A DNA stretch of 64,000 nucleotides from Parabacteroides sp. ZJ-118. Lineage in GTDB: Bacteria; Bacteroidota; Bacteroidia; Bacteroidales; Tannerellaceae. Shown here in pieces: positions 1 to 64,000 of the stretch. Every line of letters begins with the position of its first letter. Within the stretch, counting starts at the first letter, position 1. The stretch covers positions 1 through 64,000 of the forward strand of contig NZ_JAAKDT010000004.1 in the NCBI RefSeq assembly GCF_011038785.1. The letters are read 5' to 3'. Made by a program: the position numbers and the translations under genes. The notes beneath the pieces were generated by a model. It worked only from the letters and a program-made list of their open reading frames with translations, had not been told where the DNA came from and ran no database searches.

Positions 1-561
1 CGCGCTGAGAATACGCTCCAAGTGGTTGCGGGCTTGGCCTTTCAGGTAGGGTATCTGCACGATGATGCTGTCATGGGTCAGGCTCTCGATGAATGGGTCG
101 GGAACGCCCTCCTCTATCCGGCAGTCGTCATAGTCAAAGTAGTGGCGGCGGACATACACCACCGGCTCACGCAGGTCACCCACCTTGTGCCCCAGCAGGT
201 AAATGGAAATAATGGGAAGGCCGAAACCTTTGGAAGAGTCGTCTTCGCGCAGGTTCTCCTTGTCCAGGTACTGCACACCTAAGTATTGCCGGAAGCGCAA
301 GGTCTCCGTGATGAGCCACGTCTTCTGTATCTCGATGAGCACCAGCCGCTCCGCGCCCGAGGCGTCGCGCACCTTGGCGGAGAAGTCGATGCGGAACAGC
401 GAGATGCGAGTCTGCTGCATGTTGGTGTACTCGTTGCGGCGCATCTCCAGCTCCGTGATCTCCTGCTTCAACAGGGCGGAAAGGAGTATCTTCGCCACAC
501 GGTTGTCTTCCATCAGAAACTTGAACACCGAGTCGTATATGGGATTTGCTATCAGTAACAT
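1..561 (-). CDS. Rpn-family PD-(D/E)XK nuclease / putative transposase, 3' end beyond window (copy 1)
   Basis: This is the N-terminal 187 residues of a nuclease of the recombination-promoting Rpn / PDDEXK transposase family. The gene runs off the left edge. It starts at the ATG for MLLIANPIYDSVFKFLMED, a typical opening for Bacteroidales members. The catalytic core is visible as D59 in LFRIDFSAK and E77-x-Q79 in LVLIEIQKT. These nucleases are thought to cut DNA and stimulate recombination rather than act as classical transposases. The visible part is nearly identical at DNA level to the complete gene at 6167-7120, so the two copies flank the capF-capG-wbuB block. Family assignment is firm; whether this copy is intact cannot be told. 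Confidence 0.8.
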   Translation of the reverse strand, partial: MLLIANPIYDSVFKFLMEDNRVAKILLSALLKQEITELEMRRNEYTNMQQTRISLFRIDFSAKVRDASGAERLVLIEIQKTWLITETLRFRQYLGVQYLDKENLREDDSSKGFGLPIISIYLLGHKVGDLREPVVYVRRHYFDYDDCRIEEGVPDPFIESLTHDSIIVQIPYLKGQARNHLERILSA

Positions 562-654
562 GGCTCTATTTTTTTAGGGATTACCGAACAAAGAAACGAA
601 TATCTTTCCGCTTTTCCTAATCTTTCTTCCTTTTTCTCGGCCACATGATTATTC
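1..654. repeat. Long direct repeat, left copy (nuclease gene plus upstream flank)
   Basis: Bases 1-654 match 6560-7211 with an offset of 6559 through the coding part, a handful of substitutions, and a short length difference in the T-run just upstream of the start codon. Similarity stops abruptly after the CACATGATTATTC motif on both sides. The left copy is cut by the window edge, so the true repeat is probably longer. Confidence 0.92.
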
Positions 655-1866
655 ATCTCCTCGAAAATGTCTCATGATAGCCTGATAGCTCCTATTCACC
701 GTATAATTTTCACACAAGAATCTGTACCCCTTTTCCCCCATCTCCCTCATCCGCTTGTCGTCCTCTACCATACACTCGACCCTCTCCATGAAGGCATCTA
801 TCTTTCCATTCTCTGTCCACAGGCCGAAGCCTTCGCGTTCGGCAATGCGGCCCATATCGGTGTTTTCATCGGTAGCGAGGAGCACAGGCATACGGTTTTC
901 GAGGTAGCTGAGCAGGCGCGAGGGAAAGTTCGGTATGGAGAAGCGCGGGTCGAGGAATATCAAGCCGACATGGCACGCCCGAACCAGGCTGTCATATTCC
1001 TGCTTGGGAAGAGCCGAAAGCAATCCGGCGTTTTTCGGGGCATGCTCTTCAAACCAACGGGCTATCTTTGGATATTCCGTGCCGCTGCCGACCACCACCA
1101 TATAGCTGTTGTCCCGCCCTTCATTGGCTTCTATCACCCGGAGCAGGAAATCAATCCCTTGCGGTTTGCCGAGGTTGCCGCCGTAGATGAACAGTGTCTT
1201 GTCGACAGGAATATTGAACTTTTCAAGTAACTCCGAGCGTTCTGCCTGCGTCGGTTGGGGAATGTCGGTGACCTCTATCGCGTTAGGGCAAAGCTCGACT
1301 TTGGCAGGATCAACCGCCGGGTTATGCTTGATGACGTACGCGCAGTTTGCCGGCGACATACATCCGATTTTGTCGGAAATCTCATACAGTCGTTCCTCTT
1401 TTTTACGGAACATCTTATGTAGAAAACCGCCCTGCTTCATCATGCCGAGGTCGACAGCATTCTGCGGGAATATATCCTTCAGCATAAGGTAACTCCGGCA
1501 GCCGCACCGCCCCTTCACCCGTTCGATTACTTTGTTGAAAGTAATCGGCGGAGTGGAATAAAGGACAAGGTCAAACCGGACATCCCCCCAATATTTCCGG
1601 ATCGCCTTGTCAAACTGCCGTTCGAGTAACAGTGTGCCTATTCCTTTCTCTACAACATTGGTTTTCTGAATATTGAGCGTTCTTATCTTAAGAATACGGC
1701 AATGCGACTGTTCGATAAGATGCGTAGGCTTGCCAAATCGCCGCTCCGTGGGCGAAGCGATATAAACATCATTGCCGCGATTTATAAACTCGCGCATGAG
1801 GTCGGAGTAGATACCGCGACTGTTCATGTTTTCGATGCGCGAAAGAGACAGGAACAGGATATTCAT
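649..1866 (-). CDS. Family 4 glycosyltransferase, WbuB-like (candidate L-FucNAc transferase)
   Basis: A 405-residue GT-B fold glycosyltransferase. The N-terminus MNILFLSLSRIENMNSRGIY matches WbuB/WbjE-type enzymes that move an L-FucNAc residue onto the growing lipid-linked repeat unit at the cytoplasmic membrane face. A nucleotide-binding stretch follows at FIYGGNLGKPQGIDFLL, about residue 226. It begins 3 bp after the epimerase gene stop, so it is the last gene of the capF-capG-wbuB unit. Its substrate is inferred from that position directly behind the UDP-L-FucNAc genes; the family is clear, the sugar specificity is not proven. Confidence 0.8.
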   Translation of the reverse strand: MNILFLSLSRIENMNSRGIYSDLMREFINRGNDVYIASPTERRFGKPTHLIEQSHCRILKIRTLNIQKTNVVEKGIGTLLLERQFDKAIRKYWGDVRFDLVLYSTPPITFNKVIERVKGRCGCRSYLMLKDIFPQNAVDLGMMKQGGFLHKMFRKKEERLYEISDKIGCMSPANCAYVIKHNPAVDPAKVELCPNAIEVTDIPQPTQAERSELLEKFNIPVDKTLFIYGGNLGKPQGIDFLLRVIEANEGRDNSYMVVVGSGTEYPKIARWFEEHAPKNAGLLSALPKQEYDSLVRACHVGLIFLDPRFSIPNFPSRLLSYLENRMPVLLATDENTDMGRIAEREGFGLWTENGKIDAFMERVECMVEDDKRMREMGEKGYRFLCENYTVNRSYQAIMRHFRGDE

Positions 1867-1869
1867 AGA

Positions 1870-3030
1870 TTAAAACTTGCGCCAGACCATCTTGTTGACC
1901 ACGCCGGTGTAGGACTGGATGAGTTTGACGATTTTGGTGGAGACGTTGGTGTCGGTGTAGTTGGGAACCGTGAGGCCGAGGTGACCATTGCGGTTCATCT
2001 CCACAGCTACATCGACGGCTTGCAGCAACGAGTGCTCATCAATGCCGGCAAGAATAAAGTCGCCTTTGTCGAGGGCCTCGGGGCGCTCGGTTGAGGTGCG
2101 GATGCAGACGGCGGCAATAGGTTTGCCGATACTCAGGAAGAAGCTCGATTCTTCAGGCAATGTACCGGAATCGCTGACTACGGCGAAGGAGTTCATCTGC
2201 AAATTGTTGTAGTCATGGAAGCCGAGCGGCTCGTGGGCAATCACGCGGCGGTCAAGTTTGAAACCGCTTGCTTCAAGGCGTTTGCGGCTGCGCGGGTGGC
2301 AACTGTAGAGTATCGGCATATCGTACTTGTCTGCCATGGCGTTGATGGCGTTGAAGAGCGACAGGAAGTTCTTCTCCGTATCGATATTCTCTTCCCGGTG
2401 GGCAGACAAAAGAATGTATTTGCCCTTTTCAAGACCGAGACGAGTGAGGATATCGGAGGCTTCGATGTCGGTGAGGTTGTTGTGCAACACCTCGGCCATA
2501 GGCGAACCGCAAACGTAGGTGCGCTGCGGCGCAACGTTCGAGGCGTTCAGATAGCGGCGGGCGTGTTCGGAGTAGCAGATGTTCACATCAGAGATGATAT
2601 CGACAATACGGCGGTTGGTCTCCTCCGGCAGACATTCGTCGAAACAGCGGTTGCCGGCCTCCATGTGGAAGATGGGAATGTGGAGACGCTTGGCACCGAT
2701 AACGCTCAGGCAGGAGTTGGTATCACCGAGGACAAGCACTGCATCGGGCTGGGTCTCGACCATCAGCCGATAAGAGGCGGCGATGATATTACCCATTGTC
2801 TCGCCAAGATCTTTGCCGACGGCATCCATATACACTTCGGGGTCTTTCAGCTTCAAGTCCTTGAAGAAAACGCCGTTGAGGTTGTAGTCGTAATTCTGCC
2901 CCGTATGGGCAAGGATCACATCAAAATACGCGCGGCAACGGTTGATTACCGCCGCAAGGCGGATAATCTCGGGGCGTGTGCCGACGATAATCAGCAGTTT
3001 GAGTTTGCCGTTATTCTTAAATTCAGCCAT
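1870..3030 (-). CDS. capG: UDP-N-acetylglucosamine 2-epimerase type (CapG/WbjD): last step to UDP-L-FucNAc
   Basis: A 386-residue non-hydrolysing 2-epimerase of the WecB superfamily. Seen motifs are IIVGTRPEIIRLA at the N-terminus, LVLGDTNS, FHMEAGNRCFDE, LPEETNRRIVD and LLSAHREENID; these carry the acidic and histidine residues used by the family. In the CapE-CapF-CapG route this enzyme epimerises C2 of UDP-N-acetyl-6-deoxy-L-talosamine to give UDP-L-FucNAc. The start overlaps the capF stop by 8 bp, indicating translational coupling. WecB acting on UDP-GlcNAc is the alternative, but the adjacent capF makes CapG the better reading. Confidence 0.88.
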   Translation of the reverse strand: MAEFKNNGKLKLLIIVGTRPEIIRLAAVINRCRAYFDVILAHTGQNYDYNLNGVFFKDLKLKDPEVYMDAVGKDLGETMGNIIAASYRLMVETQPDAVLVLGDTNSCLSVIGAKRLHIPIFHMEAGNRCFDECLPEETNRRIVDIISDVNICYSEHARRYLNASNVAPQRTYVCGSPMAEVLHNNLTDIEASDILTRLGLEKGKYILLSAHREENIDTEKNFLSLFNAINAMADKYDMPILYSCHPRSRKRLEASGFKLDRRVIAHEPLGFHDYNNLQMNSFAVVSDSGTLPEESSFFLSIGKPIAAVCIRTSTERPEALDKGDFILAGIDEHSLLQAVDVAVEMNRNGHLGLTVPNYTDTNVSTKIVKLIQSYTGVVNKMVWRKF

Positions 3031-4267
3031 TTACTTTTTCGAAGAATGTGTCGGGACGATTGGGGTCGAAGCACTCGTTACAGTACATGACAGTCACGAG
3101 CTCTTCGGTGTCCGACAGGTTAATAATATTGTGCGTATAGCCGGGGAGCATGTGGACGGCCTCGATTTTGTCGCCGTTGACCTCAAACTCGATTACCTCG
3201 TCTGTGCCGAGTTTGCGCTGTTGGATAAGTCCATGGCCTTTCACGACGATGAACTGTTCCCACTTGGTGTTGTGCCAGTGTTCGCCTTTGGTGATACCCG
3301 GCTTGGAGATGTTGATGCTGACCTGCCCGACATTGGTACTTTTAACGAGTTCGGTAAACGAACCGCGAGGATCCACATTCATCTTCAGCGGAAATGCCAC
3401 TTTCTCCTTTGGCAGATAGCTCAGATAGGTGGAATAAAGCGCCTTGGCGAACGAGCCGTCGGGTATCTCAGGGATAACAAGCGTCTGCGGTTGTGCCTTG
3501 AATTGGTTCAGCAAGTCGACAATCTGTCCGAGCGTCACCTTATGGGTGTGCGGCACATAACAGTAACGTCCATCAGCCCCACCCTTGCCCTCCCCACAGG
3601 GAGAGGGATTTATGCCGTCATAGTCACAATGGTGCTCCTTACCCTGCAGGGCGGCGATCATCTCATCAACGAGGTCGTCGATATAGAGCAGCTCCAACTC
3701 CACCGCCGGGTCGTTGACCTGTATCGGCAGGTCGTTGGCGATGTTGTGGCAGAAGGTGGCGACAGCGGAATTGTAGTTCGGGCGGCACCACTTGCCGAAC
3801 AGGTTCGGGAAGCGGTAGACCAGCACCTTCGTGCCGGTCTCTTTGGCATACTCGAAGAATAGCTCCTCGCCGGCCTTCTTGCTCTCGCCGTAGGGATGTC
3901 CGGCATAGCGGCCTATCAGTGTCGCTTGAATGGAACTTGACAGCATCACCGGGCAGCGATTGCCGTGCTTCTTCAGCGTGTCGAGCAATGTCGAGGCGAA
4001 GCCGAAGTTTCCCTTACGGAAGTCTTCGGGATTCTCCGGGCGATTGACTCCGGCAAGATTGAAGACGAAGTCGGCCTCTGCACAGTAGCGGTCAAGCTCT
4101 TCCGGTGTGGAGTCGATGTCGTACTCAAAGACTTCAAGCCCCCCTCCGGCTTCCCCCACAAGGGGGAGGGTCAAGACACGGCGGTCTTTGCCGTCCCGGA
4201 TAGTGTGCAATTGGGACACAAGGTTTCGACCGACGAACCCCCGGGCGCCGGTCACTAAGATTTTCAT
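3023..4267 (-). CDS. capF: CapF-like bifunctional UDP-sugar epimerase/reductase with in-frame palindromic insertions
   Basis: The N-terminal SDR domain shows the Rossmann motif GARGFVGRNL, the YGESKKAGEE active site and NPENPEDF; the C-terminal cupin domain shows GEHWHNTKWEQF, whose histidines bind metal. CapF epimerises C3 and reduces C4 of the CapE product. The protein has 414 residues against about 370 for staphylococcal CapF. Much of the excess lies at two GC-rich palindromic elements translated in frame, near residues 33-42 (LPLVGEAGGG) and 220-232 (NPSPCGEGKGG). Both segments fall between recognisable CapF blocks, and the reading frame stays open. Function is therefore likely but the insertions could affect stability. 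Confidence 0.88.
   Translation of the reverse strand: MKILVTGARGFVGRNLVSQLHTIRDGKDRRVLTLPLVGEAGGGLEVFEYDIDSTPEELDRYCAEADFVFNLAGVNRPENPEDFRKGNFGFASTLLDTLKKHGNRCPVMLSSSIQATLIGRYAGHPYGESKKAGEELFFEYAKETGTKVLVYRFPNLFGKWCRPNYNSAVATFCHNIANDLPIQVNDPAVELELLYIDDLVDEMIAALQGKEHHCDYDGINPSPCGEGKGGADGRYCYVPHTHKVTLGQIVDLLNQFKAQPQTLVIPEIPDGSFAKALYSTYLSYLPKEKVAFPLKMNVDPRGSFTELVKSTNVGQVSINISKPGITKGEHWHNTKWEQFIVVKGHGLIQQRKLGTDEVIEFEVNGDKIEAVHMLPGYTHNIINLSDTEELVTVMYCNECFDPNRPDTFFEKVNG
3576..3607. repeat. GC-rich palindromic element inside capF (copy A)
   Basis: A C-rich arm followed by TCCCCACAGGGAGAGGG forms a degenerate version of the element at 4139-4170. It is translated within capF as NPSPCGEGKGG, just before the conserved DGRYCYVP block. 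It shares the layout of the other copies, a pyrimidine-rich left side and a CCCC-ACA-GGGG core, but is more diverged. Confidence 0.65.
4139..4170. repeat. GC-rich palindromic element inside capF (copy B)
   Basis: The core TTCCCCCACAAGGGGGAGGG is a short hairpin preceded by CCCCCCTCCGGC. It is read in frame in capF as LPLVGEAGGG. The same sequence, including the following TCAAGACAC-like stretch, recurs at 7257-7288, and a shorter version occurs at 5167-5191. Confidence 0.85.
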
Positions 4268-4300
4268 GATATTCGTACTTATCTTTTAAGCAGAAAGAAA

Positions 4301-4789
4301 CTAATCGAAGTAATTGTAAAGTCGGATAAACTTATCTGTAAAAAGTTGCAATAACTGAGGTTGCTTCTCTAATTCTGATTTTCTCACCATAATATAAGCA
4401 CTCTTCTGTACAATTTGATAGTGCTCAAATACATCTTCAGTGAAACGGGTAGCCATTATTCTACAATAGACTCTGAAACGTTTTGTAAGATATTCGCTTT
4501 CGCCCCTCATGTTCGCACTTATAAAACCAAACGAAGCACGAGGATTCTGATTGGCAATTTCCTGCATGATAGCTATACAAGTATTAATGACCGGACGCAC
4601 CTCATTCAATCCAGTCATCAGACTATATTTATCTTTACTGTCCCGATGGGCTTTCAAGTGAAATTTTATCGCATACATATCATGCTCATACGCCTCCACC
4701 CACACCCAATACCATTGATGTGACTTTGGCGATCTAAATGCATAAAGCAACTTGTACCTTAAAAAAGGTATTTTCGTCACGAGCCTCAT
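4301..4789 (-). CDS. Hypothetical protein, about 162 aa, Bacteroidales accessory family
   Basis: The start is placed at the ATG for MRLVTKIPFLRYK; a TTG five codons upstream is the alternative. The protein is soluble and basic, with the conserved-looking segments NEVRPVINTCIAIMQEI and SFGFISANMRGESEYLTKRF. I recall similar proteins of 150-170 residues in Bacteroides next to a roughly 62-residue partner such as the one at 4848-5036, usually in mobile or capsule accessory regions. No catalytic motif is recognisable. Codon use is more AT-rich than capF beside it, suggesting separate acquisition. The role is unknown; a toxin/antitoxin-like pair is possible but unsupported. Confidence 0.7.
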   Translation of the reverse strand: MRLVTKIPFLRYKLLYAFRSPKSHQWYWVWVEAYEHDMYAIKFHLKAHRDSKDKYSLMTGLNEVRPVINTCIAIMQEIANQNPRASFGFISANMRGESEYLTKRFRVYCRIMATRFTEDVFEHYQIVQKSAYIMVRKSELEKQPQLLQLFTDKFIRLYNYFD

Positions 4790-4847
4790 CAAACCGTTGT
4801 ACAAACCGATAGTTATAATGCGAAACTTTCATTCCAACCCCCAAAGC

Positions 4848-5036
4848 CTACATTAGGTAAGGGTAAACATCAATACGCAAACGTTCCAGCTCTTCGGAGG
4901 GCACCTTTACGAATTCATTCCCATAAATCAATTTATCTCTTTCGCTTTTAGGAAGATAAGAGAAACGCTCCTCCAATATGGTTTGCCATTCTTCAGGAGT
5001 TTTGAACTTACGCCTTGCAACTTTATTCTTTCCCAT
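4848..5036 (-). CDS. Small hypothetical protein, 62 aa, partner of the downstream gene
   Basis: Starts at the ATG for MGKNKVARRKFKTPEEW. It is lysine/arginine-rich at the N-terminus, followed by a predicted helical region (WQTILEERFSYLPKSERD) and a conserved-looking tail VPSEELERLRIDVYPYL. It lies 58 bp upstream of the 162-residue protein, in the same direction, so the two are probably co-transcribed. I recall this pairing from other Bacteroidales genomes but know no function. The basic N-terminus would be consistent with nucleic acid binding, which is inference only. Confidence 0.65.
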   Translation of the reverse strand: MGKNKVARRKFKTPEEWQTILEERFSYLPKSERDKLIYGNEFVKVPSEELERLRIDVYPYLM

Positions 5037-5130
5037 AATCTCATAATATGATGATGCCACAAAAGTAATCACTTTTCCTACAGAAGCAAACGATTTTCCC
5101 TTTTTCCGTTCATTATTACTATTTTATTCC

Positions 5131-5191
5131 TTATTTGCTCTTGATCTCAGCGTTCGAAGAGTTCAGCCCCCCTCCCCCCACAAGGAGGGGG
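5131..5191. repeat. Recombination scar: capF-derived segment plus palindromic element (copy C)
   Basis: CGTTCGAAGAGTTCAGCCCC followed by a shortened CCCCCCACAAGGAGGGG palindrome (5167-5191). The flank CTTATTTGCTCTTGATCTC resembles the flank before the capF remnant at 7216-7290. Read on the minus strand the palindrome is followed by codons like ELFE, corresponding to EVFEYD behind the palindrome in full-length capF. It therefore looks like a third copy of the capF 5' junction without its gene. Confidence 0.6.
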
Positions 5192-5208
5192 AATAGATTA
5201 TTAACAAC

Positions 5209-5619
5209 CTACAAAATTAAATTCAAAAATTCACCGGGAGTCAACACTTGGATACTGGAAAAACTAAAATCCCTCGCGTTACGAGTGATAATATAATTCA
5301 CGTTTTTCCTTGCAGCCGCGAAATACTGCACGGCATCTTCAAAATCATTATACCGACAATCTATCGCGTTATCAATAGCGTTACATCCGATTTCCACGAT
5401 CGTTACAAATTTTCGCAAACGGACCAACGCATCATACAATCGCTCTTTAGAATACGATTTACGTGTAATATATGCAAGGTTGACAATTGTCAAATCAGAA
5501 ACCAACAATTCCACTTTTTTCTCAACAGCGAGCTGAAATAAAATCATCACGTCTTGAACCCAAGGCTCCCGATCTTCAAGCAAATCGACAATCACGTTCG
5601 TGTCAAGAAAAAGTTTCAT
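5209..5619 (-). CDS. PIN-domain ribonuclease toxin (VapC-like)
   Basis: A 136-residue PIN domain, the usual length for VapC-type toxins that cut RNA. The family's acidic residues are visible: D6 in MKLFLDTNVIVDLL, E94/D95 in NDFEDAVQYFAA and D117 in ITRNARDF. The start ATG lies directly before the antitoxin stop codon, so the two genes form a standard antitoxin-first operon on the minus strand. It lies in the block that separates capE from capF, where an addiction module could stabilise the insertion. Target RNA unknown. Confidence 0.88.
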   Translation of the reverse strand: MKLFLDTNVIVDLLEDREPWVQDVMILFQLAVEKKVELLVSDLTIVNLAYITRKSYSKERLYDALVRLRKFVTIVEIGCNAIDNAIDCRYNDFEDAVQYFAAARKNVNYIITRNARDFSFSSIQVLTPGEFLNLIL

Positions 5620-5880
5620 TTATTCTCTATATTTTGATTCCAAGCAATCACTTTTACGCTCCCTCCAGCTCTTGTCATTTTTGTCCGATGACAAAATTCC
5701 CGCTAACGCTCTCACCTCGTCAGAAACCTGTATTTTTCTCGTTCTGTCCTCTTTGCCCGAAATAAATTTCAAAAGGAATTTCTCGACCATGTCAGATAAA
5801 TCGATCCCTTTTATCCTTGCATAGTCAAAAGCCTCACGCAACGTGTGTTCGTCAATATTTAAAACAGAGTTTCCTTTCAT
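5620..5880 (-). CDS. Antitoxin of the PIN toxin (DUF6364-like / ribbon-helix type)
   Basis: An 86-residue protein starting MKGNSVLNIDEHTLREAFDYA, with a pattern like DUF6364 antitoxins: a short beta strand, then helices containing AFDYARIKGIDLSDMVEKFL. The charged, flexible C-terminus (residues 45-86) would be expected to wrap the toxin. The stop codon abuts the toxin start. Such antitoxins usually repress their own operon. The exact family is inferred from the pattern and the neighbour; the pairing with the toxin is strong. Confidence 0.75.
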   Translation of the reverse strand: MKGNSVLNIDEHTLREAFDYARIKGIDLSDMVEKFLLKFISGKEDRTRKIQVSDEVRALAGILSSDKNDKSWRERKSDCLESKYRE

Positions 5881-5928
5881 ACAAATTCATTTTCTGCAAA
5901 CGTACGAAATAAAAACAAGAATCGCAAC

Positions 5929-6090
5929 TCACTCCGACTTGATGTCCATCGCTTTCACCCGCTTGTCCAATCCGAGGTCTTCGCGGATAAAGCGCAAGCG
6001 CATCAGTTGCTCTTTCATTCCCTCCACATCGAGGCGGCGCGTGTTGTGGCTGTGATAGTCTTCGATCCTGCTCACCGCCTCGTTGCCCTG
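5929..6090 (-). pseudogene. 3' remnant of a second capE allele (last 53 codons)
   Basis: Reads QGNEAVSRIEDYHSHNTRRL then MKEQLMRLRFIREDLGLDKR and ends in IKSE and a stop, matching the C-terminus of intact capE at 7374-8447 until its last few residues. The DNA is clearly similar but not identical (for example CGGCGCGTG against CGATGCGTA), so it comes from another capE allele rather than a recent local copy. The remnant begins sharply at CCCTG, after which unrelated sequence starts. It is evidence for exchange between capsule loci. Confidence 0.85.
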
Positions 6091-6166
6091 TAATCGTTGT
6101 TATGGGGTTGCCAATGTGAATCTTCAAAAGCTTCCTGTAAGGGGAAGAGCCCTTGTCTTGGCACTC

Positions 6167-7120
6167 CTATTCCAGAAACGGACGGACATTCCCCTCCTCC
6201 ATGGAAAGGAGGTCGGCTATTTCCCGGACGGACATTCCACGTTCGTGCAGGCTACGTATCGTGGCAGACAAGGCCTTGTTCTGTTGCTCTATTTCACGAG
6301 CCTGCCGTTCAAGCTCCTTGTCTTTTTGCTCTATTACCTTATCTCTCTGCTCAATCTCATGGTCTTTTGCCATGATGACGGTGTCACGCCTCTCTATCTC
6401 CGAAAGGATTTCATCTTCCACCTCCATGTCTCGACGTATTTCCGGGGTGGCAGCCGCCTGTGCCAAACGGTTGAACACCAGATGTTCGTCGCCTTGCAGG
6501 TGAGTATCGCTGACTCCTAACAGGTGATCGTCCGTGGGGATGCGGTACTCTTGGTCGAACGCGCTGAGAATACGCTCCAAGTGGTTGCGGGCTTGGCCTT
6601 TCAGGTAGGGTATCTGCACGATGATGCTGTCATGGGTCAGGCTCTCGATGAATGGGTCGGGAACGCCCTCCTCTATCCGGCAGTCGTCATAGTCAAAGTA
6701 GTGGCGGCGGACATACACCACCGGCTCACGCAGGTCACCCACCTTGTGCCCCAGCAGGTAAATGGAAATAATGGGAAGGCCGAAACCTTTGGAAGAGTCG
6801 TCTTCACGCAGGTTCTCCTTGTCCAGGTACTGCACACCTAAGTATTGCCGGAAGCGCAAGGTCTCCGTGATGAGCCACGTCTTCTGTATCTCGATGAGCA
6901 CCAACCGCTCCGCGCCCGAGGCGTCGCGCACCTTGGCGGAGAAGTCGATGCGGAACAGCGAGATGCGCGTCTGCTGCATGTTGGTGTATTCGTTGCGGCG
7001 CATCTCCAGCTCCGTGATCTCCTGCTTCAACAAGGCGGAAAGGAGTATCTTCGCCACACGGTTGTCTTCCATCAGAAACTTGAACACCGAGTCATATATG
7101 GGATTTGCTATCAGTAGCAT
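6167..7120 (-). CDS. Rpn-family PD-(D/E)XK nuclease / putative transposase (copy 2, complete)
   Basis: A complete 317-residue member of the Rpn/PDDEXK transposase family. Start chosen at MLLIANPIYD; a longer open frame upstream is translated capF remnant. The nuclease core has D59 and E77-x-Q79. From about residue 235 there is a coiled coil (repeats such as EIEQRDKVIEQKDKELE), ending in a short helix-turn-helix-like tail, RGMSVREIADLLSMEEG. Rpn proteins promote RecA-independent recombination in E. coli. The gene is inserted between capE and a capF remnant on one side and a capE remnant on the other, so it marks or caused the rearrangement here. Confidence 0.85.
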   Translation of the reverse strand: MLLIANPIYDSVFKFLMEDNRVAKILLSALLKQEITELEMRRNEYTNMQQTRISLFRIDFSAKVRDASGAERLVLIEIQKTWLITETLRFRQYLGVQYLDKENLREDDSSKGFGLPIISIYLLGHKVGDLREPVVYVRRHYFDYDDCRIEEGVPDPFIESLTHDSIIVQIPYLKGQARNHLERILSAFDQEYRIPTDDHLLGVSDTHLQGDEHLVFNRLAQAAATPEIRRDMEVEDEILSEIERRDTVIMAKDHEIEQRDKVIEQKDKELERQAREIEQQNKALSATIRSLHERGMSVREIADLLSMEEGNVRPFLE

Positions 7121-7211
7121 GGCTTTATTTTTAGGGATTACCGAACAAAGAAACGAATATCTTTCCGCTTTTCCTAATCTTTCTTCCTTTTTCTCGGCCA
7201 CATGATTATTC
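6560..7211. repeat. Long direct repeat, right copy (nuclease gene plus upstream flank)
   Basis: Counterpart of bases 1-654 in the same orientation. The 5.9 kb between the copies contains wbuB-like, capG, capF, two hypothetical genes, the toxin/antitoxin pair and the capE remnant. Homologous recombination between the copies would delete that block. Confidence 0.92.
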
Positions 7212-7215
7212 TTAT

Positions 7216-7377
7216 TTCTTATTCGCTCCTGATCTCCGTATTCGAAGAGTTCAAAGCCCCCCTCCGGCTCCCCCCACAAGGGGGAGGGACAAGACACGTG
7301 CCGTCCTTAATGGCGTTGAATTGAGCGCAAAGGTTCTTGCCGACAAAACCTTTAGCTCCTGTTACTATAATTTTCAT
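7216..7377 (-). pseudogene. 5' remnant of capF, truncated at the palindromic element
   Basis: Starts with an ATG overlapping the capE stop (ATGA) and reads MKIIVTGAKGFVGKNLCAQF, clearly the first Rossmann motif of CapF (MKILVTGARGFVGRNL in the intact gene). After about 26 codons it enters the palindromic element at 7257-7288 out of frame; in the neighbouring frame the sequence continues as GGFELFEYG, matching EVFEYD of intact capF. Past that point it departs into the nuclease flank. This preserves the ancestral capE-capF junction, with capE now missing its functional partner immediately downstream. Confidence 0.88.
7257..7288. repeat. GC-rich palindromic element at the capF remnant (copy D)
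   Basis: CTCCCCCCACAAGGGGGAGG core with the CCCCCCTCCGG lead, almost identical to copy B within intact capF, including the following CAAGACAC. Here one base more in the C-run puts the capF reading frame out of register. Confidence 0.85.
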
Positions 7378-8447
7378 TCCGAACGTATCTCCCTCTTGGT
7401 GTCCGCTTCAATCAGTCCGAGGTCTTCGCGGATAAAGCGAAGGCGCATCAGTTGCTCTTTCATTCCCTCCACATCGAGGCGATGCGTATTGTGGCTGTGG
7501 TAATCCTCAATCCGGCTGACCGCTTCGTTGCCCTGCGTGAAGAACTTGTCATAGTTCAGGTCGCGAGTATCGCAAGGGATACGGAAGTAGTTACCCATGT
7601 CGATAGCCTTCGCCATCTCCTCGCGTGTCACGAGCGTTTCGTACAGCTTCTCACCATGGCGTGTGCCGATCACCTTGACCTCGGTTTCGCCATACTTCGG
7701 GTCCACCTTGGCATAGATTTCTTTCAGTGCCTGCGCAAGAGTGGCAAGCGTCGCTGCCGGAGCTTTCTGCACAAACAGATCGCCGTTATGACCATGCGTA
7801 AATGCGTAGACAACGAGGTCGACAGCATCGTCGAGCGTCATCATAAAGCGCGTCATCTCCGGGTCGGTGATCGTAATCGGCTGGCCGTTCATCATCTGGT
7901 CGACCCACAAGGGAATCACCGAACCGCGACTTGCCATCACATTGCCGTAGCGGGTACAGCAGATGGTGGTAGTTGCCCCCTCGCCCAACTCACGCCCTTT
8001 GGCAATGGCAATCTTCTCCATCAACGCCTTGGAAATACCCATAGCATTAATAGGATAGGCGGCCTTGTCGGTCGAGAGCACAACAACATTCTTCACACCA
8101 TGCTCAATGGCTGAAAGCAGCACATTGTTAGTTCCCTCCACATTGGTGCGAGTGGCCTCCATCGGAAAAAACTCGCACGACGGCACCTGCTTCAATGCCG
8201 CAGCCGAGAAGACATAATCCACGCCGCGCATGGCGATGTCGACCGACTCCTTGTTGCGCACGTTGCCGATATAATACTTCACCTTCGGATTTTGCAGCTT
8301 GTGCCGCATATCGTCCTGCTTCTTTTCATCGCGACTGAAAATGCGGATCTCACGGATATCGCTGTCAAGAAACCGCCGCAACACGGCATTGCCGAACGAT
8401 CCGGTTCCGCCGGTTATCAAAAGAGTTTTATCTTTGAATACTGACAT
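7374..8447 (-). CDS. capE: UDP-GlcNAc 5-inverting 4,6-dehydratase, CapE/WbjB type
   Basis: A 357-residue soluble extended SDR that starts the UDP-L-FucNAc route from UDP-GlcNAc. Motifs: ITGGTGSFGNAVLRRF (NAD(P) binding), SAAALKQVPSCEFFP and STDKAAYPINAMGISKALME. The usual YxxxK of SDRs appears as M-x3-K, a substitution known for CapE/WbjB. The C-terminus RIEDYHSHNTHRLDV is typical. The gene lies 14 bp after the upstream glycosyltransferase start region and its stop overlaps the ATG of a broken capF copy, so the pathway now depends on the capF at 3023-4267 about 3.1 kb downstream. Subfamily call is strong. Confidence 0.92.
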   Translation of the reverse strand: MSVFKDKTLLITGGTGSFGNAVLRRFLDSDIREIRIFSRDEKKQDDMRHKLQNPKVKYYIGNVRNKESVDIAMRGVDYVFSAAALKQVPSCEFFPMEATRTNVEGTNNVLLSAIEHGVKNVVVLSTDKAAYPINAMGISKALMEKIAIAKGRELGEGATTTICCTRYGNVMASRGSVIPLWVDQMMNGQPITITDPEMTRFMMTLDDAVDLVVYAFTHGHNGDLFVQKAPAATLATLAQALKEIYAKVDPKYGETEVKVIGTRHGEKLYETLVTREEMAKAIDMGNYFRIPCDTRDLNYDKFFTQGNEAVSRIEDYHSHNTHRLDVEGMKEQLMRLRFIREDLGLIEADTKREIRSE

Positions 8448-8461
8448 ATTATGTTGTTATA

Positions 8462-9628
8462 TTATTTCGAAAGTAAGGATTCATACAAATCGACATATTT
8501 ACCGAATTGGATATCTTTATTAAAGCACTGTTCTGCTCGCTTACGACAAGTGTCCGAGCTAAAGTTGCCGGGATTATTCAATATCTTCATTATCGCTTTA
8601 GCAAGAGCCTTCACATTCCCTTTCTCAACGACAATTCCGGTATGTTCATCAACCGCCTCGGGGCTACCTCCGGTACGATAAGTAGCCACAGGCGTTCCGC
8701 AAGCAAGGGCTTCAAGATTAGTCGTGGGAAAGTTGTCAGCATACGTCGGATTTACAAACACTGCTGCTTCACTGTAGTGCTTAACCAACTCATCAATATT
8801 TTGGGTACGCTTTATTCCGACAATGCCTTTGGGTAATTTCTCCAATTGTCCATCATTCAAACCTATTAGCTTAATTTCAATGTCTTGCGGAAGCAATTGT
8901 CTTAACTTAACCATATCAGGCAAGCCCTTGCGAGGAGACCATGGAAGCGCCACTCCCAAAACGACTTTCTTTTTCTTGTATTTAGGCTCGAACTTCGTGG
9001 TATCTATACCGTTGTGTATCATCCGTATCGAGCAGTTCTTCATAGACTGTTTTACGAAGTTTCCAAGCCAATTAGATACTGGCACAATAGTAAGTCTTTC
9101 ATGAATCCGTGAAAACAAATCCTTTCTGAGAATGAAATTAGCTCTGCTTCTATCTGCGAATGTTTTTTGTGGGCATCTATTACACTTGGTTTGCCATTGA
9201 TTACAATTCACATCATCAAAGTAAGCGCAACCACCGGTAAACGCCCAACAATCGTGAAAAGTCCATACAACAGATGTTTCAATCGTTGCGAGATATTGAA
9301 ACAACAATGGATAGTTGAGCCAATGGTCATGAATGTTATGTAGATGAATAATATCCGGCTTGTAACTGTCAATCCACTTAATCAGACGCTTGGTCGGTCT
9401 TTTGCTACCCAATCCTTCACGGTCAAAAAGCCGATGTTGCGCATAATGCGCATATACATCGAAACGATTACCGACCTTAACAAGTTGCGACTGCGAAGGA
9501 TTCATTTCTCGACCGTAAGCAATCGCCGATTCCCAACCACGAGCCATCGCCGCCTGACCTATTCCCTCGGCAATCCGACCTGTCGATCCCCAGTTCGCTG
9601 TCACATTCAGTTGAAGTAATCTTGGCAT
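8462..9628 (-). CDS. Family 4 glycosyltransferase (tandem paralogue 1)
   Basis: 388 residues from the ATG for MPRLLQLNVTANWGSTGRIA; fifteen codons of in-frame upstream sequence are ignored. GT-B fold with a Cys-rich N-terminal domain (VNCNQWQTKCNRCPQ) and C-terminal donor-binding region FPTTNLEALACGTPVATYRT with GGSPEAV, typical of GT4. It should transfer a sugar to the capsule repeat unit on undecaprenyl phosphate. The first 150 or so residues are nearly identical to the neighbour at 9695-10933, while the donor half differs, suggesting a shared acceptor and a different donor or linkage. The sugar is unknown. Confidence 0.85.
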   Translation of the reverse strand: MPRLLQLNVTANWGSTGRIAEGIGQAAMARGWESAIAYGREMNPSQSQLVKVGNRFDVYAHYAQHRLFDREGLGSKRPTKRLIKWIDSYKPDIIHLHNIHDHWLNYPLLFQYLATIETSVVWTFHDCWAFTGGCAYFDDVNCNQWQTKCNRCPQKTFADRSRANFILRKDLFSRIHERLTIVPVSNWLGNFVKQSMKNCSIRMIHNGIDTTKFEPKYKKKKVVLGVALPWSPRKGLPDMVKLRQLLPQDIEIKLIGLNDGQLEKLPKGIVGIKRTQNIDELVKHYSEAAVFVNPTYADNFPTTNLEALACGTPVATYRTGGSPEAVDEHTGIVVEKGNVKALAKAIMKILNNPGNFSSDTCRKRAEQCFNKDIQFGKYVDLYESLLSK

Positions 9629-9694
9629 TACGCACACCTCCTTTCTTTTGCGAAGAAGAGATGCGAGTAACACTTTAAGTTATAATAACTTAGA

Positions 9695-10933
9695 CTAGTG
9701 CCGCAATGGGGGGGGGGTAATTATTTGATTGTCAACGCTTAACAATTCAGAATACAGATCAACGTATTTATCGTATTGAATATCCTTATTGAAAAACTGT
9801 TCAGCACGCTTGCGACAGACTCCCGAATCAAAACAAATTTTACTTTCAGCCAATGAAAACAATGCTTTAGACAATTCGTCAATGTCTCCTGGTCTTACGG
9901 GTATCCCAACTTTTGGAGAAAGCAATTCTTTAATAGCTGTGTCAGCATAGCCAATTGATGGAGTGCCACAAGCCAAACCTTCAACTAAAGTCAACCCAAA
10001 TGTTTCTGCTTTTGACAGGCATAAAACAGCATCAGCCCGACTATACAATGTGGCAAGTTCGCCAACACTATTGGTGCGAGGTATACCAATTATTCTCGGA
10101 GGAAGTGATTTTATCTGTCTTGGAGAAAGTCCCACAAGTATAATTACAAATTTTTCAGGCAATCTTTGACAAAGAGCCACGTAATCGTTTAATCCTTTCC
10201 TTTCCGTCCAGACATTTGAAACCCCTATCAAAACGCACTTTCCCTCAAGTGTAAACTTTTGATTTATCTCGTCAACTGCTCGTGGATAGAATACTGAAGT
10301 GTCGATACCGTTGTATATTACCCGATGATCCAAATCTTTAAATATCGATTTGGCGACAAGCGAATCAAGCCAATGCGATACCGAAACTATTGTAAGATTC
10401 TGCGATAGGTCTCGAAGCAGTCTTTTTTTTAGCTGGAAGTTATTATGTGTGTTGTCGATTAAAGCTCGTGGAATCTTGCACTCCCTACCACATTCGGTTT
10501 GCCATTTACTGCAATTCACATCATTAAAGTGAGCACATCCGCCGGTAAATGCCCAACAATCATGAAAAGTCCAAACTATCGGCGTGTCGATCGTCGACAG
10601 ATATTGAAATAGTATTGGATAGTTGAGCCAATGGTCATGAATATTATGTAGATGAATAATATCCGGACAGTAGCTATCAATCCACTTTATCAAGCGCTTG
10701 GTCGGTCTTTTGCTACCCAATCCCTCACGGTCAAAAAGGCGATGTTGAGCATAATGCGCATAAACATCGTATTTATTACCGACCTTAACAAGCTGCGACT
10801 GCGAAGGATTCATATTCCGACCGTAAGCAATCGTCGACTCCCATCCGCGAGCCATAGCCGCCTGACCGATACCTTCGGCAATCTTTCCTGTTGATCCCCA
10901 GTTGGCGGTTACGTTTAGTTGCAAGAACTTCAT
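9695..10933 (-). CDS. Family 4 glycosyltransferase (tandem paralogue 2)
   Basis: 412 residues starting MKFLQLNVTANWGSTGKIAE. The N-terminal half (ending near WTFHDCWAFTGGCAHFNDVN) repeats that of the downstream paralogue almost word for word; the C-terminal half has its own donor site, LSKAETFGLTLVEGLACGTPSIG. After the conserved ending DLYSELLS it carries a short tail, DNQIITPPPLRH, encoded partly by a run of ten C on the coding strand. Slippage there would only change this tail. Role: sugar transfer in capsule repeat-unit assembly; substrate not predictable. Confidence 0.85.
   Translation of the reverse strand: MKFLQLNVTANWGSTGKIAEGIGQAAMARGWESTIAYGRNMNPSQSQLVKVGNKYDVYAHYAQHRLFDREGLGSKRPTKRLIKWIDSYCPDIIHLHNIHDHWLNYPILFQYLSTIDTPIVWTFHDCWAFTGGCAHFNDVNCSKWQTECGRECKIPRALIDNTHNNFQLKKRLLRDLSQNLTIVSVSHWLDSLVAKSIFKDLDHRVIYNGIDTSVFYPRAVDEINQKFTLEGKCVLIGVSNVWTERKGLNDYVALCQRLPEKFVIILVGLSPRQIKSLPPRIIGIPRTNSVGELATLYSRADAVLCLSKAETFGLTLVEGLACGTPSIGYADTAIKELLSPKVGIPVRPGDIDELSKALFSLAESKICFDSGVCRKRAEQFFNKDIQYDKYVDLYSELLSVDNQIITPPPLRH
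9708..9717. repeat. Homopolymer of ten G (C on the coding strand)
   Basis: Uninterrupted run of ten G on the plus strand at the 3' end of the glycosyltransferase at 9695-10933, encoding TPPP near its C-terminus. It is the longest G/C homopolymer noticed in the window and could vary by slipped-strand mispairing or be a sequencing weak spot. Confidence 0.9.
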
Positions 10934-11036
10934 TGCAGTACATATTTCTTTGATGTATTTGAGAATAGCATCAATGTCATAATAAAGAAAAGAAAAAAAT
11001 TTGCGTGAAGAAAAACACGATATATCTATCCATTTA

Positions 11037-12278
11037 CTAAGCTAATCTTGAATTTAGAAAATTCAGTAACCTGCCAATCTGGTGTTCGGCAGTTTTATGC
11101 TGGTAGATAAAAGTTCGAGCATGTTCCGCCATCAAGGATCTATCTTCATCAGGTAATGAAAGTACTTCCTGCAATCTATCAGCCAAGCCACATATTGTAA
11201 GATCATTAACTGTATAGAAATAATCATAATATTCACACGGAATCCCTTCTAACTTATACCCAAGCATAGGAGTACCCGAAGAAAGATATTCTATTGTTTT
11301 TGAAGGAAAAGAAAAACGGGTGATAGCCTCTGTCGGCTTACGTGGATTAACCAACAGCGTAGCCTCCTTCTGTAAAAGCAAAAAATCACTTCGCAAAATC
11401 ATTCCTCTATAATCTATCCGATTATCCTTTTGGGCACACTCTTTTATATAAGTCTCGCAAAAACCAGAACCACATATAACCAATCGATAATTTACATTCT
11501 TTAGTAGCATGAAAGCATCAACAAGGTCCTTAATACCTGAAAATTCCTCTAATGTACCGCCATAAAGAATCTGCTTCAATTTTTCTTCCTTCTGTCTATT
11601 CTCTACAAAAGATAATTCATGTTGACCATAAATACCTTCAATTACAATATTATTTCCTATTGCCTCCGGAATCTTTTCTTCCATCGCCTTTGAAAGCAAC
11701 ACAAAATAATCAATATTCTTATATAATTTCTTTTGCCTTCTTTTTTCTATTACTATTTGAATGTGTTTTAAAAAGAATCTGTTTGAATTAAAATTCATCG
11801 CATCATCAATCAAATCTGTAATGACACAACAGATATGCAAATTAGGATACACACATTTCAATTGAACCAAAGGCTCAACAAACATGGCAGCAGACGTATA
11901 GACCAAAGCGACTAAAGGTTCATTGGTAGTACAATTCACTCCTGCAATCCATTTCTTTACATATTTCTTCAACCGTTTTTGTATATTCCATTCCTTATAA
12001 ACAGGCAGTGCTGAGTATTTCAAAGATAAACCATAAGATTTATCTTCATATACAACATCTGACTCCGGCACAATACATTTCTTAAAATGAAAAGGAAATG
12101 TCCCCAAAGCAGGAAAAGATACCACGCTAAAATCCGTATCATTTTTAATTAGCCCCTCTAAAATAGCCCATTGAAAAGCATCCACTTGGTTCAACAACGA
12201 TGCACCATGAGCACAATTATCAGCAAAATACGCCTTAGAAACAGATGAATATAATGACGAAATAAATAAAATTCTCAT
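11037..12278 (-). CDS. Family 4 glycosyltransferase
   Basis: A 413-residue GT-B enzyme beginning MRILFISSLYSSVSKAYFAD, with the donor-side signature TRFSFPSKTIEYLSSGTPML near residue 330 and the linker LKQILYGGTLEEFSGIKDLV typical of GT4 members acting on surface polysaccharide. It lies within the AT-rich capsule segment in the same direction as its neighbours, 18 bp from the EpsG-type gene, so the two are probably in one transcript. The sugar specificity cannot be read from sequence. Confidence 0.82.
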   Translation of the reverse strand: MRILFISSLYSSVSKAYFADNCAHGASLLNQVDAFQWAILEGLIKNDTDFSVVSFPALGTFPFHFKKCIVPESDVVYEDKSYGLSLKYSALPVYKEWNIQKRLKKYVKKWIAGVNCTTNEPLVALVYTSAAMFVEPLVQLKCVYPNLHICCVITDLIDDAMNFNSNRFFLKHIQIVIEKRRQKKLYKNIDYFVLLSKAMEEKIPEAIGNNIVIEGIYGQHELSFVENRQKEEKLKQILYGGTLEEFSGIKDLVDAFMLLKNVNYRLVICGSGFCETYIKECAQKDNRIDYRGMILRSDFLLLQKEATLLVNPRKPTEAITRFSFPSKTIEYLSSGTPMLGYKLEGIPCEYYDYFYTVNDLTICGLADRLQEVLSLPDEDRSLMAEHARTFIYQHKTAEHQIGRLLNFLNSRLA

Positions 12279-12296
12279 AAAAACAGGAAAAACAGA

Positions 12297-13397
12297 TTAC
12301 ATCCACATTGGCGCGCTAAATATGGACTTATATTCAAACATTGAATCATACCATATTTCTGAATAAAAAAAAGTAAAAAACAAATAAAGAGTAAAAACTA
12401 TTGTAACAACAAGGAATACATTTATCCACCATTTTCCATACATTTTTTCAAACATAACAGGAAATGACAAAACACTTAAATAACTAAAATAATACCCCAC
12501 ACGACCTACGAGGGGAGCAACGGTTACAAAAGGGACAAACAAGATATAAAGAGAACTAAGTACTGCTATTACATACATACTATGTTCCACATATTTACCA
12601 GAGCGTAATGCTACAAAGAATATACCACAATAATACATAACTCCTAATCCGATAGAAGCGGTAACTGATTCTGTTTCCAAATAAGTTTCATAGCGTTCAA
12701 AATTACCAAATTCCAAAAACACAGGTAAAAATTCAGCAGCAATTAAAGAAGCTAACATGAAATAGAACAGGCTTCCCAAAACAGCTCCGAATATTGCTTT
12801 TTGTGAATACAAACTTGGAAGTAATCTGATAAAATAAATAGGTAACATTATTAATGCTGATGTATGGATAGTAGAAGCAAGAAAAATACAAGCTGAGTAC
12901 TTCCATCCATTACCATTAATAATATACTTTATAGCCATCACGACAATGCTCATTGATAAATATTGTCGCATCATAGAACAGCCTGTCAGCATAAATCCAC
13001 TATTAAATGTAAACAAAAATACCGCCAACCAATACCACTTGGGACTGACATATCTCTTTATCGCCTTATAAAGTATATAATATTCCAAACTGGTCAGAAC
13101 AAAAACCATTGCAAAAAAACCAAAATCTTTAAATAACATATTTAGAATTTTCCAACCAAATTCAGAATTTTCATCAGTAAATATATCTACAAAATAATCT
13201 TTAGAAAAATCATTTGTCAATGTGTTCTTATAAAACATCTTTAAATAAGCCGGATAGTCATTGCCCCAATCATACCTGATACCCATAAAAATAGTCAACA
13301 CAAAAAAAGACAGCTCCAATCCAATTTTAAAGAACTTATAACGAGCCAAATATGCCAAAAGGACAGCTATTAAACCAAAAAAGATTGTATAAGTCAT
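12297..13397 (-). CDS. EpsG-family polysaccharide polymerase (Wzy-type)
   Basis: A 366-residue integral membrane protein with about ten hydrophobic segments from the first residues (MTYTIFFGLIAVLLAYLA) to the C-terminus. The early motif FMGIRYDWGNDYPAY is the EpsG-family signature; such proteins polymerise repeat units at the periplasmic face in Wzx/Wzy-type pathways. The start overlaps the stop of the upstream glycosyltransferase by ATGA. It is very AT-rich, as is usual for wzy genes. With the flippase at 14632-15918 it makes a Wzx/Wzy-dependent assembly route likely. Confidence 0.87.
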   Translation of the reverse strand: MTYTIFFGLIAVLLAYLARYKFFKIGLELSFFVLTIFMGIRYDWGNDYPAYLKMFYKNTLTNDFSKDYFVDIFTDENSEFGWKILNMLFKDFGFFAMVFVLTSLEYYILYKAIKRYVSPKWYWLAVFLFTFNSGFMLTGCSMMRQYLSMSIVVMAIKYIINGNGWKYSACIFLASTIHTSALIMLPIYFIRLLPSLYSQKAIFGAVLGSLFYFMLASLIAAEFLPVFLEFGNFERYETYLETESVTASIGLGVMYYCGIFFVALRSGKYVEHSMYVIAVLSSLYILFVPFVTVAPLVGRVGYYFSYLSVLSFPVMFEKMYGKWWINVFLVVTIVFTLYLFFTFFYSEIWYDSMFEYKSIFSAPMWM

Positions 13398-14635
13398 CAG
13401 CCTACGATCTTTCTATAAATTTCGATTGTCCGTACTGCATTCTCAATGGGTTCATGTCTTCTATGCGCTATTTCACCTCCACCACTACCCGTATATTCAC
13501 TGCGACTAAAAAAATCACATATCAATTTAGCCAACATTTCCACTTCCTCAAACCGATACATTCCTCCTCGTTCATATCCATTCATCATGCCCGGTATTCC
13601 TCCTACATACGAAGCTATGCAAGGCACTCCCATTATCTGAGCCTCGCCGAGTGAATTTGGACTATTCTCAATGGCTGACGGGCAGACAAACAGGTTAGCC
13701 CGTAAGTATGCGCTGCACATATCCTCCTCCGAAAGCATCCCGGTGAAAGTTATATGAGGTCTAAGACCGAGCTTGTTGATTAGATGAAGCAGATACTTCC
13801 CATATCCGGTTATGCGCCACCATGGCTTCGCCGTAGGGTCGTCTCCTGCTACATATATTTTTGTGTCAGGATACTCTCGTAATACCAAAGGCATTGCCTC
13901 AAGCAATTTATGCAGTCCCTTTATCGGATAGCTCGCCTGCGAAACAAATATCGTATGCGGTTCACATTTATCGTATGACCATTTATGATTGTAGAATGAA
14001 TCGCGAAGCGTTTCGCCACAGTAATGGTATTGCGCATCCGGATTAATAGCCCATGCATGCGCCTTGTCCCAATCAGTACGTCCGATTATGTGCCCGACAC
14101 TTTGCAAAAGCCTGATTTCGTCTTGTCCCCGCTTTTCAAAGCTTTTCTGTCCTTTCAGCAAATTGTCGCATTTGACAATATCCCGAAATGTTAAACACTT
14201 CTTTACGCTCGTAGAATCAATACCTGCGGCATAATATCGCGCATAGCGCGATATTATGCCCTGTATTGATACTACAACACCGGATGATCCACAAGCATTG
14301 ACATAAGCCAATCCATGCGGATATTCAGAACCATGTATATGCACCACATCAGGTTTAAATTCTTCTTTGACAGTTTTCCAATAACTTTCAAGATGGGTAT
14401 TGTAGCTAATGTAAGATTTACCTCTGAGAGGAAGATTGTACCATGTTATTCCATTGACTTCCTGCCGAATAAAATCATTGCCACTATAGACGGTAGCGAC
14501 TGCAAATTCGTGCTTCGAACCGGCCGCTAATCGCTTCAAAGAAGAATACATCCACCCTCCTACCGCAGGAACCGGCATCTGCATGGCTTTGCAAATCGGG
14601 GGCAACATGATATTGGTAATCCACAATATTTTCAT
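13397..14635 (-). CDS. Family 4 glycosyltransferase
   Basis: 412 residues from the ATG for MKILWITNIMLPPICKAMQM; the frame is open further upstream but that part lies over the flippase gene. Signature donor region: CPSAIENSPNSLGEAQIMGV with PCIASYVGGIPGMM, and acceptor-side DVVHIHGSEYPHGLAY. Both ends overlap neighbours by ATGA (flippase upstream, EpsG-type downstream), a sign of tight translational coupling. Membrane-associated sugar transferase of the capsule pathway; donor unknown. Confidence 0.88.
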   Translation of the reverse strand: MKILWITNIMLPPICKAMQMPVPAVGGWMYSSLKRLAAGSKHEFAVATVYSGNDFIRQEVNGITWYNLPLRGKSYISYNTHLESYWKTVKEEFKPDVVHIHGSEYPHGLAYVNACGSSGVVVSIQGIISRYARYYAAGIDSTSVKKCLTFRDIVKCDNLLKGQKSFEKRGQDEIRLLQSVGHIIGRTDWDKAHAWAINPDAQYHYCGETLRDSFYNHKWSYDKCEPHTIFVSQASYPIKGLHKLLEAMPLVLREYPDTKIYVAGDDPTAKPWWRITGYGKYLLHLINKLGLRPHITFTGMLSEEDMCSAYLRANLFVCPSAIENSPNSLGEAQIMGVPCIASYVGGIPGMMNGYERGGMYRFEEVEMLAKLICDFFSRSEYTGSGGGEIAHRRHEPIENAVRTIEIYRKIVG

Positions 14636-15918
14636 GACATTTTGGCAATTTTCTGTCGTTCCTTTGGAGGCCGATGGGTAAATAAGAGCAATATGATGTT
14701 GACTATACCGAACACTATATAAGATATTACCGTCATCCAAGCACCACCGTAAAAGCTCCATTTGTCGACAAGCATCGGCAGACATGCCACTATGAAGAGA
14801 CTGCCGATAATCGAAGTGTAAAGATACAGCCGAGGCCGGTCGGTAACTATCGAATAATTGTTTATAAGATAATAGATGCCGCTCGTCACCGTACTCAGTG
14901 CTATGATACGCGCATAGGGCGTCGAAGCGAGGTATCGTCCGGCGGTGAGCAATGAGATTATATAGGGGGCCAAAGCTATAAACGCCGTTGCAATAAGGAT
15001 AAAGCAACATATTTCCAAAGCGCATATGCCGGCATAGCGGCGGTATTGGCCTTTGATGACAGTTTCGTATAAATCGGGCTGGAATGTGTTGCCGACAGCG
15101 GTAGAGAATGTGGTGAGGTACGCTGCTATAGATGCCCCGACTATATAATAACCATATTCAGAGGTTTCTCCCACCGATTCGAGGTATGTCGTTGTGAATC
15201 CGCTGGTAAAATATCCAAGCATTGCACTAAGAGCCAAAGGGAAACAAAATATTAAAACTTTGCGGACATCTGAAAAATTTGTCCGTACATGCCATGAATC
15301 CCGGAAGAAATACAGCATTGTGCAGAAAACTGAGGCATTGCACACCAATGGTCCAAGTAATTTGCCAAAGGCTCCCCATTTCAGCCAAACTACAAAGAGG
15401 AGCGTACATAGAATGTTCAGCAATCCATTGGCCGAGGACAACCAAAAATAAGCCTTGGCTTTTTTCTCCATGCGGTATTGAGCCAGCTGAAGGTTAAGAA
15501 GTCCTGTAAGGGGCAAAGCGAATACCATAAGCGCCAGATATGGCATTATGGGAAATGACAGGTCGATTGCGAAATAAGCCAGATAGATATACAGCAATAC
15601 GAAACATACTATCGAAACTGTACCTGAAAACCAGATGGTAGCCTTTGCAATGACGGCATACAACCGGCGGCGCTCTTCTTCATTGCGCCTGAAGTACTCT
15701 TTTATATAATAGTGAATCATATAAAAGATAATGACCGGACTTATGAGCGATGAAAAGGATACATAATACCCCGAAGTTGCGTAGTCTTCGGGACTCATGT
15801 TCTTAGCAACCCACGGATTTGAGACCAAACCCAACAGCATCGGAACTATCGATGCACCAAAATAGGTGGTCAGATTACGTCCGTATGCCAATACCTTACT
15901 CTTATATCCCATAAGCAT
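14632..15918 (-). CDS. Polysaccharide flippase (Wzx-like, MATE/MVF superfamily)
   Basis: A 428-residue membrane protein with about twelve to fourteen hydrophobic segments. The start MLMGYKSKVLAYGRNLTTYF leads into the first membrane span FGASIVPMLLGLVSNPWVA, characteristic of oligosaccharide flippases; an ATG two codons later is equally possible. It would move undecaprenyl-linked capsule repeat units across the inner membrane. It overlaps the downstream glycosyltransferase by four bases and follows the pyruvyl transferase by 31 bp. Confidence 0.88.
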   Translation of the reverse strand: MLMGYKSKVLAYGRNLTTYFGASIVPMLLGLVSNPWVAKNMSPEDYATSGYYVSFSSLISPVIIFYMIHYYIKEYFRRNEEERRRLYAVIAKATIWFSGTVSIVCFVLLYIYLAYFAIDLSFPIMPYLALMVFALPLTGLLNLQLAQYRMEKKAKAYFWLSSANGLLNILCTLLFVVWLKWGAFGKLLGPLVCNASVFCTMLYFFRDSWHVRTNFSDVRKVLIFCFPLALSAMLGYFTSGFTTTYLESVGETSEYGYYIVGASIAAYLTTFSTAVGNTFQPDLYETVIKGQYRRYAGICALEICCFILIATAFIALAPYIISLLTAGRYLASTPYARIIALSTVTSGIYYLINNYSIVTDRPRLYLYTSIIGSLFIVACLPMLVDKWSFYGGAWMTVISYIVFGIVNIILLLFTHRPPKERQKIAKMS

Positions 15919-15949
15919 AAATCGAAGTGCGGTATATTTAATGAATTGA

Positions 15950-16975
15950 TTACTGTTTTGAGACTTTAGCGATAAAGTCCGTACAACGTTTAATCATTTT
16001 TTTTGCAATTGGCTTGTAATCATATTTATTACAGAAATTAAAATCTAATCCAATTTTTGCATTAGTGATGTCGCACTTTATCGAATCGCCGTCGATTCTA
16101 ATTACATGAAACAACTCAACAAGTCCGTTCATGCGACAATTGTGAACAAGTCCTAAATTTTGGTTGTGGACAAAAAGAACCGGAGTGTTTAAGGCTAAGC
16201 ATGGCAAGGCGCAATGGATTCTACTGGTCACGACATATTTTGCCGTAGCATATTCTTTGAGCAAGCTATCTGCGTAATCAAATTTCTCTTTATCCGACTT
16301 GAATTTGTCATAAATTTCATGCTGTTTGTAGTGCGCCTGAACTAGTACTTCATCCTTAAATATTTTAGAATACGTCGTGTAGAAAGCGGCAAGCCTACTG
16401 CTTTGTAGCTGAATACCAAATTCAAGCATACTATTGGCTATCTGCTTCAAAATTCTTCTTTTGAATAAAAGATTCATGATACATTTTACCATGAATCTTG
16501 GGGTACGTGCAAGATGAGAATTTACATCCGTAAATATTATTTTTTCTTTATCCACATATTCACGTTTGTAGGTTTCGCCTAAAGTCAATGTTAAACATCC
16601 ACTGAAATATGCATTTACGCCATGCTTTTTTAAATTCTCAACTGTATAATAGTCTCGACAACCTATAGGTTCATGAGATTTAAGGTAATTAATACTTTCA
16701 AGCGAAAGCATACTCTTTTCTGCCAACTTATTGATGTGCAAGGCGACAAACAATGGATGAATTCTATTATGTGGCGGCCAGTTTTCCGGATTGTGCATAT
16801 ACCATCCATTTGCTATCAATGCGATGTCATCGCCAGGATTATCATTAAGGTGCTCTCTATTTAGATATGCATTAACTTGCGGTAGGAACTGTGCTGCCGC
16901 AATACTTTGGATATAATCTCCGATATTGAAGATTCCACTTTTGTTGTGTGGATAGACTAATAACCCGTATCTCAT
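15950..16975 (-). CDS. Polysaccharide pyruvyl transferase family protein
   Basis: 341 residues of the CsaB/PssM-like pyruvyl transferase family, which adds pyruvate ketals to sugars of surface polysaccharides using phosphoenolpyruvate. The N-terminal motif GIFNIGDYIQSIAAAQFLP and the C-terminal TSRIHCALPCLALNTPVLFV are the family hallmarks. The start overlaps the GT2-like gene stop by four bases. If active it would give the capsule a negative charge. Many family members are of unproven activity, so the reaction is inferred. Confidence 0.85.
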   Translation of the reverse strand: MRYGLLVYPHNKSGIFNIGDYIQSIAAAQFLPQVNAYLNREHLNDNPGDDIALIANGWYMHNPENWPPHNRIHPLFVALHINKLAEKSMLSLESINYLKSHEPIGCRDYYTVENLKKHGVNAYFSGCLTLTLGETYKREYVDKEKIIFTDVNSHLARTPRFMVKCIMNLLFKRRILKQIANSMLEFGIQLQSSRLAAFYTTYSKIFKDEVLVQAHYKQHEIYDKFKSDKEKFDYADSLLKEYATAKYVVTSRIHCALPCLALNTPVLFVHNQNLGLVHNCRMNGLVELFHVIRIDGDSIKCDITNAKIGLDFNFCNKYDYKPIAKKMIKRCTDFIAKVSKQ

Positions 16976-17898
16976 TTTTTGTATCTTTGAAGTCTTTGAA
17001 GAACTATCAATTTTATCTTTTGCAAAAAATTCACATTTGGAGAAACAAAAGATTTAAAGTGGTCTCGTTCGTATCTCAGATCTATTTCTATTTTGGACGG
17101 ATGTCTATTTGCCTTAAATCCTTCATCAACAGTTAGCGTTACATACGAGGATTCTTCAGTAGCTGGATGTGTGCCTTCTACGCCGATATACTGAATAAGA
17201 TTTTTTGCAGGTACAATCGCCAATGAATTATTTGCCCGTGAATGTAGTCCATATTGAAAATCCCAAACATGGAAAACCATAGAAGTATCGGCGATGGTGT
17301 TTTTATAGCGTTTGTTGAAGAACTTGACCTCTTCTTCTGATGCAAACTGATTTGAATAGCCTCCAGTTTCAAAAAAGTTTTTAAGTTCCCTCATCTGCAT
17401 ATCAAAACCATCCCATGTTCGTTTCCAAGTAGCCCAACCCCAAGTCGGTGCGTATTGAGTAAATATATAGTCTGCTTTTTCAAAACACTTATGACCGGTC
17501 AAATGAGAACGTCCACTTATATGTCTAACATTCTTATTTTCACGATACTTATGTAGCATTTCCGCACAGAATAGGAAAAAAGCTTCTGTAGGGATGCAAT
17601 CATCCTCAAGAATTATTAACTCATCAACCAGCCCAAAAGCCCAAGAGATTGCAGTGTATGGTCCATATCCACAGCCAAGATTATTATTAAGAAACAGTTT
17701 ATTGACATTACAATCCCAATCAATTGCATTAACCAAGTTTTCAATTTCTTTAGATGCGTCCTTGTCTGATTGAGAGTTGGGGCGAGGTCCATCCTTAAAG
17801 ACATACAAATTTGATACTTTACATCTTTTCAAAGCATCAAGCATACGTACCGTATAATCCGGACGATTGAATGTTATTAGCAATACAGGAGTATCCAT
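16972..17898 (-). CDS. GT2/HlpA-like glycosyltransferase (GT-A fold)
   Basis: 308 residues. The start MDTPVLLITFNRPDYTVRML and the acidic metal-binding motif LIILEDDCIPTEAFFLF (about residue 95) fit GT-A enzymes; the block APTWGWATWKRTWDGFD is typical of the HlpA-like branch found in Bacteroidota capsule loci. It is the first gene of the AT-rich glycosyltransferase run, reading leftward. No TAnnTTTG box is evident just upstream, so it may depend on a distant promoter. Sugar unknown. Confidence 0.82.
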   Translation of the reverse strand: MDTPVLLITFNRPDYTVRMLDALKRCKVSNLYVFKDGPRPNSQSDKDASKEIENLVNAIDWDCNVNKLFLNNNLGCGYGPYTAISWAFGLVDELIILEDDCIPTEAFFLFCAEMLHKYRENKNVRHISGRSHLTGHKCFEKADYIFTQYAPTWGWATWKRTWDGFDMQMRELKNFFETGGYSNQFASEEEVKFFNKRYKNTIADTSMVFHVWDFQYGLHSRANNSLAIVPAKNLIQYIGVEGTHPATEESSYVTLTVDEGFKANRHPSKIEIDLRYERDHFKSFVSPNVNFLQKIKLIVLQRLQRYKK

Positions 17899-18221
17899 TC
17901 TATTTTCTCATATTAGTAAGTGTCCAAGCACAAAATTCAGCCATTGATAAGCCTCGGTGTCAGCGATACGTAAACCACCACTACAGCGTACTCTTGTCAA
18001 TCAACAAGTTACGTCCATGATAAAGTAAAAAACTTTTTGATTTCATGTTTTGCCCTGTCAGGCAGCTTTCTCCTGTCCCTGTTTTGGACGGGGAACGTAT
18101 TTATTGTTCACAGGCTTGACAGAGCCAGGTTGGGAAAGATGGTTTTCCTTACCAGGGAAACCACCTTTCCCTGATAAGGGAAGACACTATTCCCCGATAA
18201 GGTAAAAATGATTTACCAACT
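17899..18221. other. Degenerate intergenic stretch with coding scraps
   Basis: No intact gene. On the minus strand there is a short protein-like tail, GSVKPVNNKYVPRPKQGQEK then AA and stop (about 18062-18130), and another, RIADTEAYQWLNFVLGHLL with stop near 17914-17980; I recognise neither. Between 18140 and 18205 a motif resembling CCTTATCAGGGAA is repeated three times in degenerate form. It looks like the eroded edge of an earlier insertion. Confidence 0.45.
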
Positions 18222-18345
18222 CTATCCAATCCTTGCTGCATTGTCTTCTATCTTCCACTCTTCGATCGTACGCTTCTCCGTACTGAAATTGATCTCCACC
18301 TTCACCACCGGAAGACCGCAGAGCGTAGCATACTTCATCCCTAAT
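18222..18345 (-). pseudogene. 3' remnant of an AAA-ATPase/PD-(D/E)XK gene
   Basis: Reads YATLCGLPVVKVEINFSTEK followed by RTIEEWKIED and a stop, matching the C-terminus of the intact protein at 21760-23340 (FALCGLPVVKVGINFDSERR then TLGDWRIEEY). Only about 40 codons remain. The DNA is diverged from the intact copy, so it is an old relic of another family member and not a recent duplication. Confidence 0.8.
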
Positions 18346-18356
18346 CGCACCACGTA

Positions 18357-18716
18357 TTACTTAGAGCAACGAGGAGAAAGACTTTTATAGACATTCAGTC
18401 CCCCTTTATTGGTCGGATAAATAATAGTATCTATGAAATAGCATTTCCCATCTATGCCATAAAGGACATTATTAGGTACCGCATCAAATATATCATAGAC
18501 CCCATTCGTATAATATTCTCCATCCAACTCGGCAGTAAAACCGTAAGACAATAGTGAAGTACGAATCTCTTCCTCTGTAGCCTCTCGCTCTGATCGAACA
18601 AAAGGCTGCGTCAATACGGCACAGACATTTTCTGAGGTATTCAATGAAAATCCAATTAGATCGTATGCACAATCAGGAAAATAGTAATTATGAACGTTGA
18701 TTCTTTCCGGAGGGCT
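18357..18716 (-). pseudogene. C-terminal remnant of a putative polyvalent-protein kinase domain gene
   Basis: The open frame from a stop at 18717 reads ERINVHNYYFPDCAYDLIGF then AVLTQPFVRSEREATEEEI and ends with NNVLYGIDGKCYFIDTIIYP. That order (HNYxFP, YxLIGF, QPFV, NVL-x3-DG-xxYFID) is what I know from Bacteroidales proteins annotated as putative polyvalent protein kinase domain. The N-terminal half is absent and no ATG precedes the conserved part; TTG at 18644 is the only plausible start and would discard part of it. Probably non-functional. Confidence 0.6.
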
Positions 18717-18867
18717 TCAATTTGGACTCCCTTGCAATACGTTGTTCCCGCAAGCGCTTGAATTGACTCAAACGTTCGGTAAGAGATAGAGGCTGCCTCT
18801 GCCAAGACGCTATGGAACGCTTCTTTGCCTCTATATCCAAAAGGTGACGTTCGTTTAATTGAGTCAT
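18688..18867 (-). CDS. Small basic hypothetical protein, 59 aa
   Basis: ATG at 18867 gives MTQLNERHLLDIEAKKRSIA, then LTERLSQFKRLREQRIARES, a charged, helix-rich sequence that looks protein-like, unlike the competing frames. It lies 30 bp downstream of a good Bacteroidota promoter (18897-18925) that also precedes the gene at 20764. It overlaps the 5' edge of the kinase remnant and may once have been its upstream partner. Function unknown. Confidence 0.45.
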   Translation of the reverse strand: MTQLNERHLLDIEAKKRSIASWQRQPLSLTERLSQFKRLREQRIARESKLKPSGKNQRS

Positions 18868-18896
18868 AATCGTTCATTTCTATAATGATTCTGAGA

Positions 18897-18925
18897 CAAA
18901 GATAGATTTTTTTGGCACATAACAA
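18897..18925 (-). promoter_or_regulatory. Promoter for the 59-aa gene, copy of the one at 20777-20806
   Basis: On the minus strand: TTG, 18 bases, then TATCTTTG (TAnnTTTG consensus). The surrounding 50 or so bases (ACAAAGATAGATTTTTTTGG and GGCACATAACAACAGG) are almost identical to those upstream of the gene at 20021-20764. Confidence 0.65.
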
Positions 18926-18988
18926 CAGGGAGCCCATTATTTGATTCGTCCGTACTTTCACCCTTGCATTTCTGAGACCTTTCAATTG

Positions 18989-19450
18989 TCAAGACCCAGC
19001 CTTACTCTCTATGGTAATTAAACGAGATTGAGATGCCAAATAGGATGCCATCATGACAAACTCCGGAGCGTACGAAGCACCAATCATCGGCTTCTCGTCA
19101 CGATAATAATATATCCCCGCATGATACTGATTAGGGGAATGTGGATTCACCATGACCTTGCAATGATACCCTTGCGTTTTCACTCTATGACATGAACCAA
19201 CTGATAATTCAGCATAGCCATATAGCGTATCTCCCTCTTTGCGTGGCTTGAATTTTACGTTTTCCCTTGACGGAACCTTGAGTGCAATTCTCCAAACAGA
19301 AAGGTAGCTTTCAGGATCACCACTCTTTAATATCGCAAGAAAAAAAGCGGATGGAGAAATCGCTCCGTCCAGAATCATCGACGGTGAGAAGAGAATACGA
19401 GCTATCATTTCCTCATCAACCAATGTTTGAAGTTCCGGCGAATTACCCAT
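18989..19450 (-). CDS. Hypothetical protein, 153 aa, third gene of a three-gene unit
   Basis: The ATG for MGNSPELQTLVDEEMIARIL overlaps the previous gene stop by 8 bp. The sequence is soluble with a predicted mixed alpha/beta pattern; segments such as GDTLYGYAELSVGSCHRVKT and NQYHAGIYYYRDEKPMIG look structured. I recognise no family. Tight overlap with two other genes behind a dedicated promoter implies that the three products act together. Confidence 0.7.
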   Translation of the reverse strand: MGNSPELQTLVDEEMIARILFSPSMILDGAISPSAFFLAILKSGDPESYLSVWRIALKVPSRENVKFKPRKEGDTLYGYAELSVGSCHRVKTQGYHCKVMVNPHSPNQYHAGIYYYRDEKPMIGASYAPEFVMMASYLASQSRLITIESKAGS

Positions 19451-20024
19451 TGTAATCGAGCAGCAAATGTATATTCTCAATCACTTTCACTACTCGATTT
19501 GCCTCAAATGACTCTTGCCCCATCATTTTGCTCTCACCTTTCAGTGCGGCATAAGAAAAGTCATTATTGCCAATGCTTAAAGAGGCGACATCGCCATTTT
19601 TGATGGACAGAAGCAGGGTTCCATTAGGACTGGGGAATAAATTCCAACATTTAAGTTCCAATCCGGAAAGAGAATCAATTACCCTCTTCGTGTTCTCGTA
19701 TGCCTGTTTTTCCAACGGTGAAGCCCCATAACCATCCCAATTATCATATTGGAGGTTTGAATATAGTGACTCAAGACGTTGTAACATCCGTGTTTTTGAA
19801 ACAAAATCATCTGATAATTCAGCTGCTAATCCTACCTTTAACGAATAATCATGAAAGGAAGAGCCACTCTGTTCCACAACACATTCCGGAGCAGAAGATG
19901 CAGCCGTAGCCTCATAGGTCCCCATGCTAATGGACAGCGCAGACATAACGGTCAGTACGAAAGTACTGTGTAAACTATGAGAATGCGAAATCGGATCCGC
20001 CAATTTGAAATTCATCTCGTTCAT
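19443..20024 (-). CDS. Hypothetical protein, 193 aa, with an NWDGYGA motif
   Basis: Starts MNEMNFKLADPISHSHSLHS with a moderately hydrophobic stretch at residues 22-38. The conserved part is LQYDNWDGYGASPLEKQAYE followed by NLFPSPNGTLLLSI; the NWDGYGA...N...PxxxG order recurs in small uncharacterised proteins found in mobile regions of many bacteria. No catalytic motif is evident. The start overlaps the stop of the 247-residue protein upstream by ATGA and its own stop overlaps the next gene, so it is the middle member of a coupled unit. Confidence 0.72.
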   Translation of the reverse strand: MNEMNFKLADPISHSHSLHSTFVLTVMSALSISMGTYEATAASSAPECVVEQSGSSFHDYSLKVGLAAELSDDFVSKTRMLQRLESLYSNLQYDNWDGYGASPLEKQAYENTKRVIDSLSGLELKCWNLFPSPNGTLLLSIKNGDVASLSIGNNDFSYAALKGESKMMGQESFEANRVVKVIENIHLLLDYNG

Positions 20025-20764
20025 TTTGACCTATCCATTAGTCCGATGATATCGGGTGTTATTAAATCATGGAACGCCCCATATATAACATCATTCAGCA
20101 TTGAAGAAACACTGAGAACGTCCGAAGTTTTTACATTTGCAGCTGTTGCCTTCAGTTCCAAAACCAAACGCAGATTATGCTCATCGATAATCTCTACGAA
20201 GAAATATACAACAAGACGGCCATCACCCAAATCGACATTTGCCTCTCGGCTCAATTTTATAGGCTTTGGGCTGTCATCCGGCACATTGAGTTTAGCGACC
20301 TCTCGGATGTTTTCATCAGCGAAAGTATACGGAATTGCCGATTTGTACGCATTCATAATATCTTCAGCACTCAAATCCCATTGATTATTTTTCTTGATTG
20401 AGAGAGAACTGACGTTGCTAATCCGCATTATTTGCAGGAAAGAGACCAGTTTGCCAATGTTCGGCTGCATAGTGTCGGCAAAAGACTTGTAATCCTCTGC
20501 TCCAACTAAAACGGATGAATTAGTGTTGTGAAAATCAAATGACAACGGCTTTCCCTCAGCTGTTAATTTAATCGATGCAAGTTCAGGATTATCATGCGGG
20601 TTAAAATCGACACCAAAATTATCCTTGAAAAACGTTGTAAGGGCTTCTGTTTGGGATGACAACGATATATCCGCATACTCTACATCAGCAGACGCACTTC
20701 GCATAAAGGTTCTATTGTAGACTTTATGCTCACTATTTTGATATGGATTATGTATCGAAACCAT
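20021..20764 (-). CDS. Hypothetical protein, 247 aa, weakly TIGR04255-like; first gene of the unit
   Basis: The ATG for MVSIHNPYQNSEHKVYNRTF is chosen because it lies just 12 bp after the promoter; the 18 upstream codons fall inside the promoter. The C-terminal end, SSMLNDVIYGAFHDLITPDI, resembles the ending of TIGR04255 proteins, which are of unknown function and often found in defence or mobile contexts; this similarity is weak and from memory. It heads an overlapping three-gene operon (to 18989). Confidence 0.68.
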   Translation of the reverse strand: MVSIHNPYQNSEHKVYNRTFMRSASADVEYADISLSSQTEALTTFFKDNFGVDFNPHDNPELASIKLTAEGKPLSFDFHNTNSSVLVGAEDYKSFADTMQPNIGKLVSFLQIMRISNVSSLSIKKNNQWDLSAEDIMNAYKSAIPYTFADENIREVAKLNVPDDSPKPIKLSREANVDLGDGRLVVYFFVEIIDEHNLRLVLELKATAANVKTSDVLSVSSMLNDVIYGAFHDLITPDIIGLMDRSK

Positions 20765-20776
20765 CGTTTTATGGCA

Positions 20777-20806
20777 CAAAGATAGATTTTTTTTGGCACA
20801 TAACAA
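20777..20806 (-). promoter_or_regulatory. Promoter of the three-gene unit
   Basis: Minus strand: TTG, 19 bases, TATCTTTG, then the ATG 12 bases on. It matches the Bacteroidota -33/-7 pattern. A near-identical segment lies at 18897-18925, showing that this promoter region was duplicated. Confidence 0.7.
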
Positions 20807-20833
20807 CAGGAAACCCATTATTTGATTCGTCCT

Positions 20834-20932
20834 TTAGCCCCTCCTAAAAATATCCCTCTCATAGACCTGCCCTTTAAGGCGACTGCCATAGCGGTTGGCG
20901 ATGATGGCGCGGGGCTGCTTACGGATAGAGCC
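20834..20932 (-). pseudogene. C-terminal remnant, probably of a UDP-glucose/nucleotide-sugar dehydrogenase
   Basis: Reads GSIRKQPRAIIANRYGSRLK then GQVYERDIFRRG and a stop. The NR-Y...L...VY-RDIF-R ending is how Bacteroidota UDP-glucose 6-dehydrogenases finish. The frame upstream is closed by a stop after a few codons. It is a 32-residue relic, consistent with earlier capsule genes having occupied this place. The parent family is inferred from the tail only. Confidence 0.5.
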
Positions 20933-20994
20933 AAATAATCCTGCATGACCTTCTCAAAGTAATCTTTGCTTTCCATTTCTAGGGGTGGTTTGTC

Positions 20995-21486
20995 TCATCC
21001 TTCCCCTAGCACATACTTCCTGATCCCATACCGGATGCTCGGTACATTCGCCCCGTTCACGAACGTGAGGTGGGGCAGGATGGCGTTGATGAAGGCCCGG
21101 CTCTTGACCAGCTTACGGGGAGACGAGTAGTCGGCCAGGATATCGTTGTAAAGGTCCGTCAATACCGTCTGGCAAAGGACGACCGTGTCCGGGCAGGCGC
21201 ATAGGCGAGCCTCGTAGGCAAGACGGACCGCCTCGTCCGGGATGAACAAGGCCAACGAGGAGGGTTCAGCCGTCGCCGAAGGGGCGGGAGATTTTACCGG
21301 AGGAGAGGGTGACTCATGAAGTCCCGACTCCGCGGGCGTAATCCAGCGTTCCGTCCGCGTCACCGTCCCGTCACCACAATGGATGTTCTGGATGGCGATG
21401 GTGGCATTGGGCAGGATCTGCACGTTACCTCCATTGATAGTATAGCCAGAACGTGCCTTTTCCGCCCGCTCTTGATTTTCTGTCAT
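20995..21486 (-). CDS. Hypothetical protein, 163 aa, Bacteroidales capsule-region family
   Basis: Starts MTENQERAEKARSGYTINGG followed by NVQILPNATIAIQNIHCGDG, then a proline-rich linker (SPSPPVKSPAPSATAEPS, about residues 58-76) and a helical C-terminal domain (residues 80-163). The two-part layout suggests an N-terminal beta-rich segment tethered to a helical domain. I know no function. It is as GC-rich as the cassette at 23661-27682 and unlike the AT-rich genes to its left, so it may belong with that cassette. Confidence 0.7.
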   Translation of the reverse strand: MTENQERAEKARSGYTINGGNVQILPNATIAIQNIHCGDGTVTRTERWITPAESGLHESPSPPVKSPAPSATAEPSSLALFIPDEAVRLAYEARLCACPDTVVLCQTVLTDLYNDILADYSSPRKLVKSRAFINAILPHLTFVNGANVPSIRYGIRKYVLGEG

Positions 21487-21759
21487 ATCTGTTTCAAAAT
21501 ATTAAGTATTAACAATAATCGCCCCTTTCACGGGAGCCTATTTATCTCACACAAGCCTGTACCGCCCGGATACGATCGCAAAACCGACAAAAGGACGGGG
21601 AATCTTTCAAATCTTGCAATCTTGCAAATCTTGCAGGCGACAATTTCCTCACACACACGAGCGCGCATGACGCGTACATTATAAAGGGTCCGTAAGCAGT
21701 TTGATTTAAACATCAGATATGCTGACATAGCACAGGGGGCTGTGAAAGACTCCCTTCTT
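21487..21759. other. Intergenic stretch with short direct repeats
   Basis: AATCTTGCAA-like units occur three times in tandem around 21605-21636. A segment near 21660 (GCGCGCATGACGCGTACA) resembles GTGCGCATGACGCGCACA inside the DUF3987 gene at about 24630. No gene is seen. Confidence 0.5.
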
Positions 21760-23340
21760 TCATGTGGTTGACGGATGATATTCTTCTATCCTCCAATCTC
21801 CCAAGGTTCTTCGCTCACTGTCAAAGTTTATGCCTACCTTCACCACCGGCAGTCCGCACAACGCGAAGCGATCGGGATAGTTTTTCAAGTCAATCTGCCG
21901 CATGGCGGCATCCGCCGTTTTATCCAGTTTCAGCTCTATCACATAGAGCGTGGCCTGCGTGCGCATCACCATATCCACACGCCCGCGCGGAGTGCGCACC
22001 TCCACATCCACATACATGCCCAGCAAACTGAAGATGGTGTAGAGCAACGATTGGTAATGCCCCTCGTAATCGGTATTGTCGCACTGCGGCACGGTGGCAA
22101 GAAATGTCTGCAGCAAGCGCAAGCCATCGTCCAACCGTTCCTCGGAAATGGCTTCAAACAAAAGTGCCACGGTCGTAAGCCCGTCCATGGTGTATTGATG
22201 CAGATATCCGGGCAACAAGCTCTTCATCAACCCCATGCGCACTTCTTTATTGGGGATATCCAACGTATAGAGCTGTGTAAGCGGAGAATAATCCTTTATC
22301 GTCACATACCCGCTTTGATAAAGCAACGGGGCGATATTGGTCATCCGTTCCGTAGGGGCGTCGAACGATTCGGCAAGCGCTTTCCGTTCGCCTACCTGCT
22401 GCGGTTTTACATGGAACTTGTTCAGCATCTCTATCAGATAGACGGGAGTTCCGCTACCAAACCAGTAAGAATTCATCTTGCCGTCGGCAAAAGCGTTCAG
22501 CAGGCTGAAAGGATTGTAAATATCGGGCGACGGCCAAGTGAAATGATAACCGTCATAATTTTTTTTCAATTCGGCAAGCACCTCCTCGCGGGTCAACCCC
22601 ATGCGCATGGCCAGCAGATTCAAATCACGGTCCATCTGCGTCTGCATTTCCTCTTCGCTTATACCGCAGATAGCGGCATAAGGTTCGTCCATGCTGATAT
22701 TCTTGATATTGTTCAGTTCGCTGAAGATGCTTAGCTGGGAGAACTTCGTGATGCCGGTCAGGAAAACGTAACGCAGATAAGGGTCGCAAGCCTTCAGTGG
22801 ACTGTAAAAATTACGCATCATATTGCGCAATGCAGGCAAGTCCTTCTCTTCGTGCACCACATCGAGGAGCGGGGCGTCGTATTCGTCAATGAGGACTACC
22901 ACCTGCTTGCCGGTCTGCCCAAAGGCACGCAAGATAAGTCCGGAAAAGCGGTCATTCAGAGTCACCTCCTCCTCTTTATGCCCATACACCTCTTCATATC
23001 TGGACAATTGGACACGCAGCATCTGTTCCAGCCGTTCCTCATCCACATGTTTCGCCAGGCTCATGTCAAAGTGAAGCACCGGATACTTGTTCCATTCCGT
23101 CTCCAGCTTCTCCATGGCAAGCCCTTCAAACAGTTCCCGGCAGCCCTCGAAATAAGCGTGTAACGTGCTGGTGAGCAAACTTTTGCCAAAACGTCGCGGA
23201 CGGCTCAGGAACAGATATTTGGCATCGGAATGCGTCATACGATACACATATTCCGTCTTGTCAATATATAAATAGTTCTTCCTGCGGATTTCCGAGAAAG
23301 TTTGTATTCCTATCGGGTAAAGTTGCCGTTGCTGCGTCAT
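21760..23340 (-). CDS. AAA-ATPase-like protein with C-terminal PD-(D/E)XK nuclease-like domain
   Basis: 526 residues from the ATG for MTQQRQLYPIGIQTFSEIRR; seven upstream codons are not used. The N-terminal AAA-ATPase-like domain has a degenerate Walker A (LFLSRPRRFGKSLLTSTL) and Walker B (VVVLIDEYDAPLLD). The C-terminal half carries the nuclease-like core, VDVEVRTPRGRVDMVMRTQA then LYVIELKLD, with the D...E-x-K triad. These proteins are abundant and repeated in Bacteroidales and are presumed mobile or regulatory; their substrate is unknown. A TATCTTTG box lies about 100 bp upstream. A relic of a relative sits at 18222-18345. Confidence 0.88.
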   Translation of the reverse strand: MTQQRQLYPIGIQTFSEIRRKNYLYIDKTEYVYRMTHSDAKYLFLSRPRRFGKSLLTSTLHAYFEGCRELFEGLAMEKLETEWNKYPVLHFDMSLAKHVDEERLEQMLRVQLSRYEEVYGHKEEEVTLNDRFSGLILRAFGQTGKQVVVLIDEYDAPLLDVVHEEKDLPALRNMMRNFYSPLKACDPYLRYVFLTGITKFSQLSIFSELNNIKNISMDEPYAAICGISEEEMQTQMDRDLNLLAMRMGLTREEVLAELKKNYDGYHFTWPSPDIYNPFSLLNAFADGKMNSYWFGSGTPVYLIEMLNKFHVKPQQVGERKALAESFDAPTERMTNIAPLLYQSGYVTIKDYSPLTQLYTLDIPNKEVRMGLMKSLLPGYLHQYTMDGLTTVALLFEAISEERLDDGLRLLQTFLATVPQCDNTDYEGHYQSLLYTIFSLLGMYVDVEVRTPRGRVDMVMRTQATLYVIELKLDKTADAAMRQIDLKNYPDRFALCGLPVVKVGINFDSERRTLGDWRIEEYHPSTT

Positions 23341-23660
23341 ATATGTCCCTCCCTCGCGCATTGTTTACTTATCTTATCGACCCGAAGAATGGCCTGTATT
23401 TCTTTTGACTGTAAGCGCATAATCCCACTTTTTTCACAAAGATAGGAAGAAATATCGAAAACGGAAATTATTTACGCAATAACGCATACTTCATCTCCGC
23501 CCGCCATACGCCCCAGGGGTGGTTTATATTTATTTTTATCCTCTTCTCATCCACCGTACGTCCGTTTTCGTACCCGTCTCGTCCATCGCTATTCCGGGAC
23601 CGGGCGGAAACGCATTCCTTTACCGGCGATAACCAAATCATCAATTAATTTTATCCGATC
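23341..23660. other. Divergent intergenic region between AAA-ATPase gene and the plus-strand cassette
   Basis: Minus strand: a TATCTTTG -7 box at 23437-23444 for the AAA-ATPase gene. Composition shifts sharply here from average to GC-rich on entering the cassette. I see no clear plus-strand TAnnTTTG box for the BT4734-like gene and no repeat. Confidence 0.5.
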
Positions 23661-24230
23661 ATGAAAGAGTCTATCTTTTCCTTTTTCAATGCCCCCGTCA
23701 CCAATCAGGTGCCGAACGGGGTTGTCTGTGTCAGCCAATTGCACGCCTATATCACCGCCAACGAGTGGCTGCGCGAGCGTACCGACCGGGTACGTGCCGC
23801 ATCAAGCGACGAGAAGCGATTCAGGCGACTGAAACAAAGTTTGCTACCTTATGTCACCCCCGCCGGGGTCTTCTCCTACCGCAAGGAAGACTTCCTGCTC
23901 GTGCCCTCGGGCGAGTTCGTCATCGACATCGACCATCTCCCCTCGCCCGAGGAGGCGATCCGTTGGCGAGACACGCTGTTCGCCGACGAGCGGCTGCGCC
24001 CCGACCTCGCCTTCGTCAGCCCCAGCACCACGGGCGTAAAACTCATCGTGCCTTACCGCCTGTCCGTTACCGCCACGATCGAGTGGGCTTTCGACGAGGC
24101 TCGACGATCGGCATGGGAATACCTCAAGTGGAGATACGGCTTGGAAGCCGATGCCTCGAACGCCGACCTCTCACGGGCTTGCTTCCTTTGCCACGATCCC
24201 TCGGCGAGGCTACGAGACCGGAATCGCTGA
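23661..24230 (+). CDS. BT4734/BF3469-family (VirE N-terminal-like) protein
   Basis: 189 residues. The block DFLLVPSGEFVIDIDHLPSP with AFVSPSTTGVKLIVPYRLSV is the signature of the BT4734/BF3469 family, related to the N-terminal domain of VirE and to archaeo-eukaryotic primase-like proteins in mobile elements. The two acidic residues in DIDHL could bind metal as in primases. The next gene encodes a DUF3987 protein, the usual partner. First gene of a six-gene plus-strand cassette; likely DNA-binding or priming, which is inferred. The product ends soon after CFLCHDPSARLRD, at the normal end of the domain. Confidence 0.85.
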   Translation: MKESIFSFFNAPVTNQVPNGVVCVSQLHAYITANEWLRERTDRVRAASSDEKRFRRLKQSLLPYVTPAGVFSYRKEDFLLVPSGEFVIDIDHLPSPEEAIRWRDTLFADERLRPDLAFVSPSTTGVKLIVPYRLSVTATIEWAFDEARRSAWEYLKWRYGLEADASNADLSRACFLCHDPSARLRDRNR

Positions 24231-24287
24231 TAGCGAACAAGTGACAGTTATCGTTTATAAATCCATATTCACCATTTATTATTCATT

Positions 24288-26111
24288 ATGAATCCTTTAT
24301 CTGATCTGGAGCGGCTCGTGGCCGCCATCGAGAAACAGGGGGCGAACATCGCTCCCACCTATCAAGCGTATATGCCGATCGCCTTCGCCATCGCCAACGA
24401 TTGCGGAGAGGCGGGACGGCCGTTCTTCCACCGCATCTGCCGCTTGTCGGAAAAGTACGTGTCCGACGAGGCGGACAAGCTCTTCGACCACGCCCTCAAG
24501 GAGGGCAACGGACGGAACGGGCTGGGATCCGTATTCCACTGGGCCGAGATCGCCGGTGTAAAGCCGGACAAACAGCTCGCCGAGACCGCACGAGCCTATA
24601 CCGCCGGATGCGATTCCCTCACTCCTGAGCGTGCGCATGACGCGCACACCATAGAGAGCCCGGAAACTCTCCCCGCTTGCTTCCCCGAGAGGCCCTGGCC
24701 CGCCTTCCTGAGGCGACTGCTGGATTGCGGGAACTCGCCCGCGCAACGAGACATCCTGCTGCTGGGAGCCGTCACCGTGCTGGGAGCGACGCTCAACAAG
24801 CGACTGAGGATCCTCTACGGAAGGAAGTTCCAGTATCCCTGCCTGCAAACTTTCATCGTGGCGCCACCCGCCTCCGGAAAGGGGGCGCTCACCTGGGTAC
24901 GCCGGCTGGCCGAACCCTTCCATGACGCGTTGATGGCCGATTACCGGGAGAAATACGATCGCTTTCGCACGGAAAAGGCGGAATGGGACGCGCTGGGCAA
25001 GCAACGCTCCAAGGTACCGGAACCGAAACAACCCCCCTTGAGGATGTTCCTCATCGCGGGAAACAACTCCGGGACGGGTATCCTGGAGAACTTGATCGAG
25101 GCCGAGGGGATCGGGCTGATCTGCGAGACCGAGGCCGATACCGTGAGCGCGGCGATCGACACCGAGCACGGCCATTGGAGCGATACCTTGCGCAAATGCC
25201 ACGACCATGAGCGCCTGTCGTTCAACCGACGCACGAACAAGGAGTACCGGGAATGCGCCGCCGCCTACCTGAGCGTATTGCTGAGCGGAACGCCCGCGCA
25301 GGTCAAGCCTCTCATTCCTTCGGCCGAGAACGGCTTGTTCTCTCGCCAGCTGTTCTATTTCATGCCTTCCATCAATGAGTGGACGAGCCAGTTCCATGCG
25401 GACGAGGTGGATTACGACCAGCGTTTCATCGAATGGGGCCGCCAGTGGAAACAGGTCGTAGACCGGATCGCGAAGGAGGTGAACCTCATCCAGCTGAGAC
25501 TCTCGGAGGAGCAGGAACAACGCTTCGACCGGCATTTCGCCCAAATATTCAGCCACGCCGGATGCTTGAGCGGAGGATCCATGCGGAGCACCGTGGTGCG
25601 CATAGCGATCAACGCCTGCCGGATCCTGAGCGTGGTGGCCCTGCTGCGGGCGGTGGAGAGGCTCCTCCCTCCCCAACAAACCCTTCCCAACGCGCAATTC
25701 TCCATCCTCAAGATCCCCGGTCTCTCCCCCTCGGAGGAGATCCCGGAGGAGAATGTCCGCGACGGCATTGTCCCGAAGCTCGACCTGCGGGTCACCGACG
25801 AGGACTTCGAGTCCGTGATGTCGCTCGTCGAGCCTCTTTACCGCCATTCCTGCCATATCCTGGGGTATCTCCCATCCGTGGAGCTTGTCCCGCAACAGGC
25901 TACCCCCTTGGAGTCCCTGTTCAAGGCCCTCCCCCTGGAGTTCTGCAGGAAACAGGCCGCCCAGGAGGCGGAGAAGAACGGGATCTCGCCGAATACCCTC
26001 GATTCCTGCCTGCGAAGGATGGTGGAGAAAGGGACGCTCGTCAGGAACGGGAGGGGCGAATACGCGTTCGCCTCGCGCGTGCGCACGTGTGTGAGAGAAA
26101 AGGAGGTTTGA
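24288..26111 (+). CDS. DUF3987-family protein (primase/helicase-like ATPase)
   Basis: 607 residues. The N-terminus resembles a PriCT-type domain (residues 1-90, YMPIAFAIANDCGEAGRPFF). The central DUF3987 region contains a Walker A-like loop, FIVAPPASGKGALTWVRRLA, and ICETEADTVSAAIDTEHGHW; a C-terminal winged-helix-like part ends in LRRMVEKGTLVRNGRGEYAF. DUF3987 proteins sit beside primases in phages and integrative elements and are thought to be replicative ATPases. It follows the BT4734-like gene by 57 bp. Strongly GC-rich. A long open frame on the opposite strand (24297-25895) is an effect of this composition. Confidence 0.87.
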   Translation: MNPLSDLERLVAAIEKQGANIAPTYQAYMPIAFAIANDCGEAGRPFFHRICRLSEKYVSDEADKLFDHALKEGNGRNGLGSVFHWAEIAGVKPDKQLAETARAYTAGCDSLTPERAHDAHTIESPETLPACFPERPWPAFLRRLLDCGNSPAQRDILLLGAVTVLGATLNKRLRILYGRKFQYPCLQTFIVAPPASGKGALTWVRRLAEPFHDALMADYREKYDRFRTEKAEWDALGKQRSKVPEPKQPPLRMFLIAGNNSGTGILENLIEAEGIGLICETEADTVSAAIDTEHGHWSDTLRKCHDHERLSFNRRTNKEYRECAAAYLSVLLSGTPAQVKPLIPSAENGLFSRQLFYFMPSINEWTSQFHADEVDYDQRFIEWGRQWKQVVDRIAKEVNLIQLRLSEEQEQRFDRHFAQIFSHAGCLSGGSMRSTVVRIAINACRILSVVALLRAVERLLPPQQTLPNAQFSILKIPGLSPSEEIPEENVRDGIVPKLDLRVTDEDFESVMSLVEPLYRHSCHILGYLPSVELVPQQATPLESLFKALPLEFCRKQAAQEAEKNGISPNTLDSCLRRMVEKGTLVRNGRGEYAFASRVRTCVREKEV

Positions 26112-26180
26112 AAGAAAGAAAGAATGAAAGTTTCACGATCCTGTCATTCCGGATTCATAACTCATAAATCATAACTGAAA

Positions 26181-26387
26181 ATGTCTTTGCCATTAAGAAA
26201 GTCCGAGCTGGCGGCACGCTATTTCCCGGAGCTGGCCTCCCACCAGGCCTGCAACCGCCTGCGCCGCTGGATCGTCCGATGCGCCGAGCTGCACGACAGG
26301 CTGCGGGAGACGGGATACCGCCCCGAGCAACGTATCCTCACGCCTCGGCAGGTGGGGTTGATCGCCCGTTACCTGGGAGAACCGTGA
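26181..26387 (+). CDS. DUF4248 family protein
   Basis: 68 residues, MSLPLRKSELAARYFPELAS to RILTPRQVGLIARYLGEP. The pattern S-ELA-xYFP...A...LRRWI...L...LTP-QV-xIxRYLGEP is that of DUF4248, a small Bacteroidales family with a likely helix-turn-helix fold that nearly always lies between a DUF3987 gene and an HU-like gene. Probably a DNA-binding adaptor or regulator of the cassette; that role is inference. Confidence 0.85.
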   Translation: MSLPLRKSELAARYFPELASHQACNRLRRWIVRCAELHDRLRETGYRPEQRILTPRQVGLIARYLGEP

Positions 26388-26416
26388 GGCGAATGCCCAT
26401 TCTAAGCTTCTTTGAA

Positions 26417-26468
26417 TGCCCATCGTAAGCCTCTTACAATGCCTATTCAAAGGAGCTTACGATGGGCA
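26417..26468. repeat. Hairpin with 14-bp perfect stem; related to element at 48300-48342
   Basis: TGCCCATCGTAAGC (26417-26430) pairs with GCTTACGATGGGCA (26455-26468). The preceding TCTAAGCTTCTTTGAATGCC continues the resemblance to the element at 48300-48342. It lies between the DUF4248 and HU-like genes and may act as a terminator or attenuator. Confidence 0.8.
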
Positions 26469-26629
26469 GCGTAAGGAAACGCCGGTTATCAGCGTGCCCT
26501 ATGTTAATGAATCCTTATTCCTTACCCCGGGCATCAACCGGCATCACGGCTCCTTACGGCGGCACTTATCTTTGTGACGTTGATCAACCAATCATTAATC
26601 TTCGAGTATCAATCTTTAATTATCAAATT

Positions 26630-27097
26630 ATGCCACAAGCATTTCAAGCACGAAAGTTTTTTGTTCCAAAAACGGATCCCAAGCAGGAGGTGTACAAACC
26701 GGTGCCTTACTATTTCGGTACCCTATCCACTCAAGACGTGGCGGACCAGATCGCTGAGGAGTCTTCGCTCACGAAGGGTGACGTATTGAATGTGTTGGAT
26801 CGCTACCAGCGCTATGTTATCAAGAACTTGCAGAAGGGCTACAAGGTAGAGCTGCTGGGGTTCGGAACTGTCTATAACCGATTCGTCACGGAGAAGGGGG
26901 TGCCGACCGCCGAGGAGGTCAAGGCTACGCATATCCGGACGATCGTACCGGGATTCTCGCCTTCCTATACCCTACTGAACGGGGCACGACGCTACTCGCT
27001 GCTGGGCGAGAAGACTTCGCTGCTCAAGGTCTCGATACTCGGGACGCCGGTGGAGGAAGGTGGGAGTCCTGACCTGGATTCGCCCAACGAGGTCTAG
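26630..27097 (+). CDS. HU-family DNA-binding protein (Bacteroidales long variant)
   Basis: 155 residues from the ATG for MPQAFQARKFFVPKTDPKQE; upstream in-frame codons lie in the hairpin region. The core, LSTQDVADQIAEESSLTKGD then GYKVELLGFGTVYNRF, is HU-like (helical dimerisation half plus beta arm), with an extended tail of about 40 residues. Such variants are typical of capsule and mobile regions rather than the housekeeping HU. It would bind and bend DNA. Third-from-last gene of the cassette. Confidence 0.85.
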   Translation: MPQAFQARKFFVPKTDPKQEVYKPVPYYFGTLSTQDVADQIAEESSLTKGDVLNVLDRYQRYVIKNLQKGYKVELLGFGTVYNRFVTEKGVPTAEEVKATHIRTIVPGFSPSYTLLNGARRYSLLGEKTSLLKVSILGTPVEEGGSPDLDSPNEV

Positions 27098-27143
27098 TGT
27101 TACTTGCTATTCATTATTCACTGTTCATTAAATTAGATTTATC

Positions 27144-27239
27144 ATGAAAAAGTCTGTTTGGAGTACTGTTCTCAAAGTGATCATCGCTGTTGCTACCGCT
27201 ATCGCGGGGGCTCTCGGCATAACGGCTTGCGGATTATGA
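27144..27239 (+). CDS. Smalltalk-type peptide, 31 aa, single membrane span with lipobox-like ending
   Basis: The ATG at 27144 encodes a 31-residue peptide: charged start MKKSVWS, a hydrophobic helix LKVIIAVATAIAGALGI, and the ending TACGL. It matches the short Bacteroidales proteins annotated as smalltalk, found between HU-like and amidase genes. ITAC resembles a lipoprotein box, which if processed would leave a three-residue lipopeptide. The stop overlaps the amidase ATG (ATGA), so the two are translationally coupled. A holin-like or lysis-peptide role is my inference from size, topology and neighbour. Confidence 0.8.
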   Translation: MKKSVWSTVLKVIIAVATAIAGALGITACGL

Positions 27240-27682
27240 GCAAGGCTTATTGCTTCTACCAGAATTACAGGGAGGTTCGCCTCCTTGTGATTCATTGCTC
27301 GGCGACGCGATATGACAGGGATTTTCCCGTGGAGGCGCTCCGTTCATCGCACAGGGCCCGGGGGTTCGCCGATATCGGCTATCATTTCTACATCACACGA
27401 GACGGGGTTCTGCATCGCTGCCGACCGGTCAACCGGATCGGGGCGCACGCCGCCGGATGGAACGACCGGAGCATCGGTATTTGCTACGAGGGTGGCCTCG
27501 ATGAACGGGGTCGTCCTGCCGATACCCGGACTTACGCCCAGCGCTGTACCTTGATGGATCTGCTACGGCAACTGCGGAGGGATTACCCCGAGGCACGTAT
27601 CTTGGGACACTATCAGCTTAGCTCCTATATCCGTAAGGCTTGCCCTTGCTTTGACGCGAGGAAGGAGTATGAAACCTTATAA
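27236..27682 (+). CDS. N-acetylmuramoyl-L-alanine amidase (Amidase_2 type), no signal peptide
   Basis: 148 residues starting MSKAYCFYQNYREVRLLVIH. Zinc-amidase motifs: VIHCSATRYD (first His), HRARGFADIGYHFYITRDG, and ILGHYQLS (last His) with KACPCFD. This is the T7-lysozyme-like fold that cleaves the amide bond between MurNAc and the peptide. It has no export signal, so to reach peptidoglycan it needs lysis or a partner such as the 31-residue peptide coupled to it. Its stop lies one base from the stop of the convergent WbpM-like gene. Confidence 0.9.
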   Translation: MSKAYCFYQNYREVRLLVIHCSATRYDRDFPVEALRSSHRARGFADIGYHFYITRDGVLHRCRPVNRIGAHAAGWNDRSIGICYEGGLDERGRPADTRTYAQRCTLMDLLRQLRRDYPEARILGHYQLSSYIRKACPCFDARKEYETL

Positions 27683-27683
27683 A

Positions 27684-29624
27684 TCATGCCTGTTTATCCA
27701 GCGCCTCGTACTTGGAGTGCCGGCTCTTGAACTCGGGCACGATCGCCTTCATCTTGCCCACGATGGCCATGTCGTCTCCCGAGCGGCCCAGGCCGATGAG
27801 CCCATATATCTCCCGGCGGACCGTGTCGTAGTCGTACTCCCGCACCTTGGCGATCTTGATCTTCGGATGGAAGGTGGGCAGCGTGACCTCCTTGTCGTTC
27901 AGTACCTCCTCGTACAGCTTCTCGCCGGCACGAAGACCCGTGAACCGGATCTCCACGCCCTTGGCGCCCGACAGCTGGATCATGCGCTTCGCCAGGTCGA
28001 GGATACGCACGGGCTTGCCCATGTCGAAGACGAAGATCTCCCCGCCGTGCCCCATCGTGCCCGCCTCCAGCACCAGCCGGCAGGCCTCCGGGATCAGCAT
28101 GAAGTAACGGATGATATCCGGGTGCGTCACCGTCACGGGACCGCCCCTGGCGATCTGGTCGCGGAACAACGGGATCACGGAGCCGTTAGAGCCCAGCACG
28201 TTGCCGAAGCGGGTCGTGACGAACTGCGTCACGCCCCCCACACGGCCCTCCTTGACCGCCTTGTCGAGGCTCTGCACGTAGATCTCGCAGATCCGTTTCG
28301 AGCAGCCCATCACGTTCGTGGGATTCACCGCCTTGTCCGTGGAGATCATCACGAACTTCCTCGTGCCGTACCTCACGGCCAGGTCGGCGATCACGCGGGT
28401 CCCCCCCACGTTGTTCCCCACGCTCTCGCGAGGGTTGTCCTCCATCATCGGGACGTGCTTGTAGGCCGCCGCGTGGAACACGTAGGCGGGGCGATGCTCC
28501 GAGAAGATCTCCTCCATGCGGGGCTTGTTGGCGATGTCCGCCACCAACGTATAGGCGTTGATGCCCCGCCAATCCCTCGCCATCATCAGGCGGATGTCGT
28601 GCAAGGGGGTCTCCGCCTGGTCCACCAGGATCAAGCGCTCCGGGGCGAACGGGGCGATCTGACGCACCATCTCGCCCCCGATGCTGCCGGCGGCCCCCGT
28701 TATCAAGATGCGTTGGCCGCGAAGCAGGCGGCCTACCGCCTCCATGTCTATCTCTATCTTTTCCCGCGGGAGCAGGTCCTCGATCTCGACCTTCCGGAGT
28801 TGCGTATGCGTCAGGTCGCTCTTCCCGTCCCACTCGCGCGCCGCCGGCGTCACGTAGATCTTGATCCCCGCCTCCGCCAGGCGGGCCACCATATCCGGCT
28901 GCTCCCGGATGGAGTCGCCCTTCAGGGGTGAGACGAAAAGGATCGTCGCCCGTTCCCGGCGCATGGCGGCGATCAGGTCCCCGTCGAAAGGGTACACCCG
29001 TACTCCCATCAGGACGCGGTTCTGCATGTCCCCCGCCTCCGAGACAAAACCCGCCAGCACGTACTGCGCGGGATCCTGGTTCTGGATGCTCTTCGCCAGG
29101 CTGATACCGCCCCGCTTCACGCCGAGGATAAAGGCACGCTCCGCTTTCGCGAGGCGGAAGGTCGTCACGTAGAGGTACTTCACGGACACGCGCGTCGCCC
29201 ACATCAGGCTCATCGCCAGCAGGGAGGATAGCACGAGGTCCCGTTTTCGGATATACACCAGGTAGGGCGAGAAGTCCGTGAGCTCCTGGAAGGCCACCAC
29301 GCAGACCGCGCCGAACAGCACGGCGAGCCCCACCCGCTGCAAATCCACGAAGGAGGAGTAACGAAGGATGCCCGAGTAGGTCCGGAACAGCCGGAAGCCC
29401 GCCAGATAGGGCAACAGGCAGACCCCCCACGTGAGCGACAGGTGCCAGAGGATACCCGTCGTGGCGGAGATGCCGTTATTCAACGCGTAGACCAGCAAGC
29501 CGGAGAACAGGATCACCCAGCAATCCAGCAGGATAATGCTCCAATACGGCAGCGCTTTCCTTGAGAAATACCACCTTGAGAGCTTGGAAAAAAGGTTCAT
29601 CTTGAGTAAACTCGGGGGGTTCAT
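27684..29624 (-). CDS. WbpM/FlaA1-like membrane UDP-sugar 4,6-dehydratase
   Basis: 646 residues. Four or five membrane spans in the first 165 residues, a CoA-binding-like middle part (AERAFILGVKRGGISLAKSI), then the SDR domain with ITGAAGSIGGEMVRQIAPF, AAAYKHVPMMEDNP and MISTDKAVNPTNVMGCSKR. WbpM-type enzymes make UDP-4-keto-6-deoxy-GlcNAc, often the start of the first sugar of the repeat. As in CapE, Met occupies the usual Tyr place in N-V-M-G-x-S-K. The start overlaps the preceding gene stop by four bases. Third gene of the regulatory head of the capsule locus; GC-rich. Confidence 0.88.
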   Translation of the reverse strand: MNPPSLLKMNLFSKLSRWYFSRKALPYWSIILLDCWVILFSGLLVYALNNGISATTGILWHLSLTWGVCLLPYLAGFRLFRTYSGILRYSSFVDLQRVGLAVLFGAVCVVAFQELTDFSPYLVYIRKRDLVLSSLLAMSLMWATRVSVKYLYVTTFRLAKAERAFILGVKRGGISLAKSIQNQDPAQYVLAGFVSEAGDMQNRVLMGVRVYPFDGDLIAAMRRERATILFVSPLKGDSIREQPDMVARLAEAGIKIYVTPAAREWDGKSDLTHTQLRKVEIEDLLPREKIEIDMEAVGRLLRGQRILITGAAGSIGGEMVRQIAPFAPERLILVDQAETPLHDIRLMMARDWRGINAYTLVADIANKPRMEEIFSEHRPAYVFHAAAYKHVPMMEDNPRESVGNNVGGTRVIADLAVRYGTRKFVMISTDKAVNPTNVMGCSKRICEIYVQSLDKAVKEGRVGGVTQFVTTRFGNVLGSNGSVIPLFRDQIARGGPVTVTHPDIIRYFMLIPEACRLVLEAGTMGHGGEIFVFDMGKPVRILDLAKRMIQLSGAKGVEIRFTGLRAGEKLYEEVLNDKEVTLPTFHPKIKIAKVREYDYDTVRREIYGLIGLGRSGDDMAIVGKMKAIVPEFKSRHSKYEALDKQA

Positions 29625-30013
29625 GTAAGCCGGGGCAAGCCCTTCACCTCACCGGCGTGCCACTCTTGGTAGGCCGCTATGGGAAGCCCGGGGACGGTCA
29701 ATAGCTTGTAATCCTTATCGTCCTTTTTAAGGATGTGCGCACGGGTATATACTTGGAGCGAGCGATCCGTCACGGAGACCATCACCACCGGGAAGGGGTA
29801 GCCGAGCAGGCGCATCGGCGTGATCTCGCTGTCCGGGAACATGCGGCGTAACTGGTAGGCCGAACGCTCGAAAGCCACCCAATAGGGTCCCGTGCAATAC
29901 AGATGTATCGCGTTTCGGTTCGCGCGCTCGCGATCCATGATCTCTGCCAAACGCTCGTTCAGCAACCTCACCAAACGGACGCCGGAAGGAAGGGAAGAGA
30001 TGTCTCGGACCAT
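29621..30013 (-). CDS. Hypothetical protein, 130 aa, between UpxY-like and WbpM-like genes
   Basis: 130 residues, MVRDISSLPSGVRLVRLLNE then AIHLYCTGPYWVAFERSAYQ and TVPGLPIAAYQEWHAGE. Soluble, mixed alpha/beta. It occupies the place taken by UpxZ in Bacteroides fragilis capsule loci but does not look like UpxZ. Overlap with the WbpM-like gene (ATGA) and 31 bp from the UpxY-like gene place it in the same operon. It may be a regulator of capsule expression; no family is recognised. Confidence 0.75.
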   Translation of the reverse strand: MVRDISSLPSGVRLVRLLNERLAEIMDRERANRNAIHLYCTGPYWVAFERSAYQLRRMFPDSEITPMRLLGYPFPVVMVSVTDRSLQVYTRAHILKKDDKDYKLLTVPGLPIAAYQEWHAGEVKGLPRLT

Positions 30014-30044
30014 GATTGTCGATCTAGGATTTAAACGGTCAATG

Positions 30045-31154
30045 TTATTCGTGCCTCAGCCACCGGTCGTAATCGGCCAACCGACGGATCAAGGCTGATT
30101 TACTCTTCTTCGGGGAGGATTCCCGGCTCCACGGGTCCACCAAATCGTGCGCCATCTGCCGGTAGATGCTGCTGTCCGTGCAGCCGTAGAGCGTCACCAG
30201 CAACAGGGCGCGGGATTGCGGCGCTTTCACCGCAGGGAGCATGCCGCGCATCGTGGCGAGCAAGCGCACGAACTCATCCTCCTCGCCCAACAGCTTGTAG
30301 GCGGAAAGGAGCGACGAGTAGATCTTGCAACGCATCACGTCCGTCTCCGCGCGGAGCGAACCGTAGGATCTCAACACCTCACGCGCCAAGCGCGTATCCC
30401 CCTCCGCTACGCTGCCGGAGGCGTGGTAACGCCCCAAGGCGTCGTGCAAGCCCTCCCGCAGGCGGTCGTTGTCCAGGTGGGTATAGGCGTGCTTGCCCTT
30501 GGTGTTCAGCTCGATCAGCTCATACTCGCCCGGCTTCACCTCGAACAGGGGAACCCACATGCAATCGAGGATACGCGCCATGACATCCTTATGACCGCCG
30601 CCCGGCTGGATCACCACCTCCGCCTCCATCCCGGCGAAATAGCCGGACGTGATGCGTACGCGGTCCCCCTTCAGCAGGCGGCCGCTGTCCGGGACGTACA
30701 CCGGAAGCTCGTTGGAATACGATCTCGCCACCCAACGCAGATTCTCCATCTCGCTATCCGACAGGTAAGGGAAACGGGTCGCGTCTCCGGAAGAGATCCG
30801 GGGCAGGAAATTGTACAGGGGAAGCGTGCGCTTCATCCGGAAGATCTCCTCCACGGAGGAGCGGATAAACACGTAGTTGAACAGCAGGGGACGCCTCGTG
30901 TTGACCAGCTTGCCGCCCACCTTCCTCACCTCCACGTACGAGGGGGCGAAATACTCGAACAACGTCTCCCCGCGACGCTCGCGCCGGGAAAGCTCCACGT
31001 CCAGCCCCCTCGAGGGGCTGATCCTGTCGCGCCTGCCACCCGCTGCGGTAGGGAGCGTCAGTACGTACCAGCGAACGGTTCTCAGGTCTTGACGCTTACG
31101 AACCTGCGCCATGCCCCTGTCCGGGCAATCGTTCCTCAAAGCATTTATCGACAT
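30045..31154 (-). CDS. UpxY-like NusG-family transcription antiterminator, long form
   Basis: 369 residues from the ATG for MSINALRNDCPDRGMAQVRK, preceded by GGGAGG 10 bases upstream; the frame is open a further 24 codons, but those lack such a site. NusG-type N-terminal domain at residues 24-130 (RTVRWYVLTLP, LLFNYVFIRSS) and KOW motif at 163-180 (GDRVRITSGYFAGMEAEV). A helical extension from about 185 to 369 has no counterpart in the 170-180-residue UpxY proteins. UpxY factors let RNA polymerase read through the leader of their own capsule operon. Here the gene sits 147 bp from an invertible promoter. Confidence 0.85.
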   Translation of the reverse strand: MSINALRNDCPDRGMAQVRKRQDLRTVRWYVLTLPTAAGGRRDRISPSRGLDVELSRRERRGETLFEYFAPSYVEVRKVGGKLVNTRRPLLFNYVFIRSSVEEIFRMKRTLPLYNFLPRISSGDATRFPYLSDSEMENLRWVARSYSNELPVYVPDSGRLLKGDRVRITSGYFAGMEAEVVIQPGGGHKDVMARILDCMWVPLFEVKPGEYELIELNTKGKHAYTHLDNDRLREGLHDALGRYHASGSVAEGDTRLAREVLRSYGSLRAETDVMRCKIYSSLLSAYKLLGEEDEFVRLLATMRGMLPAVKAPQSRALLLVTLYGCTDSSIYRQMAHDLVDPWSRESSPKKSKSALIRRLADYDRWLRHE

Positions 31155-31301
31155 GATTCTCTTTTCCTCCCTGATTATGCCAGGACCTCCCAAGGCGAAC
31201 GGCAATTCAAAGCCCTGCCAAGGCAATCCTGTTTATCCTTGACACACAACATTTTACGTATTCAATTATGGCATCTCTGAAAATTACCATCGCCCGAGAA
31301 T

Positions 31302-31326
31302 ATTAAGCTACTCGGGAAGTAGCGTA
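31302..31326. repeat. Left inverted repeat of the promoter switch, 25 bp
   Basis: ATTAAGCTACTCGGGAAGTA followed by GCGTA; its exact reverse complement is at 31626-31650. Likely crossover site of the adjacent tyrosine recombinase. Confidence 0.95.
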
Positions 31327-31583
31327 AAAGCTCGTATTAGGGGGAACAGATGGCGCAGACCGGGCAGATGGACCGGATATTTATTTTTTTATCTATAAAA
31401 TCCACGTCCATACGCATCATCTGCGTGCCACTTCAAGCTCTTGGATGAATAAAGGCAAAAGGGGAATCCCTTCTGCCCGGGTTGTCATGTCCATAAGACA
31501 ACAAAAAAGGCAGAACCACACATGTGTTTTATGAAATTAGGCAGATCGCCCCTACGAAAAAGAAAGTTTTCTCCTTGGAAGGC

Positions 31584-31612
31584 TTGCCTATTATCTTTTT
31601 TTGCTACATTTG
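31584..31612 (+). promoter_or_regulatory. Promoter within the invertible segment
   Basis: TTG at 31584-31586, 18 bases, then TACATTTG at 31605-31612, a perfect TAnnTTTG. The right inverted repeat begins 13 bases downstream, so transcription starts just before or in the repeat. In this orientation it runs into the 3' end of the recombinase gene, antisense to it. Confidence 0.8.
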
Positions 31613-31625
31613 CGCCGTGAAAGAA

Positions 31626-31650
31626 TACGCTACTTCCCGAGTAGCTTAAT
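31626..31650. repeat. Right inverted repeat of the promoter switch, 25 bp
   Basis: TACGCTACTTCCCGAGTAGC followed by TTAAT, the perfect reverse complement of 31302-31326. It ends 3 bp before the recombinase stop codon. Confidence 0.95.
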
Positions 31651-31653
31651 CCC

Positions 31654-32586
31654 TTACCCAGCCCCGGATACCGGTTTGTACACGCTCTCGAAACAAGCTT
31701 GGTTCACCGCCGACAAACGTTCCAACGAGAAGTTCTTCAAATAGATCTGCGTCGTGTTGATCGACTTATGCCCCAATAACTCGCTGATCACCTCGACCGG
31801 CACGTCCTGCTCCTTCAAGAGCGAGGCGAACGAGTGGCGGATCGTGTACGAGGTTAACGGGCAGGTCACGCCGCAGGCCTTTGCCAACCGCCTCAGGTCT
31901 CGATTGAAGCGAAACAAGGCCGCGTTGTATTCCTTGTAGGCCGCCTCATCCGTTTTCTTCCCGCTCAAAAACGGGAATAAATAAGGCGACTCTTTGTCCG
32001 TGCAGGCCGCTAATTCGTCCAGCAAAAGCCGCACCCCGGCGGGAATCTCCACTTGGATGAAAGACCCGCTCTTCCGCCGATGGTATGACAAGACCCCGTC
32101 CTTGATATTCTCCCTTTTCAGGTGGGCGAAATCCGCGAACGCCATACCGCTGAACGAGAACATCAGGCTAAAGGCCAGCCGGGTTCTCCGCATCTTCGGC
32201 CCGACTTCCGGCGCTCCCATCAACGAGCGCAAGCTTCCCGCCGGCAACGCTCTCTTCCGCTTGCTCTCCACGCCCGTGAATATCCCCTTGAACAAAAGAG
32301 GAATATAGGGAGCCTCGCCCGCCTCCACCGCCAAGTTGTAGATGTGACGAATCCGACGCATATAGGTGGACACCGTGTTTGGGGTGCATCCATTGCCCTG
32401 CAACCACGACTGATAGAGCCTGAGTGTCGCGTTATCGATACTGGTATAGGGTATCTCATCCGATCCGCGGAAACGCTTGAATGAGTTCAGGGCGTCTTGA
32501 TAACTCTTCGCCGTGGAATGACGCCCACACGCACGCGACTTGGACATGTACGCCAACGTGCCCGCTACAAAATTCTTTTCTTTCAT
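31654..32586 (-). CDS. Tyrosine site-specific recombinase (promoter invertase candidate)
   Basis: 310 residues: SAM-like core-binding domain (about 1-105), catalytic domain after that. Visible catalytic positions are K172 in YHRRKSGSF, R250 in TSYTIRHSFAS, H273 in LLGHKS and the nucleophile Y282 in TTQIYLKNF. The first catalytic Arg, expected in the R-G-M-x-F-x-D-x-A motif, appears as Ser (S146, FSFSGMAFADFAHL). The gene ends 3 bp from the right inverted repeat, the arrangement of local promoter invertases in Bacteroidales capsule loci. Function as the invertase of this switch is inferred from position. Confidence 0.88.
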   Translation of the reverse strand: MKEKNFVAGTLAYMSKSRACGRHSTAKSYQDALNSFKRFRGSDEIPYTSIDNATLRLYQSWLQGNGCTPNTVSTYMRRIRHIYNLAVEAGEAPYIPLLFKGIFTGVESKRKRALPAGSLRSLMGAPEVGPKMRRTRLAFSLMFSFSGMAFADFAHLKRENIKDGVLSYHRRKSGSFIQVEIPAGVRLLLDELAACTDKESPYLFPFLSGKKTDEAAYKEYNAALFRFNRDLRRLAKACGVTCPLTSYTIRHSFASLLKEQDVPVEVISELLGHKSINTTQIYLKNFSLERLSAVNQACFESVYKPVSGAG

Positions 32587-32728
32587 ATCTCGTTTTTCTA
32601 AATTAAGTACAATTCGGATACAAAAGAAAAAAAAATCTCCGGTACGCTTTTCGGAAAAATCCTTCCGCTAAGCATACCGGAGAAATGGGCTATTACTGAG
32701 CCGTATGTGCTAAAGAATGCGCTCCTTC

Positions 32729-34888
32729 CTATCTCCTCAATTCCATCTCGTCCAATAGATAACCGGCTCCGGCATATTTATCGATTACGAACAGGACATA
32801 ACGGATATCTACGATAATACTGCGTTGATAGTCGGGCAGATATTGGATATCCCCTCCTACGCCTTCCCAGTTGCGGTCGAAATTGATGCCGATTAACTCT
32901 CCTTGTCCATTCAATACCGGACTTCCGGAGTTTCCTCCCGTTGTATGGGTCGTGGCACAGAAGGCAACCGGCATTTTACCGTTCGGCATCTTATACGGGC
33001 CAAAGTCTCCGGCTTGATACAATTCCTTCAAACGAGCGGGAACCACAAATTCCCAATTCGTGGAATCCTCCTTCTCCATGACGCCGTCCAAAGTGGTTTG
33101 ATGGCCGTAATAATCGCAATCGCGAGGGCTGTAACCTTTCACCTGCCCGTAAGTCAGGCGAAGCGTAGCGTTCGCGTCCGGGAAGCTGGCCAAGTCTCCA
33201 TACATCGCTAAAAGCCCTTTCACATACGTACGATGAGCGATCGCGTAGCCGGCATCAAAATCGGCCAAGGCCTTATCTAACGCATCTTTCTCATCCTTTA
33301 CAGATCGCGCGAACCGGATCATCGGGTCTTCTCTCAACGCTTTGACAGACGGATGCTCCTTGAACGCGTTAAAGTTCTTCTCGCTGCCATAGATCGATTT
33401 ATCAAACAGATACTCCACGAATTTATCCACATCCCCCTTAAACGTACTATCGATTACAGAGAAATAGGCCGGCTGTGACTTCGGAGCGACCAAACGCCTA
33501 TATTCCTTTAGCATGACTTTCGCGATCTTCTTATCAACCATCGGCGCGTAATCCTTATCCGCGAAACGATGGAAAGCCTGCTCCAACTGGGTGAGCTGTT
33601 TTTGTTGCTCGGAACGATCTGTCCCCTCCAAAGCCTCACAAACAGGCTCGATATCGGTCGGCACTTTTGAGAACTCGATACCGCGGCTCAATGCCTCATT
33701 CAACATCCAACTGCGGAAACGCAAATCCTTTCGATCGCGAACGATTTGCTCCAAGGTCAGGAGCGCTTCCGGATAAGCCGGCTCACACCGCTCCTTCGAC
33801 CAAGCGATCAAACGATCCTGCTCTTTGTTTTTCACCTGCTCAAAATTACGTTTGTTGATCGCCCAGTTACTGCCGATCGCGTTCTTATAAGCGTTCGTAG
33901 AACCCGCGTACTTACTGGCGTATTGAATCCGGACGCGCGGGTCTTTCAGCATTTCTTCCAGCATCGCCTCTTGACGGAGATTACGGATATTGATACGTAC
34001 CGCGTTATCGATATCCCGGCGCTCGGCTACCTCCCATGAGGTATAGTATTTGTTGGTACGACCGGGGAAGCCCATGATCATGGCATAATCGTTCTCCTCC
34101 ACACCTTTCAAAGAAAGCTTCAACCAACGTTTCGGGCGAAGGGGGACATTGGTCTCCGAATAAGGCGCCGGATTCCCGTTCGCGTCGGCATATACACGGA
34201 AAAGGGAGAAGTCGCCGGTGTGGCGAGGCCACATCCAGTTATCCGTATCCGCGCCGAACTTACCGATGGAAGAGGGGGGAGCGCCGACTAAACGGACATC
34301 CGAATAGATCTTCTTGGTAAACATATAGTATTTATTACCTCCATAAAAGGCCTTGATCTCAACTTCCGTACCGGGGTGATCCTGTAAGAACTTCTCACCT
34401 ACTTTCGCTTTAGCGAGCTCATTCAGGTACTTGGCGGACATGAATTCCATGCTGTTCGGATCCGTGATCTTTTTCAGTTCCGCCATCACATAATCCGTCA
34501 CGTCGTCGATCTTATCGATAAAGGCAACCGTCAATCCCGGATTCGGAAGCTCCTTATCCCGAGACATCGCCCAAAAGCCGTCCGTCAGATAATCATGTTC
34601 CAAGGTACTATGCCGTTGGATGCTACTATAACCACAGTGATGATTCGTCAGCACCAACCCGTCCGGGGAGATCATCTCGCCCGTACAACCTCCGCCAAAA
34701 CGAACCACGGCATCTTTCAGGGAAGGAGCCTCGGCACTATACACTTCTTGATCGCTTAATCGCAGGCCCAGAGCCTGCATCTCCGCAAACTTCTGTTGCT
34801 TCAATAATGGGAGCAGCCACATGCCCTCGTCGGCCAAGGCCGGAAACGCCAATATAGCGGCCGCCACAGATAAAAACAGTTTCTTCAT
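32729..34888 (-). CDS. S46-family dipeptidyl-peptidase, DPP11-like
   Basis: 719 residues with signal peptide MKKLFLSVAAAILAFPALAD. Chymotrypsin-like exopeptidase of the S46 family: His in VLTNHHCGYSSI (near residue 84) and Ser in THTTGGNSGSPVLNGQG. The Arg in INFDRNWEGVGGD lies where, as I recall, DPP11 has Arg (preference for Asp/Glu) and DPP7 has Gly. It releases dipeptides from peptides in the periplasm, supporting amino-acid nutrition. Its start overlaps the CYTH gene stop by ATGA. Family certain, specificity probable. Confidence 0.92.
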   Translation of the reverse strand: MKKLFLSVAAAILAFPALADEGMWLLPLLKQQKFAEMQALGLRLSDQEVYSAEAPSLKDAVVRFGGGCTGEMISPDGLVLTNHHCGYSSIQRHSTLEHDYLTDGFWAMSRDKELPNPGLTVAFIDKIDDVTDYVMAELKKITDPNSMEFMSAKYLNELAKAKVGEKFLQDHPGTEVEIKAFYGGNKYYMFTKKIYSDVRLVGAPPSSIGKFGADTDNWMWPRHTGDFSLFRVYADANGNPAPYSETNVPLRPKRWLKLSLKGVEENDYAMIMGFPGRTNKYYTSWEVAERRDIDNAVRINIRNLRQEAMLEEMLKDPRVRIQYASKYAGSTNAYKNAIGSNWAINKRNFEQVKNKEQDRLIAWSKERCEPAYPEALLTLEQIVRDRKDLRFRSWMLNEALSRGIEFSKVPTDIEPVCEALEGTDRSEQQKQLTQLEQAFHRFADKDYAPMVDKKIAKVMLKEYRRLVAPKSQPAYFSVIDSTFKGDVDKFVEYLFDKSIYGSEKNFNAFKEHPSVKALREDPMIRFARSVKDEKDALDKALADFDAGYAIAHRTYVKGLLAMYGDLASFPDANATLRLTYGQVKGYSPRDCDYYGHQTTLDGVMEKEDSTNWEFVVPARLKELYQAGDFGPYKMPNGKMPVAFCATTHTTGGNSGSPVLNGQGELIGINFDRNWEGVGGDIQYLPDYQRSIIVDIRYVLFVIDKYAGAGYLLDEMELRR

Positions 34889-35358
34889 GTATTTGAACTA
34901 TTAAAAGGATATTTTGTCAACATCGAATTGTAATAACGGCGATCTCCGCTTACCTCCTTACCCAGCCAAGCCGGTTTCTCGAAAGGCTCGTCCTCAGACG
35001 ATAGCTCGATCTCCGCGAGAATCAACCCTTCATTCGCTCCGTGGAAAACATCGACTTCCCACGTATGGCGGCCTTTGGGGACCAGATAACGAACCTTTTC
35101 GATCGCGCCCGGCTCGCAAAGCTCCAGCAACCGCTCGGCATCCTCCGGAGGAATCTTCTGCTCGAACTCATAACGGCTCAAGCCTTTCTCATCCGAAGCG
35201 CCTTTGATCGTAAGGAACCCCTCCCCTCCCCGGATACGAATACGAACCGTACGCCCGGGCCGCGAGCAGATATATCCCTGCACGATACGGGTGGAGCTGA
35301 CAGCCTCCGGCAAGAAATCGCCGGAGACCAAGAATTTCCGTTCAATCTCAATGGCCAT
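34885..35358 (-). CDS. CYTH-domain protein (triphosphate tunnel metalloenzyme)
   Basis: 157 residues starting with the ExExK signature MAIEIERKFLVSG. Further tunnel residues: TVRIRIRGGEGFLTIKG, SRYEFEQKIP and ILAEIELSSEDEPFEKPAWL. This group includes inorganic triphosphatases; the cellular substrate is not known for the Bacteroidota members. The gene overlaps its neighbours on both sides: 11 bp with the Smr-domain gene and four with the peptidase gene, indicating one operon. Confidence 0.9.
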   Translation of the reverse strand: MAIEIERKFLVSGDFLPEAVSSTRIVQGYICSRPGRTVRIRIRGGEGFLTIKGASDEKGLSRYEFEQKIPPEDAERLLELCEPGAIEKVRYLVPKGRHTWEVDVFHGANEGLILAEIELSSEDEPFEKPAWLGKEVSGDRRYYNSMLTKYPFNSSNT

Positions 35359-36424
35359 GTCTCGAGGTATCCGCTTTAATCGTTACCATCGTCGCGCCAA
35401 AACCATATTCGCGGAAAGAAGCGTCTTGAAAATAGTGTTGCTTGTAACGGGTCTTCAAATCCTTCTCGATCGCCTTACGCAACACACCTTCACCCTTTCC
35501 ATGGATGAAGACTATCTTCTGTCCGTTATCCAGAGCGTACTGATCCATCACCTCGCGGAATTTTCCCAACTGGTATGCCAGCATATCCGCGGGGCTCAAT
35601 CCATTCGTATTATCCAACAACTCGGTTATATGCAAGTCCACCTCGAGGATCGCGCTATTGGCCGGCTTCTTTTTCACGGTTTGCCGGGAATTCTTACGTT
35701 CCTCGCTCGCCTTCCGCTGCATGGCCTCTTGCAACTCCGTGGCGGAGACCAGTAATTCTCTCTCGGGCAAGTCATCGCGGATAATCGGATAAACCAGGGC
35801 ATCCTCCTCAAAGAAATCATTCGCCATAAAGCAGTGAAGCTTATAGAACTTAACCGTATCCAAGCGCAACTCCACCGATACGGCGTTTTTCAACGAATAG
35901 GGTTTATCCTTCTTGAAAGCGATCAGTTGCACACAGATCCTTTCCAGCTCATTCAACTCCGGCTTACCGAACTCCTCCAGGAATATTTTCGTGTTCGGCT
36001 CGATCATCCCGTTGTAACGGCTCGTCCAGCTACTATTCGTCCGGTTCATATAATTGAAGAACAAATAGTAATTGCTATCATTCACGAAATAGGTCTCATA
36101 GCCGCATCGCTGGAACGCCTTCGGATCGACCGGAAGATAAGCCAGATACACATTCAGACGCTCTCCCTCCGGTGTCTCCTCGATCGCTTCCTCTTCCGGC
36201 TCGGGCTTTTTCGGGGAGGGAGTCTCTACCGGGGCCTGTACTTTCGGGCGGTTCGAGCTACGCACTTGCATATCATTCCCCCCAACCACGACACACTCCT
36301 TGATCAAGGCAGGAACCTCAAACCCATCCTCATCCTCAACCAACACTTGATCCTTTCCGCAGAATCCACGTACGACTCCACCTCCCACACTGTTCAGGAA
36401 ACGAACTTTATCACCTACATTCAT
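35348..36424 (-). CDS. DUF2027 / Smr-domain protein
   Basis: 358 residues from MNVGDKVRFLNSVGGGVVRG (an ATG three codons upstream is an alternative). The N-terminal DUF2027 region has an SH3-like start and a Pro/Glu-rich linker (residues 68-87). The C-terminal Smr domain has the LEVDLHITELLD motif and FIHGKGEGVLRKAI, the H-G-x-G loop of small MutS-related nucleases. Smr domains nick branched DNA or cut RNA at stalled ribosomes; for this architecture the target is unknown. First gene of the operon with the CYTH and S46 genes. Confidence 0.88.
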   Translation of the reverse strand: MNVGDKVRFLNSVGGGVVRGFCGKDQVLVEDEDGFEVPALIKECVVVGGNDMQVRSSNRPKVQAPVETPSPKKPEPEEEAIEETPEGERLNVYLAYLPVDPKAFQRCGYETYFVNDSNYYLFFNYMNRTNSSWTSRYNGMIEPNTKIFLEEFGKPELNELERICVQLIAFKKDKPYSLKNAVSVELRLDTVKFYKLHCFMANDFFEEDALVYPIIRDDLPERELLVSATELQEAMQRKASEERKNSRQTVKKKPANSAILEVDLHITELLDNTNGLSPADMLAYQLGKFREVMDQYALDNGQKIVFIHGKGEGVLRKAIEKDLKTRYKQHYFQDASFREYGFGATMVTIKADTSRHGH

Positions 36425-36587
36425 CGTATACACCTTTATTTATTCATTTAGAAGGCAAAGGTATATAAAAACCTCCGCTTTTTTACGCGAGCTGAATAAA
36501 AATCATGAACAGGCAAATGGAGCCATGCCATCAACTCTAATAAAAGTTAAAGCGATCCAATCCGGCGAGGAATCCTGCCCCGTTACC

Positions 36588-36595
36588 TATATTTG
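36588..36595 (+). promoter_or_regulatory. -7 box upstream of queA
   Basis: TATATTTG, a perfect TAnnTTTG, 30 bases before the queA start. No clear -33 TTTG is seen. Confidence 0.5.
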
Positions 36596-36624
36596 CCCGC
36601 GAATTAGTCGCAAACAAGTAACAA

Positions 36625-37839
36625 ATGAACCCACGAGACATACGTATTGACCAATATGACTATTCGCTCTCCGATGAGCGGATCGCCAAATTCCCCTTAC
36701 CGAAACGGGATGAGTCCAAACTCTTGCTCTACCGTAACGGAGAAATCAGCGAAAGTATCTTCAAGCATATCACGGATTATCTCCCCCCAAACACCTTGAT
36801 GGTATTCAATAATACCCGGGTCATACAAGCCCGCCTGCTCTTCCGGAAAGAGACCGGCGCACGTATCGAGATTTTCTGCCTGGAACCTTTCGCGCCTCAC
36901 GATTACGCCTTGATCTTTCAGGAGACCCGACGCTGTAGCTGGACGTGCTTGGTTGGCAACCTTAGGAAATGGAAAGAGGGCACTTTATCCAGAACGATCT
37001 TCATCAAGGATCGACCGGTCGTGCTGACCGCGGATAAGAAAAAATCTCAGGGTGACACCCATTGGATCGAGTTCACCTGGGATAATGAGGCTTATACATT
37101 CGCCGATATCCTGGATGCCGCCGGAGTCTTGCCGATTCCTCCCTATTTGCGCAGGGAGACAGAGAAGAGCGACCTACAGACCTATCAAACCGTTTATTCC
37201 AAGGTAAAGGGCTCTGTCGCCGCGCCGACCGCCGGGCTTCATTTCACGCCGGAGGTACTTGCCGATATAGATGCCCGGGGCATCGGACGGGAAGAGGTCA
37301 CCTTGCATGTCGGAGCGGGTACCTTTAAACCGGTCAAAAGCGAAACGATCGAAGGACACGAGATGCACACGGAATTTATCTCCGTCCGCCGCAGCTCCAT
37401 CGAACGCGTGAAAAACAACCTGGGAAATGTCATCGCCGTAGGAACGACTTCCGTACGGACCTTGGAAAGTCTCTATTACATGGGCGTGATCCTGGATCGT
37501 AACCCGGAAGCGACCTCCGAAGATCTCGTCGTAGGACAATGGATGCCTTACGACACGAATAACAACCGGCTGACAGCGGAGCGATCCCTTCAAAACATCC
37601 TCGACTATCTGGACAAGCATCACGCGGATACGCTGGTAACGGCTACGCAAATCATCATCGCCCCGGGCTATGCGTTCAAGATCGTGAGAGGAATCGTCAC
37701 CAACTTCCACCAGCCCAAAAGCACCTTGCTCTTGCTGATCTCCGCTTTCGTAAAAGGAGACTGGAAATCCATCTACGCATATGCCTTGGCACATGATTTC
37801 AGGTTCTTGAGTTATGGAGACAGCTCATTGTTATTGTAA
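36625..37839 (+). CDS. queA: S-adenosylmethionine:tRNA ribosyltransferase-isomerase (QueA)
   Basis: 404 residues. QueA makes epoxyqueuosine in tRNA by transferring and isomerising the ribose of SAM onto 7-aminomethyl-7-deazaguanine. Recognisable family blocks: LMVFNNTRVIQARLLFRKET, SVAAPTAGLHFTPEVLADID, LHVGAGTFKPV and EFISV, and the ending GIVTNFHQPKSTLLLLISAF. The length is longer than the E. coli enzyme (about 356), as usual for the Bacteroidales version. Monocistronic behind a TATATTTG box. Confidence 0.92.
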   Translation: MNPRDIRIDQYDYSLSDERIAKFPLPKRDESKLLLYRNGEISESIFKHITDYLPPNTLMVFNNTRVIQARLLFRKETGARIEIFCLEPFAPHDYALIFQETRRCSWTCLVGNLRKWKEGTLSRTIFIKDRPVVLTADKKKSQGDTHWIEFTWDNEAYTFADILDAAGVLPIPPYLRRETEKSDLQTYQTVYSKVKGSVAAPTAGLHFTPEVLADIDARGIGREEVTLHVGAGTFKPVKSETIEGHEMHTEFISVRRSSIERVKNNLGNVIAVGTTSVRTLESLYYMGVILDRNPEATSEDLVVGQWMPYDTNNNRLTAERSLQNILDYLDKHHADTLVTATQIIIAPGYAFKIVRGIVTNFHQPKSTLLLLISAFVKGDWKSIYAYALAHDFRFLSYGDSSLLL

Positions 37840-37870
37840 CAGACATACAATAAGATTCCATACGATTCGT

Positions 37871-37878
37871 TATATTTG
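37871..37878 (+). promoter_or_regulatory. -7 box upstream of the OmpA-family lipoprotein gene
   Basis: TATATTTG 21 bases before the ATG at 37900, with no clear -33 element. Confidence 0.5.
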
Positions 37879-37899
37879 CACGAATATATTCCAGATTGA

Positions 37900-39876
37900 A
37901 TGAAAGCGCGTTTTACTATATCTATTTTATTTTCGCTTATCGTATCCTCCTTGTATTCCTGCAAATCGGCGAAGTTGAGCGATGCCGAGGAGAAGCAGCG
38001 TATCGGGGAATACTATGAGGCAGCCGCCATTTATCGTAAGGTTTACACGAAAACATCCCCGAAGAAAAGGGATTTGCGCGGCTATATCGCCTACCGTATG
38101 GCCGAATGTAACCGGTTGATCAATAATACGGCGAAAGCGACCAGCGCCTACATGAACGCCATCCGCTATGATTACCCCGATAGCACCGTCTACCTACGCG
38201 TGGGACAGATGCTACAGAAAACCGGACGTTATCCGGAGGCGATCAAGAACTACGATATCTATAGACAGAATGATCCCGGCAATTTATTAGCCATCAACGG
38301 CATACAAGGATGCGAGTTGGCTCCCGGATGGAAAAAGAACCCTACCCGCTACGAGGTGAGACGCATGGATAAATTCAACTCCCGCCGGGGAGAATTCAGT
38401 CCGATGCTGGCCGGAGATAAATACGACCAACTCTACTTCGCCTCTTCCCGCTCGAAAGATAAGGACGCGAAAGTCAGCGCCATCACCGGCCAAAACAACA
38501 ATAACCTCTTCCTGGTCAAGCAAGACGAGAAAGGGGCTTGGCTGGCTCCCGCGGAGCTCGAGGACGAGGTGAATACGGAATACGACGAGGGGACTCCCTC
38601 TTTCTCACCCGATGGAAACACGATGTATTACACCTATTGCGCCCAAGACCCGGAAGGCCCTCGTACCGCCGAGATTTACCGGTCTACCCGAAGCAGCGCC
38701 AAATGGGGAAAGGGAACCCGCGCGACGATCGTAAAAGACTCGGTTACCGCCCTTGGCCATCCCTCCATCTCGCCGGACGGCAAATACTTGTATTTCGTAT
38801 CCGACGCTGTAGGCGGTTTCGGTGGCAAGGATATTTTCCGGGCCCGGGTAGCGGGGAACGATTTCGGCCCGATGGAGAACCTGGGAGAAACGATCAACAC
38901 CCCGGGAGACGAGATGTTCCCGTATGTCCGGGATTCCGTCACCCTCTATTTCGCGTCCAACGGACATCCGGGAATGGGCGGCCTCGACCTGTTCAAGGCC
39001 ACGCAAGACAGCACGGGGAAGTGGAATGTCGAGAACCTGGGAGCTCCCATCAATTCCATGGGAGACGATTTCGGTATCACCTTCGCCGGGAAAGAAGAAC
39101 GGGGCTTCTTCTGCTCCAACCGCAACGACGCGCGGGGCTATGACCATCTATATTCCTTTGAACTGCCCGCGATCACCATTTTCATCGAAGGGATCGTAAA
39201 CGATGTTGACGAATATCCGATCGAGGAGGCTACCGTACGCATCGTCGGGAAAGATGGGCTGAACGTGAAAGTACCGGTCAAGAAAGACGGCACCTATCGT
39301 GTCGAGCTGGAACGGGACATCCGTTATGTCATGATGGCCAGCGCCCGCGGTTACCTCAACCAGAATTACGAATTGCATACCGGCCCCGAGGAGAAAAACG
39401 AGACGTATATCGTGGATTTCTTCCTCTCTCCGATCAGCAAGCCGGTTGTTATCGATAACATCTTCTATGATTTCGATAAAGCGACCCTCCGCCCGGAATC
39501 CAAGAAGGCTTTGGACGAGATGATCAGGATGCTGAATGATAACCCGAACGTAACGATCGAACTGGGTGCCCACACGGACCGGAAGGGTACGGACCCGTAT
39601 AACGAGCGATTGGCTCAACGCCGCGCGCAATCGGTCGTGGATTACCTGATAGCGGGAGGTATCGAGGCGGCTCGCCTGGAAGCGAAAGGATATGGAGAAA
39701 GCGTTCCCAAGACGATCAACAAGAAGATGGCTAAACAATTCGATTTCTTGAAGGAAGGCGATCTGCTTACCGAGGAGTTCATCCTCGCCCTGCCGCCGGA
39801 ACAGCAAGAGATCGCCGACCAGATCAACCGCAGAACGGAATTCAAGGTATTGCGGACGAATTATAACCTGTTCTAA
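37900..39876 (+). CDS. OmpA-family lipoprotein with TPR, beta-propeller and carboxypeptidase-regulatory domains (PorE-like)
   Basis: 658 residues. Lipoprotein signal with lipobox LYSC at about residue 25. Then TPR helices (GEYYEAAAIYRKVYTK), PD40-type propeller blades (GTPSFSPDGNTMYY, GHPSISPDGKYLYFVSD), a CarboxypepD_reg-like domain (IEGIVNDVDEYPIEEATVRI) and the OmpA C-terminal domain (NIFYDFDKATLRPESKKALD, GAHTDRKG), which binds peptidoglycan. This domain order equals PorE (PG1058) of the Porphyromonas gingivalis type IX secretion system. Whether this organism has a full system is not visible here, so only an outer-membrane-to-peptidoglycan anchor is certain. Confidence 0.9.
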   Translation: MKARFTISILFSLIVSSLYSCKSAKLSDAEEKQRIGEYYEAAAIYRKVYTKTSPKKRDLRGYIAYRMAECNRLINNTAKATSAYMNAIRYDYPDSTVYLRVGQMLQKTGRYPEAIKNYDIYRQNDPGNLLAINGIQGCELAPGWKKNPTRYEVRRMDKFNSRRGEFSPMLAGDKYDQLYFASSRSKDKDAKVSAITGQNNNNLFLVKQDEKGAWLAPAELEDEVNTEYDEGTPSFSPDGNTMYYTYCAQDPEGPRTAEIYRSTRSSAKWGKGTRATIVKDSVTALGHPSISPDGKYLYFVSDAVGGFGGKDIFRARVAGNDFGPMENLGETINTPGDEMFPYVRDSVTLYFASNGHPGMGGLDLFKATQDSTGKWNVENLGAPINSMGDDFGITFAGKEERGFFCSNRNDARGYDHLYSFELPAITIFIEGIVNDVDEYPIEEATVRIVGKDGLNVKVPVKKDGTYRVELERDIRYVMMASARGYLNQNYELHTGPEEKNETYIVDFFLSPISKPVVIDNIFYDFDKATLRPESKKALDEMIRMLNDNPNVTIELGAHTDRKGTDPYNERLAQRRAQSVVDYLIAGGIEAARLEAKGYGESVPKTINKKMAKQFDFLKEGDLLTEEFILALPPEQQEIADQINRRTEFKVLRTNYNLF

Positions 39877-39913
39877 CGAGAGAGGAGGTCCGGAAGTTCG
39901 GATAAATCCCGGG

Positions 39914-41065
39914 TTACTCCATCAAAGAGAACTTATAGATGCACTCGCTCGAATATTTCTCACCCGGTCGAAGCACTACGCTCGGGAAAGCGGGTTGATT
40001 CGGGCTGTCGGGATAGTGCTGGGTCTCTAAGCAAAGAGCGCCGCGATGCGGGTAAACAACCCCCGACTTGCCTTTATCACCGGCTTTCGTCATCGCGTTG
40101 CCGGCATAGAATTGAAGACCCGGCTCGTTGGTGTAAACTTCCATAACGATACCGCTCACCGGAGATACCACCCTCGCGGCTACTTTATGGATATCGCCGG
40201 CGGCGTTCAAGATCCAGTTATGATCGTAACCACCACCGTAAACCAATTGCGTAAACGGATTGTCGATATCAGCGCCTACCACTACCGGTTCGCGGAGATC
40301 CATCGGGGTGCCTTCAACGGGTTCGATACCGGTCGGGATCAAGGTCTCGTCCACCGGGTTATAGGCATCTGCGTCGATCATGATCCTATGATCCGTGATT
40401 TGCGAGCCGGGGACACCGGACAGATTGAAATAACTATGGTTTGTCAGGTTCACGACAGTGGTCTTGTCGGTTGTCGCCTCGTACCGGATGTCGACGGCAT
40501 TGTCGTCCGTCAGCTTATAGACCACCTTGATATCCAAATTACCGGGGAAACCGGCCTCACCGTCTTTCGACAGGTACGTCAGCTCCAAGGTCTGGTCATC
40601 GATCTGTTTCGCGTCCCAAACTACCGCATGATATCCTTTCGGACCGCCATGCAAGCAATGGCCATTATTATTCCGCGGAAGTTGATACTCCGTCCCCTCC
40701 AGCGTAAACTTACCATTCGCGATACGGTTGCCGTAACGTCCGATCAAGGCGCCATAATTCATGTCCGGGTTCGCCACGTATCGCGCGATATTATCGTAAC
40801 CCAGCACCACGTCCGTCATCTTGCCGTTCTTATCGGGCACCATCACGGAAACCAGACGTCCGCCCCAATTCGTTACGCAGGCCTCAGCCCCTTTCTGATT
40901 CTTCAACACATACAAAGCAGTCGGCTTACCATCTACCTCAGATACAAAATCCGACTTCATCAAACCGGAGAGAGTGGCCTCTTCCGTAGCCGCTCCCTTC
41001 TCATTCTTACCTACGCATGACAACAACATACACATTGCCATGACCGCCAAACAAAGTTTTTTCAT
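39914..41065 (-). CDS. galM: Aldose 1-epimerase (galactose mutarotase), predicted lipoprotein
   Basis: 383 residues with a lipoprotein signal (MKKLCLAVMAMCMLLSC). Mutarotase motifs: GALIGRYGNRIANGKF, NNNGHCLHGGPKGYHAVVW (first catalytic His), LTNHSYFNLSG (second) and FYAGNAM with the Glu-containing ending ALCLETQHYPDSPN. It interconverts alpha and beta anomers of aldoses, here presumably in the periplasm. Divergent from thyA. The promoter -7 box TATCTTTG lies on the minus strand at 41103-41110. Confidence 0.93.
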   Translation of the reverse strand: MKKLCLAVMAMCMLLSCVGKNEKGAATEEATLSGLMKSDFVSEVDGKPTALYVLKNQKGAEACVTNWGGRLVSVMVPDKNGKMTDVVLGYDNIARYVANPDMNYGALIGRYGNRIANGKFTLEGTEYQLPRNNNGHCLHGGPKGYHAVVWDAKQIDDQTLELTYLSKDGEAGFPGNLDIKVVYKLTDDNAVDIRYEATTDKTTVVNLTNHSYFNLSGVPGSQITDHRIMIDADAYNPVDETLIPTGIEPVEGTPMDLREPVVVGADIDNPFTQLVYGGGYDHNWILNAAGDIHKVAARVVSPVSGIVMEVYTNEPGLQFYAGNAMTKAGDKGKSGVVYPHRGALCLETQHYPDSPNQPAFPSVVLRPGEKYSSECIYKFSLME

Positions 41066-41102
41066 CGCTTCTCTTTAAAATTAATGTCTGTTATTCTTCG
41101 GA

Positions 41103-41110
41103 CAAAGATA
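41103..41110 (-). promoter_or_regulatory. -7 box upstream of the aldose 1-epimerase gene
   Basis: CAAAGATA on the plus strand, that is TATCTTTG reading towards galM, 38 bases before its ATG. Confidence 0.55.
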
Positions 41111-41195
41111 CGCATTCTATCCACAAGAGATCCAACATCCTTACGCATTTTCGCAGAACTTTCGTACATTCGCGTACTATTGTAATACGTGAGAA

Positions 41196-41990
41196 ATGAA
41201 ACAATATTTAGATCTGCTCGACAGAGTGCTTACCGGAGGAGTATGGAAAGAAGACCGGACGGGTACGGGAACGATCAGCATATTCGGCCATCAGATGCGA
41301 TTCAACCTGGAAGAGGGATTCCCGCTGCTCACTACCAAGAAGCTGCATCTGAAGTCTATCATCTATGAGTTGCTATGGTTCTTGCATGGAGATACCAACG
41401 TAAACTATTTACAAGATCACGGTGTACGTATCTGGAACGAATGGGCGGACGCGGATGGCAGCCTTGGACATATATACGGTTACCAATGGCGGTCGTGGCC
41501 GGATTATAAAGGAGGATCTATCGACCAGATCACCGAGGCCGTGGAGACGATCAAGCATAACCCGGATTCGCGACGGATCATCGTGAGCGCATGGAACGTG
41601 GCGGACTTAGACAACATGAACCTGCCTCCTTGCCACGCTTTCTTCCAGTTTTACGTGGCGAACGGACGGTTGAGCCTGCAGTTGTATCAACGCAGCGCGG
41701 ATATTTTCCTCGGCGTTCCGTTCAACATTGCCTCCTATGCCTTGTTATTACAAATGATGGCACAAGTTACCGGACTTAAAGCGGGCGATTTCGTTCATAC
41801 GCTGGGAGACGCCCATATCTACAGCAACCATTTGGAGCAAGTCAAGTTACAACTGACACGTGAGCCGCGTGCGTTGCCCCGTATGGAGATCAACCCGGAC
41901 GTGAAGAGCATCTTCGATTTTAAGTTCGAGGATTTCAATTTGACCGGATACGACCCGCATCCCCACATCAAGGGAGAAGTGGCCGTCTGA
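41196..41990 (+). CDS. thyA: Thymidylate synthase
   Basis: 264 residues, the standard length. It methylates dUMP to dTMP using methylene-tetrahydrofolate. The N-terminal [20 protein letters not shown], the catalytic cysteine in [20 protein letters not shown] and [20 protein letters not shown] are diagnostic. Followed 28 bp later by folA, which recycles the dihydrofolate produced; the two form an operon. Confidence 0.98.
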
Positions 41991-42018
41991 GAATTACAAA
42001 CCATAAATCAATCAGTCT

Positions 42019-42516
42019 ATGAGTACAATTTCTATCATCGCGGCAATCGCGGATAAACGCGCGATCGGAAAGAATCAGCGATTATTATGTCACATGCCTT
42101 CAGACATGAAGCGTTTCAAGGAGTTAACCACGGGACATGCGGTAATCATGGGACGTAAGACATTCGAGTCTCTCCCTGTAGCGCCACTGCCCCATCGGAA
42201 GAATGTTGTATTGACGACTATGCCCGAAGCCGGTTTCGTAAATTGTTTCGCTTGCGAGTCGATGGGTGCCGCTCTGGATTTATGTGAGAAAGAGGACGAG
42301 ATATTCATTATTGGTGGCGCGTTGGTCTACAGACAAGCCTTGAGAATAGCCGACAAAATGTACATTACCCGCATCCATCATGAGTTTCCCGACGCGACCT
42401 CGTTCTTCCCCGTCGTAAACTGGGACCTTTGGGAAGAGACTGAACGTGAGGAGTATCCCGCGGACGAGAAGAATCCTTATCCTTATACCTACATCACTTA
42501 CGTGCGTAAAAAATAA
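42019..42516 (+). CDS. folA: Dihydrofolate reductase
   Basis: 165 residues. Reduces dihydrofolate with NADPH. Motifs: IAAIADKRAIGKNQRLLCHM, FKELTTGHAVIMGRKTFESL, the conserved IFIIGGALVYRQAL and YPYTYITYVRK at the end. Directly downstream of thyA as in many bacteria. The Leu-Leu-Cys-His segment replaces the more common LPWxLP, a variation normal within Bacteroidota. Confidence 0.95.
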   Translation: MSTISIIAAIADKRAIGKNQRLLCHMPSDMKRFKELTTGHAVIMGRKTFESLPVAPLPHRKNVVLTTMPEAGFVNCFACESMGAALDLCEKEDEIFIIGGALVYRQALRIADKMYITRIHHEFPDATSFFPVVNWDLWEETEREEYPADEKNPYPYTYITYVRKK

Positions 42517-42606
42517 ACATTAACGTGCGTTTTACAACTTTTTGCTCTTTCTTTGTATCTATAATTGGGAAAGGTTTATTGTAAAACTTTAAAAAAACCA
42601 AGCGAT

Positions 42607-45600
42607 ATGAAGATGAGAGCAATTGTTTTATCTGCCCTGATACTTTGCGGCATTTCGGCGGTTATTATGTATAGCCGGGCCGCCCGGCCTCAACAAAGAA
42701 GTTCTGTTATCACGCAAGCGATAAACGAAAAGAATACCCCGATGGTGATCAAGAATCTTATCCTCAAGATGAAAGAACAGATGGAGATAAACGACGATCG
42801 GTTTCCGGAACTGATACGGGACGTGGAGAATTACACCAACAGCCGCGCCGACTCGGCTTCCGTGGCGGTATTGCATTCCATGCTGGCGGAGATGTATCAG
42901 CACTACTACCAACGGAACCAGTGGACCATCGACCGAAGAACCCAATTAAGCGGTTATATTCCGGAGGATATGCGGGAATGGACTTCCAACTTATTCACGG
43001 ATAAGATCAAGGAAGAGATCGATTTATCCTTGCGACCTGCGGCCTTGTTGCAAAATACGCCTGTCAGCAGGTTCAAGGATATCCTGGAGACCGGAAAGGA
43101 CTCGCAAACCCTGCGTCCGACGCTCTATGAGTTCCTCGCCTTCCGGGCACTGGACATCCAACCGACCGTACAGATCTATAAAGACTTGATCGCCTTCCAA
43201 AATAAGGAACCGAATATGAAAGCGGTTCTCCTTACGGAATTGGACTACCTACGGTTTCTTTACGGGGATAAAAGGGATAAAGCCTCTTTCGAGGCCTACA
43301 GGAACGCGTTGGATGAGCTTTACAGGAGCTTAGCTTCCCAAGACTATGCCGCCGAGATCTTAATCGCCCAATTGGATTTGATTAGCGGCAGTATGTTTCG
43401 CCAGGTCTCTACCCAATGGGATTCTATCAAAGCGGAGGAGGTAAAACTATGCGAGGAGGGTATCAAACGGTATTCCGGTTACCCTCGCACGGCTATCCTA
43501 AAGAATCGCTTGGCGCAATTGGAACAACCGACTTTATCCGTATCTACGGACAACACGGTTTATCCGGGACAACAATTGGCGATCAAGCTGGAATATAAGA
43601 ATGTACGGAAAGCCCTCGTGCAAATCTATCGAAGCTCGAAAACACCTTTACAAGCGGCAGCCCACACTTCCGCCCGGAAACCGAGTAGCAACACCTTGGG
43701 GCAACTCGTACATGAGAAGACCTTCTCTTTACTACTGCCCGACACCTATTCGCGGCAAGATACGACCCTACATATAGCCATGGACCAACCGGGATTGTAT
43801 GAATGTGTCGTAACCGTACCCGGACAACAGCTAAAGACGACCCATACGGTTAGCGTAACCCGCTTGGCCGCGATCCATCGCAATCTTCCCGGTAATAAAC
43901 AGGAGGTCATGGTTACCGACTATCTCAGCGGGAAGCCTATTGATGGCGCGGTCGTTACCTATTACGGCGGTCAGCGTCGCAGCCTGCAGGAACGAGGTAG
44001 CGTCAAGACAGACCGGGAAGGCTTGGCCACGCTCCCGGCGGACCGCCAGGTTTTAGCGTTCCAAGCCAGCAGACCGGGAGATACCAACGCGCTGTTGACA
44101 ACCATCTACCCGACGGGTTCCGGTCACAGACCCGAAAAGAGCCCGGTGGAAGTCTCTGTCTTTACGGATCGCGGGCTTTACCGTCCGGGACAAACCCTTT
44201 TCTTCAAAGGTCTCGCCTATGTTAAAGACTCGAACGACCCGCATGCCGTGGCCGGACAGCCTTTCACGGTGACTTTACACGACGCTAACGGGAAAGAGAT
44301 AGCCCGGAAAAAGGTCACGACCAATGACTTCGGTTCTTTTAACGGCGAGTTCTCCCTCCCCAAACAGACCTTGAGCGGTGTCTTCCGGTTAAGTACCGGA
44401 CAGATGAGCGTATATGTCAATGTGGAGGAATACAAACGTCCGACTTTCCAAGCGCACTTCCTTCCGATTAAAGGCGATATCGCTTTTGGCGATTCCGTTA
44501 CCATACAAGGCGAGGCGGCGACATTCTCCGGCGTGTCACTGCCCGGTGGCGATGTCGCTTGGCGTATTACACGCAGGCCCTTCCTGTCGTGGAGGTATTT
44601 CCGATCGAGCGCTCCGACACAAGTCGCGGAAGGGAGTACCACCCTTTCCGGCGATGGGACATTCAGCGTATCTTTCCGTCCCCAAAAAGAGGAGAATACG
44701 GATCCATACGCTTCCGCATACCAGACCTATGAGGTATCGGCTACCGTGACCGATAGCAAGGGAGAGAGCCAAGAGGCGAATTACACCTTCTCGGTCGGAG
44801 AATCCAGTATCGTATTATTCACCAACCTACCGACACAAGTCGAGAAAGACTCGGTAAAAGCCGTGGTCGAAGCCCGGACGATCAATGGGGAGATGATTTC
44901 CACCTCCGGTACTTTCAAGATCGTAGAACAGATCGCAAACCGATCCGATAAAAATAGCGGGGAGGGCTATCGGGAGGGCAAGCAAGTCGCTTCCGGTAAT
45001 TTTACCAGTGGCAAGGAGATCAGTCCGGCTATTTTCAACGCATTGTCCTCCGGACGTTACCGCATTTTGGTAGACGCCAAAGATAGCCAAGGACGGCAGA
45101 GTAAGAACCAGTCCGATTTCATCCTGTACGGAAAGAGCGACAAGCGCCCTCCCGTATTTACCCATACTTGGCTGCTGAAAGAGAAGACAACTTGTTTGCC
45201 CGGAGAGGACGCGGAGATCGTGTTCGGCACTTCCGACAAGGATGCCTACGTGCTCTATGAATGGTTTGCCGGGAACAACCGTATCCATCATGAGGTGATC
45301 AGGCTAAGCGACGCGAACCGTCGGTTTAAGATCCCGTTCAAGCCGGAATATGGAGACGGAATCACCGTATCCTTCACGTTCGTAAAGGCGGGTGAACTAT
45401 ACATTACCCAAGTACCCGTAGCGCTTCAGCTACCCGACCGGCAATTGACCATCAAGCCGATAACCTTCCGGGATCGTTTACTTCCGGGAAGTAAGGAGAA
45501 TTGGAAATTCCGTATCACCGACGCGGACTCCGCGATCGTATCCGCCGAGGTTCTGGCCGGCATGTACGACGCCTCGCTAGATAAAATCATACCATTCAAT

Positions 45601-48288
45601 TGGTATTTCTCCCCGCGGAGAACGATCCTGCTACAAGCGCCCCGTTTCTCAACCGGAACCGGATTCCAGCGTAGTTATCAATATGACCAGACGGAGGCTA
45701 GGTATATAAAGGTACCTCAATATCAATATGACCGTTTGAACTGGTTCGGTCTATTCAATACGATGCGCGGGCGGAGATACGGCCAGTCATCCATGGCAGG
45801 AGGTATCCTGATGAAATCGGCGATGGCTACACAGGCGAACATGGCTGTGGAGGTAGCGGAAGATCGCGCAATCGCAGAGGGCAGTACTTTGGAGGAGGAG
45901 ACTGTAGAGTCTACAGAGACTTTATTCAGCCGATCCGATCTTTTCGCCAAGGGGAGCAGCCTGCCGATAAGTCCGGAGCAAATCCGGCAGAACTTCGCGG
46001 AAACCGCCTTCTTCTACCCGACCTTACAAACGAACGAGGCAGGAGACCTGTTCGTAAATTTCACCCTGCCGGAAAGTAATACGACATGGAAACTACAGCT
46101 GTTGGCCAACACCCAAGACCTGAAATACGGCCTGCTTACGAAAGAGATTATTAGTAGCAAACCCTTGATGGTTCTACCGAATCTGCCTCGCTTCGTCCGT
46201 CAAGGGGATGCGGTCAGCATCAGCACGCAAGTCATCAACAATTCCAAGGAAGCGGTATCCGGCCGTATACGTATCGAGCTATTTGATCCGGATACTGACC
46301 AGCCGATTATCTGCTTGAGCAAGTCACAACGCCCGTTTGAGTTGCAACCGGATAGCATCGCCGCCGTGAGCTGGTTGATCCCGGTTCCCCAACAGATCAG
46401 TCTGCTGGGCGTACGTATCCTGGCCGACTCTGAAAAGGGAAGCGACGGGGAGCAACAGATCGTACCGGTCCTTTCCAATCAATTGCTTATCACGGAAAGC
46501 ACCCCGTTCTATCTGATCCAAGAGGGAGAGAAATCATTCCGTATCTCCGGGAACTCAGAGGGTAAAACACCGTTCCGTCTCACACTGGAGATGACCGGAA
46601 ATCCGATTTGGTACGCGGTACAGGCATTACCGACGATCACACAGCCGAACAATGATAATATCTTGTCTTGGTTTGCCGCTTATTACAGCAATACGTTGGC
46701 TTCCTATATCGCCCAAGCCCATCCCCGCATACGGGAGGTGATCAGCCAATGGACCGCTCAAGGAGGGAATGCCTCTACGCTCTATTCAAACCTGGAAAAG
46801 AACCAAGCGCTTAAGAACATACTCTTGGAAGAGACGCCTTGGGTACTGGCCGCCGATAACGAGACGGAGCAAAAGCAACGCTTGTCTTTGTTGTTCGACC
46901 TGAGCCGTGCGGACGGATTACGGGAAGCGGCCCTGCGACAGTTGATCCAACAACAAAACGAAGAGGGGGGATGGAGCTGGTTCAAAGGTTTCCCCGCAAG
47001 CCGTGCGATCACGCTTTCCATCCTGAAAGGTATGTCACAGCTTGTACAACTGAACGCGATCCAATACGGGCAAACGGAGAAAGAGATGCAACTGAAAGCC
47101 ATCAAGTTCTTGGACAAGTGCATGCAAGCGGATTACGAGAGCTTGCGGAAACACGATAAAAAATGGCAAAACAGAGGCCCCTCGCCGGAGCAGGTAGAGT
47201 TCTTATTCGTGCGTAGTTCCTACCGGGATATCCCGGAACTGGGAGATGCCCGGGAAGCGATCCGTTTCTATACGAACCAAGCGGAGAAGCACTGGAATCA
47301 ATATGCTTTAATCAATAAGGGAGAAATCGCCTTGTTGATGCATCGGAACGGTAAAAAGGAGGTATCGACAGCGATCCTTACATGGCTAAAGAAGACCGCT
47401 ACGATCTCCGAGGAGAAAGGGATGTATTGGGCAAACAACCGCAGGGGGAACGATTATTTCACCTCACCGGTCGACACGCATTGCTTATTGATGTCCGTCT
47501 TCAACGAGATCGCGCCGGATACCCGGAACACAAACCGGATGAAACAATGGTTGCTAAACCGGAAACGCACACAAGACTGGGAATCCGTACCCGCCACGGT
47601 AAACGCCATTTATGCCTTGCTACTCACGGGTAGCGATTGGCTGAACACGCGGAATACCTGTGTAGCGACATGGGACGGCAAGACCTATAGCACCGCGGAA
47701 GGGGAAATCGCTACCGGTTATCTCAAAACGATACTGCCGGACGAGCCGGCTCATCGCTCCGCTAACCCCGTGCTCTCGATCCGCAAGGAAGGAAACACGC
47801 CGGCATGGGGAGCCGTCTACGAGCAATACTTCCAAGACATCCATAAGGTAAAAGGACAAAAAGGGGTGTTGAATGTCGAGAAGAAATTATTCGTCGAGAC
47901 CCATAACGGTACCAACCGCCAAATCCGTCCGGTGACACCGGAGCAGCCGCTCCGCATCGGAGACAAGGTAATCGTTCGGCTAACAATCCGGACAGACCGT
48001 GAAATGGATTACGTATTCTTGAAAGATCTACGCGCGGGCTGCTTCGAGCCGGCCGATCAACTTTCCGGTACGGAATCAAGAGACGGTATCTGGTATTACA
48101 GATCCCCGAAAGACGTGTCCGAGAATTTCTTCATCAACCGTCTGCCGGAAGGTACGTTTGTCTTGGAATATCCGGTCTACGTATCCCGTAGTGGCGAATA
48201 CGCCGGAGGTATCAGTACGATTCAATGCATGTACGCCCCGGAATTCGTGTCGCACACCGCCGGAGAAAGCCTACAGGTAGAGCCTTAA
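42607..48288 (+). CDS. Alpha-2-macroglobulin-family protein lacking the thioester motif
   Basis: 1893 residues from the ATG for MKMRAIVLSALILCGISAVI, an export signal or membrane anchor. MG domains include VSVFTDRGLYRPGQTLFFKG (MG2-like) and the A2M block FFYPTLQTNEAGDLFVNFTL with WKLQLLANTQDLKYGLLTKE. The thioester domain is recognisable, but the usual C-x-E-Q has been replaced: ITQPNNDNILSWFAAYYSNT. The long TPR-like N-terminal part (residues 30-320) is typical of Bacteroidales members. It probably works in the periplasm as a protease trap or in envelope maintenance; the precise role is unknown. A strong hairpin follows the gene. Confidence 0.92.
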   Translation: MKMRAIVLSALILCGISAVIMYSRAARPQQRSSVITQAINEKNTPMVIKNLILKMKEQMEINDDRFPELIRDVENYTNSRADSASVAVLHSMLAEMYQHYYQRNQWTIDRRTQLSGYIPEDMREWTSNLFTDKIKEEIDLSLRPAALLQNTPVSRFKDILETGKDSQTLRPTLYEFLAFRALDIQPTVQIYKDLIAFQNKEPNMKAVLLTELDYLRFLYGDKRDKASFEAYRNALDELYRSLASQDYAAEILIAQLDLISGSMFRQVSTQWDSIKAEEVKLCEEGIKRYSGYPRTAILKNRLAQLEQPTLSVSTDNTVYPGQQLAIKLEYKNVRKALVQIYRSSKTPLQAAAHTSARKPSSNTLGQLVHEKTFSLLLPDTYSRQDTTLHIAMDQPGLYECVVTVPGQQLKTTHTVSVTRLAAIHRNLPGNKQEVMVTDYLSGKPIDGAVVTYYGGQRRSLQERGSVKTDREGLATLPADRQVLAFQASRPGDTNALLTTIYPTGSGHRPEKSPVEVSVFTDRGLYRPGQTLFFKGLAYVKDSNDPHAVAGQPFTVTLHDANGKEIARKKVTTNDFGSFNGEFSLPKQTLSGVFRLSTGQMSVYVNVEEYKRPTFQAHFLPIKGDIAFGDSVTIQGEAATFSGVSLPGGDVAWRITRRPFLSWRYFRSSAPTQVAEGSTTLSGDGTFSVSFRPQKEENTDPYASAYQTYEVSATVTDSKGESQEANYTFSVGESSIVLFTNLPTQVEKDSVKAVVEARTINGEMISTSGTFKIVEQIANRSDKNSGEGYREGKQVASGNFTSGKEISPAIFNALSSGRYRILVDAKDSQGRQSKNQSDFILYGKSDKRPPVFTHTWLLKEKTTCLPGEDAEIVFGTSDKDAYVLYEWFAGNNRIHHEVIRLSDANRRFKIPFKPEYGDGITVSFTFVKAGELYITQVPVALQLPDRQLTIKPITFRDRLLPGSKENWKFRITDADSAIVSAEVLAGMYDASLDKIIPFNWYFSPRRTILLQAPRFSTGTGFQRSYQYDQTEARYIKVPQYQYDRLNWFGLFNTMRGRRYGQSSMAGGILMKSAMATQANMAVEVAEDRAIAEGSTLEEETVESTETLFSRSDLFAKGSSLPISPEQIRQNFAETAFFYPTLQTNEAGDLFVNFTLPESNTTWKLQLLANTQDLKYGLLTKEIISSKPLMVLPNLPRFVRQGDAVSISTQVINNSKEAVSGRIRIELFDPDTDQPIICLSKSQRPFELQPDSIAAVSWLIPVPQQISLLGVRILADSEKGSDGEQQIVPVLSNQLLITESTPFYLIQEGEKSFRISGNSEGKTPFRLTLEMTGNPIWYAVQALPTITQPNNDNILSWFAAYYSNTLASYIAQAHPRIREVISQWTAQGGNASTLYSNLEKNQALKNILLEETPWVLAADNETEQKQRLSLLFDLSRADGLREAALRQLIQQQNEEGGWSWFKGFPASRAITLSILKGMSQLVQLNAIQYGQTEKEMQLKAIKFLDKCMQADYESLRKHDKKWQNRGPSPEQVEFLFVRSSYRDIPELGDAREAIRFYTNQAEKHWNQYALINKGEIALLMHRNGKKEVSTAILTWLKKTATISEEKGMYWANNRRGNDYFTSPVDTHCLLMSVFNEIAPDTRNTNRMKQWLLNRKRTQDWESVPATVNAIYALLLTGSDWLNTRNTCVATWDGKTYSTAEGEIATGYLKTILPDEPAHRSANPVLSIRKEGNTPAWGAVYEQYFQDIHKVKGQKGVLNVEKKLFVETHNGTNRQIRPVTPEQPLRIGDKVIVRLTIRTDREMDYVFLKDLRAGCFEPADQLSGTESRDGIWYYRSPKDVSENFFINRLPEGTFVLEYPVYVSRSGEYAGGISTIQCMYAPEFVSHTAGESLQVEP

Positions 48289-48299
48289 ATCTGCCTTTT

Positions 48300-48342
48300 C
48301 TTACGATGGGCATTCTAAGCTTCTTTCAATGCCCATCGTAAG
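48300..48342. terminator. Stem-loop after the A2M-family gene; dispersed repeat
   Basis: CTTACGATGGGCATT (48300-48314) and AATGCCCATCGTAAG (48328-48342) form a perfect 15-bp stem with a 13-nt loop, 12 bp after the stop codon. The T-run behind it is modest. The stem and loop sequences recur at 26396-26468. Confidence 0.75.
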
Positions 48343-48491
48343 CTTCTCGCTTTTTCCCTAACAAGGAATTGGTTATCGGTAGAGAAACGACCAGAGACTG
48401 AGTTGTTAAACACCTTGCATTATCACTTTGTGAATATAAGCAAAAAAGTTCTGAATTTCCAACATTGCGCATTTTTTTCAACCAAAATCAC

Positions 48492-48499
48492 TACTTTTG
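48492..48499 (+). promoter_or_regulatory. -7 box for the DUF1573 gene pair
   Basis: TACTTTTG, a TAnnTTTG match, 28 bases before the ATG at 48527. Confidence 0.5.
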
Positions 48500-48526
48500 T
48501 GTTATCCATTAAAACTAAACGATAAG

Positions 48527-48904
48527 ATGAAACAAATAGTTTTTATTTTCATGGCGATCCTGTTAGCGACAGGAATGGCCTCGGCTCAGAAAAAAGCAGT
48601 TATTTCCGCGGAAACAACCAGTTTTGACTTTGGTACCATCAAGGAAGCGGACGGAAAAGTATCCCATACGTTTGAACTATCCAATACGGGCGATATGCCA
48701 CTGGTCATTACACGTGTAATCGCGTCTTGCGGATGCACGACCTCGGAATGGCCGAAAGAGCCGATAGCACCGGGCAAGAAAGCCCAGATCAAGGTTACTT
48801 TCGATCCGGCAGGACGCCCGGGTCCTTTCACGAAGACCATTTCCATATACAGTAACGGGAAAACCGGAAGCTTCATCCTGAACATCCGGGGAGAGATTGA
48901 ATAG
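48527..48904 (+). CDS. DUF1573 protein, 125 aa, exported
   Basis: Start chosen at MKQIVFIFMAILLATGMASA, a signal peptide. One DUF1573 (ASH-like, immunoglobulin-type) domain: FDFGTIKEADGKVSHTFELS, then TRVIASCGCTTSEWPKEPIA and GRPGPFTKTISIYSNG. The CGCT pair of cysteines is characteristic. These are periplasmic or surface proteins of unknown function, abundant in Bacteroidota. The stop lies 29 bp before the next DUF1573 gene, which repeats the domain. Confidence 0.88.
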   Translation: MKQIVFIFMAILLATGMASAQKKAVISAETTSFDFGTIKEADGKVSHTFELSNTGDMPLVITRVIASCGCTTSEWPKEPIAPGKKAQIKVTFDPAGRPGPFTKTISIYSNGKTGSFILNIRGEIE

Positions 48905-48932
48905 GAAACACGTAAGAAAATCCCCAATTGGA

Positions 48933-50042
48933 ATGCTGAATATCAAAAAGTTGATCCTTCCGCTTATAGCGACTCTATCTATAACGACAGTCTGGGCACA
49001 ACAAGGTGCCCAAATCTTGTCGGATGAGTTGACTTATAATTTCGGGACGATAGCCGAGGCCGATGGATTCGCCAGCCATACTTTCACGATACAGAATACG
49101 GGAGACGCCCCTTTGGTCATCACCCGTGTTACCGCCTCTTGTGGTTGTACACGGCCGGAATGGACCAAGTCGCCGATCGCTCCCGGTAAGACGGGCGAGG
49201 TTAAGGTAACGTATAATCCGAAAGGACGCCCCGGCCCGTTTTATAAAACCGTATCGATATTCAGCAATGGGAAGAAAGGGAGTTACAGCCTAGCCATTAA
49301 GGGGAATGTCACTCCGAAACCTTCGCAGCCCATCTTTACGTATCCCTATTCGATCGGTGATCTGAAGCTGCATACGAAGACGGTTCTGTTCAGCAGTATC
49401 CGTCCGGAGGAAACGTTGGGCGAGAAGATCAACATCAAGAACGAGGGAAAGGCCTCGGCTACGATTCATCTGGGTAAAGCACCTCACTACCTCAACGTAC
49501 AGGTGAACCCGGCGACCCTTCAACCGGACGAGGTCGGTGCCATTACGATCCTTATGGACGCCAAGGTCCTGAAGCGGAAGGGACGAGTCTCTACGCTTTT
49601 GCCGGTCGTGATACAGAGCGCCGGAAAGAAGGAAGTGTCCGGTGAGATCCGGATCTCCGCCAACGTGATCGATAATTTCAGCAAACTATCCGCGGCGGAT
49701 AAAGCCCAAGCCCCGATAGCGGAATTATCCGGCACTTTACTGGAATTCGGCAAGCTACCGGACAAGAGAAATATCGTTCCGTTGATCGGTGGCAAGGTAT
49801 CGAGTACGTTTGAGATTACGAATGCCGGAAAGACTCCGCTCACGATCTATAGCGTCACTTGTGATGATGAGCGTGTCGATTTATCCGGCGGCAAGAAAGA
49901 TCTTAAGCCGGGAGCGACCGCTACCTTCAAGGTAACCTTGCGACCGAAAGAGATAAAGACAAAACTTGAAGCACTTATTAATGTCGTATGCAACGATCCG
50001 AACGGGCCTATTCGCTTGATCAAGGTGACGGCATACAAATAA
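48933..50042 (+). CDS. DUF1573 protein, 369 aa, with additional ASH-like domains
   Basis: Starts MLNIKKLILPLIATLSITTV with a signal peptide ending at WAQ. The first domain (residues 25-125) closely resembles the preceding protein: YNFGTIAEADGFASHTFTIQ, ASCGCTRPEWTKSPIAPG. Two further immunoglobulin-like domains follow, the last with STFEITNAGKTPLTIYSVTC. Probably arose by duplication of the preceding gene and domain addition. Periplasmic, role unknown. meaB follows 9 bp later. Confidence 0.88.
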   Translation: MLNIKKLILPLIATLSITTVWAQQGAQILSDELTYNFGTIAEADGFASHTFTIQNTGDAPLVITRVTASCGCTRPEWTKSPIAPGKTGEVKVTYNPKGRPGPFYKTVSIFSNGKKGSYSLAIKGNVTPKPSQPIFTYPYSIGDLKLHTKTVLFSSIRPEETLGEKINIKNEGKASATIHLGKAPHYLNVQVNPATLQPDEVGAITILMDAKVLKRKGRVSTLLPVVIQSAGKKEVSGEIRISANVIDNFSKLSAADKAQAPIAELSGTLLEFGKLPDKRNIVPLIGGKVSSTFEITNAGKTPLTIYSVTCDDERVDLSGGKKDLKPGATATFKVTLRPKEIKTKLEALINVVCNDPNGPIRLIKVTAYK

Positions 50043-50051
50043 TAGATTGAT

Positions 50052-51149
50052 ATGGAACATCCAGAAAACGATGATCAGTACAAGGGATTGAAAGTGAATA
50101 AGGGCATCGCGGATGTCCCTATCGTGAATCCTTATATTAAAAAACGCGCCCAGCGCAAGGTATATACGCCTTCTGAATTCGTGGAAGGTATCTTAAAAGG
50201 GAATATCACGATACTCAGTCAGGCGGTTACCTTGGTGGAAAGCTCTAAGCATGAGCACCAACAGGTAGCGCAGGAGATTATCGAGAAATGTTTGCCTTTC
50301 GCCGGGGAATCGGTCCGTATCGGTATTACGGGCGTTCCCGGAGCGGGAAAGAGTACCTCTATCGACTCTTTCGGCATGCACTTGATCAACCAAGGACGTA
50401 AGCTTGCGGTATTGGCGATCGACCCGAGTAGCGAACGCTCGAAAGGCAGTATCCTGGGAGATAAGACCCGTATGGAGGCTTTGTCGAGAGAGAAAAACGC
50501 CTTTATCCGCCCCTCTCCATCTGCCGGCTCCTTGGGAGGTGTCGCCCGTAAGACCCGTGAGACCATCGTATTATGCGAGGCCGCCGGTTTCGACACCGTG
50601 TTCGTGGAGACCGTGGGTGTCGGGCAGAGCGAGACAGCCGTACATTCTATGGTAGACTTCTTCTTGTTGATCCAACTTGCCGGTACCGGCGATGAATTGC
50701 AGGGTATCAAGCGAGGCATCATGGAAATGGCGGACGGCATTATTATCAATAAAGCGGATGGAGACAATATCGATAAGGCGAATCTCGCCGCCGCTCAGTT
50801 CAGGAATGCCTTACATCTTTTCCCGCCTTCGGAATCGGGCTGGTTCCCGAAAGTGTTGACTTATTCCGGTTATTATAACCTAGGCATCCAGGAAATATGG
50901 GATATGATCGGAAAGTATATGGAGTTCACCCAAAAAAATGGCTACTTCAACTACAAACGTAACGAGCAGGCGAAATACTGGATGTACGAAAGTATCAACG
51001 ACACGCTGCGGGATAAGTTCTACCACAACCCGGCGGTAGAAGGTATGCTGGAACAAACGGAGAAGCAGGTCTTGAACAACCAGATCAGCTCTTTCGTGGC
51101 TGCCAAACGGATGATCGATCTGTTCTTGGATCAGATCGCCGCGAAATAA
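50052..51149 (+). CDS. meaB: Methylmalonyl-CoA mutase-associated GTPase MeaB
   Basis: 365 residues. G3E GTPase that protects and loads methylmalonyl-CoA mutase with adenosylcobalamin, used in propionate metabolism. Walker A: GITGVPGAGKSTSIDSFGMH; switch region: VFVETVGVGQSETAVHSMVD; base-recognition NKADGDN. The dimerisation arm at the C-terminus (MLEQTEKQVLNNQIS) is present. Mutase genes are not in this window. Confidence 0.96.
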   Translation: MEHPENDDQYKGLKVNKGIADVPIVNPYIKKRAQRKVYTPSEFVEGILKGNITILSQAVTLVESSKHEHQQVAQEIIEKCLPFAGESVRIGITGVPGAGKSTSIDSFGMHLINQGRKLAVLAIDPSSERSKGSILGDKTRMEALSREKNAFIRPSPSAGSLGGVARKTRETIVLCEAAGFDTVFVETVGVGQSETAVHSMVDFFLLIQLAGTGDELQGIKRGIMEMADGIIINKADGDNIDKANLAAAQFRNALHLFPPSESGWFPKVLTYSGYYNLGIQEIWDMIGKYMEFTQKNGYFNYKRNEQAKYWMYESINDTLRDKFYHNPAVEGMLEQTEKQVLNNQISSFVAAKRMIDLFLDQIAAK

Positions 51150-51187
51150 ACGCATGAGAGCGCCGCATGATCCAACCCTAAGCAGAC

Positions 51188-51221
51188 ACCCGGATGTATA
51201 TACGATCGGCTACATCCGGGT
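51188..51221. terminator. Stem-loop between convergent meaB and pfkA
   Basis: ACCCGGATGTA (51188-51198) pairs perfectly with TACATCCGGGT (51211-51221), 12-nt loop, located between the two convergent stop codons. No strong T-run. Confidence 0.65.
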
Positions 51222-51248
51222 TCCTGTCCATATAAAGGGAGGCCTTAT

Positions 51249-52229
51249 TTAGATGGAAGAAACACGGAGCGTGTTCAACAAATCTCGGTTAATAGGCTTA
51301 TCATTCTTGATCGCTTTGGAGAATGGCACATAGACGATCTGGTCGTTCTGGATACCCATCATCACGTTGCGCTGATCATCCAACAAGGCATCGATAGCGG
51401 CTACCCCCATACGCGTCGCCAAGATTCGATCTTGTGCCGTAGGAGAACCACCACGCTGCAAGTGACCTAAAATAGAGACACGTACATCGAACTGCGGATA
51501 TTCCTTCTTCACACGCTCGGCGACACCCATAGCACCACCGGTCACCTCACTCTCGGCAACTAATACGATACTACTGTTCTTGGACTTACGGAATCCAGTC
51601 TCGATCATCTCGGCCAATTGATCTTTCTCCAGGGAGATTTCCGGGATAATAGCGGCTTCGGCACCGGAAGCGATCGCCCCGTTCAACGCCAGGAAACCGG
51701 CGTCGCGCCCCATAACCTCCACAAAGAACAAACGATCATGCGAGGTAGCCGTATCACGGATCTTGTCCACGCATTCCATGATCGTGTTCAAGGCCGTATC
51801 ATAACCGATCGTCGTATCCGTGCCATACAAGTCGTTATCAATCGTACCCGGCAATCCTACGATCGGGAAATTAAACTCCTGCGCGAAAATACGCGCTCCC
51901 GTCAACGTTCCGTCTCCACCGATAGCGATCAAAGCATCGATCCCATGCTCTTGCAACTTATCATAGGCCTGTTTACGTCCCTCGGAAGTCTTGAACTCCA
52001 CGCAACGGGCGGTCTTAAGGATTGTTCCACCGCGTTGAATTATATTACTGACATTTTGTGTCTTGAACTCTTCAATCTCATCTAGGATCAACCCTTTGTA
52101 ACCGCGGTAAATACCTTTCACTCTCATTCCGTTATAAATAGCGGAACGTGTTACCGCACGAATAGCGGCGTTCATTCCCGGGGCATCACCTCCGGACGTT
52201 AAAATACCAACACACTTTACTGTAGACAT
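51249..52229 (-). CDS. pfkA: 6-phosphofructokinase
   Basis: 326 residues from the ATG for [20 protein letters not shown]; ten codons upstream are ignored. Motifs: [16 protein letters not shown] (phosphoryl donor loop), [20 protein letters not shown] (catalytic Asp) and [13 protein letters not shown]. The length and GGDGT loop fit the ATP-dependent bacterial enzyme of glycolysis. A TACTTTTG -7 box sits 28 bp upstream. Confidence 0.95.
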
Positions 52230-52256
52230 AGCGTCATTGATTTTAATGTTCTCCGG

Positions 52257-52264
52257 CAAAAGTA
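52257..52264 (-). promoter_or_regulatory. -7 box of pfkA
   Basis: CAAAAGTA on the plus strand, TACTTTTG reading towards pfkA, 28 bases upstream of its ATG. Confidence 0.55.
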
Positions 52265-52326
52265 GTAAATATTTAGTTATTCCTCTGTCTTTCTCCCGGA
52301 AAGTTCACGTAATCTTAATCAAAACA

Positions 52327-53199
52327 TCATTCCGAGGCATTCAGTTCCCGGATCCGGATCGCCACTTCCTCCATCAACCACTTGGGAGTGGATGTAGCGC
52401 CGCAAACCCCGACCCGGCGCACGCCCTCGGGCAAAGGTGCGGTAATCTCCGATACCTCGGAAATAAAAAGCGTATTCGGATTCGCTTTCCGGCACTCCTC
52501 GAACAGCATCTTCCCGTTGGAACTTTTACGACCGGCCACAAAATAGACCCAATCGTGGCTGGAGGCGAAAGCTTTTATATTCGGAAGACGATTCGCCACC
52601 TGACGACAAATCGTATCGTAATAGTTGAACTCTACCCCTTCCGCCATCCGCCGCTTGATCTCCGCCACTACCGCCTTGAACCCATCCAAGGATTTCGTGG
52701 TCTGGGAAAACAGGCTGATCGCACGGGTAAAGTCCAGACGATCGAGGTCTTCTATTTTCTCGATGACAATCGCCGTACCTTCCGTCTGGCCCACCAAGCC
52801 ATTCACCTCCGCATGGCCTTTCTTGCCATAGATAACCAATTGGGTGTTATCCGCCCGGGTCTCTTGATAACATTTATGGATCTTACGCTGCAAACGCAAG
52901 ACGACCGGACAAGTAGCGTCTATAATCGTGATATTGTTTCGCTTCGCCAACGCATAGGTAGAAGGCGGCTCGCCATGCGCCCGGAGCAACACCTTCCGGC
53001 CTCTCAGCCTTGAAAGGCCCTCATGGTCGATCGTATGCAGCCCCATATGCTCCAACCGCTCTACCTCCAAACTGTTATGAACGATATCGCCCAGGCAATA
53101 CAGCGTATCCGTATTACCCAGCTCCCGCTCCGCGCTTTCTATGGCGGTGACAACTCCAAAACAGAACCCGGAATCTTTATCTATCTCGACTTCTATCAT
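52327..53199 (-). CDS. ispH: 4-hydroxy-3-methylbut-2-enyl diphosphate reductase
   Basis: 290 residues from MIEVEIDKDSGFCFGVVTAI. Last step of the MEP isoprenoid route, giving IPP and DMAPP with a [4Fe-4S] cluster. The three cluster cysteines are in SGFCFGV, IDATCPVV and the C-terminal GVCGATSTPKWLMEEV. Upstream in-frame codons (MIENEENCKYL) are probably untranslated. Lies between cmk and pfkA in the same direction. Confidence 0.95.
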   Translation of the reverse strand: MIEVEIDKDSGFCFGVVTAIESAERELGNTDTLYCLGDIVHNSLEVERLEHMGLHTIDHEGLSRLRGRKVLLRAHGEPPSTYALAKRNNITIIDATCPVVLRLQRKIHKCYQETRADNTQLVIYGKKGHAEVNGLVGQTEGTAIVIEKIEDLDRLDFTRAISLFSQTTKSLDGFKAVVAEIKRRMAEGVEFNYYDTICRQVANRLPNIKAFASSHDWVYFVAGRKSSNGKMLFEECRKANPNTLFISEVSEITAPLPEGVRRVGVCGATSTPKWLMEEVAIRIRELNASE

Positions 53200-53286
53200 A
53201 TCTATACTATCATTACTAGACAAATACTTACAGTTTTCTTCATTTTCTATCAAAAGTTCCCTTTATAGGATACTCCACGTACTTGT

Positions 53287-53976
53287 TTATGAACCGATCG
53301 TTTTATGATATTGTTCCAGCAACCACGCCTTTTGCTCTTCCAAAGTCATGTGGGAATTATCCAGCACCAAGGCATCATCCGCCTGTCTCAAAGGGCCTTC
53401 TTCCCGGGTTGAATCTATATAATCCCGTTTCTTCACATTCTCCAGCACCTCCTCGTAAGAAGCAGGAATCCCCTTCGCCTCCAGCTCATCCACCCGGCGC
53501 TTGGCTCGTACTTCCGGCGAAGCCGTCACGAAAAGCTTCAACTCCGCGTCCGGGAATACGACCGTACCGATATCACGCCCATCCATCACGATGCCTTTCG
53601 CCTTCCCCATCTCTTGTTGCTTAGCGACCAACGCACGGCGTACAAAACCCAGCGTAGCTACCGGACTCACCTTATCCGCCACTTCCATACCACGGATCTC
53701 TTTCTCTACATTCACGCCGTTTAAGTAGGTATCCGGTCGGCCGGTCTCCGCGTTCAAACGAAATGAGAGATCGATATGGTCAATCGCAGCTTTCAATGCG
53801 TCTTCCTTGATCTTCTCTCCCTCAAAAAATCCATGCTGAATGCAATACAAAGTCACGGCCCGATACATGGCACCCGTATCGAGATACGTATATCCGATCT
53901 CCTTGGCAAGATCTTTTGCCATGGTACTTTTGCCACTGGAAGAGTGGCCGTCTATAGCGATAACTATTTTCTTCAT
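53287..53976 (-). CDS. cmk: Cytidylate kinase
   Basis: 229 residues, standard length. Phosphorylates CMP and dCMP. P-loop [23 protein letters not shown]-binding [15 protein letters not shown] and [20 protein letters not shown]. Part of the porQ-cmk-ispH-pfkA row on the minus strand, an order I recall as conserved around porQ in Porphyromonas. Confidence 0.96.
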
Positions 53977-54007
53977 ATATGCATGTATATATTATTAATG
54001 TATAGGT

Positions 54008-55018
54008 TTATTCTGCCACTTTCTTAAAATCGGCCAAGGTCGTAGATACGCTAATCATCATCGACAGGGCAGACGGATGATATTTCGCCAGCGAGAAGCC
54101 CACGTCAAACATCTTGATCCTTACGCCTGCGCCAGCCGAGAAGCCGGAGAAACTCCCCCCGCCTTTCAACTTCATATCCATATTGACCTTCGGATTGAAT
54201 CCTACTCCCACCCAAAAGTTATCGGACGGGATAAAATCCACGCCCATGATAAAATGCTTCGCCAGCGTCTTAATGAAAGAATCCCCGTCATACGCTTTAT
54301 CCGTATGATCGATATAATCAAACTTCCAACGGTTCAAGTATTGGGCCGTCAAAGAGAAACGAATCGGGGCATGCGCCATCTTCTGGGTGATCCCCATCTG
54401 GATATCCCAAGGCATCTTTTGTCGCTCATCCTCATACGCTTTCAGTTGCGCGCCGATATTCTTCAAGGCGAAGCCAAAAGAAAAACCCTTCTCCGAATTA
54501 TAATAACTCAATCCCGCATCTACGCATAAGCCGATCGAGGTATAATCCGCCAGCCCCGAATACAAGAACTTCAAAGATAATCCACCCCGCCAACGCTCGC
54601 TCAAGTCACGAGCGTAGAAACCATTCACACTGATATCTTTCGCCGAAAGACTCGCTCCGGTCACTCCATTATCCGGCAACACCTCCTTGATATCCCCATA
54701 GCTTATAAACGTAGCGCCTACACCCCAAGCTCCTTTTTCCCCATGCGCTTTCGCGAACAAGGCACTTCCTACGTTGATATCCGAGATGTAATTCATATAA
54801 TTCAAATTGACCATCCCATCCATCTCCACACCCAACAACGCCGGATTATGGAAAATAAGCGAAGGGTCTCTTTCTACCAACGCCACGGTATGCCCACCCA
54901 AGGCGTTAGCCCGGGTCGAGGTCGGAAGACGCAAGAAAGTGTACGCCTCGCTCCCGTTTTGCGCTGAGACAGACCTTGTAATAACGAATAAAATCAGTAT
55001 AAATAGTTTATTTCTCAT
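54008..55018 (-). CDS. porQ: PorQ-like type IX secretion outer-membrane protein
   Basis: 336 residues from MRNKLFILILFVITRSVSAQ (signal peptide). Beta-barrel-type sequence beginning YTFLRLPTSTRANALGGHTV, the PorQ/PorV-like N-terminal motif, and ending SALSMMISVSTTLADF. PorQ belongs to the attachment complex of the type IX secretion system. Together with the PorE-like protein it hints at a full or partial system; other components are not in this window. Family recognition is good. Confidence 0.85.
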   Translation of the reverse strand: MRNKLFILILFVITRSVSAQNGSEAYTFLRLPTSTRANALGGHTVALVERDPSLIFHNPALLGVEMDGMVNLNYMNYISDINVGSALFAKAHGEKGAWGVGATFISYGDIKEVLPDNGVTGASLSAKDISVNGFYARDLSERWRGGLSLKFLYSGLADYTSIGLCVDAGLSYYNSEKGFSFGFALKNIGAQLKAYEDERQKMPWDIQMGITQKMAHAPIRFSLTAQYLNRWKFDYIDHTDKAYDGDSFIKTLAKHFIMGVDFIPSDNFWVGVGFNPKVNMDMKLKGGGSFSGFSAGAGVRIKMFDVGFSLAKYHPSALSMMISVSTTLADFKKVAE

Positions 55019-55156
55019 ATTTTCATGTAAAAAATCGTTCAAAGATACATTAATTCGGAAAAATGTTTTTACTTTACACCCGTAAATCTCGGGAATACGG
55101 ATTTCACATAAACAGAAACGGGAAAAATGCCTAAAAGGTATATTATCGCTCTCGTT

Positions 55157-55189
55157 TTTGCTTGATATATGAAATAATTTGTATTTTTG
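55157..55189 (+). promoter_or_regulatory. Promoter of the tonB-like gene
   Basis: TTTG at 55157-55160, 21-base spacer, TATTTTTG at 55182-55189; both elements match the Bacteroidota consensus. The ATG follows 36 bases later. Confidence 0.7.
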
Positions 55190-55225
55190 CAGAAGTGAAA
55201 AACACTTATAAATTATTATAAACGT

Positions 55226-55918
55226 ATGGAAATTAAAAAATCACCGAAAGCGGACCTTGAGAAAGGTAAGACTCTGAGCGTCCTGATGGGATTCGTAGTG
55301 GGCTTAGCTGTCTTGTTCGTGGGCTTCGAATGGAGCACCCGCGATGTAATGGTCGTTCAGGCCAGCGAGGGTGTAGCAGACATCATCGCCGAGGAAGAAG
55401 TGGAAATCACGAGACCGGAGAACACGCCTCCGCCACCTCCCCCACCTCCAGCGCCCGTTGTAACCGAGGTTTTGAACGTTGTTGAAGATGACGTTGAATT
55501 GGAGCAGCAAGATATCTTATCATCGGAGGATGACCAAACCTCAGCGCAAGAGGCTGTTTATACGCCCCCCGCAGTTGTAGAGGAGGAAGAGGAGTCCGCG
55601 CAGCAGATCTTTACGGTTGTAGAGGAGATGCCGAAGTTCCCCGGTGGAGACGCGGAATTGCTGAAGTTTATCTCTAAATCAATCCGGTATCCGGTAATCG
55701 CGCAGGAAAACGGTATCCAAGGTCGTGTAATTTGCGCGTTCGTGGTTAACCGAGACGGGTCCGTAGTGGACGCCGAGGTATTACGCGGTGTAGACCCCTC
55801 ATTGGACAAAGAGGCTCTTCGCGTGATCGGGACCATGCCGAAATGGTCGCCGGGTAAGCAGAGAGGCAAACCGGTACGTGTCAAGTATACCGTGCCTATC
55901 ACGTTCAGATTGCAATAG
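55226..55918 (+). CDS. tonB: TonB-family energy transducer
   Basis: 230 residues: cytoplasmic start, one membrane span (VLMGFVVGLAVLFVGFEW, residues 20-38), Pro-rich periplasmic linker (TPPPPPPPPAPVV) and the C-terminal TonB domain from about 140 (MPKFPGGDAELLKFISKSIR, AFVVNRDGSVVDAEVLRG, VKYTVPITFRLQ). Transmits proton-motive energy to outer-membrane TonB-dependent (SusC-like) receptors. It is monocistronic, with the exbB/exbD genes about 2.2 kb downstream. It ends with a strong terminator. Confidence 0.93.
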   Translation: MEIKKSPKADLEKGKTLSVLMGFVVGLAVLFVGFEWSTRDVMVVQASEGVADIIAEEEVEITRPENTPPPPPPPPAPVVTEVLNVVEDDVELEQQDILSSEDDQTSAQEAVYTPPAVVEEEEESAQQIFTVVEEMPKFPGGDAELLKFISKSIRYPVIAQENGIQGRVICAFVVNRDGSVVDAEVLRGVDPSLDKEALRVIGTMPKWSPGKQRGKPVRVKYTVPITFRLQ

Positions 55919-55939
55919 TATTGACATTAAACCTATCAA

Positions 55940-55970
55940 AAAGGCTGCTTCGTTTTCGCAGCCTTTTTTT
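55940..55970 (+). terminator. Intrinsic terminator after tonB
   Basis: AAAGGCTGC (55940-55948), loop, GCAGCCTTT (55958-55966) and a T-run to 55970. Confidence 0.9.
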
Positions 55971-55999
55971 ATTTCATAACTCCATTAATTGATACTGCT

Positions 56000-56974
56000 A
56001 TGTTAGCATTCGAGAATATACTTCAACGAATAGAAAGCGAGATCTCTCAACTACAATTCACAAATCCGCCCAAAAGCTTATACGAGCCGATAGAGTACAT
56101 CTTGTCTCTCGGAGGAAAAAGAATACGTCCGGCGTTAACGTTGATGGCATGTAATATATACAATGATCGTATAGAGAACGCAATCAAGCCTGCTTTAGGT
56201 CTGGAAGTTTTCCATAACTTTACCTTGCTGCACGACGACCTGATGGATGAAGCGGATAAAAGGAGGAACAAACCTACCGTACACAAGGTATGGAATGCCA
56301 ATACGGCGATTCTTTCCGGAGACGCGATGCTAATAGCGGCTTACCAATTAATCGGATCAACGGATCCCATCCACCTCAAACAAGTGTTGGATTTATTTAC
56401 ACAAACGGCGGCGGAAATATGTGGAGGCCAGCAATTCGACATGGAATTCGAGTCGCGCGTGGATGTGAGTGAGGAAGAATACATCGAGATGATCCGGCTA
56501 AAGACAGCCGTATTATTGGCCTGCGCCCTTAAGACAGGAGCCTTACTTGGAGGTGCCTCACAGGAAGACGCGGACAATTTATACGCGTTTGGAATCAATA
56601 TCGGTCTGGCGTTTCAACTGCAAGATGATTTACTGGATGTATATGGTGACACCGCCACTTTCGGGAAAAACATTGGCGGCGATATCCTTTGCGACAAGAA
56701 AACATTCTTATTGATCAACGCTCTCAGACTGGCCAATAAAGAGCAAGCGGGAACGCTCCGTGGCTGGATGGGCAAAAACCAATTCGACCCGGCTCAAAAG
56801 ATACAGGCATTCACCTCTATCTACAACGAATTACAGCTAAAACAATTGACAGAAAATAAAATCCAAGCCTATTACGACGCATCCGTGGAGAACTTAAACG
56901 CTCTACGGGTCGCCCCCGAGAAATTAACGATCCTAAAAGAGGTTTGTGATCATTTAATGCATAGACAATCTTAA
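56000..56974 (+). CDS. Polyprenyl (trans-isoprenyl) diphosphate synthase
   Basis: 324 residues with the two Asp-rich motifs: LLHDDLMDEADKRRNKPTVH (FARM) and AFQLQDDLLDVYGD (SARM), plus GGKRIRPALTLMAC. It condenses IPP with an allylic diphosphate. The DLMD-type first motif with Phe/Thr at upstream positions suggests a short- to medium-chain product, but the chain length cannot be fixed. tatD follows after 3 bp. Confidence 0.93.
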   Translation: MLAFENILQRIESEISQLQFTNPPKSLYEPIEYILSLGGKRIRPALTLMACNIYNDRIENAIKPALGLEVFHNFTLLHDDLMDEADKRRNKPTVHKVWNANTAILSGDAMLIAAYQLIGSTDPIHLKQVLDLFTQTAAEICGGQQFDMEFESRVDVSEEEYIEMIRLKTAVLLACALKTGALLGGASQEDADNLYAFGINIGLAFQLQDDLLDVYGDTATFGKNIGGDILCDKKTFLLINALRLANKEQAGTLRGWMGKNQFDPAQKIQAFTSIYNELQLKQLTENKIQAYYDASVENLNALRVAPEKLTILKEVCDHLMHRQS

Positions 56975-56977
56975 TCC

Positions 56978-57763
56978 ATGAGGTTAATAGACACACATTG
57001 CCATTTATATCTGGAGGATTTCGATCCGGAACAAGACGAACTGGCTCAAAGAGCGAAAGAATCGGGTATCGACGCCCTGCTTCTGCCAAACGTAGACCTG
57101 ACGACGATTGACAGAATGCACGATTTATGCGATCGATACCCGGAGTTTGTTTTCCCCATGATGGGATTGCACCCGACCAGCGTAAATAGCCATTACATCG
57201 ATATCCTGAAACGAACAGAATCCTACCTGTCTAAACGTACCTATTGCGGTATCGGTGAAATCGGGATCGATCTATATTGGGATAAGACCTATTTGAGGGA
57301 GCAACGTATCGTTTTCGAGGAACAACTGCGTTGGAGCGTCGATCTGAACCTGCCCGTAGCCATCCATACCCGCGACGCATATCCGGAAGTTCTGGAATGC
57401 ATACATAAAGTCGGAGCGGAAAGACTTAAGGGCGTATTTCATAGTTTTACCGGCACGACGGAAGAACTGGAAGAAATAAAGAAACTGCCCACCTTCAAGA
57501 TTGGGATAAACGGAGTTGTTACCTTCAAGAACTCAAAACTGGCCGAAGTCATCCGGCAAACAGATATTGAAAAGATACTCTTGGAAACAGACGCCCCCTA
57601 TCTTTCACCGGTCCCCTACAGAGGCAGACGGAATGAGCCTACTTATATATGGAAGACGGCCGAGAAAGTGGCAGAAACTTTCGGCCTCACACTAGAGGGG
57701 ACCGTAAACGCTACTCGAAAAAACACATTGGGATTATTTAATAGCGTAAATAAACCCCTATAG
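56978..57763 (+). CDS. tatD: TatD-family metal-dependent DNase
   Basis: 261 residues, TIM-barrel hydrolase. Metal ligands in LIDTHCHLYLEDF, IGEIGIDLYWD, VAIHTRDAYPE, GVFHSFTG and LLETDAPYLSPVPYRG. TatD proteins degrade single-stranded DNA or trim RNA and take part in DNA repair. Starts 3 bp after the prenyl synthase stop. Confidence 0.95.
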   Translation: MRLIDTHCHLYLEDFDPEQDELAQRAKESGIDALLLPNVDLTTIDRMHDLCDRYPEFVFPMMGLHPTSVNSHYIDILKRTESYLSKRTYCGIGEIGIDLYWDKTYLREQRIVFEEQLRWSVDLNLPVAIHTRDAYPEVLECIHKVGAERLKGVFHSFTGTTEELEEIKKLPTFKIGINGVVTFKNSKLAEVIRQTDIEKILLETDAPYLSPVPYRGRRNEPTYIWKTAEKVAETFGLTLEGTVNATRKNTLGLFNSVNKPL

Positions 57764-57909
57764 ACACTTTTTTTCGAATGAAGTTAAAATTTATCCCGCG
57801 GATATTGTGTATATGTCAAGCAAAAACTATAGATTTGTGCACTGAAAAGATTGCATATGGGAATTTTTTCGTATTTTGCGGTCGTTTTAGAAGAAGCAGG
57901 GCGAATATT

Positions 57910-57997
57910 GGAGAGATGCTCGAGTGGTTGAAGAGGCACGCCTGGAAAGCGTGTAAACTCCTAAAGGGTTTCGCGGGTTCGAATCCCGCTCTCTCCG
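57910..57997 (+). tRNA. tRNA-Ser (GGA)
   Basis: 88 nt. Acceptor GGAGAGA pairs with TCTCTCC (57990-57996) with discriminator G; anticodon stem CACGC/GCGTG with loop CTGGAAA, anticodon GGA at 57944-57946. It has the long variable arm typical of class II tRNA-Ser, and the T loop GGTTCGAATCCC. CCA is not encoded. Confidence 0.97.
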
Positions 57998-58077
57998 CGG
58001 TGGAGGATACCATGAATTAATTAACAATAAAATAAAAACAAATAAGAGAATTATTAATCTTAAAAATTAAACACACA

Positions 58078-58812
58078 ATGAAAAAGTTATTTGCAAAAGC
58101 ACTCTTGGGTGTATGTGCCCTTGGAACTTCTACCGTAGCATTCGCGCAGGATGCGGCTCCTGCAGTTGAAGGAGGTATGTATCAAGCATTAAAGACAAAG
58201 TTTATCGAAGGTGGTGCCGACTTCATGAGTTTGGTTGCGATCGCTTTGATTTTCGGTTTGGCATTCTGCTTGGAGAGAATTATCTACTTAAACTTAGCTG
58301 AGACAAATTCCAGCAAATTATTGAAAGGTATAGAGGATGCTTTAGACAAGGGTGATGTAGAAGGTGCTAAAGCAATCGCTCGCGACACAAGAGGTCCTAT
58401 CGCTTCCATCGCTTACCAAGGCTTGATGAGAATAGACCAAGGTATCGATGTAGTAGAGAAATCTATTGTTTCTTACGGTGGTGTTCAAGGTGGTCTTTTG
58501 GAAAAGAACATGTCTTGGATCACATTGTTCATCGCAATGGCTCCGTCTTTGGGATTCTTGGGAACTGTAGTAGGTATGATCATGGCGTTCGATAAAATCG
58601 AGCAAGTTGGTGATATCAGCCCGACGGTTGTAGCAGGTGGTATGAAAGTGGCCTTGATTACTACCGTAGGTGGTTTGATCGTTGCTTTGATCCTTCAGGT
58701 ATTCTATAACTATTTGTTAAGCAAATTGGAGGCTATCTTGAACCAGATGGAGGATGCTTCTATCACATTGCTCGACTTGGTTATCAAATACAACGTCAAA
58801 TTCAAAAAATAA
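58078..58812 (+). CDS. exbB: MotA/TolQ/ExbB proton-channel protein
   Basis: 244 residues with a signal-like start (MKKLFAKALLGVCALG, ending AFAQ), as common in Bacteroidota ExbB. Three membrane spans: around FMSLVAIALIFGLAFCLERI, WITLFIAMAPSLGFLGTVVG and GGMKVALITTVGGLIVALIL, the last two carrying the family Thr and Gly pattern. Forms the proton channel that powers TonB. First of four genes ending at 60385. Confidence 0.93.
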   Translation: MKKLFAKALLGVCALGTSTVAFAQDAAPAVEGGMYQALKTKFIEGGADFMSLVAIALIFGLAFCLERIIYLNLAETNSSKLLKGIEDALDKGDVEGAKAIARDTRGPIASIAYQGLMRIDQGIDVVEKSIVSYGGVQGGLLEKNMSWITLFIAMAPSLGFLGTVVGMIMAFDKIEQVGDISPTVVAGGMKVALITTVGGLIVALILQVFYNYLLSKLEAILNQMEDASITLLDLVIKYNVKFKK

Positions 58813-58821
58813 GTACGAATT

Positions 58822-59295
58822 ATGGCAGTTACTAAAATAAGAAAGATATCCAGTTGGACATTATTGATAAGCGCAGTTGTCAGTATTGTCGTTTTGGGTA
58901 TGTTTTTCGCAGGTGGAGTCGTAGATCCCGCCGCTGAAATGAAAGAGCCTGTTTACACAGGACTCCTGATTGATTGGACCTCAATATTGTTCTTCGTGAC
59001 AATCATCAGTACGGTATTGTTTGCTGTTTGGCAATTTATCGGCTTGTTGAAAACAGACACGAAGTCGGCGATCACATCTCTGGTTACATTAGTATGTTTC
59101 GCTGCTCTTTTGTTCATCACTTACACAATGGGTGATGCCACTCCGTTGGAAGGTTTGAACGCAGACTCTCAAGAGTACAATACTGCCGGTTGGTTGAAGA
59201 TATCCGACATGTGGATTATGTCAACAATCGCATTGATTGTAATGATTGTCGCTTGTATCTTTTGGGGATCTATCAAGAGAATCTTGGGAAAATAA
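58822..59295 (+). CDS. Membrane protein of the exbB-exbD operon, unknown function
   Basis: 157 residues with four hydrophobic segments (WTLLISAVVSIVVLGMFFAG; ILFFVTIISTVLFAVWQFI; AITSLVTLVCFAALLFIT; MSTIALIVMIVACIFWGSI). It lies 9 bp after exbB and 32 bp before exbD. I recall a similar gene in this place in other Bacteroidota; it may be an accessory subunit of the ExbB-ExbD motor. No named family is recognised. Confidence 0.82.
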   Translation: MAVTKIRKISSWTLLISAVVSIVVLGMFFAGGVVDPAAEMKEPVYTGLLIDWTSILFFVTIISTVLFAVWQFIGLLKTDTKSAITSLVTLVCFAALLFITYTMGDATPLEGLNADSQEYNTAGWLKISDMWIMSTIALIVMIVACIFWGSIKRILGK

Positions 59296-59327
59296 AAGTA
59301 ATAACGAACTGATAAAACAAGAAAGAA

Positions 59328-59918
59328 ATGGGTAAGAAAAGAAAGACACCGGGAATCAATGGTTCTTCTTCGGCCGACATCGCTTTCATGTTGCTTATCT
59401 TCTTCCTTATTACTACATCAATGGATACAGATAAAGGTTTGGCAAGACGTTTGCCGCCCCCTGTTCCTAAAGATCAGAAGAACGATACCGATGTTGATAT
59501 CAAAAAGAGAAACTTGCTGGTTGTATTGATCAACAGTAACAACCAAATTCTTTGTGGTGATCAATTTGTCGATATCAAGCAATTGAAAGACAAGATTAAG
59601 GACTTCATTGATAATCCTTTTAACGATGAGCATAAGCCTGAACGAGTTGAGGTTGATGTTCCATTCTTTGGGAAGCAAATGGTAACAAAGAACCACGTGA
59701 TTTCATTGCAGAATGACCGCGGTACTGAATACCAAGCTTATATCAACGTTCAAAATGAGATCGCAGCCGCATACAACGAATTGAGAAACGATGTTTCCAA
59801 AAAGAAGTTTGGCAAGGTTTTCGCGGACTTGGACGAAGAGCAACAAAAAGCCGTACAGCAGATTTATCCGCAAAAGATATCGGAAGCTGAACCTAAAAAT
59901 TATGGAGGTAAAAAGTAA
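59328..59918 (+). CDS. exbD: ExbD/TolR-family protein 1
   Basis: 196 residues. Single N-terminal span with the essential Asp: SSSADIAFMLLIFFLITTSM. The periplasmic domain is longer than that of E. coli ExbD. The stop overlaps the start of the second exbD by one base (TAATG). Two different ExbD proteins beside one ExbB is usual in Bacteroidota. Confidence 0.92.
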   Translation: MGKKRKTPGINGSSSADIAFMLLIFFLITTSMDTDKGLARRLPPPVPKDQKNDTDVDIKKRNLLVVLINSNNQILCGDQFVDIKQLKDKIKDFIDNPFNDEHKPERVEVDVPFFGKQMVTKNHVISLQNDRGTEYQAYINVQNEIAAAYNELRNDVSKKKFGKVFADLDEEQQKAVQQIYPQKISEAEPKNYGGKK

Positions 59919-60385
59919 TGGGAAAGTTTAGTAAAGCGGGCGGTCGTGAAATGCCCGAATTGAATACATCATCATTACCCGACTTGGTGTTCGCTTTTTT
60001 GTTCTTCATCATGATGGTAACATCCATGCGTGAGGTAACACTAAAAGTAGAGTTCCATGCTCCACAGGCTACAGAGCTTCAAAAATTGGAGAAGAAATCT
60101 TTGGTTACATTTATCTATGTAGGTAAACCGACCCGGGATTTAAGGGCGAAGATGGGTTCTGAAACTCGTATCCAATTAAACGATGCTTTCGCCGAGGTTT
60201 CTGAAATCCAGGATTACATCGCACAGGAAAAGTCTAGTATGAAAGAAGAGGATCAGCCGTTTATGACTGTTTCTATCAAAGCTGACAAAGAGACTAGAAT
60301 GGGTGTTATCACCGATGTAAAACAGGCTCTCCGTGAAGCTTACGCATTGAAGATTAGTTATTCCGCCGCACAACGGGTAGATTAA
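59918..60385 (+). CDS. exbD: ExbD/TolR-family protein 2
   Basis: 155 residues. The span LNTSSLPDLVFAFLFFIMMV holds the conserved Asp; periplasmic part from about residue 50 ends with KQALREAYALKISYSAAQRV. Partner of the preceding ExbD in the TonB energising complex. Followed by a bidirectional terminator. Confidence 0.92.
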   Translation: MGKFSKAGGREMPELNTSSLPDLVFAFLFFIMMVTSMREVTLKVEFHAPQATELQKLEKKSLVTFIYVGKPTRDLRAKMGSETRIQLNDAFAEVSEIQDYIAQEKSSMKEEDQPFMTVSIKADKETRMGVITDVKQALREAYALKISYSAAQRVD

Positions 60386-60400
60386 TTATTCCGATAACAT

Positions 60401-60432
60401 AAAAAAGGCGGGATTTATTTCCCGCCTTTTTT
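60401..60432. terminator. Bidirectional intrinsic terminator
   Basis: AAAAAAGGCGGG (60401-60412) and CCCGCCTTTTTT (60421-60432) with an 8-nt loop, T-runs on both strands, between convergent exbD and the acetyltransferase gene. Confidence 0.93.
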
Positions 60433-60979
60433 ATGTTACTTTATAAACATTTTGATGTATGGCGGTCTTAATCCGCTCAAAAGATTGTCCCAAGTCAAGC
60501 TCTCCATACATCATTAAACGCATTTCTAAAAAAGCCTCTCCCTCACGATAGGGAGGTTGGAAATACACATGGTGATCCAAGACAAACCCAAGACGCTCAT
60601 AAAAACGAATTCTACGTTTACTCATCTCCTCTGTTGGCATTTCTACCTCTAAGACAACCGGATCTTTGCGAAGAGCTAAAAACCCGGTCATCGCTTTCGC
60701 TCCGATCCCACTGTCGCGAACGGACTCTTCAATCGCAAAATGCTCTACATAAACAAAATCCTCAAATTGCCATCCCGTAATGAAACCCACGTAAATACCA
60801 TCACGCAGCAAGGCATACATCTCGAAACGGTTATCTTCCTCCAAAAGCCTACGCACCAAAGAGAAATCACGACGTTCTTCCTCAGGGAAAGAAGCAGTAT
60901 ATGTTTTCTCTACCAGATCCAAAAAAGGATCGGCTATCTCCCGGACAGGTTTACTAATTATTCCAAGATCTGCGCTCAT
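60431..60979 (-). CDS. GNAT-family N-acetyltransferase
   Basis: 182 residues. The acetyl-CoA binding region is at ESVRDSGIGAKAMTGFLALR and the following beta strand VVLEVEMPTEEMSKRRIRFY with ERLGF, the usual end of the GNAT fold. Substrate unknown. Converges with the exb operon through a shared terminator. Confidence 0.85.
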   Translation of the reverse strand: MSADLGIISKPVREIADPFLDLVEKTYTASFPEEERRDFSLVRRLLEEDNRFEMYALLRDGIYVGFITGWQFEDFVYVEHFAIEESVRDSGIGAKAMTGFLALRKDPVVLEVEMPTEEMSKRRIRFYERLGFVLDHHVYFQPPYREGEAFLEMRLMMYGELDLGQSFERIKTAIHQNVYKVT

Positions 60980-61123
60980 AAAATAAATACTTAATAATTG
61001 AATAAAGACCGCTTACAAAATCAAAATAATCGACCATAATCTCTAGGTTATTATAAGCTTTTCATTACATTTGTATTAAATATGAAGAATGTAATCTAAC
61101 AGTAATACAAATATAATAAATAT

Positions 61124-61594
61124 ATGGCACATCATCAACTAGATGAACTGGACGAGAAGATACTCAAACTAATCATCGGCAATGCGCGTATGCCATTTTT
61201 GGAGGTAGCGAGGGAATGTAACGTATCCGGAGCGGCTATCCATCAACGCATACAAAAGCTGACTAATTTAGGGGTTATCAAAGGCTCAGAATTCATCGTG
61301 GATAACACAAAGGTTGGGTATGAGACTTGCGCATATATGGGGCTATTCCTAAAGTCTCCCGGACAATTCCCAAGCGTTACCGAAGCGCTGTTGCAGATAC
61401 CGGAAGTCGTGGAATGCCATTATACAACAGGGCAATACGACCTGTTTATAAAAATATACGCAAAGAACAACCAGCACCTGCTAAGCATCATCCACAACAA
61501 GCTTCAACCATTGGGCTTGGCTCGCACTGAATCGCTTATATCCTTTAAGGAGGCATTCAAAAGACAGATTCCTATTGATCTGGACAACGATTAA
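61124..61594 (+). CDS. Lrp/AsnC-family transcription regulator
   Basis: 156 residues. N-terminal helix-turn-helix: LDEKILKLIIGNARMPFLEV and CNVSGAAIHQRIQKLTNLGV; C-terminal RAM domain senses an amino acid (HYTTGQYDLFIKIYAKNNQH). Usually an octameric regulator of amino-acid metabolism. It converges with asnS, whose regulation by it is possible but not shown. A terminator hairpin lies between them. Confidence 0.92.
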   Translation: MAHHQLDELDEKILKLIIGNARMPFLEVARECNVSGAAIHQRIQKLTNLGVIKGSEFIVDNTKVGYETCAYMGLFLKSPGQFPSVTEALLQIPEVVECHYTTGQYDLFIKIYAKNNQHLLSIIHNKLQPLGLARTESLISFKEAFKRQIPIDLDND

Positions 61595-61613
61595 GCAAGG
61601 AAGCTATATAGGG

Positions 61614-61656
61614 AAAAGGGTCCGTAATCCGGTTTCAACCCGTTACGAACCCTTTT
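61614..61656. terminator. Terminator between the Lrp-family gene and asnS
   Basis: AAAAGGGT (61614-61621) and ACCCTTTTT (61649-61656), extended by imperfect inner pairing; runs of A and T on the two sides let it work both ways. Confidence 0.8.
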
Positions 61657-61684
61657 TATCATGATCACTAAGCGCACGGCGCTA

Positions 61685-63091
61685 TTAGAACTCAGCGTTA
61701 TTCGGTGTACGCGGGAAAGGTATCACGTCACGTATATTTGCCATGCCCGTAACGAACAACAAAAGACGCTCAAAGCCCAAACCGAAACCTGCGTGAGGCA
61801 CCGTACCAAAACGGCGAGTATCTAGATACCACCACATATCCTTCATCGGGATGCCCAATTCTTCAATACGAGTCATTAGCTTATCATAGTCAGCCTCACG
61901 CTCGGAACCACCGATGATCTCTCCAATCTTCGGGAATAATACGTCCATGGCACGTACGGTCTTTCCATCCTCGTTTTGCTTCATATAGAAAGCCTTGATC
62001 TCTTTCGGGTAATCCGTTAAAATTACCGGACGCTTGAAGTGATCCTCCACCAAGAAACGTTCATGCTCGGAAGCTAAGTCTACACCCCAATAAACAGGGA
62101 ACTCAAATTTATGTCCTTTAGCGACTGCCTCTTCCAATATCTTGATACCTTCAGTGTACGACAAGCGAACGAATGAGTCTTTCAAGACCCCTTCCAGACG
62201 AGCGATCAATTCCTTATCGAATCTATCGTTCAAGAACTTGATATCTTCCATACAGTTATCCAACGCCCATTGTACGCAATATTTAATGAACTCCTCGGCC
62301 AATTCCATATTATCCGTGATATCATTGAAAGCGACTTCCGGCTCAATCATCCAAAATTCCGCCAAATGACGAGGCGTATTTGAGTTCTCCGCACGGAACG
62401 TGGGGCCAAACGTATAAATCTGTCCCAACGCTGTAGCGGCCAACTCACCCTCCAACTGCCCGGAAACCGTCAAGCTAGCCTGCTTGCCGAAGAAATCGTC
62501 CTCATAAATAATAGAGCCGTTCTCATCCTTTTTCAAGTCGTACAAATTCTTGGTAGTAACTTGGAACATCTGTCCGGCACCCTCACAGTCGGAAGCCGTG
62601 ATGATCGGCGTATGAAAATAGAAAAAGCCTCTATCATGGAAAAACTTATGGATAGCGTAAGCCACATTGTGACGAATACGGAATACCGCACCAAATGTAT
62701 TCGTACGAGGACGCAAATGAGCGATCTCACGTAAAAACTCCATGGAGTGTCCTTTTTTCTGCAATGGATAAGTAGCTGGATCAGCCGTACCAAGAATCTC
62801 AATCTCGGTAGCCTGTATCTCCACATTCTGTCCCTTACCTTGAGATTGTGTCAAGATACCATTTACGCTGATACTAGCTCCCGTGGTAATCGGTTTCAAG
62901 AACTCATCTCCCAATTTATCCACATCCACAACGATCTGAACATTATTGATTGTAGAACCGTCATTCAAGGCGATAAAACTCACCTGTTTGCTACCACGGC
63001 GGGTACGGACCCATCCTTTCACATTCACGGTAGTACCGAAAGCGTCGCTTTTCAGCACATCTACAATCTTTGTTCGTTTAATTGTTTCCAT
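61685..63091 (-). CDS. asnS: Asparaginyl-tRNA synthetase
   Basis: 468 residues, class II. OB-fold anticodon domain at the N-terminus ([20 protein letters not shown]), motif 2 around [20 protein letters not shown] followed by FWMIEPE, and motif 3 [20 protein letters not shown], ending [13 protein letters not shown]. The PRTPxxxxF ending separates AsnRS from AspRS. Charges tRNA-Asn. Lies 14 bp downstream of the pseudouridine synthase gene. Confidence 0.97.
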
Positions 63092-63105
63092 CTGTACGTT
63101 TTTTG

Positions 63106-64000
63106 TTATTCGAAAGCTCCCATCCTAAGAGCGTTCACTTCCCTTTCATTTAAGTAACGCCATTTACCGCGGCCTAAGTTCTTCTTAGTCAAACCGGCGA
63201 AATAAACACGGTCCAATTTCGTCACATGATATCCCAACGATTCGAAAATACGGCGCACGATACGGTTACGGCCAGAATGGATCTCTATACCCACTTGGCT
63301 CTTATCGTCCTCGCTAGCATAGCTGATAGCGTCCGCATGGATTTCTCCATCCTCCAGATCAAGGCCATTAGCGATTTTCTCCATATCCTCGATAGCCACA
63401 CTCTTATCCAACCACACATGGTAGATCTTTTTCTTCTTGAAAGACGGATGAGTCAATTTAGAGGCTAGATCACCATCGTTCGTCAGTAACAAGACACCTG
63501 TCGTATTACGATCCAAACGGCCTACCGGATAGATACGCTCTTGGCAAGCGTTCTTCACCAAATCCATTACCGTCAGGCGTTCTTGAGGATCATCAGAAGT
63601 CGTTACGCAATTCTTCGGCTTGTTTAACACGATATACACCTTACTCTCGATCTGAACCGGCTTCTCGTTAAATGTAACAACATCTTGGCGAGTAATCTTA
63701 GTACCCAATTCCGTTACCACTACATCGTTTACCTTAACAACCCCTTTCTGGATAAATTCATCCGCCTCACGACGAGAGCAAACACCAGCGTTAGATAAGA
63801 ATTTGTTCAAACGAATCGGTTCGTTCGGGTCCGCCAAGACTTCCTTATACTTGATCTGTTTCTGACGTACGTTGTACCCCTGCGACCTTTGGGAACCACC
63901 ACCTCCACCCAGACGGCGATTACTATTGAAAGAAGGACGGCGATTATTTCCATATCCACCCCCTCCCCCTTGACGATTACCGCCATAGGAGTTGTCGTTT
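63106..64000 (-). CDS. RsuA/RluB-family pseudouridine synthase with Gly/Arg/Asn-rich N-terminus; 5' end beyond window
   Basis: The catalytic part begins near [20 protein letters not shown] (S4 domain) and includes the pseudouridine synthase motif [20 protein letters not shown] with the catalytic Asp in GRLDR. The reading frame stays open to the window edge with a low-complexity extension containing [14 protein letters not shown] and [14 protein letters not shown]. So the protein is longer than a bare RsuA/RluB enzyme (about 240 residues) and its true start is outside. Target: a uridine in rRNA. The extension probably binds RNA. Confidence 0.9.

Follow-up and report, generated by a model that had tools for sequence, protein, structure and literature searches.

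Sequence evidence for a probable phase-variation switch at a Parabacteroides capsule locus, with related segments assembled in both orientations in the same genome

Does the 349-bp segment between a UpxY-like gene and a tyrosine recombinase gene act as an invertible promoter for the adjoining capsule operon, and if so, which recombinase turns it? We addressed this question in the window, which is the whole 64-kb stretch of DNA analyzed here, and extended the analysis to paralogous loci of the same genome and to related loci of the genus. The following features define the switch region:

31302-31650, no strand: candidate invertible segment, 349 bp (339 bp core to core, cores counted)
31302-31326, plus strand: left inverted repeat, 25 bp, with the 17-bp core GCTACTCGGGAAGTAGC at 31307-31323
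31626-31650, minus strand: right inverted repeat, 25 bp, with the core at 31629-31645
31584-31612, plus strand: promoter TTG-18-TACATTTG, a consensus match (TTG at 31584-31586, 18 nt, TACATTTG at 31605-31612)
31453-31478, minus strand: terminator-like hairpin inside the segment, facing the capsule operon in the OFF orientation
31654-32586, minus strand: tyrosine recombinase, presumed invertase, 310 aa, Phage_int_SAM_5 and Phage_integrase

An earlier note on this DNA had described perfect 25-bp inverted repeats around the segment, and recomputing coordinates and complementarity confirmed them: the arms 31302-31326 and 31626-31650 are 100% complementary over 25 nt each, enclose 299 nt, and form the only perfect inverted repeat of at least 16 bp in the window. 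This count was limited to perfect matches with arms at least 20 bp apart and arm starts at most 1 kb apart. The numbers obtained at k = 16, 18, 20 and 25 (10, 8, 6 and 1, respectively) match the expectation for a single 25-bp pair, and 20 first-order Markov resamples of the window contained no inverted repeat at 16 or 18 bp and at most two at 14 bp. The core GCTACTCGGGAAGTAGC consists of 6-bp half-sites flanking a 5-bp spacer (GCTACT-N5-AGTAGC). The described position of the segment between the two genes also holds, with the ATG of the UpxY-like gene at 31154 on the minus strand and the recombinase gene, likewise on the minus strand, ending at 31654 immediately outside the right repeat.

Scanning both strands of the segment for TAnnTTTG returned a single match, at the plus-strand promoter 31584-31612, which reads toward the recombinase gene; the UpxY-like gene and the minus-strand capsule operon lie behind it. 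This agrees with the claim that the sole consensus promoter of the segment faces away from the capsule genes. A generic E. coli sigma-70 scan of 30900-32000 found no promoter; the Bacteroidales consensus differs from that of E. coli. The OFF state previously assigned to the operon stands for the assembled sequence and says nothing about the population.

The catalytic domain of the recombinase matches PF00589 (E 2.8e-16). The motifs TIRHSFA, LGH and TTQIYLK, which we take to be the C-terminal R..H..Y signature, are invariant in all six copies of the own genome, so that this signature is kept. Box I, which we presume to be GMAF, is conserved in the same six copies and does not contain the usual arginine. 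IntDOT of Bacteroides likewise has no arginine in box I. The global capsule invertase of B. fragilis is a serine recombinase, Mpi.

Evidence for inversion comes from paralogous loci. The own genome (3.17 Mb, 125 contigs) contains 14 recombinase matches, six of them at 66-100% identity, and each of these six loci (C70, which is the window locus, C36, C44, C50, C51 and C52) bears a pair of cores of the same type, with repeat arms of 18-25 bp and segments of 313-359 bp. In detail, there are ten exact core sites in the genome, arranged as five pairs, and the C52 pair has one mismatch; the core pattern at no or one mismatch gave no sites beyond those of the six loci. At up to three mismatches the pattern loses its specificity (72 matches per strand vs. 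142 for a reversed control). As assembled, C36, C50 and C52 are ON and C70, C44 and C51 are OFF.

The inner segments of C70 and C36 agree at 284 of 291 aligned bases (97.6%) when one of them is reversed and at 116 of 273 as assembled, and the same holds for C44 and C36 (288/291, 99.0%, vs. 119/266 as assembled). C70 and C44, on the other hand, agree in the same direction (293/299, compared with 111/267 after reversing one). The flanks of the three loci have the same order: the leader and the UpxY-like gene are 96.5-98.5% identical and the recombinases keep their direction. The opposite orientation of the C36 segment between matching flanks therefore indicates that the segment has been inverted since these copies diverged. 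This speaks strongly for a functioning switch, on the basis of a paralog's sequence rather than of reads from the window locus.

Taken together, it is very probable that 31302-31650 is a phase-variation switch for the capsule operon, with a promoter inverted by the adjacent recombinase or a close paralog. According to this model, the recombinase 31654-32586 or a close paralog would bind the half-sites GCTACT/AGTAGC, synapse both repeats, exchange strands within the 5-bp spacer and thereby invert the 349-bp segment. In the OFF orientation the promoter is aimed at the recombinase gene and nothing in the segment would drive the capsule operon, whereas after inversion it would lie at ~31340-31368 on the minus strand. 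In the ON state the transcript would start near the repeat, run through the repeat hairpin and then the leader of 147 bp, and take in the UpxY-like antiterminator, a second gene of 130 aa and the capsule genes. Entry into the long operon would presumably need the UpxY-like factor, acting by antitermination on the leader. At C70, C44 and C36 the terminator-like hairpin (31453-31478 in the window) is likewise directed at the operon in the OFF state and might halt transcripts that run on from the recombinase gene. We considered such an OFF-state terminator as a general rule of the system and rejected it, as a hairpin of this kind is limited to these three near-identical copies among 21 segments scanned (loci defined below). 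On the capsule-facing strand the other segments gave the repeat core itself, one different hairpin (L081) or nothing. A terminator-like hairpin over the promoter TTG, on the promoter strand, was seen in four of the 21 segments (L079, L085, L086 and L089).

To see how far the arrangement extends, 38 genomes of the genus, the own one counted, were searched with the recombinase at a threshold of E 1e-80, which gave 25 matches in five genomes. In total 26 loci were examined, six own and 20 others; one of them, L098, was added for its UpxY-like gene and has a recombinase of 35% identity. Within the limits of the search, 21 of the 26 loci have a repeat pair and 20 of these the repeat core; L098 has a different repeat and is therefore outside the set of 20. 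Each of the 21 segments (the 20 with the core and L098) has a TAnnTT(T/C)G box whose start lies 38-46 bp from one end and which is preceded by TTG at a spacing of 18-19 nt, in a listing that took only boxes up to 80 bp from a segment end. The 20 core-bearing loci are assembled as 14 OFF and 6 ON, and the single-contig genome G004 holds 7 OFF and 1 ON among the eight scored of its nine recombinase loci.

No repeat pair within the limits was found at five loci, namely L087, L088, L093 and L094 (both at contig ends) and L097. L087 has a single core (at 2377, with the recombinase turned forward) and no matching promoter before the UpxY-like gene, and is possibly a locked deletion product. At L088 the cores lie at 2127 and 5035, so that the segment spans 2.9 kb; an inserted element has probably enlarged it. 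As exceptions, both loci tell of decay. The cores of L097 are at 2028 and 2167 (recombinase turned forward), 139 bp start to start, and by eye they adjoin an HU-like gene and surface genes of fimbrial-type appearance; this setting suggests that the recombinase/repeat family also serves a non-capsule locus.

A competing reading, to which we give somewhat less than even weight and which is otherwise compatible with a capsule switch, is that the segment is invertible, but not (only) by its neighbor, so that paralogs elsewhere or a global invertase would do the work. The half-sites are indeed identical at five of the six own loci, with C52 one base off, and the near-identical recombinases of C44 and C50 (98.7% DNA identity) stand beside cores with different spacers. 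Furthermore, C70, C44 and C36 share one common core, yet in DNA the window recombinase matches the other two at no more than 78.5-80.5%, and B. fragilis uses a single global invertase for seven capsule promoters, as described in the available part of PMC12632263. A dedicated local enzyme is favored by the fact that the recombinase frame is free of internal stops at every own locus and its match reaches to within 6-19 bp of the repeat, and by the repeat family accompanying the recombinase family at 20 of the 26 loci.

Two further explanations concern the inversion as such. The decayed or altered relatives L087 (one core, no such promoter) and L088 (cores 2.9 kb apart) show the kind of fate a relic might have, that is, a switch past inverting and locked OFF; perfect 25-bp repeats, an open recombinase frame and close copies of the segment in both orientations make this very unlikely for the window locus. 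Slightly less probable still is that the opposite orientation of C36 relative to C70/C44 arose by misassembly of near-identical loci. The assembly consists of 125 contigs and the three loci are 96-99% identical over ~2 kb, which is in favor of this reading, but the copies differ from one another in their substitutions and in their recombinase sequences, and both states also occur at different loci of the single-contig genome G004. In addition, the arms measure only 21-25 bp, and ordinary sequencing reads are longer than that.

The paralogs also differ in which parts they share. The recombinases of C44 and C50 are nearly identical, as mentioned above, while their segments (55.6%), leaders (39.6%) and UpxY-like genes (44.3%) are unrelated. 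Conversely, C70 and C44 have recombinases of 80.5% identity in DNA together with segments of 98.3% and UpxY-like genes of 96.8%. From this contrast the loci appear to swap halves at the recombinase/repeat junction. The identity of C70, C44 and C36 extends ~1.65 kb downstream and breaks off close to where the second gene ends, and leader, UpxY-like gene and second gene therefore appear to travel as a unit.

A switch of this type is already published for P. distasonis, and the window locus is a further member. A literature search with the repeat letters and the genus name gave PMC12118408 (2025) as its sole match. In the passages available of this paper, P. distasonis APCS2/PD carries a 17-bp repeat consensus GCTACTYRGNRAGTAGC at 10 of 12 capsule operons, and the operons have an integrase upstream, a NusG-like first gene and a promoter region of 314-345 bp. 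The window core GCTACTCGGGAAGTAGC fits this consensus, its repeat pair flanks the promoter, an integrase adjoins the repeat upstream, a NusG/UpxY-like first gene is followed by capsule genes, and the 339 bp from core to core fall in the published range. The window locus differs in that it belongs to another genome, its repeat is perfect over 25 bp and it is assembled OFF. The view that the layout is that of the phase-variable capsule promoters known in Bacteroidales is thus borne out by the fit to the published consensus and by the same architecture at 20 of 26 genus loci. The same passages report RNA-seq with phage PDS1, in which expression changed at 12 gene clusters and rose at 10 of them. 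It fell at CPS1 and CPS7, the two that have no repeats; CPS7 was the dominant capsule before phage. As two of the 12 P. distasonis loci are described without repeats and L087, one of the 26 recombinase loci, has a single core and no such promoter, the layout is no guarantee of a working switch.

Other described systems share parts of the arrangement. The invertible promoters of B. thetaiotaomicron CPS1/3/5/6 and of its S-layer, in the account available from PMC12118408, likewise have a palindromic core and an adjoining tyrosine-type invertase, but the capsule-locus repeat is CCGTTACCTAAGAAGTAAC there and GCTACT-N5-AGTAGC in the window. In B. fragilis PSA-PSH an invertible promoter also precedes a UpxY-type antiterminator and capsule genes; there the single invertase acts globally, whereas here each locus has a tyrosine recombinase gene (PMC12632263, in the part available). 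The large-capsule promoter of B. fragilis with Tsr19 resembles the window in combining a local tyrosine site-specific recombinase with an invertible capsule promoter, a likeness by description and not by sequence (PMC3090145, available passages). The available text of PMC9409006 counts as many as 14 capsule loci, places an integrase at every cluster examined, reports no upxZ, and describes insertions with a phage-type amidase in some P. distasonis capsule loci. The mosaic breakpoints, the leader element and the second gene without a Pfam family go beyond the available passages of these papers.

The genes and the leader that would be transcribed in the ON state are as follows:

31155-31301, minus strand: leader from the repeat to the UpxY-like gene, 147 bp
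31206-31281, minus strand: conserved leader element, with a hairpin at 31216-31244 enclosed by a nearly invariant UUCAG/CUGAA helix
30045-31154, minus strand: UpxY-like antiterminator, 369 aa, a NusG-like part and a C-terminal extension of ~160 aa predicted to be mostly helical
29621-30013, minus strand: second gene at the UpxZ position, 130 aa, unannotated
649-29624, minus strand: capsule locus with sugar-nucleotide enzymes, glycosyltransferases, a flippase-like protein, an EpsG-type polymerase and a pyruvyl transferase (Pfam)

The first protein scores 65.5 bits (E 5.3e-18) against the NCBIfam model UpxY (NF033644), below the curated cut-off of 100 bits, and we therefore name it UpxY-like instead of filing it as a UpxY member. 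It also matches a PHROG transcription antiterminator (E 1.8e-11) and, under the cut-off, Pfam NusG (E 0.0089). Its structure model has a mean pLDDT of 46.5 and exceeds 60 mainly in the C-terminal helical part.

The ATG at 31154 confirms the 147 bp given earlier for the leader. An alignment (A4) of 15 leaders was chosen for two leader motifs, so that its motif columns are partly invariant by selection. The hairpin 31216-31244 pairs in all 15 of them, two of its pairs are changed on both sides, and TTTTCAG is common to all. Leader motifs and hairpin were seen too when the same 15 loci were aligned by position; from that alignment C50, L085, L089, L092, L095 and L098 had been removed by hand because their leader differs or a contig ends there, and it likewise lacks the five loci at which no repeat pair was found. 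Hairpin and enclosing helix have 99.5% of cells paired, compared with 32-54% after a shift of 1-3 columns. None of 500 shuffles matched the covariation score or the six doubly changed cells, while the number of doubly changed pairs (n = 2) was reached by 125 of 500; with this and the close relationship of the rows, the covariation support for the hairpin is modest.

Across the 38 genus genomes the leader pattern occurs at 18 sites, 15 of which precede long UpxY-like genes (5/5 in the own genome, 7/8 in G004, 2/3 in G005 and one in G023); the three in G021, G024 and G035 look unrelated. It is absent at three divergent long UpxY-like genes of 61-62% identity (G005:C87, G004 at 4647 kb and G011:C48) and at C50, whose UpxY-like gene is short. 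The element may be a UpxY-type antitermination site. An Rfam scan of 29000-33000 gave one match, far under the gathering score, and a literature search conducted mostly without subscription journals found no report of a UpxY hairpin or untranslated region in Bacteroides. Two other structures were set aside. A candidate terminator at 31212-31224 was dropped, since its 5-bp stem overlaps the conserved hairpin and, on visual inspection, is not conserved among the other aligned leaders. A hairpin AUGGU/GCCAU at the leader start, with 86.7% of cells paired, is not claimed, as sliding its partner by +3 scores 0.185 (66.7% paired) vs. 0.194.

The second gene occupies the position that UpxZ has in B. 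fragilis and is present at all six own loci. Its protein has no Pfam match up to E 10, and matches at E <=0.001 were found in 15 of 59 genomes searched, the own one counted, some of them merely near 1e-4. The UpxZ profile PF06603 matched none of 119 genomes of the order, yet none of 14 controls either, so that the reach of the profile is uncertain. A gene at this position may not be new, because a secondary source, itself available in part, credits Xu et al. (2007) with upcY and upcZ genes in locus 5 of P. distasonis. Comparing the model of the protein (pLDDT 57) with solved structures gave MutS as the best rows (Z 4.5, rmsd 4.0 over 81 residues) vs. Z 3.9 for unrelated GFRP rows, and HHalign against MutS domain I scored 16.8, while the highest of 30 column shuffles reached 17.6. 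Foldseek returned nothing at E <=0.001, and a PDB sequence search nothing significant. A MutS domain I-like fold is weakly hinted at by three methods, with no signal that exceeds background, and is not claimed.

A tentative joint reading, which we consider rather doubtful as a whole, would be a three-part control in Parabacteroides that replaces the UpxY/UpxZ pair of B. fragilis. In this scheme the leader element 31206-31281 would be recognized by the long UpxY-like protein, letting polymerase into the operon, and the second-gene family, which has no known domain, would serve as a cross-locus brake; at the same time, the loci would swap a recombinase half and a promoter-antiterminator half at the recombinase/repeat junction.

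The switch as such is ordinary for gut Bacteroidales, in which susceptibility to phages is influenced by phase variation of the capsule. It is useful as a clear case at the sequence level, with near-identical segments in both orientations within one genome; its repeat core, the place of its promoter and its leader offer a means of locating and scoring similar switches in other Parabacteroides. Leader element and second gene provide entries into how Parabacteroides, reported without UpxZ in the available passages of PMC9409006, restrict expression to few capsules.

The gene content by Pfam identifies the minus-strand locus 649-29624 as a capsule or exopolysaccharide locus. It is interrupted by a plus-strand insert at ~23661-27682 and contains other genes at ~18989-23361. 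The insert encodes a BT4734-like primase part, a DUF3987/PriCT_2 protein, an HU-like protein and a phage-type amidase, and resembles the amidase-bearing insertions reported from P. distasonis capsule loci (PMC9409006, available passages). At 21760-23361 on the minus strand, an AAA-ATPase-like/PD-(D/E)XK protein is encoded within the capsule locus, and a protein with a similar start is found downstream at C51.
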